Source of the DNA: Chromobacterium piscinae
Lineage (GTDB): Bacteria > Pseudomonadota > Gammaproteobacteria > Burkholderiales > Chromobacteriaceae
Reading direction: 5' to 3'
Length of the DNA stretch: 38,481 bases
NCBI RefSeq assembly: GCF_021129175.1
Contig: NZ_JAJOHV010000075.1
Span: 1-38,481 of the forward strand
Shown here: positions 1-38,481 of the stretch, piece by piece
Numbering within the stretch: the stretch's first letter is position 1
Layout of the letters: every line of letters begins with the position of its first letter
The notes under the pieces: model-generated
What the model saw: only the letters and a program-made list of their open reading frames with translations
Told to the model about the DNA's origin: nothing
The model's database searches: none
Made by a program: the position numbers and the translations under genes

Positions 1-243
1 CGCCAGCGCGGTGCCCACGCCGCTCTTGGCCGGAGCCTGAGCCGGAGGCACGGCTGCGCCGCGGGGCGCAGGCGCGGCCATCGGTTGCGGAGCCGGGGTG
101 CTCGGCTGGTAGCTGCGGGTGGGAGCGGAGCGCTGCATGCCTGCGCTCTTGCCCTTGCCCAGGCGCGCGGCCTCGGCAAACGGGGTGGCCAACACGGAAA
201 CCATGGTGAAGGCGAGTACGATCGTCTTCGCGCGAGTGGTCAT
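1..243 (-). CDS. Tim44-like domain protein, N-terminal part (cut by window edge)
   Basis: An open frame runs from ATG at 243 to the left edge (81 codons). It begins MTTRAKTIVLAFTMVSVLA, a signal-peptide-like hydrophobic stretch, followed by EAARLGKGKSAGMQRS and a low-complexity Pro/Ala/Gln region. A secreted or anchored N-terminus with a G-K-S-x-G-M-Q-R motif and then a Pro-rich linker is typical of bacterial Tim44-like domain proteins, whose Tim44 domain would lie outside the window. AGGAAA about 8 bases before ATG serves as ribosome binding site. It sits 54 bases downstream of trmO on the same strand and may be co-transcribed with it. The cellular role of bacterial Tim44-like proteins is not well defined. 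Confidence 0.7.
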   Translation of the reverse strand, partial: MTTRAKTIVLAFTMVSVLATPFAEAARLGKGKSAGMQRSAPTRSYQPSTPAPQPMAAPAPRGAAVPPAQAPAKSGVGTALA

Positions 244-297
244 GTTTTATTTTCCTGGTAGGTTTGAATTGCCCGGATATGACCGGGCCGATGCGAA

Positions 298-996
298 TTA
301 GTTTTGTGCCGCTGGCAGAATTTCAAGCACGCGGGCGACGCCGCCGGCGATGCCGAAGCGCACATTGTAGCAATATAGCGACACGCCGTAGATCCGTTCC
401 GGATCGTCCTGGTAGGCCGGGCGCGGGTCCTGCGCCAGCACCTGCTCCACCAGTTGCGCGAAGCCGGCCGGCGCGTCCGCCTCGGCCAGATGACGCCGCG
501 CGGCCTCGCTCCATTCCACCCGCAGCAGCGGGGGAGGACCGTCGACAAAGCCGCCGGCCGCGTCCGGCCGCGATTCCACGAAGGGAATGTAGGGCTTGAT
601 GTCCAGCACCGGGGTGCCGTCCAGCAGGTCGGCGCCGGCCAGTTCCAGCGCCACGCCGTTGTCGACGCTCACCGAAACCAGCTCTACCAGCGACAGACCC
701 ATCGGGTTCGGGCGGTGGGTGGAGCGGCTGGCGAACACGCCCACCTTGGCGTTGCCGCCCAGCCTGGGCGGCCGCACCAGCGGCTGCCAGCCCCGGTCCA
801 TGGTCTGGTGGAACACGAAGCTGATCCAGACATGTGAAAACTCAGCCAAGCCGCGCACGCAGTCCGGGTGGTCGTACGGCGGCAGCAGTTCCAGCCGCAC
901 GCGGGCGGCGCTGACCAGCGACGGCTGACGCGGAATGCCGAATTTCTCGCGATATGGCGAGCGGATGACGCCTATCGGTTCAAAGCTGTAGTTCAT
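298..996 (-). CDS. trmO: tRNA (N6-threonylcarbamoyl-A37) N6-methyltransferase TrmO
   Basis: The 232-residue protein begins MNYSFEPIGVIRSPYREKFG, the hallmark start of the TrmO/TsaA (YaeB) family, which transfers a methyl group from S-adenosylmethionine to t6A at position 37 of certain tRNAs (m6t6A). Further family motifs are visible: GVFASRSTHRPNPMGLS around residues 86-102 and DLLDGTPVLDIKPYIPF around 125-141. Length matches the family. No ribosome binding site precedes the start; instead TACAAT lies 6 bases before ATG, which would suit a leaderless message. Function is confident from family motifs; the transcription start is inference. Confidence 0.93.
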   Translation of the reverse strand: MNYSFEPIGVIRSPYREKFGIPRQPSLVSAARVRLELLPPYDHPDCVRGLAEFSHVWISFVFHQTMDRGWQPLVRPPRLGGNAKVGVFASRSTHRPNPMGLSLVELVSVSVDNGVALELAGADLLDGTPVLDIKPYIPFVESRPDAAGGFVDGPPPLLRVEWSEAARRHLAEADAPAGFAQLVEQVLAQDPRPAYQDDPERIYGVSLYCYNVRFGIAGGVARVLEILPAAQN

Positions 997-1002
997 GCCG
1001 GG

Positions 1003-1008
1003 ATTGTA
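1003..1008 (-). promoter_or_regulatory. Candidate -10 box of trmO
   Basis: On the minus strand TACAAT ends 6 bases before the trmO ATG, which would place the transcript start on or next to the start codon. No clear -35 hexamer was found at 16-18 bases upstream, though the stretch 1020-1090 is AT-rich. Weak on its own. Confidence 0.3.
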
Positions 1009-1124
1009 GCATCTGCGATGACTTGGGTTTTTATCGTTGTTTTTTATTGTTTCATGAAATAATTTTTATTTTTGCTTTGGTTTTTTAAAGAAAATTGGCG
1101 GGGCGATGGGTGGAACGCGGGAAA

Positions 1125-1583
1125 ATGGAAACGCAGGGCGTCGTCGTCCGGGATGGCGCGCGCGCGATGGGCGTCTGGCTGATCGCGACGGCGGGGCTGG
1201 TCGGGCTGGGAAGGGCGTGGCCGGCCATGGGTGGCGGCCTCGCTGTGCTAGGCATCGGCTTGGCTGTATGGATGGTTTTCCGCGGGTGGCGCGCCGCAAA
1301 CCGCTTGGTGGTCTGGGAAGCGGCCGGCAGGCTGCATCTGCGAGGGTTCTGGCTTACCCGAATCATTGACTGCGCGGAGCTGGCTGCCATCGGGTTTTAT
1401 TACCGAGGCCATGAGCCTGTCGGCGTCAGGGTGGCTCTGCGTAGCGGCGGCGCAGTCGATTGCGCGTGCCTGGGGCCTTGGACAGGAATGGAAGAGCGAG
1501 TGGCGTTCGCCGATGCGGTCGAAGCGTTCTGTTTCGACCGGGGCTGGCGTTTCGATGCCGGCAGCGGGCGCTGGCGGCCCTGA
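1125..1583 (+). CDS. Small membrane protein with two N-terminal helices, function unknown
   Basis: Not recognised. From ATG at 1125 the product has 152 residues; GTG at 1110 or TTG at 1095 are alternative starts in frame. Two hydrophobic segments follow closely (GVWLIATAGLVGLG and LAVLGIGLAVWMVF) with a short turn between them, then a soluble domain of about 100 residues rich in beta-type sequence (RLVVWEAAGRLHLRGFWL, VGVRVALRSGGAVDC). Two helices followed by a strand-rich domain resemble bacterial PH-like or YgfX-like inner-membrane proteins, but no diagnostic motif was seen. It converges on the OlsB-like gene across a strong hairpin. Confidence 0.55.
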   Translation: METQGVVVRDGARAMGVWLIATAGLVGLGRAWPAMGGGLAVLGIGLAVWMVFRGWRAANRLVVWEAAGRLHLRGFWLTRIIDCAELAAIGFYYRGHEPVGVRVALRSGGAVDCACLGPWTGMEERVAFADAVEAFCFDRGWRFDAGSGRWRP

Positions 1584-1598
1584 GCGCCGCGGCGGAAG

Positions 1599-1639
1599 CG
1601 GATGCAAGCCGGGCAGGGCGGCGGCCCGGCTTGCATCCG
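1599..1639. terminator. Perfect 16-bp hairpin between convergent genes
   Basis: The arms CGGATGCAAGCCGGGC and GCCCGGCTTGCATCCG pair without mismatch around a 9-base loop. It lies between the stop of the small membrane protein and the stop of the OlsB-like gene. No T-tract follows on either strand, so it is not a classical intrinsic terminator, but its position suits a bidirectional termination or mRNA-end protection role. Confidence 0.55.
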
Positions 1640-1644
1640 GCAGG

Positions 1645-2406
1645 TCAGGCTGCGGCCGCGCCGATGAAGTGCTTGTTGTGGCGCGCGCTGAGCCGGCTCA
1701 TCGGCAGCAGCATGAAAAAGTCGGCGCAGTTGAAGTCCGGGTCCCAGGCGGGCTCGCCGCAGACATGGGCGCCGGCGCGCAGGTAGCCCTTGATCAGCGG
1801 CGGCAGCGGCACCGGCGCGCTGTCGTCTATCACGCGGTCCAGCGGCAGCGGCAGGTGGGGAAACACCCGCCATTCGGCCGGCGACAGATATTGGCCTTCC
1901 AGCTGGCGGTACAGGCTGACCGCCTGATGGCCGCCGTCGGTCAGCGACACGCTGGCGCAACCGGCGAGATAGGCGCCGCCTTGCTGCTGCACGTAATCGG
2001 CCAGGCCGGACCACAGCAGCGCGATCACCGCGCCGGAGCGGAAGTCGCGGTGGACGCAGGAGCGGCCCACTTCGATCAGGTTGTCGCGCAGGTTGGAGAG
2101 GCGGGAGAGATCGAACTCGTGTTCGGAGTACAGGCTGGGCGCGCGGCGGGCGGCTGCCGGGGGCAGCATGCGGTAAGTGCCCACCACCATGCCGGTGTTG
2201 TGGTCCTCGACGATCAGGTGGTCGCACAACTCGTCGTATTCATCGCGGTCTATGCCCAGTTCGGCGGAGGTCAGTTCTGCGCCCATTTCGCCGGCGAACA
2301 CTTCGAATCGCAGCTTCTGCGCGCGGCGGATATCCTCGGCGCCCTGGGCCAGACGCACGGCCAGGCGCGGTTTGCTTCTGCTTGCAAGCTGTTCATTTAG
2401 CAGCAT
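1645..2406 (-). CDS. GNAT-fold acyltransferase, OlsB-like (ornithine lipid synthesis)
   Basis: The product (253 residues from ATG at 2406) belongs to the family often called hemolysin-like that includes OlsB, the L-ornithine N-alpha-acyltransferase making lyso-ornithine lipid from ornithine and 3-hydroxyacyl-ACP. Visible motifs: AQKLRFEVFAGEMGAEL near the N-terminus, DHLIVEDHNTGMVVGTYRML, EVGRSCVHRDFRSGAVIALLW (acyl-donor binding region) and the C-terminal NCADFFMLLPM. A GTG at 2433 gives a longer frame, but GAGGGG 7 bases before ATG 2406 favours the shorter start. No olsA-like partner lies next to it, so the ornithine-lipid role rests on family membership alone. Confidence 0.8.
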   Translation of the reverse strand: MLLNEQLASRSKPRLAVRLAQGAEDIRRAQKLRFEVFAGEMGAELTSAELGIDRDEYDELCDHLIVEDHNTGMVVGTYRMLPPAAARRAPSLYSEHEFDLSRLSNLRDNLIEVGRSCVHRDFRSGAVIALLWSGLADYVQQQGGAYLAGCASVSLTDGGHQAVSLYRQLEGQYLSPAEWRVFPHLPLPLDRVIDDSAPVPLPPLIKGYLRAGAHVCGEPAWDPDFNCADFFMLLPMSRLSARHNKHFIGAAAA

Positions 2407-2536
2407 GTTTTGCCCCTCGTTGTGGTTCGTCACATGCTAGGGGGGCTGTTTGACGTTGCGATGTCCATATCATGACTATGCGGTGAAGGGTCTTTGACGT
2501 TTCGGTGACGGCGGCGGGGTTATTGAAATCAAAGAC

Positions 2537-2565
2537 TTATCAGCCAAACTGTTTTGGCGTAAAAT
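2537..2565 (+). promoter_or_regulatory. Candidate promoter of the mnmG operon
   Basis: TTATCA (2537-2542) and TAAAAT (2560-2565) are separated by 17 bases, a reasonable sigma-70 layout, about 35 bases before mnmG. The 190-base gap between the divergent OlsB-like gene and mnmG shows no other clear element. Moderate match only. Confidence 0.4.
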
Positions 2566-2599
2566 AACCCGTTTTTCCGTTCGGTTTGCTCTTTCAGCC

Positions 2600-4498
2600 A
2601 TGATTTATCCGACAAGCTTCGACGTGATAGTGGTGGGCGGCGGTCATGCCGGCACCGAAGCCGCGCTGGCGGCCGCGCGCATGGGCTGCGCCACGCTCCT
2701 TCTTACGCACAACATCGAGACCCTGGGCCAGATGTCGTGCAATCCGTCGATCGGCGGCATCGGCAAAGGCCATCTGGTGAAAGAGGTGGACGCGCTGGGC
2801 GGCGCGATGGCGCTGGCCACCGACATCGGCGGCATCCAGTTCCGCACCCTGAACGCGTCCAAGGGGCCGGCGGTGCGCGCCACCCGTGCCCAGGCCGACC
2901 GGATCCTGTACAAGGCCGCCATCCGCGAGATGCTGGAGAACCAGCCCAACCTGACGCTGTTCCAGCAGCCGGTGGACGATCTCTTGATCGAGGGCGACCG
3001 GGTGGCCGGCGCGATCACCGCCATCGGCATCACCTTCCGCGCCAAGACCGTGGTGCTGACCGCCGGCACCTTTCTGTCCGGCAAGATCCATGTCGGCATG
3101 GAGAACTACACCGGCGGCCGCGCCGGCGACCAGGCGGCGAGCACGCTGGGCGAGCGCCTGCGCGAGCTGAGCCTGCCGGTGGGCCGCTTGAAGACCGGCA
3201 CGCCGCCGCGCATCGACGGCCGCAGCGTGGACTTCTCGGTGATGGAAGAGCAGCCGGGCGACACGCCGGAGCCGGTGTTCTCCTACCGCGGCAAGCGCGA
3301 GATGCATCCGAAGCAGCTGCCGTGCTGGATCACCCATACCAACGAGCGCACCCACGACATCATCCGCAGCGGCTTCGACCGCAGCCCGATGTTCACCGGC
3401 GTGATCGAAGGCGTCGGCCCGCGCTACTGCCCGTCGATCGAAGACAAGATCAACCGTTTCGCCGACAAGGACAGCCACCAGGTGTTCCTGGAGCCGGAAG
3501 GCCTGACGACGCACGAATTCTATCCGAACGGCATTTCCACCAGCCTGCCGTTCGACATCCAGCTGGCCGCCGTGCGCTCGATCCGCGGCATGGAGAACGC
3601 CCACATCCTGCGCCCCGGCTACGCGATCGAATACGATTACTTTGATCCGCGCGGCCTGAAGGCCTCGCTGGAAACCAAGGCCATCCAAGGCCTGTTCTTC
3701 GCCGGCCAGATCAACGGCACCACCGGCTATGAAGAAGCCGCCGCCCAGGGCCTGCTGGCCGGTCTGAACGCCGGTCTGTTCGCCCGCGAGCAGGACGCCT
3801 GGTGCCCGCGCCGCGACGAGGCCTACCTCGGCGTGCTGGTCGACGATCTGATCACCAAGGGCGTGTCCGAGCCGTACCGGATGTTCACCAGCCGCGCCGA
3901 ATTCCGTCTCCAGTTGAGAGAAGACAACGCCGACCTGCGTCTGACCGAGATGGGCCGCAAGCTGGGCGTGGTGGGCGACGAGCAATGGGACGCCTTCTGC
4001 CGCAAGCGCGATGCCGTCGAGGCGGAAAAGGCGCGCCTGCAGACCACCTGGCTGCATCCGTCCAAGTTGCAAGATCCGGACGCGCTGGCGCGCGTGCTGG
4101 GCAAGCCGATCGAGCGCGAATACACGCTGCAGGACCTGCTCAAGCGCCCCAATGTGGCCTACCGCGAGCTGATGGCGGTGCCGGAAGCCGCGGAAAGCGC
4201 GCCGGAACTGGCCGACGAGGTTGCCGAGCAGGTGGAAATTCAGGTCAAATACCAGGGGTACATCAATCGCCAGAACGAAGAGCTGGCGCGCCGCGACAAT
4301 CTGGAAGACATCCGTCTGCCGGGCGACATCGACTACGGCCTGGTCAAGGGCCTGTCCAAGGAAGTGCAGCAGAAGCTGAACCAGCAGCGTCCGGAGACGC
4401 TGGGCCAGGCTTCGCGCATCCAGGGCATCACCCCGGCCGCCGTCGCCCTGCTGATGGTGCACCTGAAGCGCGGCTTCACCGACGCTAAGACCGCATGA
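2600..4498 (+). CDS. mnmG: tRNA uridine-34 modification enzyme MnmG (GidA)
   Basis: The 632-residue flavoprotein partners MnmE to install the 5-carboxymethylaminomethyl group on wobble uridine of several tRNAs, using methylene-tetrahydrofolate, FAD and NADH. The N-terminal FAD-binding Rossmann motif [10 protein letters not shown] starts at residue 13, followed by the family signature [18 protein letters not shown] near residue 47-64 and the FAD-site motif [18 protein letters not shown] near 372-390. The C-terminal helical domain binding MnmE is full length. It heads a run of genes with 4-bp overlaps (mnmG-rsmG-parA), so these are almost certainly translated in a coupled way. Confidence 0.98.
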
Positions 4499-5124
4499 CA
4501 CTACATACCACCGAACTGAAACAGGGGCTGGCGCAACTGGCGCTGGATTTGACCGAACCGCAGCTGGAGCTGCTGGAGCGCTATCTGGCGCTGCTGGTCA
4601 AATGGAACCAGACCTACAACCTCACCGCGATCCGCCAGGAAGAGCGGATGGTCAGCTATCATTTGCTGGACAGCCTGAGCCTGGTGCCGCACCTGGCCGG
4701 CGGCACGCGCATGCTGGACGTCGGCTCCGGCGGCGGCATGCCCGGCATCCCGACCGCCATCGCGCGGCCGGACCTGCAGGTGGCGCTCTTGGATTCCAAC
4801 CACAAGAAAACCACCTTCCTGCGCCAGGTGGTGCTGGAGCTGGGCCTGCCCAATGTGCAGGTGGTCACCGACCGCGTCGAGGCCTACCAGCCGGAGCAGA
4901 AGTTCGATCGCATCACCAGCCGCGCGTTCTCGGAGCTGTCCGAGTTCGTCAAGCTGACCCGCCACCTGATGGCCGACGACGGCCAGTACGTGGCGATGAA
5001 GGGCGTGTATCCGTATGAGGAAATCGCCTTGCTGCCGCAAGGCGTGGCGGTTTCGGAGGTGCTGCCGGTAACGGTGCCGGGGCTGGACGCCGAACGCCAT
5101 CTGGTGAGGATGGTGCTGCAATGA
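4495..5124 (+). CDS. rsmG: 16S rRNA (guanine-527 N7) methyltransferase RsmG (GidB)
   Basis: The 209-residue protein methylates N7 of G527 in 16S rRNA with S-adenosylmethionine. The cofactor-binding motif [13 protein letters not shown] lies around residues 73-85, preceded by the family stretch [12 protein letters not shown] and [12 protein letters not shown] overlaps the mnmG stop by 4 bases, and the gene in turn overlaps parA by 4 bases. Length is normal for the family. Loss of the orthologue in other bacteria gives low-level streptomycin resistance (family knowledge). Confidence 0.97.
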
Positions 5125-5912
5125 ATCCACGCGTGATCGCGGTGGCCAACCAGAAGGGCGGGGTGGGCAAGACCACCACCGTCGTCAATCTGGCGGCCGG
5201 TTTGGCCGAGCTCGGCCGGCGGGTGCTGATCGTCGATTTGGACCCGCAGGGCAACGCCACCATGGGTAGCGGCATCGCCAAGCAGTCGCTGGAGAAGTCT
5301 GGCTACGACGTGCTGCTGGGCGAGGCCACCATCGAGGAGGCGCGCCAGGACGCCAAGGCCGGCGGCTACCACGTGCTGCCCGCCAACCGCGATCTGGGCG
5401 GCGCCGAACTGGAGCTGGTCAACGAGCTGGCGCGCGAGGCGAGGCTGAAGAGCGCGCTGGCCGAGGTGGCCGGCCAGTACGATTACGTGCTGATCGACAG
5501 CCCGCCGTCGCTGAACCTGCTGACGCTGAACGGCCTGGTGGCCGCCGACAGCGTGCTGATCCCGATGGTGTGCGAGTACTACGCGCTGGAAGGCCTGTCC
5601 GACCTGGTGGCCACGCTGCGCAAGGTGAGAGTGGCGGTCAATCCCAAGATTGAGATCATGGGTTTGCTGCGCACCATGTTCGACGCCCGCAACAACCTGT
5701 CGCAACAGGTGTCGGAACAGCTGGCCCGCCACTTCGGCGAGAAAGTGTTCCAGACCGTGATTCCGCGCAATGTGCGCCTGGCCGAGGCGCCCAGCCACGG
5801 CCTGCCTGGCCTGGTCTACGACCGCAGCTCGCGCGGAGCCCAGGCTTACCTCGCGCTGGCGCAAGAGCTGGTCGAGCGCCTCGAACCCGCAACCGCAACT
5901 CCCACCGTCTGA
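5121..5912 (+). CDS. parA: Chromosome partitioning ATPase ParA (Soj)
   Basis: The 263-residue product carries the deviant Walker A motif KGGVGKTT with signature lysine K12 and P-loop K17, Walker A' [12 protein letters not shown] and Walker [13 protein letters not shown]. ParA dimers bind DNA non-specifically and are released by ParB-stimulated ATP hydrolysis, driving origin segregation. It lacks an N-terminal DNA-binding domain, which marks it as a type Ia-chromosomal (Soj) form. It begins in a 4-bp overlap with rsmG and is followed 4 bases later by parB. No exact parS site was seen in the window. Confidence 0.97.
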
Positions 5913-5916
5913 CAAT

Positions 5917-6774
5917 ATGGCCAAACTCAAAGGATTGGGGCGCGGACTCGACGCGCTCCTGTCCACCGTTGACGCGGTGGACGACAGACTTTCCACGCTT
6001 CCCATCGACAGCATCCGACCCGGCAAGTACCAGCCCCGCAGCTTCATGAACGAGGCGGCGCTGGACGAACTGGCCGCGTCCATCCGCGCCCAGGGCATCA
6101 TCCAGCCGCTGATCGTGCGCGAGTTGGGCCTGGGCGACTACGAGCTGATCGCCGGCGAGCGCCGCTGGCGCGCGTCGCGCAAGGCAGGCCTCTCCGAGGT
6201 GCCGGTGGTGATCAAGAGCGTGCCCGACGAGGCCGCGCTGGCGATGGCGCTGATCGAGAACATCCAGCGCCAGGAGCTGGACCCGATAGAGGAGGCGCAG
6301 GGCATCAAGCGGCTGGTCGACGAATTCGGCCTGACCCATGAGGCCGCCGCCGACGCGGTGGGCCGCTCGCGCAGCGCGGTGTCCAACCTGCTGCGCTTGC
6401 TGGCGCTGCCGCAGCCCTTGCAGCAGATGATGCACGAGGGCCAGCTGGAGATGGGCCACGCGCGCGCCTTACTGAGCCTGCCGACGGTTTCCCAGCTGGA
6501 ATTGGCGAACGAAGCGGTGCGCAAGGGCATGTCTGTGCGCGAGGTGGAGCGTCGAGTACAACAGCATGCTGCGCAAAAAACCACAGTTGCGCCGCAGCAA
6601 AAACGCGTCGATCCCGACGTGGCGCGGCTGGAGGAACAGGTTTCCGAAGCCATCGGCGCCCGTGTCAGCATCCGCCAGGCATCCGGCGGATGCGGCAAGC
6701 TGGTCATAGATTATGCGAGTCTGGACGAGCTGGATTTCCTGCTGGAGAAACTGCAAAAAAATCCTAAAAAATGA
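5917..6774 (+). CDS. parB: Chromosome partitioning protein ParB (Spo0J)
   Basis: From ATG at 5917 the protein has 285 residues and starts MAKLKGLGRGLDALLS, the conserved ParB N-terminus that contacts ParA. The CTP-binding region includes YQPRSFMNEAALDELAASI and the GERRWRA box, then a helix-turn-helix (THEAAADAVGRSRSAVSNLLRLL) for parS binding and a C-terminal dimerisation domain. The frame stays open upstream inside parA, but the conserved N-terminus and tight 4-base spacing to the parA stop fix this start. A near-consensus promoter for the ATP synthase operon begins 35 bases after its stop. Confidence 0.96.
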   Translation: MAKLKGLGRGLDALLSTVDAVDDRLSTLPIDSIRPGKYQPRSFMNEAALDELAASIRAQGIIQPLIVRELGLGDYELIAGERRWRASRKAGLSEVPVVIKSVPDEAALAMALIENIQRQELDPIEEAQGIKRLVDEFGLTHEAAADAVGRSRSAVSNLLRLLALPQPLQQMMHEGQLEMGHARALLSLPTVSQLELANEAVRKGMSVREVERRVQQHAAQKTTVAPQQKRVDPDVARLEEQVSEAIGARVSIRQASGGCGKLVIDYASLDELDFLLEKLQKNPKK

Positions 6775-6809
6775 GTTTGTTGCAACGCAAAAAGTCTGCT
6801 GGAGCAAAG

Positions 6810-6839
6810 TTGACGCAACTCAAGCCCAAAGCCTATAAT
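6810..6839 (+). promoter_or_regulatory. Sigma-70 promoter of the ATP synthase operon
   Basis: TTGACG (6810-6815) and a perfect TATAAT (6834-6839) are separated by 18 bases, about 26 bases upstream of atpI. One of the strongest promoter matches in the window, as expected for a highly expressed housekeeping operon. No operator-like repeat overlaps it. Confidence 0.85.
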
Positions 6840-6865
6840 CCAGCGGTTTTTTTGCACTGGCGATC

Positions 6866-8402
<1,537 letters not shown>

Positions 8403-8403
<1 letters not shown>

Positions 8404-8419
8404 TCCGTTTCCGACGGAT
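8403..8419 (+). other. Short hairpin behind the atpE stop
   Basis: ATCCGT (8403-8408) and ACGGAT (8414-8419) pair around the loop TTCCG, starting on the last base of the atpE stop codon. No T-tract follows, so termination is unlikely. It could protect the upstream message or mark a processing point, which would raise atpE dose relative to its neighbours. Confidence 0.4.
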
Positions 8420-8461
8420 ATGTAGACGGTTGTTGCAGTCATACTCTGGAGGAAAACAAGC

Positions 8462-8932
8462 GTGGAATTTAACGTAACACTACTGGGCCAGGCGATCACG
8501 TTCGCCATCCTGGTATGGTTCACCATGAAGTTTGTTTGGCCTCCGCTTACCAACATGATGGATGAGCGGGCCAAGCGTATCGCTGATGGCTTGGCCGCCG
8601 CGGAACGCGGCAAGCAGGATCTGGAAGCCGCTGAAAAGCGCGTTGCGGACGAAATCCGCAAGGCGAAGCAGCAGGCTACCGAGATCGTGGTTGCCGCCGA
8701 GAAGCGTGCTAACCAGATCGTGGACGAAGCCAAGGAAGCGGCGCGCACCGAAGGTGCCCGCATCGTGGCCGACGCCAAGTCTGAAATCGACCAGGAAGTG
8801 CTGCGCGCCAAGGAATCCCTGCGCGCGCATGTCGCCGACCTGGCCGTTTCCGGCGCCGAGAAGATCCTGCGCAAGGAGATCGACGCCGCTAAGCACGCCG
8901 ACCTGCTTGCCTCCATCAAAGCGGAGTTTTAA
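8462..8932 (+). CDS. atpF: F1Fo ATP synthase subunit b
   Basis: The 156-residue subunit of the peripheral stalk has one N-terminal membrane helix ([23 protein letters not shown]) and a long charged amphipathic helix rich in Ala, Lys and Glu that dimerises and reaches to subunit delta. The start codon is GTG, supported by GGAGG about nine bases upstream and by the conserved short N-terminus [10 protein letters not shown]. Length equals the E. coli protein. One copy of b is present and no b' gene, so the stalk is a homodimer. Confidence 0.97.
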
Positions 8933-8939
8933 CTAACTC

Positions 8940-9476
8940 ATGGCAGAACTCATTACCGTCGCAAGGCCCTACGCCGAAGCGGTATACAGCCTCGCCACGG
9001 AACAGGGCAAGCTCGACCAGTGGTCGGACGCGCTGTCGTGGCTGGCTGCCATGGTGAACAACCCGGATCTGGCCCAAGTCGTCACCAATCCGAAACATAC
9101 CGCACAAGAGGTTGAGGCGCTGATGCTGGATGTGCTCGGCTCGCGCGGCAACGATGACGTGAAACGCTTCATCGCCGCGCTGATCGAGAACGCCCGTTTG
9201 ACGCTGCTGCCTGAAATCGCCGCGCAGTTTGAATTGCTGAAGGCGCAATCGGAAAACATCGTGGACGCCCTGGTGGAGTCCGCTTTTGCTTTGTCCGATG
9301 AACAGAAAGCCGAACTGACCAACACGCTTTCCAAGAAGTACGGCAAAGCCGTGCGTCTTGATGTGCGTGAGAACGCCGACCTGATCGGCGGCGTTCGCGT
9401 GTCGGTGGGCGACGATGTCATCGACGCTTCCGTGCGCGGCAAACTGCAGGCAATGGCAGTAAGCCTCAAGAATTAG
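8940..9476 (+). CDS. atpH: F1Fo ATP synthase subunit delta
   Basis: The 178-residue subunit caps the alpha3beta3 head and holds the b-dimer stalk. The N-terminal helical domain begins [15 protein letters not shown], the OSCP/delta signature, and the C-terminal part contains [22 protein letters not shown], the conserved family end. It follows atpF by seven bases and precedes atpA by eight; AGGAGAG before atpA overlaps its stop. Confidence 0.97.
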
Positions 9477-9484
9477 GAGAGATC

Positions 9485-11029
9485 ATGCAGTTGAACCCCT
9501 CTGAAATCAGCGATCTGATCAAGGCCAAGATCCAGAATCTGGCTGAAGGCGCTGAAGTTCGCACCAAGGGCACGGTTATCTCCGTGACCGACGGTATCGT
9601 CCGCATCCACGGCCTGGCCGATGTGATGCAGGGCGAAATGCTCGAATTCCCGGGCAACACCTTTGGCCTCGCCATGAACCTGGAGCGCGACTCTGTCGGC
9701 GCCGTGGTTCTGGGCGAGTACGAGCACATCTCCGAAGGCGACGAAGTCAAGTGCACCGGTCGCATTCTGGAAGTGCCGGTTGGTCCGGAGCTGATTGGCC
9801 GCGTGGTCAATGCCCTGGGTCAGCCGATCGACGGCAAAGGCCCGGTCAACGCCAAGAAATCGTCCCCGATCGAAAAGATCGCTCCGGGCGTGATCGCGCG
9901 TCAATCGGTATCGCAGCCGATGCAGACCGGCCTGAAGTCGATTGACTCCATGGTTCCGGTTGGCCGCGGCCAGCGTGAGCTGATCATTGGCGACCGTCAG
10001 ACCGGCAAGACCGCCGTGGCTCTGGACGCCATCATCAACCAGAAGGGCAATGGCGTCATCTGTATCTACGTAGCCGTAGGTCAGAAGGCTTCCTCCATCG
10101 CCAACGTGGTTCGCAAGCTGGAAGAGCACGGCGCGATGGGTCACACCATCATCGTGGCCGCCACCGCTTCCGAAGCCGCCGCCCTGCAGTTCATCGCCCC
10201 GTATTCCGGCTGCGCGATGGGCGAATACTTCCGCGACATCGGCGAAGACGCGCTGATCGTATACGACGACCTGTCCAAGCAAGCCGTCGCCTACCGTCAG
10301 ATCTCGCTGCTGCTGCGCCGTCCGCCGGGCCGCGAAGCCTACCCGGGCGACGTGTTCTATCTCCACTCCCGTCTGCTGGAGCGCGCTGCGCGCATCAACG
10401 AAGACGAAGTGGAAAAGCTGACTGGCGGCGCCGTGAAGGGCAAGACCGGTTCGCTGACCGCTCTGCCTATCATCGAAACCCAGGCCGGCGACGTATCCGC
10501 GTTCGTTCCGACCAACGTGATTTCGATTACCGACGGCCAGATCTTCCTGGAAACCGATCTGTTCAACGCGGGCATCCGTCCGGCCATCAACGCCGGTATC
10601 TCGGTATCTCGCGTGGGCGGTGCAGCTCAGACCAAGGTGATCAAGAAGCTCGGCGGCGGTATCCGTCTGGCTCTGGCCCAGTATCGCGAGCTGGCTGCGT
10701 TCGCGCAGTTCGCCTCCGACCTGGACGAAGCCACCCGCAAGCAGCTGTCCCACGGTGAAGTGGTGACCGAACTGATGAAGCAGAAGCAGTTCTCCACCCT
10801 GTCCACTGCGGAAATGGCGCTGACCCTGTGGGCGGTGAACAAGGGCAGCTACGAAGACGTTCCGGTGAAGAAAGCCCTGGCTTTCGAAGCCGAGTTCCTG
10901 GCCAACGTGCGTGCCAACCACGCCGAAGTGCTGCAGGCCGTGAACGCCTCCGGTGATCTGTCTGCCGACAACGAGAAGGTACTGGCCAAGGCGATGGAAT
11001 CGTTCAAGGCCGGCTACAGCTTCAACTGA
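9485..11029 (+). CDS. atpA: F1Fo ATP synthase subunit alpha
   Basis: The 514-residue non-catalytic nucleotide-binding subunit carries the Walker A motif GDRQTGKT at residues 169-176 and Walker [11 protein letters not shown]. The C-terminal signature [17 protein letters not shown], whose arginine serves as the catalytic arginine finger for beta, is present. Beta-barrel crown, nucleotide-binding domain and C-terminal helical domain are all full length. AGGAGAG six bases before ATG fits high expression. Confidence 0.99.
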
Positions 11030-11068
11030 GCCTTCGACTCACGTCGTAGCTAGAGAAAGGTTCAGGAT

Positions 11069-11935
11069 ATGGCAGTCGGTAAAGAGATTCTCACCAAGAT
11101 CCGAAGCGTGCAGAACACGCAGAAGATCACCCGCGCTATGCAGATGGTGTCGACCTCGAAGATGCGCAAAACGCAAGAGCGTATGCGCGCTGCCCGTCCT
11201 TACGCCGAGAAGGTGCGCACAGTCATGGCGCACCTCGCTCAGGCGAACGCGGAACTTGGTCACCCGCTGCTTGCCCGTCGCGAGACGATCAAGCGCGCCG
11301 GCATCATCCTGGTTTCCTCCGACAAGGGCCTGTGCGGCGGCTTGAACGTGAACTCGTTCAAGCGCTTCTTCGCCAAGGTCAAGGAACTGCAGGACGAGGG
11401 CGTCGAAGTCGACGTCTGCTGCCTGGGCCAGAAAGGCCTGGGAGCTGCCCAGCGCGCCCGTCTGAACGTGGTGGCAAGCGCGGTTCATCTCGGCGATGTG
11501 CCGAAGATGGAAAAACTGATTGGCCCGCTTACGGTTCTGTTCAAGCAGTACGCCGAAGGCGAACTGGATGCGGTTTACATCGTGTACTCCAGCTTCGTGA
11601 ATACCATGAAGCAGGAGCCGGCACTTGAACAGCTGCTTCCGCTGACCCCGCACCACATGGTGGTGGAGCATTCGCACTCGTGGGATTACCTGTACGAGCC
11701 GGATGCCCCTACTCTGATGGAATTCCTGGTGCGCCGTTATCTGGAATCGGTGGTGTATCAGGCTCTGGCCGAGAACATGGCTTCCGAGCAGGCCGCGCGG
11801 ATGGTGGCGATGAAAGCCGCTACCGACAACGCGGGCAACACCATCAAGCAGCTGCGCCTGGTGTACAACAAGGCGCGTCAAGCGGCGATTACGACCGAGC
11901 TGTCGGAAATCGTGGCCGGCGCCGCCGCGGTGTAG
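11069..11935 (+). CDS. atpG: F1Fo ATP synthase subunit gamma
   Basis: The 288-residue central shaft subunit begins [28 protein letters not shown], the antiparallel coiled coil that rotates within alpha3beta3; its C-terminal helix ends [20 protein letters not shown]. The Rossmann-like middle domain includes [14 protein letters not shown], a family signature. No chloroplast or cyanobacterial regulatory insertion is present. It follows atpA after 39 bases and precedes atpD after 40. Confidence 0.98.
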
Positions 11936-11966
11936 CCCACTTGCGGAACACAAAGTTTATTTTTAG

Positions 11967-13373
<1,407 letters not shown>

Positions 13374-13384
13374 GGAGAGGGCGG

Positions 13385-13807
13385 ATGTCCAAGATGCGTG
13401 TGGAAGTGGTTAGCACCGAGCAACTCATCTTCTCCGGCGAGGCGGAATTCGTCGTCGCGCCGGCTACCGAAGGCGAGATCGGCGTCTACCCGCAACACGT
13501 GCCGCTCCTGACCCGTATCAAGCCCGGCGTGCTTCGTCTGAAGGTGCCGGGCGCCAAGGAAGAAGTACTGGTGGCGGTGTCCGGCGGCATGATGGAAGTG
13601 CAGCCGAGCCTGATCACCGTGCTCGCCGATACGGCGATCCGCGGCGAGGATCTCGATGAGGCCCGCGCCAATGAGGCGAAACGCGCTGCCGAGGATGCCC
13701 TCAAGCGCGCGACCGACGACCTGAGCACGGCCAAGGCCCACGCCGCACTGGCGGTGGCGATTGCCGAGCTCAAGACGCTGGACTACCTCAAGAAGCGCGC
13801 TCACTGA
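13385..13807 (+). CDS. atpC: F1Fo ATP synthase subunit epsilon
   Basis: The 140-residue subunit has an N-terminal beta-sandwich (MRVEVVSTEQLIFSGEAEFV, GEIGVYPQHVPLLTRIKPG) and a two-helix C-terminal domain (LDEARANEAKRAAEDALKRA) that can inhibit ATP hydrolysis. It ends the atp operon and is followed 30 bases later by a strong intrinsic terminator. AGGAGAGG precedes the start. Confidence 0.97.
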   Translation: MSKMRVEVVSTEQLIFSGEAEFVVAPATEGEIGVYPQHVPLLTRIKPGVLRLKVPGAKEEVLVAVSGGMMEVQPSLITVLADTAIRGEDLDEARANEAKRAAEDALKRATDDLSTAKAHAALAVAIAELKTLDYLKKRAH

Positions 13808-13836
13808 TTGCGCGAGACGTAATCGTGTATAGTGCT

Positions 13837-13864
13837 AGGCTGCCACGCAAGTGGCAGCCTTTTT
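13837..13864 (+). terminator. Intrinsic terminator of the atp operon
   Basis: A perfect 10-bp stem AGGCTGCCAC/GTGGCAGCCT closed by the stable GNRA tetraloop GCAA is followed directly by T5. Lies 30 bases after atpC and 25 bases before glmU, so glmU must use its own promoter or read-through. Confidence 0.92.
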
Positions 13865-13888
13865 CCGTTCTGGTGAAGCAAAAAGATC

Positions 13889-15253
13889 ATGGATAGTCTG
13901 AGTATCGTCATTCTGGCTGCCGGCAAAGGCAAGCGCATGTATTCCTCCCAGCCCAAAGTCCTGCATCCGATCGGCGGCGAGCCGATGCTGGCGCGGGTGA
14001 TCCGCACCGCGCGCGGCTTGAATCCGTCCCGCCTGGTGGTGGTGTACGGCCACGGCGGCGAGCAGGTGCGCGCCAGAATCCAGGATGCGGACATCGTATG
14101 GGCCGAGCAGGCGGAGCAGCTGGGCACCGGCCACGCGCTGAAGATGGCGCTGCCGCACCTGCCGGCGGACGGGAAGACCTTGGTGCTGTACGGCGACGTG
14201 CCGCTGACCAAGGTTTCCACGTTGCAAAGGCTGGAACAGGCCGCCGGCGAGGGCATGGCGGTGCTGACCGACGTGCTGGCCGACGCCAGCGGCTACGGCC
14301 GCATGGTGCGCGGCGCCGACGGCAAGCTGAAAGCCATTGTCGAGCACAAGGATTGCACGCCGGAACAGTTGAATATCCGCGAGATCAACACCGGCATGAT
14401 GGCGCTGCCGAATGCCCGCCTGGCGGAATGGCTGAACGCGCTGAACAACGGCAACGCCCAGGGCGAATATTATCTGACCGACGTGCTGGCGTTGGCGGTG
14501 CGCGACGGCGTGGCGGTGGAAAGCGCCAGCGTCGACGCAAGTTGGGAAGCCGCCGGCGTGAACAACAAGCTGCAACTCTCGGAGTTGGAGCGCATTCTGC
14601 AAGCCAACCAGGCGCGCGCGCTGCTGGAAGCCGGCGTCACGCTGGCCGACCCGGCCCGCATCGACATTCGCGGCGAGCTCAAACATGGCATGGACGTCAG
14701 CATCGACGTCGGCTGCGTGTTCGAGGGCGCGGTGGAGTTGGGCGATAACGTGGAAATCGGCGCGCACTGCGTGTTGAAGAACGTGAGGGTCGCCGTCGGC
14801 ACCAAGATCGCGCCGTTCTCGCATCTGGAGGACGCGGTGGTGGGCGAAGAATGCAGGATCGGGCCGTACGCGCGCCTGCGTCCGGGGGCGGAGCTGGCCG
14901 GACACGTGCACATCGGCAACTTCGTCGAGGTGAAGAAGAGCAAGATCGGCGACGGCTCCAAGGTCAACCACCTGAGCTATATCGGCGACGCCGAGATCGG
15001 CCGCAAGGTCAACGTCGGCGCCGGCTCGGTCACCTGCAACTACGACGGTGTCAACAAGTTCAAGACCCTGATCGGCGACAACGTCTTCGTCGGCTCAGGC
15101 ACGCTGATGGTGGCGCCGGTGCGTCTGGAGCGCGATTCCACGATCGGCGCCGGCTCGGTGATCAGCAAGGATACCCCGGCTGGCGAACTGACCGTGGCGC
15201 GCGCGCGCCAGGTGACGGTGCCGGGCTGGAAGCGTCCGCAGAAAAAGAGCTGA
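13889..15253 (+). CDS. glmU: Bifunctional GlcNAc-1-P uridyltransferase / GlcN-1-P acetyltransferase
   Basis: The 454-residue enzyme makes UDP-GlcNAc for peptidoglycan and LPS. The N-terminal pyrophosphorylase domain shows [19 protein letters not shown] (residues 8-26) and YGDVPLT; the C-terminal left-handed beta-helix shows hexapeptide repeats ([20 protein letters not shown] onward) with acetyltransferase site [20 protein letters not shown] and SYIGDAEIG. It lies upstream of glmS, which supplies glucosamine-6-phosphate for the same pathway. The ribosome binding site is weak, and the gene sits just behind the atp terminator. Confidence 0.98.
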
Positions 15254-15275
15254 TTCCGCTCGCGCGCAAGACCCG

Positions 15276-15314
15276 CGCCCGGCGTTTCTCCAATGGGGAA
15301 CGCCGGGCGTTTTT
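15276..15314 (+). terminator. Intrinsic terminator of glmU
   Basis: An 11-bp perfect stem CGCCCGGCGTT/AACGCCGGGCG, extended inward by several weaker pairs to a CAAT loop, is followed by T5. Separates glmU from the regulator-glmS pair. Confidence 0.9.
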
Positions 15315-15363
15315 CATGTGTTTCGGCTGGAGCCGGCAGCGCCGCTTTCTTTCGAAATAGGTC

Positions 15364-15393
15364 TTGCCAAGGCAAAACTTGCGCTGATATCAT
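15364..15393 (+). promoter_or_regulatory. Candidate promoter of the regulator-glmS operon
   Basis: TTGCCA (15364-15369) and TATCAT (15388-15393) are 18 bases apart. The inferred transcript start near 15400 falls at the edge of the TTTCG-AAA-CGAAA palindrome at 15402, which suits repression by the DeoR-family protein encoded next. Confidence 0.55.
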
Positions 15394-15401
15394 TCAAAAA
15401 C

Positions 15402-15414
15402 TTTCGAAACGAAA
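15402..15414. promoter_or_regulatory. Palindromic operator, copy 1 (TTTCGAAACGAAA)
   Basis: TTTCG and CGAAA form an inverted repeat around AAA, located between the candidate promoter and the regulator start. The same 13 bases recur at 15644-15656 within the regulator gene, and a half-site-like TTTCGAAA lies at 15350-15357. DeoR-family repressors commonly bind TTTCG-type repeats; autoregulation is inferred. Confidence 0.6.
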
Positions 15415-15420
15415 CTTGTG

Positions 15421-16214
15421 ATGACAAAACGAAACACTCAGCAGCGCCGCCATGCCATCGCCGCGCTGGTGCAGGAGCGGGGTGAAGTCAGCGTGGAAGA
15501 GCTGACCCAGCGCTTCGCCACGTCCGAAGTCACCATCCGCAAAGACCTGGCCCTGCTGGAAACCGGCGGCCTGTTGCTGCGCCGCTACGGCGGCGCGGTG
15601 TCGCTGCCCAGCGAGATGGCGGCGGAGCCGGATGTCGGCCAAGTTTCGAAACGAAAGCAGGCGATCGCCCGCGCGGCGGCGGAAAGGCTGCGCGACCATA
15701 ATCGCGTCATCATCGACAGCGGAACCACCACCAGCGCGATGATTCCGTTGCTGGGAGGCAAGCGCGGTCTGGTGGTGATGACCAACTCGCTGAACGTGGC
15801 CGGCCAACTGCGCGAGCTGGAGAACGAACCCATCCTGCTGATGACCGGCGGCACCTGGGACCCGCATTCGGAATCGTTCCAGGGCCAGATCGCCGAACAG
15901 GCGCTGCGTTCCTATGATTTCGACCAGCTGTTCATCGGCGCCGACGGCATAGACCTGGAGCGCGGCACCACCACCTTCAACGAGCTGGTGGGCCTGTCCC
16001 GGGTGATGGCTGAAGTGGCGCGCGAGGTGATCGTGATGGTGGAGTCGGAAAAGATCGGCCGCCGCATCCCCAATCTGGAATTGCCGTGGGACAAGATCCA
16101 CACCCTGGTGACCGATGACGGCTTGGCGCAAGATGCCAGAAACAAGATTCAAGCGAAGGGCGTGACGCTGATTTGCGCGCCCGCAGTTCAAGACAGCAGT
16201 GCAAGGAGAAAATA

Positions 16215-16215
<1 letters not shown>
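15421..16215 (+). CDS. DeoR/GlpR-family transcriptional regulator next to glmS
   Basis: The product (264 residues from ATG 15421; GTG at 15418 is an alternative) has an N-terminal DeoR helix-turn-helix ([39 protein letters not shown], residues about 9-48) and a C-terminal sugar-phosphate sensor domain ([37 protein letters not shown]). Its stop overlaps the glmS start (TAATG), so the two are coupled. In some proteobacteria a DeoR-type protein (GlmR) adjusts glmS expression to amino-sugar phosphate levels; the context suggests the same here, but the effector is not visible in sequence. Confidence 0.88.
15644..15656. promoter_or_regulatory. Palindromic operator, copy 2, inside the regulator gene
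   Basis: An exact copy of the 13-base TTTCGAAACGAAA palindrome, 242 bases after copy 1. It encodes part of VSKRK in the regulator. The spacing is close to 23 turns of B-DNA, so looping between the copies is geometrically possible. Function is inferred. Confidence 0.45.
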
Positions 16216-18044
<1,829 letters not shown>

Positions 18045-18055
18045 TGGACGCCAGT

Positions 18056-18110
18056 TGTGGTGACTAGAGCGAATAAAGTCCGTCGGATTCGAATGAAGTT
18101 CGTCGGAGTC
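18056..18110 (+). mobile_element. Possible end of a Tn7-like transposon
   Basis: TGTGGTGAC starts 11 bases after the glmS stop and is followed by two head-to-tail 20-bp repeats (18071-18090 and 18091-18110, 17 of 20 identical) with cores GAATAAAGTC and GAATGAAGTT each followed by CGTCGGA. Tn7-family ends begin TGT-N-G and carry about 20-bp TnsB sites with AATAAAGTC-like cores. No tns genes and no opposite end were found in the window, so this would be a relic or solo end. Confidence 0.45.
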
Positions 18111-18118
18111 TGACAAGA

Positions 18119-18147
18119 GAGAAGGGGCCGCTGGCCCTTTCTTCTTT
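18119..18147 (+). terminator. Intrinsic terminator downstream of glmS
   Basis: GAGAAGGGGCC pairs with GGCCCTTTCTT (two G-U pairs) around a 3-base GCT loop and is followed by a T-rich tail CTTT. It lies after the tandem repeats, 75 bases beyond glmS. Confidence 0.65.
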
Positions 18148-18180
18148 GTATGTTGCGCGAATTCTTCAGATGCTCGCTTT

Positions 18181-18264
18181 TCAACCGAGGCGATCAGTTA
18201 CAGCCAGACGTTCGATGTCCGCTTCTGTATGGATTGCAGTCGTAAAGTATCTAGAGAAGCAGGG
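18181..18264 (-). pseudogene. Gene-end remnant, possibly of a PLP-dependent aminotransferase-fold enzyme
   Basis: Read on the minus strand the stretch ends SRYFTTAIHTEADIERLAVT-DRLG-stop. A phrase such as T-A-x-H-T-E-A-D-I-E-R-L near the C-terminus is common in class II/III PLP enzymes (for example the AONS/KBL group). It has no start and joins the IS3 fragment near 18265, so it looks like a piece left by IS insertion or deletion. Identification is tentative. Confidence 0.3.
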
Positions 18265-18269
18265 GCGAC

Positions 18270-18650
18270 TCACCGACTCATGCGGGGCATCAGGCGATGG
18301 GCCTTCAGGAAGTCCTGCCAGTCGTAACTACTGAATTGACTTCCCCGATCGGAATGCACCAACACTTCCTGCTTGGGCTGACGTCGCCATACCGCCATCA
18401 ACAAAGCATTCAGTACCAGCTCTCTATCGATACGTGACTGCATCGACCAGCCAATGACCTGCCGCGAAAACAGGTCTGGCACCACGGCCAGGTACAACCA
18501 ACCCCCATGCGTGCGGATATACGTGATGTCGGTCACCCAGGCTTTATTCGGTCCAGTCGTGTCTATTCGGTGTACGCATCGGCGCGCTTCATTCGGAATG
18601 TGTATGTCATTGGATAAATTGATACTATTAATCTATTGACATGCCATGCC
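18270..18650 (-). pseudogene. IS3-family transposase (OrfB) fragment
   Basis: Minus-strand frame with a classical rve integrase-core stretch: GPNKAWVTDITYIRTHGGW, LYLAVVPDLFSRQVIGWSM and LVHSDRGSQFSSYDW, holding the first two acidic residues of the DDE triad (D of VTDIT, D of HSDRG). It ends abruptly at LMPRMSR-stop, where intact proteins continue with an RGNCHDN-type motif and the catalytic Glu. The reading frame is open back to about 18640 (INLSNDIHIPNEARRC), then stops. OrfA, the N-terminal half and inverted repeats were not found. The element is dead. Confidence 0.85.
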
Positions 18651-18884
18651 GAGCAAGAGGCGTGTGGTGCTGATTCTCACGGAGATCACCGTGAAAGACG
18701 CTATCGCATACCGAACGCGATGGGGTCATGTCGATAATCGCATCCCGAGAGCGCCTGAATAGCGATCCGGCCGCGCTTTTCAAGGCGGTGATCGCTTATT
18801 CCGGATCGTGCCGAGTCGACGGGCGCAGAGAAACAATGCCTAGTGCAGGCTTACGCCAAACCCAAACCATGGAGAGATTGGTTG
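18651..18884 (+). other. Gap between IS remnant and the DUF2867 gene
   Basis: No convincing gene. A 38-codon frame (18646-18762, beginning MPSKRRVVLILTEITVKDA) has no ribosome binding site; its EITVKDAIAY phrase faintly recalls DUF1330-type proteins, but it is too short to call. AGCGATC (18761-18767 region) and GATCGCT about 28 bases on form a weak inverted repeat. The segment is less GC-rich than the flanking core genome, consistent with acquired or decayed DNA. Confidence 0.35.
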
Positions 18885-19400
18885 ATGATCAATGTCCATA
18901 AAGCTTATGCGATTCCCGTGCCATCCGACAGCATCCTGGCGCCGCTTTATCGGGGCGCGGACCTGTTGGATGCTTATGCGGTTCAGTTGCCGGCGGGAGC
19001 CAGCGACGATCTTGAAATGCTGGTGCGCGCAGGATTCGAGCGGCAGGCATGGTGGATTCGCGCGCTGACGCGGGTGCGGGACATGATTATGGTGACCGTT
19101 GGCGTCAAATCGTCTCGTGCTGTCGGTATGGCAGCGGCGGCGCGGGGGCCGGTGATCGGTTTCTTTCCACTGCTATCGAAGAGCGCGGGGGAGCTGGTGA
19201 TGGGCGAGGACGATCGACATCTCGACTTCCGGCTCGCGATCCAGCAGCGCGCTGGCGCGGCAGGCGGCAGGGAACTCGTCATAGTCTCGGTGGTGCATTG
19301 CCATAACTTACTGGGGCGGACATACCTCGCGGCAATCACCCCGTTCCACCGCGTAATCGCGCGGGCTAGCCTGGAGCAGGTGGCAAGACGGGTGGTCTGA
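18885..19400 (+). CDS. DUF2867 family protein
   Basis: From ATG 18885 the product has 171 residues; GGAGAG about ten bases upstream favours this over an in-frame GTG at 18843. The sequence DLLDAYAVQLPAGASDDLEMLVRAGF, WWIRALTRVRDMI and the ending YLAAITPFHRVIARASLEQVARRV match the DUF2867 family (small proteins with a SRPBCC-like fold expectation, role unknown). Blocks RHLDFRLAI and ELVIVSVVHCHNLLGR are the usual family core. It is the first intact gene after the IS debris and is followed by a short hairpin terminator, so it stands alone. Confidence 0.75.
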   Translation: MINVHKAYAIPVPSDSILAPLYRGADLLDAYAVQLPAGASDDLEMLVRAGFERQAWWIRALTRVRDMIMVTVGVKSSRAVGMAAAARGPVIGFFPLLSKSAGELVMGEDDRHLDFRLAIQQRAGAAGGRELVIVSVVHCHNLLGRTYLAAITPFHRVIARASLEQVARRVV

Positions 19401-19466
19401 ACAGCGCGTGGATTGACCAGGCTATTCCTGCCTTGTGATTGGCCGGAGCGGCATGCTTAAGATCTG

Positions 19467-19492
19467 AAGCCCGCCGTTGCCGCGGGCTTTCT
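19467..19492 (+). terminator. Terminator of the DUF2867 gene
   Basis: AAGCCCGC and GCGGGCTT pair over 8 bp around a 7-base loop, followed by a short T-rich run (TTTCTC). Lies 66 bases after the gene, before the convergent TetR gene. Confidence 0.6.
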
Positions 19493-19536
19493 CGATGGCG
19501 CGCTTTCGAGTCGTTACTCAAACCGATCGACGCGGG

Positions 19537-20154
19537 CTAGGCTTGGCCATCGTCGATGGGGAGCAGCGCCGCATCCAGCGCGGCCATGGCGGGAACCAGC
19601 ATGGCCCGCAGGCGTTCGGCGCCGACGCCGTCGCGCGCCTGGACCGAAACGCCATGCAACAGCACCGCGTAGAAGTCTCCCAGCGCGGCCACGTCGGCAT
19701 CCGGCTTCAATTCGCCGCGCCGCTGCGCGTCAGCCAGCAGGTCGATGATCGATTGCGTGCGCTGGCGACGGCGTGACGCCAGCCAGGCGATGACCTGGTC
19801 GCTTTCCAGCGCGCCGCTGGCGGCGGCGGACACCACCAGACAGCCTTGCGGCTGGCCGGTTTGCGTGTAGGTCTCGATCGCATCGACGAACATGCGCTCG
19901 ATCGCGGCCCTGGCCGTTTTCTCCTGCAGCATCGCCCGTTCGGCGAAGCCCCCCTGGCCTGACTCGTACAATGCCACCGCCTCGCGGAACAGCGCTTCCT
20001 TGCTGCCGAAAGCGGCGTAGATGCGTGCAGATGCGATGCCGAGCGCGTCGACCAGATTCGCCATCGATGTGCCTTCGTAGCCTCGGGCCCAGAAGGCTCG
20101 CATCGCTTTTTCCAGGGCCTGGTCTCGATCAAATTCTCTGGGCCGTCCGGCCAT
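19537..20154 (-). CDS. TetR-family repressor of the adjacent catabolic-type operon
   Basis: The 205-residue protein starts MAGRPREFDRDQALEKAMRAFWARGYEGTS with the TetR helix-turn-helix completed by LVDALGIASARIYAAFGSKEALFREAV (residues about 10-58). The C-terminal ligand domain (TGQPQGCLVVSAA onward) resembles the TetR_C group found next to hydrolase and oxidoreductase genes. It is transcribed away from the isomerase-hydrolase operon, and the shared 110-base intergenic region carries a perfect 16-bp palindrome over the operon -10 box. Repression of that operon, relieved by an unknown pathway compound, is inferred. Confidence 0.9.
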   Translation of the reverse strand: MAGRPREFDRDQALEKAMRAFWARGYEGTSMANLVDALGIASARIYAAFGSKEALFREAVALYESGQGGFAERAMLQEKTARAAIERMFVDAIETYTQTGQPQGCLVVSAAASGALESDQVIAWLASRRRQRTQSIIDLLADAQRRGELKPDADVAALGDFYAVLLHGVSVQARDGVGAERLRAMLVPAMAALDAALLPIDDGQA

Positions 20155-20204
20155 AGTTTGCTCACGGTTTGCTGTCGTGCGGTGGATTCTAGCGCATCCG
20201 ACTG

Positions 20205-20233
20205 TTGACGCAAGACATCGCAGCCTCTATTCT
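20205..20233 (+). promoter_or_regulatory. Promoter of the isomerase-hydrolase operon
   Basis: TTGACG (20205-20210) and TATTCT (20228-20233) are 17 bases apart, about 30 bases before the start codon. The -10 box abuts the TetR-type palindrome that begins at 20233. Confidence 0.65.
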
Positions 20234-20248
20234 TTGTCGATCGACAAA
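20233..20248. promoter_or_regulatory. TetR-type operator, perfect 16-bp palindrome
   Basis: TTTGTCGATCGACAAA is a perfect inverted repeat, extended by ATT and AAT at 20229-20231 and 20250-20252. It overlaps the end of the -10 box and the expected start of transcription, the classical site for blocking RNA polymerase, and lies between divergent tetR and the operon. Confidence 0.8.
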
Positions 20249-20264
20249 TAATTGGAGTGAAAGA

Positions 20265-21320
20265 ATGAAAACGATCAAGGGCCCGAGTCTGCACCTCGCT
20301 CAATTCAGCGATGCCGCCGCGCCATTCAACAGCCTGCCGGCGATTGCGGAATGGGCGGCGCAAACCGGCTTCAAGGCGCTGCAGATCCCGGCGTGGGATG
20401 AGCGGCTGTTTGATGTCGGCCTCGCGGCGGAAAGCCAGGCCTATTGCGACGACATCCAGGGCGCGCTGTCGGAGCATGGACTCGTCGTCAGCGAACTGAC
20501 CACGCACATCTTCGGCCAGTTGGTCGCGGTACACCCGGCCTATGACAGCATGTGCGACAACTTAGCCCCGACGGCGCTGCGCGGAAATCCGCAGGCGCGT
20601 ACCGCATGGGCGCTGGAGAAGCTCGAACAAGCGGCCAGGGCATCGCGCCGGCTTGGGCTGACCGAGATGGGCACCTTCTCAGGCTCGTTCGCCTGGCCGT
20701 ATTTGTTTCCGTTTCCGCAGCGTCCTGACGGCCTGATCGAAGCCGCCTTCGATGAACTGGCCAGGCGCTGGCTGCCGATTCTCAATGCCTGCGACGAGCA
20801 GGGCGTCAATCTTTGCTACGAGATCCATCCGAGTGAAGACTTGCACGATGGCGCGAGTTTCGAGCGCTTCCACGCGCTGGTCGGCGAACATCCACGCTGC
20901 AATATCCTGTTCGACCCAAGCCACTTCGTGCTGCAACAGCTCAACTATCTCGACTACCTGGACATTTACCAGGAGCGGATCCGGATGTTTCACGTCAAGG
21001 ATGCCGAGTTCAATCCGAGCGGCCGGCAAGGCATCTATGGCGGCTACACCTCGTGGCTCGAGCGCGCCGGCCGCTTCCGCTCGCTCGGCGACGGCCAGGT
21101 GGACTTCAAGGCGATCTTCTCCAAGCTCGCGCAGAACGACTACGCCGGCTGGGCCGCGCTCGAATGGGAGTGCTGCCTGAAGGATCAGGAGGACGGCGCG
21201 CGCGAAGGCGTCGAGTTCATCAACCGCCACATCATCAATGTGACAAGCAAGGTCTTCGACGATTTCGCCGGCGCGGCGGTCGACCGGACACAGATCCACG
21301 CCATGCTGGGCATCGCCTGA
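20265..21320 (+). CDS. Sugar phosphate isomerase/epimerase family protein (TIM barrel)
   Basis: From ATG 20265 (GGAGTGAAAGA just upstream) the 351-residue product fits the xylose-isomerase-like TIM-barrel family. Metal-ligand positions typical of the fold are visible: E in CYEIHPSEDLH, D and H in ILFDPSHFVLQQ, H and D in MFHVKDAEF, and E in WAALEWECCLKD near the C-terminus. The motif YGGYTSWLERAGRFRSLGDGQVDFKAIF is common in members acting on inositol or sugar-derived substrates. The exact substrate is not readable. First gene of a TetR-controlled operon with two alpha/beta hydrolases. Confidence 0.85.
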   Translation: MKTIKGPSLHLAQFSDAAAPFNSLPAIAEWAAQTGFKALQIPAWDERLFDVGLAAESQAYCDDIQGALSEHGLVVSELTTHIFGQLVAVHPAYDSMCDNLAPTALRGNPQARTAWALEKLEQAARASRRLGLTEMGTFSGSFAWPYLFPFPQRPDGLIEAAFDELARRWLPILNACDEQGVNLCYEIHPSEDLHDGASFERFHALVGEHPRCNILFDPSHFVLQQLNYLDYLDIYQERIRMFHVKDAEFNPSGRQGIYGGYTSWLERAGRFRSLGDGQVDFKAIFSKLAQNDYAGWAALEWECCLKDQEDGAREGVEFINRHIINVTSKVFDDFAGAAVDRTQIHAMLGIA

Positions 21321-21338
21321 TAGCTACCGGAGAACATC

Positions 21339-22217
21339 ATGAAACCATCCATCGAACGACTCGATCACGACGGCTATATCCACCGCTATGTCCGCATCGA
21401 CGGCCAGCGCATCCATTGCGTCGCCGCCGGTAGCGGGCAACCGGTGCTGCTGATCCCCGGCTGGCCTCAGACCTGGTTCGCGTGGCGTCACGTCATGCAG
21501 ACGCTGGCGGAAAAAGGCTTCATGCCGATTGCCATCGACCTGCCCGGCACCGGCCATTCGGACCGCCCGTTGGACGGTTACGACACCGGCGCCGCCGCGG
21601 CCAGGCTGCACCGCGCGATGGCGGCGCTTGGCCACGAGCAATACCAGGTGGTCGGCCACGATGTCGGCATGTGGATCGCCTACGCGCTCGCCAGCGACTA
21701 CCCGGATGCGGTCCTCAGGCTGGCGCTCGCCGAGGCGGTGATTCCCGGGCTGGCGCCGGCGCCCGACATCTTCGCGCCGCCGGAACAGAATATTTTCCTG
21801 TGGCACTTCATGTTCAATCAGCTGGCCGACTTGCCCGAGGCGCTGATCGCCGGCCGCGAGAAGGCTTATCTCGATTTCATGTTCGACCGCTGGTCCCATC
21901 GCCGCGACCGCGTGGCCGTCGATGTCTATGTCGCGGCCTATGCGGCGCCCGGCGGGCTGCGGGGCGGATTCGCCTATTACCGCGCGATTCCCGAGACGAT
22001 CAGGCAGAACCGCGAACGCGCGAAACGCAAGCTGGCGATGCCGGTGCTGGCCATCGGCGCCGAGCATGCGACCAACGATGCGCCGCTGGCGACCATGCGC
22101 GACAACGCTACGGATTTGCGCGGCATCGTGGTGCCGGATTGCGGCCACTTCATCATGGAGGAGGCGCCCGAGGCATTCATCGCGCACCTGATGCCCTTCC
22201 TCGAAGGGAGGGCCTGA
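21339..22217 (+). CDS. Alpha/beta hydrolase, epoxide hydrolase / dehalogenase type
   Basis: The 292-residue product has the oxyanion motif PGWPQTWFAWR (residues about 40-50), the nucleophile elbow VGHDVG with Asp as nucleophile (about residue 109), and the C-terminal catalytic His in PDCGHFIMEEAP. An Asp nucleophile points to epoxide hydrolase or haloacetate dehalogenase chemistry via an ester intermediate, rather than a Ser esterase. The cap region FLWHFMFNQLADLPEALIAGRE resembles soluble epoxide-hydrolase-like enzymes. GGAG precedes the start; spacing of 18 bases to the previous gene supports an operon. Confidence 0.85.
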   Translation: MKPSIERLDHDGYIHRYVRIDGQRIHCVAAGSGQPVLLIPGWPQTWFAWRHVMQTLAEKGFMPIAIDLPGTGHSDRPLDGYDTGAAAARLHRAMAALGHEQYQVVGHDVGMWIAYALASDYPDAVLRLALAEAVIPGLAPAPDIFAPPEQNIFLWHFMFNQLADLPEALIAGREKAYLDFMFDRWSHRRDRVAVDVYVAAYAAPGGLRGGFAYYRAIPETIRQNRERAKRKLAMPVLAIGAEHATNDAPLATMRDNATDLRGIVVPDCGHFIMEEAPEAFIAHLMPFLEGRA

Positions 22218-22219
22218 GC

Positions 22220-23158
22220 ATGCCGCTGGATCCGCACATCGCCGACTTCCTCGCCGCGCGTCCTGCCGGGGCCGACGGCGCGTCGCTCGACGACATCCGC
22301 CGCGCCACGGCGCTGGAGCTGTCGGCGCTGCACGGCCCCTTGCAGCCGGTCGCCAGGGTGGAAACCTTCACCGTGGCCACCGGCGACGGGCATCCGCTTC
22401 GGCTTCGGGCGTACTGGCCGGAGCGCGCGGCGCAATCGGCGGCGCCGCAGCCGGCCATCGTGTTCGCCCATGGCGGCGGCTGGTGCCTGTGCTCGCTGGA
22501 ACTCTACGACAACCCTTGCCGCGCGCTGGCCAACGCCAGCCAGTGCGTCGTGCTGTCGGTCGACTACCGGCTCGCCCCCGAGCACCGCTTCCCGGTGCCG
22601 CTGGAAGACTTCTACAGCGGAGTGGCCTGGGTTTTCGCGCAGGCGGAGCGACTGGGAATCGATCCCGCGCGCATCGCCGTGGGCGGGGACAGCGCCGGCG
22701 GCAATCTCGCCGCCGCGGCGTGCCTGCTGGCGCGCGATCGAGACGGCCCGGCGATTGCGCATCAGCTTCTGCTCTACCCGGCGCTGGACGATAGGCTGGC
22801 GATGGATTCGCATGCCCTCTATGCCGACGGCTACTACCTGACCCGGGACATCATGGCGTTCTGCTGGGACACCTACCTTGGCGAAACCGGCGACGGCGGG
22901 CCCGCCTACGCCGCCCCGATGCGGGCCGCGACACTCGAGCGCTTGCCGTCCGCCACGATCCTGGCGTGCGAGTACGATCCGCTGCGGGACGAAGGCAAGG
23001 CCTATGCGCGGCGGCTGCGGGCCGCGGCGGTGCCGGCGCATGACGAGCAGCTGGATGGCATGGTGCATGGCTGCATCCACATGCTCGGGCTGACGCCTGC
23101 CGCCGAGGCCTTGTTCGCGCGCTCAGGCATGCTGATCCGGGCCGCCCTGTCCGTCTGA
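22220..23158 (+). CDS. Alpha/beta hydrolase of the HSL (family IV) esterase group
   Basis: The frame is open far upstream, but ATG at 22220, two bases after the previous stop and with GGGAGGG upstream, gives 312 residues beginning MPLDPHIADFLAARP. The HSL-family oxyanion motif FAHGGGWCLCS lies near residues 79-89, the nucleophile elbow GGDSAGGNLAAA near 155-166 (catalytic Ser), the acid in CEYDPLRDEGKAY, and His in DGMVHGCIHM. It should cleave carboxylic esters of short chain or a lactone. Third and last gene of the TetR-controlled operon. Confidence 0.88.
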   Translation: MPLDPHIADFLAARPAGADGASLDDIRRATALELSALHGPLQPVARVETFTVATGDGHPLRLRAYWPERAAQSAAPQPAIVFAHGGGWCLCSLELYDNPCRALANASQCVVLSVDYRLAPEHRFPVPLEDFYSGVAWVFAQAERLGIDPARIAVGGDSAGGNLAAAACLLARDRDGPAIAHQLLLYPALDDRLAMDSHALYADGYYLTRDIMAFCWDTYLGETGDGGPAYAAPMRAATLERLPSATILACEYDPLRDEGKAYARRLRAAAVPAHDEQLDGMVHGCIHMLGLTPAAEALFARSGMLIRAALSV

Positions 23159-23363
23159 GCGACGCCGGATGCGAGGGCCTGCCCGGCCGCATCGACCCGT
23201 CATCGTCAGCCAGGGGGCCCGCCTCCCGGCTGCTTCAACATCGGGCCGGTCTTCGCATCCAGTCGCATCGCGGATTCCGCGACGGGCAAACGGGGGGATT
23301 CGGTTGACACGCCCCCATTGAACTGCCAACCTTCCCGCTTCAATTTATTAGCCATTGCCCGCC
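23159..23363. other. 205-base gap upstream of the prolyl isomerase
   Basis: No gene seen. TTGACA at 23304-23309 is a perfect -35 hexamer, but no good -10 lies 16-18 bases downstream, so the promoter of the next gene is uncertain. No T-tailed hairpin follows the esterase gene. Confidence 0.4.
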
Positions 23364-23840
23364 ATGAAAATCACTTCGAACACCGCCGTCACCCTGCGAA
23401 TGAAAGTCACAGACAGCCAGGGTCTGGTTTACGACGATGGCAAGCACCCTGTCTCCTACCTTCACGGCGATTACGACAATCTGTTTTCCAAGCTGGAAGC
23501 CGCGCTTGACGGGCAGGAAGCCGGTTTTCAAACCACCGTGGCGCTCGCCGCCGAAGATGCGTTCGGCGAACGCGACGAAGCTTTGGTCACCACCATGCCC
23601 AAGGCCGACTTCCCGCCCGGCGTCAAGGTAGGCGGCCAGCTCCAGCGTCCAGGCCCGGACGGCCAGCCGCGCTACTATTTCGTCACTAAGATCAAAGGCC
23701 CGACCGTCTTGCTGGACGGCAACCATCCTTTGTGCGGCAAAGACCTGCGCTTCGCCCTTAAGGTCATCGATGTGCGTGAGGCAACCGCCGAGGAAATCGC
23801 TCACCAGCATGTGCATGGCGAGCACGGTCATCAGCACTGA
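23364..23840 (+). CDS. SlyD-like FKBP-type peptidyl-prolyl isomerase
   Basis: From ATG 23364 the 158-residue product starts MKITSNTAVTLRMKVTDSQG and shows the FKBP-with-flap arrangement of SlyD: HGDYDNLFSKLEAALDGQEAG, AAEDAFGERDEALVTTMPKADF, then the inserted chaperone (IF) domain and return strand DGNHPLCGKDLRFALKVIDVREATAEE. The C-terminus is histidine-rich (HQHVHGEHGHQH), suggesting metal binding as in SlyD, which delivers nickel to hydrogenase in E. coli. Here no hydrogenase genes are nearby, so a folding role is more likely. Strong terminator follows. Confidence 0.9.
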   Translation: MKITSNTAVTLRMKVTDSQGLVYDDGKHPVSYLHGDYDNLFSKLEAALDGQEAGFQTTVALAAEDAFGERDEALVTTMPKADFPPGVKVGGQLQRPGPDGQPRYYFVTKIKGPTVLLDGNHPLCGKDLRFALKVIDVREATAEEIAHQHVHGEHGHQH

Positions 23841-23860
23841 GCCTGGCCCGCATAGACTAA

Positions 23861-23892
23861 AGCCCTCCCCATTCCGGGAGGGTTTTTTTTTG
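23861..23892 (+). terminator. Intrinsic terminator of the prolyl isomerase gene
   Basis: CCCTCCC (23863-23869) and GGGAGGG (23876-23882) pair around a 6-base loop and are followed by a run of about ten T. A textbook intrinsic terminator. Confidence 0.93.
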
Positions 23893-24287
23893 CCTAGTCC
23901 CGGCCTGTGATCTGGAGTATGCGCTGGCCTGTCGCGAGATATCGATGCTTGCCCATCTCTGGATGGCTGCGAATAGGGCAGCGGCTTGGCGATGGCGGCT
24001 TTCTCTCGCATCAGCCATGCGCATCCTGCCGCATGCTCCGGTCCGCTCATGGCTATGCGCGGCTAGGGAATTCAGAGCGATCCGGTAGATTTCAATGGCA
24101 TGATCATGCCAAGGGCAGGGAAGGGCCAAAACCGCCACGGGCTTATGCAATAAAGCTGATTCTCCGCGGGAATATTGTGTAATCTTCATAAAAGCGCCGG
24201 TAGTTTTCTCACCATATGCAACAGCGGGCTGGCGCTAGCATTGCATGACGCAGGTAATCGTTCTGCTTGTCAGTGAAATGGATCTCC
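23893..24287. other. 395-base non-coding gap ahead of the chemosensory operon
   Basis: No supported gene; short frames on both strands lack ribosome binding sites and family motifs. The segment holds a perfect 16-bp palindrome TGGCATGATCATGCCA (24096-24111) and an AT-richer stretch (24145-24195) where the operon promoter is likely to lie. A clear -35/-10 pair was not found. Confidence 0.5.
24096..24111. promoter_or_regulatory. Perfect 16-bp palindrome upstream of the chemosensory operon
   Basis: TGGCATGATCATGCCA is fully self-complementary, with no T-tail, about 175 bases before the first cheW. It has the size of an operator for a dimeric regulator. The binding protein is unknown. Confidence 0.45.
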
Positions 24288-24758
24288 ATGACATTCGATA
24301 GCAAATCATTGCTTTCCGTTCTGTTGTGCCGCAGCGGCCGTCGCCTGTACGCGCTGCCGTTGACGCATGTGCGCGAAACCATGCGCGCGCTGCCGATCGA
24401 CCCGGTGCCTTCCATGTCTGATTTCCTGCTGGGTCTGGCGCTGATACGCGGTGTCCCGGTGCCGGTGCTCGATTGCGCGCGCCTGTTGGGCTCGGCGTTG
24501 TCGACGCGGGTGTCGCGCTTCGTCACGCTGACGCTGGGCGAGCGCCAACTGGCGTTGGCGGTGGACGGCGTGATCGGCGTGCGGCAACTTTCCGCCGCCG
24601 CGCTGGCCGATATCGCTCCGTTGCTGGATGGCTGCGATGACGGCCTGGTGCAATCGATCGCGACGCTCGACGCGGAGTTGCTGCTGGTGCTGCGCGCCGG
24701 CCGCATGGTTCCGGAGGAGATGTGGGAGGCCCTGGCGGTCGGGGACGGCGCGATATGA
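24288..24758 (+). CDS. CheW-like adaptor, first of the Wsp-like cluster (WspB position)
   Basis: The 156-residue product (ATG 24288) is a single CheW domain: LLCRSGRRLYALPLTHVRETM, PDFLLGLALIRGVPVPVLDCARLLG-type core and LALAVDGVIGVRQL. CheW adaptors link chemoreceptors to CheA. TTG at 24267 gives seven extra residues with no better ribosome binding site. Its stop overlaps the next start (ATGA). Position before a CheR with TPR repeats corresponds to wspB of Wsp systems. Confidence 0.9.
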   Translation: MTFDSKSLLSVLLCRSGRRLYALPLTHVRETMRALPIDPVPSMSDFLLGLALIRGVPVPVLDCARLLGSALSTRVSRFVTLTLGERQLALAVDGVIGVRQLSAAALADIAPLLDGCDDGLVQSIATLDAELLLVLRAGRMVPEEMWEALAVGDGAI

Positions 24759-26254
24759 ACATCGAGCCATCGGCCGCCCAGGTGGCGCAATTCCGCGATC
24801 TGATCGCTGGCCGTCTCGGCTTGCAGTTCGACGAAACCAAGCTGGGCAACCTAGCGCGGGTGCTGGCCCGGCATGGTGGCCGAGATCACGCGGCCTACCT
24901 GGCCGCGCTGGCGGTAGAGCATGCGCCGTTCGAGGCGCTGCATCGGCTGGCGGTCGACCTGACCGTCACCGAAACGTATTTCTACCGGAACTGCGAGCAG
25001 ATCCAGGCTTTTGCCGAGGTGGCGATGCCGGCCTGTCTGCTGGCGCGCGAAGGTTTGCCGGTTCGGGTGCTGTCGGCCGGTTGCGCCTCGGGCGAAGAGC
25101 CGTACACGCTGGCGATCGCCGCGCGCGAGACCATCGGCCTGGGCGCGGGCAGCGTGCAGATACGCGCCGTCGACGCCAATCCGGCCATGTTGGCCAAGGC
25201 GGGAGCGGCGCGCTATTCGGTCTGGTCGCTGCGCGAGGTGAACCCCGCCATGCGCGCGCGCTGGTTCGCGCGAGATGGCGACCTCTACGCGCTGAGCGAT
25301 GCCGTGCGCCGGTCGGTGCAGTTCGAGCAGCGCAATCTGGCGCGGGAAGACGCCGAACTCTGGACGCCGGGCAGCTACGACATCGTCTTCTGCCGCAACG
25401 TGCTGATGTACTTCAGCCCGGAGCAGGCACAGGCCGCCGTAGCGCGGATCGCCGACTCCATCGCCCCCGGCGGCTATCTGTTTCTGGGGCATGCGGAAAC
25501 CCTGCGCGGCCTGTCGAACGATTTCCATCTCTGCCATACCCACGCCACCTTCTATTACCGGCGCAAGTCCCAGGCTGGCGAGCCGGCGCCGGATATGAAA
25601 TTCAGCCAGCCGGCATGGGGCGGGGCGCCATTCCAGCCGTTGCCGCAGGGTGATCCCGCATGGGTCAACGTGATCGCGCGCGCGGCCCAGCGCATCGACA
25701 CGCTGGCGGTGGCGATGCCGCAAGCGGATCCCGGCCAGTACGCGCCGGCGCAGCCGGATCTGCACCATGCCTTGTCCTGCCTGCACAAGGAACAGTTCGA
25801 GCAAAGCCTGGACCTGATCGAGAAGCTGCCGCAGCAGCATGCCGACGATCCGGACGTATTGCTGCTGAAGGCCGTTTCGCTCAGCCAGAGCGGCGCGCTG
25901 GCTGCGGCGCAGGCCATCTGCCGCACACTGCTGGCGCGCGACGAGCTCAATGCCGGCGCGCATTATGTGCTGGCCTTGTGCCACGAGGAAGAGGGCGACA
26001 ATCCGGCAGCGCTGGCCCATTACCGCAGCGCCGCTTACCTGGATCCTGGCTTTGCGCTGGCGCGCCTGCACATCGGCGTGCTGGAGCGGCGAATGGCCGA
26101 ACTCGAGGCGGCGCGCCGCGATCTGGCCCAGGCCCTGCTCCTGCTGCAGCATGAGGACCCATCCCGGCTGCTGCTGTTCGGCGGCGGCTTTCCGCGCAGC
26201 GCGCTGATCGACCTTTGCCGGGCCGAACTGACTGCCCTTGGAGTCTCGCGATGA
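24755..26254 (+). CDS. CheR methyltransferase with C-terminal TPR repeats (WspC-like)
   Basis: The 499-residue product methylates receptor glutamates using S-adenosylmethionine. N-terminal helical domain (residues 1-70) contains TVTETYFYRN; SAM-binding motif LSAGCASGEEPYTLAI lies at about 106-121; IVFCRNVLMYFSPEQ at about 209-223 and GGYLFLGHAETL complete the CheR fold. From about residue 330 tetratricopeptide repeats follow (LHKEQFEQSLDLIEKL, HYVLALCHEEEGDNPAALAHYRSAAYLDPGFALA), as in WspC. TPRs on CheR usually mediate contacts within the array. Overlaps both neighbours by 4 bases. Confidence 0.95.
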   Translation: MNIEPSAAQVAQFRDLIAGRLGLQFDETKLGNLARVLARHGGRDHAAYLAALAVEHAPFEALHRLAVDLTVTETYFYRNCEQIQAFAEVAMPACLLAREGLPVRVLSAGCASGEEPYTLAIAARETIGLGAGSVQIRAVDANPAMLAKAGAARYSVWSLREVNPAMRARWFARDGDLYALSDAVRRSVQFEQRNLAREDAELWTPGSYDIVFCRNVLMYFSPEQAQAAVARIADSIAPGGYLFLGHAETLRGLSNDFHLCHTHATFYYRRKSQAGEPAPDMKFSQPAWGGAPFQPLPQGDPAWVNVIARAAQRIDTLAVAMPQADPGQYAPAQPDLHHALSCLHKEQFEQSLDLIEKLPQQHADDPDVLLLKAVSLSQSGALAAAQAICRTLLARDELNAGAHYVLALCHEEEGDNPAALAHYRSAAYLDPGFALARLHIGVLERRMAELEAARRDLAQALLLLQHEDPSRLLLFGGGFPRSALIDLCRAELTALGVSR

Positions 26255-26787
26255 GTCCCGTTCCAGCGCTGACCGGCAGCGCGGCCAGCTTGCGCGAGGA
26301 GTTCGATCGCTCGTTCTCGTTGGCCCCCGCGTCGCCTGCCGCCGGCAGCGTCAATCTGCTGACGATACGGATAGGAACCGAGCCGTATGCGATCCGTTTG
26401 GCCGATATCCGCGGCCTGCATGCCGACCGAAGCATCCTGGAGCTGCCTAGCCCGCTGCCCGAGCTGCTGGGCGTCACCAATTTCCGCGGCCAGATCGTGC
26501 CGGTGTATCAGTTGGCCGCGCTGCTGGGCAAAGCCGCCGGCGCCGCGCCGCGCTGGATGGTGCTGGCGAAGGCCAGCGCGCCGCTCGCGCTGGCCTTCGA
26601 GGCTTTCGACTCGCATATCTGCGCCGATGCCGGACAGTTGATCGCATCGGCTGACGCCGCCGGCCAGGGACGCCCGCGGGAGGGCGTGCGCACCGGGGCC
26701 GGCGTGGTGCCCGTGCTGGACATCGGCGCGCTGGCCGCGCAGATCGAGGCGCGCACCGCCCATGCGCCGCAGGGGCAACAGCCATGA
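26251..26787 (+). CDS. Second CheW-like adaptor (WspD position)
   Basis: From ATG 26251 (4-bp overlap with cheR) the 178-residue product has a 40-residue N-terminal extension and a CheW domain: LTIRIGTEPYAIRLADIRGLH, LPELLGVTNFRGQIVPVYQLAALLG, and a C-terminal GVVPVLDIGALAAQ. Having a second, extended CheW after CheR is the arrangement wspC-wspD. Its stop overlaps the ATG of a 17-codon frame that runs into cheA. Confidence 0.92.
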   Translation: MSPVPALTGSAASLREEFDRSFSLAPASPAAGSVNLLTIRIGTEPYAIRLADIRGLHADRSILELPSPLPELLGVTNFRGQIVPVYQLAALLGKAAGAAPRWMVLAKASAPLALAFEAFDSHICADAGQLIASADAAGQGRPREGVRTGAGVVPVLDIGALAAQIEARTAHAPQGQQP

Positions 26788-26837
26788 ACGCGCATAGCAC
26801 CTCCATTCCGCGCAGCACGGGAGCCAGCCATGGCTAA
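26784..26837 (+). CDS. 17-codon coupling peptide between cheW and cheA
   Basis: ATG at 26784 overlaps the cheW stop (ATGA) and encodes MNAHSTSIPRSTGASHG; its TAA lies 2 bases past the cheA ATG (26830). Ribosomes ending on cheW could restart here and stop right on the cheA start, so it may be a relay that couples cheA translation to cheW. GGGAGCC just before cheA can also act as its own ribosome binding site. Whether the peptide is made is not known. Confidence 0.4.
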   Translation: MNAHSTSIPRSTGASHG

Positions 26838-28836
26838 AGATCCCTATCGCTATTTCAGAATCGAGGCGGGCGAACTCGTCGAGCAGTTGAGCAAGGGCGT
26901 GCTGGCGCTTGAGCAAAGCGGCGGGGATGAAGAGCAGATCGCGCTGCTGCTGCGCTGGGCCCATACGCTGAAAGGCGCGGCGCGGGTGGTGCGCCAGGCG
27001 CAGATCGCTGATCTGCTGCATGGCGTGGAGGCGTTGCTGGCGCCGCTGCGGTCGTCCGAGACGTCGCTGTCTCGCAGCATGATCGACCAGTTGCTGGCCG
27101 CCTGCGACCAAGTGAATACGCTGTTAGCCCAGTTGCCGTCGGCCGACGCCAATCAAGCCGGCGCCGTCGATCAAGCCGGCGCCGGCGTTGAGGGTGGGGT
27201 CCTGCCGGCGCAGGACGCGCCGCAGCGCATCGTCCGGGCCGATGTGCTGGAGGTGGATGCATTGCTGGAGGGGCTGGGCGAAATCGGCACGGAACTGGCC
27301 GGCATGCGGCGAGCTATCGGCGCGCTGGAGGCTTTGCGCGAGCTGGCTCTGGCGGGCGAGGGGGCGTCCCAGGGCGGCAGGGCGCTGGCGGCGCAGCTCG
27401 ACGCGCTGGAGCGCAGGATGGCCGGCGGGGCGGAGCGAATCGACCGCGAGCTGCGCCAAACCCGCGACGCCGCCGAGCGGCTGCGCCTGATCCCGGTCGA
27501 CGGTATTTTCACCACGCTGGAGCGCTGCGCGCGCGACGCCGCCCATAGTTGCGGCAAGCAAGTCGCGTTCGACGCCAGAGGCGGGCAGTTGCGCATAGAC
27601 GGCGAGGTGCTCGACGTGATGCTGGGCGCCTTGCTTCAGCTGGTGCGCAATGCGGTGGCGCACGGCATCGAAACGCCGGAGCAGCGGGCCGCGTCAGGCA
27701 AGGCGGCGTCCGGCCGCATCGCGCTGGAAGTGTCGCGGCGCGGATACATGGTGTGGTTCCGCTTCCGCGACGATGGCCGCGGCATCGACCGGGACGCGCT
27801 GAGAGCGGCGCTGGCCAAGCGCGGCCAGCACGCGCCGGCCGACGATGCCGCCTTGCTGGCCAGGCTGCTGGAGGGCGGCGTGAGCACCAGCGGCTCGGTG
27901 ACGGAACTGTCCGGGCGCGGCATCGGCATGGATGTGGTGCGCGCAGCGATGGGCAAGCTGGGCGGAGTCGCCCGCGTCAGCAGCGATGCCGGCGGTACGA
28001 CGTTCGAGCTGTGCGTGCCGTTGTCGCTGGCGGCGATGGACGTGTTGCTGGTCGAGGCCGAGGGCCGGACCATGGCGCTGCCGCTGGATGCGGTGCGGGG
28101 CACGCTGCGGGTGCCGCAAGAGCAGGTGGTGCATTCGGTGGATGGCGGCGCCATCGTATATGAAGGCCAGTTGCTGCCTTTGTTGCCGCTGGCCATCGGC
28201 GCGGCGGGGCGGGCCGCGCACCAATGGTCGCCGCGCGCGATGACGGCGGTGGTCATCCGCAGCCGGGGCGAGCTGCTGGCGGTGGCGGCCAGCCGCCTGG
28301 GCGGGGTGGATAGCGTAGTGCTGCGCGCGCTTCCGCCGCTGATGACGGCCGAGCCGATGGTGCTGGGACTGTATCTGGACATCGAAGGCGAGCCACGGAT
28401 GGTGCTCGATCCGGAAGAGTTGGGCGGGGCGCTGGTCCGCCGCAGCGAAAGCGAGGCGGGGGCGCCGCGCCCGCCTATCTTGATCGTCGACGATTCGCTG
28501 ACCACCCGCATGCTGGAAAGCAGCATCCTGGAGTCGGCCGGCTACCAGGTGGAGTTGGCGGCCTCCGCCGAGGAAGGCCTGGAGCTGGCGCGGCAGAACC
28601 GCTACGGCTTATTTCTGGTCGATGTCGAGATGCCGGGCATGGATGGCTTCGGCTTCATCACGCAGGTGCGCTCGGACCCGCAGCTGTGCGACATCCCGGC
28701 GCTGCTGGTGACTTCGCTCGACACGGCGGAGCACAAGCGGCGCGGCAGCGATGCCGGCGCCAACGGTTATATTGTCAAGAACGAATTCGATCAGACGGCG
28801 TTTCTGGCGCAGATCGGGGAGCTGGTGCTGCGATGA
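26830..28836 (+). CDS. CheA histidine kinase fused to a receiver domain (WspE-like)
   Basis: The 668-residue kinase has an N-terminal Hpt domain with phospho-acceptor H45 in WAHTLKGAARVV, a linker without a P2 (CheY-binding) domain, the dimerisation helices, and an ATPase domain with N-box LVRNAVAHGIE (N274), G1 FRDDGRGID and G2 GRGIGMDVV. A CheW-like regulatory domain (LLVEAEGRTMALPLDAVRGTL) follows, then a C-terminal receiver with D598 in FLVDVEMPGMDGFGF. CheA-REC fusions are typical of Wsp and other non-motility chemosensory arrays. Overlaps cheB by 4 bases. Confidence 0.96.
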   Translation: MAKDPYRYFRIEAGELVEQLSKGVLALEQSGGDEEQIALLLRWAHTLKGAARVVRQAQIADLLHGVEALLAPLRSSETSLSRSMIDQLLAACDQVNTLLAQLPSADANQAGAVDQAGAGVEGGVLPAQDAPQRIVRADVLEVDALLEGLGEIGTELAGMRRAIGALEALRELALAGEGASQGGRALAAQLDALERRMAGGAERIDRELRQTRDAAERLRLIPVDGIFTTLERCARDAAHSCGKQVAFDARGGQLRIDGEVLDVMLGALLQLVRNAVAHGIETPEQRAASGKAASGRIALEVSRRGYMVWFRFRDDGRGIDRDALRAALAKRGQHAPADDAALLARLLEGGVSTSGSVTELSGRGIGMDVVRAAMGKLGGVARVSSDAGGTTFELCVPLSLAAMDVLLVEAEGRTMALPLDAVRGTLRVPQEQVVHSVDGGAIVYEGQLLPLLPLAIGAAGRAAHQWSPRAMTAVVIRSRGELLAVAASRLGGVDSVVLRALPPLMTAEPMVLGLYLDIEGEPRMVLDPEELGGALVRRSESEAGAPRPPILIVDDSLTTRMLESSILESAGYQVELAASAEEGLELARQNRYGLFLVDVEMPGMDGFGFITQVRSDPQLCDIPALLVTSLDTAEHKRRGSDAGANGYIVKNEFDQTAFLAQIGELVLR

Positions 28837-29872
28837 CGAAATTGCGGGTGCTGGTGGTGGAGGATTCGCTGACGGTGCGCATGTACCTGTGCGAGTTGCT
28901 GGAGTCCGATCCGGCTTTCGAGCTGGTCGGCCAGGCCGAGGACGGCAAGCAGGCCATCGAGCTGTGCCTGGCCTTGCGCCCGGATGTCATCTCGCTGGAT
29001 ATGATGATGCCCGTCATGACCGGGCTGGCCGCCACCGAGTACATCATGGCCTATTGCCCGACCCCGATCCTGGTGGTCTCGTCCTCGGTCAACCGCGGCG
29101 AGCTGTTCCGCACTTACGAGGCCCTGGCCGCAGGGGCGCTGGACGTGATCGAGAAGCCGCTGCCCGGGCAGGACCACTGGGGCGATCATTATCTGGCCAT
29201 GCTCAAGCTGGTGGCGAAGATCAAGGTGGTCACGCATTTGCGCGGCCGCCGCGCCGCGCAGGATGCGTCGCCTATCGCGCCTTGCGCGCCGGCATCGCCG
29301 CGGCAGACTATGCGACTGGTGGCGCTGGGAGCGTCGACCGGAGGGCCGAGCGCCCTGGTCGAGGTGCTGGGCGGCCTGTCCGCTGATTTCCCGTTGCCGC
29401 TGCTGGTGGTCATTCATATCGCCGAGCCCTTCGGCCATGCCTTCGTCGACTGGCTGGACGACCATTGCGTGCTGGACGTGCGGCTGGCGCGCCACGGCCA
29501 GCCGCTGCCGGCGCGCGGCGTGGTACTGGCCGCGCCCGGGCTGCATTTGCAAGTGCGCGGCGGCAAGATGGTTTGCGAGGCGGGGCCGGAGCGCCTGTCG
29601 TGCCGGCCGTCGGTCGACGTGTTGTTCGAATCAGTAGCGCAGGAATACGGCGCCGCCGCCGCCGCGGTGCTGCTGACCGGCATGGGGCAGGACGGCGCGC
29701 GCGGGCTGTTGGCGGTGCGCGCCGCAGGCGGATTGACGATCGCGCAGGACGAAGCCAGCTGCGTGGTGTATGGCATGCCGCGCGAGGCTGCGCTGCTGAA
29801 TGCAGCGCAGCGCATCCTGCCGCTGGCCGACATCGGCCCGGCGCTGGCCGCATTGGCCGCGAGGTGCGCGCC

Positions 29873-29876
<4 letters not shown>
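28833..29876 (+). CDS. CheB protein-glutamate methylesterase (WspF-like)
   Basis: From ATG 28833 (4-bp overlap with cheA) the 347-residue product has a receiver domain (VLVVEDSLTVRMYL, phospho-Asp D56 in SLDMMMPVMTG) and a methylesterase domain with catalytic triad S168 (GASTGG), H195 (VIHIAEPFG) and D287 (TGMGQDGARG). It removes methyl groups from the receptor and so opposes CheR; in Wsp systems WspF loss locks the array on. The frame is open upstream inside cheA but the overlap and the conserved N-terminus fix the start. Confidence 0.96.
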
Positions 29877-32753
<2,877 letters not shown>

Positions 32754-32779
<26 letters not shown>

Positions 32780-33140
32780 CACGCCGGGCAATATGGTGCT
32801 TACCTGCATGATGCTGGAAAGCGAAGGCCACACGCTGTTTTGCGCTGAGTGCGCGCGCGACGGCATCGATATCGCCCGGAGCGAGTCGCCGGATTTGGTG
32901 CTGATGGACGTCCAGATGCCGGAGATGGACGGCATCGAGGCCGTCGCCATTCTCAAGGGCGATCCGCGGACGCGGGCCATCGCGGTGGTGGCGTTGACCG
33001 CCTGCGTGATGAAGGGCGACCGCGAACGCATGCTGGCCGCCGGTTTCGATGGTTACATCGAAAAGCCAATCGACTATGTCAATTTCGTGGCAGAGATCAG
33101 GCGCCTGGTCGGACTGCAGCAGACTTCCGGACAGGAATAA
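32754..33140 (+). CDS. Single-domain response regulator, DivK/CheY type
   Basis: The 128-residue product (ATG 32754, overlapping the kinase end by 26 bases) is one receiver domain: acidic pocket D8-D9, phospho-acceptor D52 in LVLMDVQMPEMDG, Thr in VVALTACVMKGD, and Lys in GYIEKPID. It has no output domain. The sequence resembles DivK-like regulators that are partners of hybrid kinases rather than CheY that binds the flagellar switch. It is likely phosphorylated by the multi-receiver kinase. Confidence 0.92.
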
Positions 33141-33150
33141 TGCAAGGGTA

Positions 33151-33166
33151 GGCGGACCGATCCGCC
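33151..33166 (+). other. Hairpin between response regulator and receptor
   Basis: GGCGGA and TCCGCC pair around a CCGA loop in the 47-base gap before the receptor gene. No T-tract, so no termination is expected; it could mark a processing point that separates receptor from signalling-protein message. Confidence 0.4.
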
Positions 33167-33187
33167 GGTAATGGGAGTGGCATAATC

Positions 33188-34657
33188 ATGAATAAAAACC
33201 GGACCTTCGGCCAGAAGCTGGCTTTCGGCTTCGCGGTGTCGTCGACTTTCCTGATCGTGATCGGGATCGCGGCGTATTGGAGCATCAGCGTGCTGATTGC
33301 CACCGCTAGCTCGGTCACTCATACCCAGAAGGTGCTGGAGCATGTGTCCGGCCTGGTCAGCTTGATGAAGGATGCCGAGACCGGCCAGCGCGGCTATCTG
33401 CTTACCGGCGATCCCGCCTATCTGGAGCCGTTCCAGGCATCCGTCGCCGGCGTGCAGACGGTGCTGTCCGAGCTGCGCGGCCTGAGCGCCGACAATGTCG
33501 GGCAGCAGGCCAAGATCAGCCAGGCCGAAACGCTGGTGAACAGCAAGTTCAACGAACTCAAGCGCACCATCGATTTGCGCAAGGCCGGCCATGGCAATGA
33601 AGCGCTGAAACTCGTCCTTACCGGAGAGGGCAAGAAGTATATGGATGCCTTGCGCGCCGTGTGCGACCAGATCAGCCGCGATGAGCGCGAACTGCTGAGG
33701 AAGCGCGAGGCGGACGCGGACGCCACCTCAAGCAGCGCCAAGATGACCATCGTCGTCGGCACCGCCCTGTGCCTGTTGTTCGTGATCGGCGCCGGCATCA
33801 GCATCACCCGTTCGCTGACGGAGCGGCTGGGCGCCGCGGTGGGGCATGTGCAGAGCTCATCGGCGGAGCTGCAGGCGGCCGCCACCCAGCAGGCTTCCGG
33901 GGCAAGGGAGCAGGCCAGCGCGATGAGCGAGATCAGCACCACCATCAGCGAACTGGGCGTGACCTCGCGCCAGATCGCCGAAAGCGCCCAGCGGGTGGCG
34001 CAGATCGCCGAGCAGACCGCGGCGGCGGCTCGCAGCGGCGTGGGCACCGTGGAGAGAGGCCAGGAGGCCATCGGCGGCATCCGCCGCCAGACCGATCTGG
34101 TGGTCAGCCACATGCTTGATCTCGGCCGCAAGTCGCAGGAGATAGGCGCGGTGCTAGACATCGTGTCCGAGCTGGCGGAGCAGACCAATATCCTGGCCAT
34201 CAACGCCACCATCGAAGCCAGCGGCGCCGGCGAGGCGGGCCGCCGCTTCGCGGTGGTGGCGGAGGAAATCCGCAAGTTGGCCGACCGGGTCGCCGCGTCG
34301 ACCAAGGACATCCGCACCCAGATCGACGATGTGCGCGGCGCGGTCAACACCACTGTGATGGCCACCGAGAGCGGGGCCAAGGCGGTAGACCTCGGGGCGC
34401 GCCAGTTCGCTGAAGTGGCCATGGCCTTCAAGCAGATCGCCGATCTGGTCAGCACCACCACCGAGGCCGTGCGCGAGATCGAGCTGTCGACCAAGCAGCA
34501 GGCGACCGCGGCCGATCAGGTGCGGACCGCAGTGTCCGAAGTGGCGCAGGCGACGCAGGAGACCGAGACCAGCTCGACCCAGACCCTGCAAACCGCCTCT
34601 CAGCTGGCCGGGCTGTCGATGGACCTGCGTCGGCTGGTTCATCCGCAGGCGGTCTGA
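33188..34657 (+). CDS. Methyl-accepting chemoreceptor with CHASE3-type sensor domain
   Basis: The 489-residue protein has TM1 (about residues 13-38), a periplasmic helical domain with the CHASE3 signature [23 protein letters not shown] (about 58-80), TM2 (about 185-207), then a cytoplasmic helical bundle whose tip reads [30 protein letters not shown] (about 328-357). A recognisable HAMP domain is very short or missing after TM2 ([20 protein letters not shown]). It lacks the C-terminal pentapeptide for CheR/CheB docking. It is the only receptor in the operon and takes the role of WspA, but at the end rather than the start. Confidence 0.93.
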
Positions 34658-34678
34658 CGCCGGCTCAGGCCCGGCCGC

Positions 34679-35767
34679 TCAGGCGGGCCGTTCCAGTTGC
34701 TCGCGGAACAGCGCCGCGATCAGGTCGCCCTGTGCCACCAGCCCCAGCAGGCGTCCCTCGCCGTCCACCACCATGCTGTGCGCCACGCCGCGGTCGGCGA
34801 AGGGGTGGATCAGCCGCTCGATCGGAGCGTCCGGGCGCGAGGTGTGCGGGCAGGTGTCCATCAACTGGCCGACGAGCGGCGCGGGGTGCATTCCCGCCGC
34901 GGCCAGCAGCTCGCGCAGGCTGATCTCGCCTAGCAGCCTGCCGTCGGACGAGGTGACCGGAAGGGCGTCGAAACGGTGGTCGCGCAGCAGGGCCAGCGCC
35001 TTGTCGCTGCTGGCGGCCGCGCCCACGCTCAGCACCTCGCTCACCATGAAGTCGGCGCAGCGCAGCGCGCCGAAGCGCCGCTGGTGCGATCTTTCCTCGG
35101 CCCGCTGCAGAATGTCTTCCAGATCGTCCTCGCTGATGTCGACCACCTCGCCGCGCTCGGCCAGCGCGGCGTGCAGGTCGGCGCGGCTGACGCCGACGCG
35201 TTCGCTCGGCGTGGGGGCGGGCGCGGCGGGCTGGCTGTGAGGGTAGCGCCGGCCGGCCAGGCGGTTGAACAGCAGCGCCGCCGCCAATAGCAGCAGCGAG
35301 TTGAGCAGCACCGGATGCCAGGCGAAGCCGTAGCCCAATCGGGCCACGGCAGGCCCGCCCAGCACCGCGGTCAGCGCCACCGCGCCGCTGGGCGGGTGCA
35401 GGCAGCGCAGCGGAAACATCAGCGCGATGGCGATGGCCGCCGCGATGCCGGCGGCGAGGACGGGATCGCCTATCAGCCGGGCGCAACTGACGCCGACCAG
35501 CGCGGCGCAAAGATTGCCGCCGATGAGGGACCAGGGCTGGGCCAGCGGGCTGGCGGGCACGGCGAACAGCAGCACCGCGGAAGCGCCCATCGGCGCGATG
35601 AACCACGGGTTGGGTTCGCCCAGCGCGCGGTGGCAGACCCAGGCGGTGGCGATCAGGCCGAAAGCCGCGCCCAGGCTGCCGGCCAGCCGGTCGCGGCGGC
35701 TGGTGACGATGGGCTGCGGCCAGAAGCCGCGCAGCCAGGCGCGCAATTGTCGATGCAGGTTTTCCAT
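34679..35767 (-). CDS. HPP-family membrane protein with CBS domain pair
   Basis: From ATG 35767 the 362-residue product has a HPP-family membrane domain: NPWFIAPMGASAVLLFAV, four to five helices, and HPP at residues 124-126 in LHPPSGAVALTAVLGG. A linker (residues about 175-235) leads to two CBS motifs (CADFMVSEVLSVGAAASSDKALALL..., QLMDTCPHTSRPDAPIERLIHPF). Members of the HPP family have been linked to nitrite transport in plants and cyanobacteria; CBS domains usually sense adenine nucleotides. It diverges from the marR-clc operon with two shared operators. Longer frames upstream run into the operator region and are unlikely. Confidence 0.88.
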   Translation of the reverse strand: MENLHRQLRAWLRGFWPQPIVTSRRDRLAGSLGAAFGLIATAWVCHRALGEPNPWFIAPMGASAVLLFAVPASPLAQPWSLIGGNLCAALVGVSCARLIGDPVLAAGIAAAIAIALMFPLRCLHPPSGAVALTAVLGGPAVARLGYGFAWHPVLLNSLLLLAAALLFNRLAGRRYPHSQPAAPAPTPSERVGVSRADLHAALAERGEVVDISEDDLEDILQRAEERSHQRRFGALRCADFMVSEVLSVGAAASSDKALALLRDHRFDALPVTSSDGRLLGEISLRELLAAAGMHPAPLVGQLMDTCPHTSRPDAPIERLIHPFADRGVAHSMVVDGEGRLLGLVAQGDLIAALFREQLERPA

Positions 35768-35815
35768 TGCGTGGCTGCCGGGAGCGTCCCGGCGTGGTGG
35801 GGGTGGCCGAATATA

Positions 35816-35830
35816 TATCATATTGTGATG
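35816..35830. promoter_or_regulatory. MarR-type operator, copy 1 (HPP side)
   Basis: TATCA-TATTG-TGATG, one mismatch from a perfect inverted repeat, within an AT-rich segment about 50 bases before the HPP start. The surrounding 20 bases match copy 2 except at one position. Confidence 0.7.
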
Positions 35831-35863
35831 TATATTGCCGAGCCTGCCGGGCTCAAGTATAAA

Positions 35864-35878
35864 TATCATATTGTGATA
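35864..35878. promoter_or_regulatory. MarR-type operator, copy 2 (marR side)
   Basis: TATCA-TATTG-TGATA is an inverted repeat with a 5-base centre, 48 bases from copy 1 and 20 bases before marR. Together with copy 1 it covers both divergent start regions; the two sites most likely bind the MarR protein encoded next door. Confidence 0.75.
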
Positions 35879-35897
35879 TATATATTCGAGGCCAGAC

Positions 35898-36347
35898 ATG
35901 ATGGAGCAAGTCGCCGAGCCGGCCGCCGGCATGGACAAGCGGCAGTACGAAGCGTTGTCGGAATTCCGCTACCAGTTGCGGCGCTTCCTGCATTTCAGCG
36001 AGAACGCGGCCCGTGCGGAGGGACTGACCCCGCAGCAATACCTGTTGCTGCTGCACGTGCGCGGCGTGCCGGGCCGGGATTGGGCGACGGTGGGCGAACT
36101 GGCCGAGCGGCTGCAGATCCAGCATCACGGCGCGGTGGCGTTGCTGACCCGTTGCGAGGAGCAGGGCCTGGCGGCGCGGCGCAAGAGCGAGCATGACCGC
36201 CGCCAGGTGGAAGTGCATCTGACCGCGGCCGGCGAGAGCTTTCTCGCGCGGCTGGCGGCGCGGCACGAGGCGGAGCTGCGCTCGCTGCGCGACGTGTTCC
36301 GGGTGTCGCGCATCACCGCCTTCAATGACGGGGACGGCGGACGATGA
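35898..36347 (+). CDS. MarR-family transcriptional regulator
   Basis: The 149-residue product has the winged-helix MarR core: LTPQQYLLLLHVRG, DWATVGELAERLQIQHHGAVALLTRCEEQGL (recognition helix) and the wing with RRKSEHDRRQVEVHLTAAGE, the family D-x-R-R signature. ATG at 35901 is an equally good start. It overlaps the clc gene by 4 bases and is read from a promoter region with two MarR-type operators. Autoregulation plus control of both transport genes is inferred; the ligand is not known. Confidence 0.93.
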   Translation: MMEQVAEPAAGMDKRQYEALSEFRYQLRRFLHFSENAARAEGLTPQQYLLLLHVRGVPGRDWATVGELAERLQIQHHGAVALLTRCEEQGLAARRKSEHDRRQVEVHLTAAGESFLARLAARHEAELRSLRDVFRVSRITAFNDGDGGR

Positions 36348-38065
36348 ACGCGGCGAGACGCGATTACTCGGTGGACCGGCGGCTGCTGCCGATGTCCGGC
36401 ATGGCCTTGCTGATCGGCGCGGTCAGCACCGCCGCCGCGGTGGTCCTGCTGGACCTGATCCGCCTGTGCACCAATCTCTTCTATTACCAGACCCTGTCGC
36501 TGGCCGAGCGCGAGCCGGCCGGACACGCGCTGGGGCTGTGGGCGATCGCGGCGCCGGTGGCGGGCGGCCTGCTGGTGGGCCTGATCGCGCGTTACGGCAG
36601 CGACAAGATCCGCGGCCACGGCATTCCGGAAGCGATGGAGGCCATCCTGTTCGGCCAGAGCCGGATGTCGCCCAAGGTGGCGCTGCTCAAGCCCCTGTCG
36701 TCCGGCATCGTCATCGGCAGCGGCGGACCGTTCGGCGCGGAGGGGCCCATCATCATGACCGGCGGCTCGCTGGGCTCGCTGCTGGCGCAGCGCCTGCATC
36801 TGACTGCGGCGGAGCGCAAGACGCTGCTGGTGGCCGGCGCCTGCGCCGGAATGACCGCCGTGTTCGGCACGCCGGTGGCCGCGGTGCTGCTGGCGGTGGA
36901 GCTGCTGTTGTTCGAGCTGCGTCCGCGCAGCCTGCTGCCGGTGGCGCTGGCCTGCGCTTGCGCCGGCTTCGTGCGCACGCTGTGTTTCGCCGCCGGGCCG
37001 CTGTTTCCGCTGCGCACGCCGCCCGCCACGCTGGCGGCGCTGGGCTCCTGCCTGCTGGCCGGCCTGGCCTGCGGCGGCCTGGCGGCCTTGCTGACCTGGG
37101 GCTTGTACCGGGTGGAGGATGGCTTCGGCAAGCTGCGCCTGCACTGGATGTGGTGGCCGGCGCTGGGCGGATTGGTGGTCGGCATCGGCGGCTGGCTGCA
37201 GCCGCGCGCGCTGGGGGTGGGTTACGACGTGATCGGCGACCTGCTGAACAACCGGCTGCTGCTGGAGGCGGCGCTGGCCCTGCTGGCGGTGAAGGCCGTG
37301 ATCTGGCTGCTGGCCCTGGGCTCCGGCACCTCGGGCGGGGTGCTGGCGCCGCTGCTGATGCTGGGGGCTGGCCTGGGCGCGGCGCTGGCGCCGGCGCTGC
37401 CGGGCGGCTCGCCGGAACTGTGGGCGCTGGCCTGCATGGCTGGGGTGTTGGGCAGCGTGCTGGGCGCGCCCATCACCGCCATCGTGTTCGCTTTCGGCCT
37501 GACCGGCGACGGCTCGGCGCTGCTGCCGCTGACGCTGACCACCGTGGTCGCCTGCGGCGTGACGGCGCTGACGCTGAAGCGGTCGATCATGACCGAGAAA
37601 ATCGCCCGCCGAGGCCTGCACATCCACCGGGAATACAGCGTCGATCCGCTGGAGCGGCTGCATGTGGCGGACGTGATGACGCGCGAGGCGGTGGCGATAG
37701 ACGGCGCGATGCCGGCGGCGGACGCTTGGCAGTCATTCTTCGGCCCGCGCGGCCACAACGGCTATCCGGTGCTGCGCGACGGCAGGGTGGTGGGCTTGCT
37801 GCTGCGCAGAAGGCTGCAGGGGGCGGAGGCCAGCCGGCAGCCCTGCGTCATCTGGTCCGAGCCCTTGTCGCCGTCCCAGGTGTTGCTGGCCGGCATGAGC
37901 GCCCGCCACGCCGCCGGGCGGATGGCGCAGCTGGGGTTCAGCCGGTTGCCGGTGGTGGACGGCCCGGACAGCATGCGGCTGATCGGCGTGGTGTCGCTGC
38001 GCGATCTGCTGGCCAACAGCCATGTGCTGCTGCATGAGGAAACGGTCAGGGAGCGCCTGCGGTGA
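36344..38065 (+). CDS. ClC-family anion channel/transporter with CBS domains
   Basis: The 573-residue product has the ClC fold: GHGIP at residues 91-95 in the anion-binding region, GAEGP with gating glutamate E133, and GSGTSGGVLAPLLMLGAG. Two CBS motifs occupy residues about 430-573 (HVADVMTREAVAIDGAMP, RLPVVDGPDSMRLIGVVSLRDLL). The selectivity Ser of GSGIP in E. coli ClC-ec1 is His here (H92), so anion preference may differ from chloride. E133 supports proton-coupled or gated transport. Starts within the marR stop (ATGA); the following gene begins in its stop. Confidence 0.92.
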   Translation: MNAARRDYSVDRRLLPMSGMALLIGAVSTAAAVVLLDLIRLCTNLFYYQTLSLAEREPAGHALGLWAIAAPVAGGLLVGLIARYGSDKIRGHGIPEAMEAILFGQSRMSPKVALLKPLSSGIVIGSGGPFGAEGPIIMTGGSLGSLLAQRLHLTAAERKTLLVAGACAGMTAVFGTPVAAVLLAVELLLFELRPRSLLPVALACACAGFVRTLCFAAGPLFPLRTPPATLAALGSCLLAGLACGGLAALLTWGLYRVEDGFGKLRLHWMWWPALGGLVVGIGGWLQPRALGVGYDVIGDLLNNRLLLEAALALLAVKAVIWLLALGSGTSGGVLAPLLMLGAGLGAALAPALPGGSPELWALACMAGVLGSVLGAPITAIVFAFGLTGDGSALLPLTLTTVVACGVTALTLKRSIMTEKIARRGLHIHREYSVDPLERLHVADVMTREAVAIDGAMPAADAWQSFFGPRGHNGYPVLRDGRVVGLLLRRRLQGAEASRQPCVIWSEPLSPSQVLLAGMSARHAAGRMAQLGFSRLPVVDGPDSMRLIGVVSLRDLLANSHVLLHEETVRERLR

Positions 38066-38352
38066 GCGGCGGCGAGTGGTTTTCGTTGCCGCTGGGCGAC
38101 GGCCTATGCGCCCTGCCGCTGCTGGACGACCTACTGGCCGACTTCGCCGCGAGGCCGGCAGTCGACGGGCAGGCGCTGTTGCTGCTCAGGGATACGGACG
38201 GGCGGCTGCAGTGCGAGCTGACGGCGTATTTCACTCCTGCCGCGGCCTCACTCGCCCGTGCCTGGGGCGCGCGTCCCTGTCTTCGTCCCAGCCCCGACAA
38301 TCTGGAGCGGCTGGCGGGCGATGCCGGCTGGCGCGCGCGCTGGTTCGGATAG
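38062..38352 (+). CDS. Small protein of unknown function after clc
   Basis: Not recognised. The 96-residue product uses GTG at 38062, overlapping the clc stop (GTGA) by 4 bases, which argues for real coupled translation. It starts MSGGEWFSLPLGDGLCALPLLDD and has Leu- and Ala-rich amphipathic stretches but no clear membrane helix. Third gene of the marR-clc operon; it may be an accessory of the transporter, which cannot be shown from sequence. Confidence 0.6.
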   Translation: MSGGEWFSLPLGDGLCALPLLDDLLADFAARPAVDGQALLLLRDTDGRLQCELTAYFTPAAASLARAWGARPCLRPSPDNLERLAGDAGWRARWFG

Positions 38353-38381
38353 CGCGGGCCGGATAAGGTTTGGGCGGCAGA

Positions 38382-38481
38382 TCAAGCGGCGCGCGCCGGT
38401 GCGAGCCTGGCCCGGCGTCCCCGCCGCAGCGCGAGGATGGCGGCGGCCATCAGCAGCGCGGACACGGCGAAGACCGCGCGG
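38382..38481 (-). CDS. C-terminus of a membrane protein, perhaps an MFS transporter (cut by window edge)
   Basis: A minus-strand frame enters from the right edge and ends RAVFAVSALLMAAAILALRR-GRRARLAPARAA-stop at 38382. One hydrophobic helix followed by a basic tail is how many major-facilitator transporters end. Only 32 codons are seen, so the family is a guess. Confidence 0.5.
   Translation of the reverse strand, partial: RAVFAVSALLMAAAILALRRGRRARLAPARAA

Follow-up and report, generated by a model that had tools for sequence, protein, structure and literature searches.

Which chemosensory lineage does an operon of Chromobacterium piscinae belong to, and what does its CheA signal to, when the gene order resembles that of Wsp systems and the CheB gene is followed by a kinase with five receiver domains? 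The operon lies in the window, a stretch of 38,481 nucleotides. We consider it reasonably probable that it encodes an ‘alternative cellular function’ (ACF, non-flagellar) pathway of a distinct lineage, with a soluble second kinase bearing three N-terminal receivers as its output, through the scheme proposed below. What the analysis demonstrates directly is the gene content, the intact and broken active sites, the lineage and the co-inheritance of the parts.

Gene content and boundaries of the operon

The operon comprises eight consecutive + strand genes (24288-34657), encoding CheW, CheR with a putative TPR region, CheW, CheA-REC, CheB, a REC-REC-REC-HK-REC-REC kinase, a lone receiver and a CHASE3 receptor; ORF coordinates and Pfam matches on all eight products bear out the order and positions given in the first-pass annotation. 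Neighbouring genes overlap at five of the seven junctions (by 4 bases at four of them, by 26 at the other), and at the remaining two they are separated by 42 and 47 bases. The two CheW genes (24288..24758, Pfam CheW 6e-22; 26251..26787, 1e-10) flank a CheR methyltransferase of 499 aa (24755..26254; Pfam CheR 5e-44), whose TPR_16 match is weak (8e-6, 26.6 bits, below the Pfam cut-off of 32.7). Next come CheA, with a C-terminal receiver and Hpt His45 (26830..28836; Pfam Hpt-HATPase-CheW-REC, motifs and tree), and CheB, a receiver joined to a methylesterase (28833..29876; Pfam REC-CheB 7e-57 and motifs). Beyond the second kinase lie the lone receiver, its active site intact (32754..33140; Pfam REC 2e-22), and the receptor, an MCP (33188..34657; Pfam CHASE3 3e-43, MCPsignal 1e-35) with two strong hydrophobic segments, read as membrane segments. 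All motifs sought in CheA, the second kinase, CheB and CheR were found. The lone receiver is DivK-like by size only, and none of the 25 NCBIfam models listed, from 89 matching, reached its own cut-off.

The upstream boundary is marked by a terminator-like hairpin (23859..23886, + strand) behind a SlyD-like gene (23364-23840, + strand). The consensus scan returned 8 terminator-like sites against 6.6 expected from shuffles; of these, the hairpin stands out by its stem of 11 pairs, the longest. The claim that no GGDEF gene is present also holds: of 44 GGDEF matches in the genome, none falls on the contig carrying the operon, which is the whole window. Elsewhere in the window, two long ORFs chosen for context (16191-18116, - strand; 36325-38034, + strand) are without Pfam matches and could be spurious reading frames.

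A CheA lineage apart from Wsp

The operon had initially been read as Wsp-like. The CheW-CheR-CheW-CheA-CheB order does match wspB-F, and the H-system of Burkholderia combines that core order with WspH, a REC-kinase output lacking GGDEF, as described in the accessible text of PMC8552884. On such a reading the operon would serve Wsp-type surface sensing of the H variety, with CheA phosphorylating a hybrid kinase that replaces WspR. The CheA tree argues against this: six Wsp CheAs (five recognized by gene order, one from a putative WspH locus) form a clade (100) that excludes the operon CheA, which sits in a clade separate from them and from the genome's other CheAs. Grouping it with the Wsp CheAs is rejected at p-AU 7e-6, an inexact value, as the Wsp group was chosen after an earlier FastTree had been viewed and the test tree was of the ‘quick’ kind. 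Furthermore, the operon lacks the Wsp arrangement (receptor first and REC-GGDEF WspR last, or wspH 5'). The wspH gene lies 5' of its operon, whose CheA belongs to another clade, whereas the kinase gene here lies 3' and encodes five receivers, against one by Pfam in the putative WspH example (L171); the authors of PMC8552884 found no H-system with a 3' regulator. The receptor's best match, moreover, is CHASE3 rather than 4HB. Wsp membership is rejected on the CheA tree and the test of union, making the H-type reading very unlikely, and Wsp-like gene order is by itself insufficient to identify a Wsp system. With its full che core and a stand-alone receiver, the operon might also suggest ordinary flagellar chemotaxis with the lone receiver as CheY, but this is extremely improbable: the genome holds four other CheA loci, which group apart from the operon CheA (97) and are adjoined by single receivers, CheW or receptors, and the available text of PMC3447774 treats CheR-TPR and multi-domain regulators as hallmarks of ACF pathways.

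The operon carries such a multi-domain response regulator in its REC-REC-REC-HK-REC-REC kinase, and shares with the ACF pathways of that survey CheA-REC and regulators with a kinase module; the CheR-TPR of those pathways would be matched by its CheR with the weak TPR_16 match. That hybrid kinases are already known as outputs, as the first-pass annotation had stated, is correct: besides WspH (PMC8552884), a kinase module is present in about 40% of response regulators from CheR-TPR clusters according to the accessible part of PMC3447774. The text of that survey, Table S2 apart, names no three-receiver lineage, as far as the part available extends. The accessible part of a Corallococcus paper (PMC6194562) likewise contains nothing on this architecture, and no three-receiver kinase behind CheA-REC is described in the titles and abstracts covered, a scope that leaves supplements and most subscription journals aside and absence from print unproven. 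The Comamonas Flm pathway, considered as a parallel, was dropped because its available description shows single receivers and assigns it to the type IV pilus class. The operon appears to be an uncommon yet broadly distributed variant of an established type of system, the ACF chemosensory pathways.

The second kinase and its conserved core

The second kinase (29873..32779, + strand; 968 aa) reads REC1-REC2-REC3-HisKA-HATPase-REC4-REC5 by Pfam and motifs, and shows no PAS match at E 0.01 in Pfam. Active sites are intact in REC1 (29885..30229), which carries SLTVR after its acidic pair, REC2 (30269..30616) and REC3 (30665..31015). The HisKA plus HATPase core (31166..31930) contains His447 (31211-31213), named earlier as the phospho-acceptor residue and correctly placed by the motif check. 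REC4 (31973..32311) is degenerate, keeping its Asp but with Glu-Gly for the acidic pair and Ala for Thr/Ser, and REC5 (32342..32686) has Gly at the phospho-Asp site. Consequently, the eight receiver domains previously counted exist as folds, but six are fully equipped. Hydropathy gives one weaker hydrophobic segment, within REC5. An AlphaFold2 model of modest confidence (mean pLDDT 73.6, pTM 0.32) predicts a long helix that connects REC3 with His447 (residues 371-444; 30983..31204), with low confidence at 437-452.

The operon belongs to a lineage recognized by a CheA of this clade and a REC-REC-REC kinase behind cheB. Three N-terminal receivers occur in 29/35 of its loci, and the third is not visible in 6/35, two of which run off the contig; these domain counts derive from profiles made with the proteins of the window itself, which may miss divergent domains. 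Pfam was applied to 20 relatives' proteins; 7 of these are kinases, for which it agreed with the profiles on the number of receivers (three or five) and placed HisKA above its cut-off in 6/7. REC1-3 are position-specific across phyla, each forming its own clade or nearly so, and their active sites are complete in 34/35 (REC1), 32/35 (REC2) and 27/30 (REC3) rows. REC4 and REC5, complete in 9/17 and 4/15 rows, are missing from many relatives, and the lone receiver shows poor conservation (28%) and in several relatives does not adjoin the kinase. Judged from these alignments, the three-receiver kinase is the conserved core, whereas REC4, REC5 and the lone receiver differ between lineages and are partly degenerate. 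The five receivers and the DivK-like partner singled out at first are all present, but conservation centres on the N terminus with its three receivers. Similarly, the receptor does come last in the window, but its gene precedes cheA in 27/35 loci, which points to a local arrangement. Relatives' receptors are labelled CHASE3 on the basis of a home-made profile; in L058, the one such receptor of this lineage checked, Pfam CHASE3 fell below its cut-off and 4HB above.

The distances of REC1-3 track those of CheA (r 0.86; 0.72 without close pairs), and the correlation is weaker for the kinase core (r 0.58; 0.34 without close pairs). A motif, SLTxR after the acidic pair, is shared by 29/35 REC1, 33/38 CheA-REC and 22/38 CheB-REC domains, against 0/134 receivers of other classes and 1/68 CheB-REC in the background. 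This sharing fits one common phosphate donor, but it may instead reflect descent, since the tree places REC1, weakly, as sister to the CheB receivers and 9/35 REC2 domains also have the motif.

The cluster is present in 4/19 genomes of the genus and at least 4/398 other genomes sampled from the order. Class-wide (E 1e-60, 547 aa) and phylum-wide (E 1e-85) searches returned the own genome alone of 369 and of 398, respectively; all three counts are lower bounds, because at most 3 candidates per genome were scored. Records of the lineage come from Pseudomonadota, Acidobacteriota, Myxococcota, Planctomycetota and Actinomycetota, a sparse yet multi-phylum occurrence that probably arose by horizontal spread. 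Plasmid relatives were sought and rejected: 19 records had CheA at 30-36%, none spanning 80% of the query, and the four inspected carry other CheA-CheB clusters. A fixed insertion site was likewise rejected: six window-flank pieces gave no tblastx match in L011 (which has no upstream flank), L012, L013 (almost without flank) or L072, and two weak, short matches in L073; the SlyD-like gene does not adjoin the cluster in G006 and G009.

A candidate signal path and its alternatives

The closest described set of parts is Che3 of Rhodospirillum centenum (CheA3-CheS3-CheY3), which controls cyst formation; in the accessible text of PMC3868531, CheA3 phosphorylates REC1 of CheS3, and CheY3 is phosphorylated by CheS3, not CheA3. 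By its published gene list, Che3 shares with the operon a receptor, two CheW, CheR, CheA-REC, CheB, a second kinase with N-terminal receivers and a lone receiver. CheS3 has two N-terminal receivers (the second lacking its Asp), a PAS domain and an HWE core, with no C-terminal receivers described in that text. In the operon kinase, by contrast, all three N-terminal receivers are intact, the core is HisKA, PAS is not matched, and the two receivers at the C terminus are degraded. The likeness is therefore one of described parts and would not imply orthology.

Following Che3, we infer the phosphotransfer steps, their sign and their target as a path from CheA through REC1 and His447 to the lone receiver. 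The CHASE3 receptor would set CheA activity, with coupling by the two CheW and tuning by CheR and CheB. CheA would then phosphorylate CheB for adaptation, its own receiver, which would serve as a sink or brake, and, in the second kinase, REC1 and perhaps REC2 as well. The receiver state may be conveyed along the predicted helix from REC3 to His447, setting kinase or phosphatase activity, and His447 would charge or discharge the lone receiver, whose target would be unlinked. REC4 and REC5 probably serve for docking or braking rather than as relay steps.

Two other routings use the same parts. CheA might phosphorylate the lone receiver directly, in the manner of CheY, with the second kinase as a parallel phosphate buffer or sink; the complete site of the lone receiver would allow this, three intact receivers would suit a sink, and CheA-REC acts as one in Che3 (PMC3868531, accessible text). 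We hold it to be unlikely, as the lone receiver lacks the SLTxR of the same operon's CheB, CheA-REC and REC1, the second kinase retains all catalytic motifs sought and Che3 runs the opposite way. A classical phosphorelay from His447 through REC4 to CheA-like Hpt domains, using the CheA Hpt, draws on the HK-REC order typical of relay kinases and the retained Asp of REC4, but is highly improbable with REC4 degenerate in the window, few complete sites in relatives (above) and both C-terminal receivers often missing. The branched or buffered relay suggested at the outset is possible.

Returning to the path through the second kinase, we tentatively suggest, at less than even confidence, that this unnamed, horizontally spread lineage uses three non-interchangeable receivers in series to integrate CheA phosphate (at REC1/REC2) with a different input at REC3. 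The second kinase would thus be a coincidence gate, and its outputs (lone receiver, GGDEF-EAL, nucleotide cyclase or further kinases) would have been swapped between lineages. If the path through the second kinase is correct, the Che3-type detour, in which CheA regulates a second kinase instead of CheY, would recur in a conserved multi-phylum lineage, and the kinase would be a natural three-input phosphorylation gate whose receivers are held distinct.

Operon anatomy and its place beside Wsp

The plus strand at 24288-34657 carries eight genes, with five of their seven junctions overlapping (4 or 26 bases) and two leaving gaps (42 and 47), and upstream, 3' of a SlyD-like gene, lies a terminator-like hairpin (23859-23886). 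By Pfam, the order is CheW; CheR with a weak TPR match; CheW; CheA (Hpt-HATPase-CheW-REC); CheB (REC-CheB); a 968-aa second kinase, in which five receivers (REC1 to REC5) surround HisKA and HATPase; a 128-aa single receiver; and a CHASE3-MCP receptor. All catalytic motifs searched for were found, with Hpt His45 in CheA and His447 in the second kinase. Domain search and gene coordinates thus bear out the anatomy proposed in the first-pass annotation, as well as its statement that no GGDEF gene accompanies the operon: none of the genome's 44 GGDEF matches falls on this contig, which is the whole window, and all lie on others. At 2600-15253, the window encodes MnmG/GidA, ATP synthase alpha and beta subunits and a GlmU-like protein, a type of neighbourhood often close to the replication origin.

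The operon had been called Wsp-like, a label that its CheA does not sustain. Of the 73 CheA rows placed in a tree, 30 fall in no group; the 33 rows used from the window's lineage (typically with a REC-REC-REC kinase behind cheB), six Wsp CheAs and the genome's other four CheAs are each set apart by a branch of their own (SH-aLRT 99, 100 and 97). Five Wsp rows were assigned by gene order (receptor-CheW-CheR-CheW-CheA-CheB-REC-GGDEF) and the sixth is a putative locus of WspH, the Burkholderia hybrid-kinase version (L171); no record gives any of them the name Wsp. A constraint uniting these six with the window's CheA and the four relatives closest to it was rejected (p-AU 7e-6). None of the genome's CheAs is thus of the Wsp group. 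Gene-neighbourhood comparison confines the reported last position of the receptor to the window, its genus and Duganella (5/35 lineage loci); 27/35 have it ahead of cheA in the same orientation, and three loci are arranged otherwise or cut.

A plasmid of the alphaproteobacterium Novosphingobium sp. KACC 22771 carries a cluster in this Wsp gene order (L153, 4223-12550), and its CheA joins the Wsp rows in the tree; PMC8552884 reports Wsp systems from beta- and gammaproteobacteria alone. Five related clusters (L061, L069, L157, L173, L175) have a long REC-GGDEF regulator (890-1109 aa) behind cheB.

Conserved and variable receivers

Across 35 lineage loci (the window, seven further loci and 27 from a named-genome scan), the gene behind cheB starts with at least two receivers in 34 and with three in 29. 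Among the six loci without a visible third receiver, L092 and L094 end at a contig edge, L078, L087 and L090 show two, and L086 has no multi-receiver gene on the cheB side. In the receiver tree (FastTree), a single clade unites all 35 REC1 rows (0.996), a second contains 31/35 REC2 rows (0.997), and a 29-tip clade (0.944) includes 28 of the 29 REC3 rows used. Mean same-position identity to the window, genus and Duganella excluded, is 55, 54 and 64% for REC1, REC2 and REC3, 61 and 66% for CheA-REC and CheB-REC (including the out-of-lineage L097-L099), 32 and 23% for REC4 and REC5, and 28% for single receivers, a group that may mix unrelated receivers and also includes L097-L099. Correlation with CheA distances is highest for REC1-3 (r 0.86; receptor 0.73, kinase core 0.58), also without close pairs (0.72, 0.50 and 0.34). 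At the level of sequence, these clades, identities and correlations indicate that REC1-3 form an ancient set, passed on together with CheA under separate constraint, and that the REC4-REC5 pair and the DivK-like single receiver are lineage-specific. The five receivers and DivK-like partner highlighted at first pass are present, with conservation residing in REC1-3.

Read per alignment column, the acidic pair, phospho-Asp, Thr/Ser and Lys are all kept in REC1, REC2, REC3, CheA-REC, CheB-REC and the lone receiver. In REC4 of the window the acidic pair is Glu-Gly and Thr/Ser is Ala; in REC5 the phospho-Asp is Gly, as in 6/15 REC5 rows (four genus members, Duganella, Pseudoduganella). The earlier count of eight receivers therefore resolves into six complete, one doubtful (REC4) and one not phosphorylatable at the usual site (REC5). 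Lineage-wide, active sites are complete in 34/35 REC1, 32/35 REC2, 27/30 REC3, 9/17 REC4 and 4/15 REC5 rows, L095 contributing two kinases to these counts.

Probable signal route and candidate outputs

The operon contains the same kinds of parts as Che3 of Rhodospirillum centenum (CheA3-CheS3-CheY3), where, according to PMC3868531, CheA3 phosphorylates REC1 of CheS3, CheY3 is phosphorylated by CheS3 and not by CheA3, and cheS3 is epistatic to cheA3. By analogy, CheA would probably phosphorylate REC1 of the second kinase. The motif SLTxR (or SMTxR) after the acidic pair occurs in REC1 (29/35), CheA-REC (33/38), CheB-REC (22/38), REC2 (9/35) and single receivers (3/24), and in no REC3 (0/30), REC4 (0/17) or REC5 (0/15); in other loci it occurs in CheA-REC (5/51), CheB-REC (1/68) and no GGDEF-, kinase- or otherwise linked receiver (0/134). 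Because REC1 and CheB-REC both carry it, one donor, CheA, may serve both. Common descent of the two receivers would give the same picture, and the receiver tree places REC1, weakly, as the sister of the CheB receivers. In a model of the second kinase based on six sequences (mean pLDDT 73.6, pTM 0.32), a single helix is predicted to run from residue 371 in REC3 to residue 444, shortly ahead of His447, with low confidence at 437-452; it tentatively suggests a simple connection between receiver and kinase.

By Pfam, four loci encode second-messenger domains behind the kinase: REC-GGDEF-EAL (L057), REC-PAS-GGDEF-EAL (L060), REC-GGDEF (L095) and REC-nucleotide cyclase (L078). Five others (L074, L076, L077, L079, L100) have an additional hybrid kinase downstream in the same orientation. 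Second messengers are a fair guess for the output, not a rule. For WspH mutants, PMC8552884 gives c-di-GMP as not significantly different, read by its authors as no regulation or rapid buffering. The L095 cluster (Myxococcales MAG, 5533-13633) has two three-receiver kinases with the REC-GGDEF gene between and a single receiver behind; in L078 (Comamonadaceae MAG, 9222-10316) the receiver is fused to an adenylate/guanylate cyclase domain. Receivers of 251-273 aa stand behind the kinase in L084 (8294-9049), L093 (16335-17156) and L088 (16348-17103); about 130 C-terminal residues of the L084 and L093 proteins had no Pfam match.

Distribution and likely spread of the lineage

The lineage's CheA occurs in 4/19 genus genomes (the window's own included), the carriers sharing one gene set and gene order as far as each retrieved stretch reaches. 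It was found at 49-53% identity (537-594 bits; next best 267) in 4/398 other genomes of an order sample, and in 0/397 of a phylum sample at E 1e-85. Named-genome scanning with patterns from two short peptides gave at least 442 relatives, of which 80 were kept and 27 (L072-L096, L100, L109) belong to the lineage by our reading of trees and clusters. Hosts, many of them metagenome bins, include Duganella (CheA 79%), Pseudoduganella, Roseateles, Sphingomonas, Rhizobiales, Acidobacteria, Planctomycetota, Minicystis, Archangium and the actinomycete Virgisporangium, among others; isolate titles name Duganella sp. BJB476, Minicystis rosea, Sphingomonas soli and Virgisporangium aurantiacum.

The Duganella copy shares 73-89% protein identity with the window's eight genes, and although its record is assigned to Oxalobacteraceae, its CheA falls among or beside the genus copies, on a poorly supported inner branch (0.578). 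No tblastx match to the window's flanks turned up around the clusters of L011, L012 and L013, of which L013 has hardly any flank, and the SlyD-like gene does not adjoin the cluster in G006 or G009. Horizontal spread of the cluster is likely; relocation and loss could conceivably also explain the scattered distribution.

That a hybrid kinase can serve as output was, as the first-pass annotation held, known in principle: such kinases are an established kind of output of CheR-TPR clusters, about 40% of regulators there according to PMC3447774, with Che3 as a case worked out by experiment. The part that seems new is that a lineage has been delimited which is sparse, extends over several phyla and has a second kinase with three distinct receivers.
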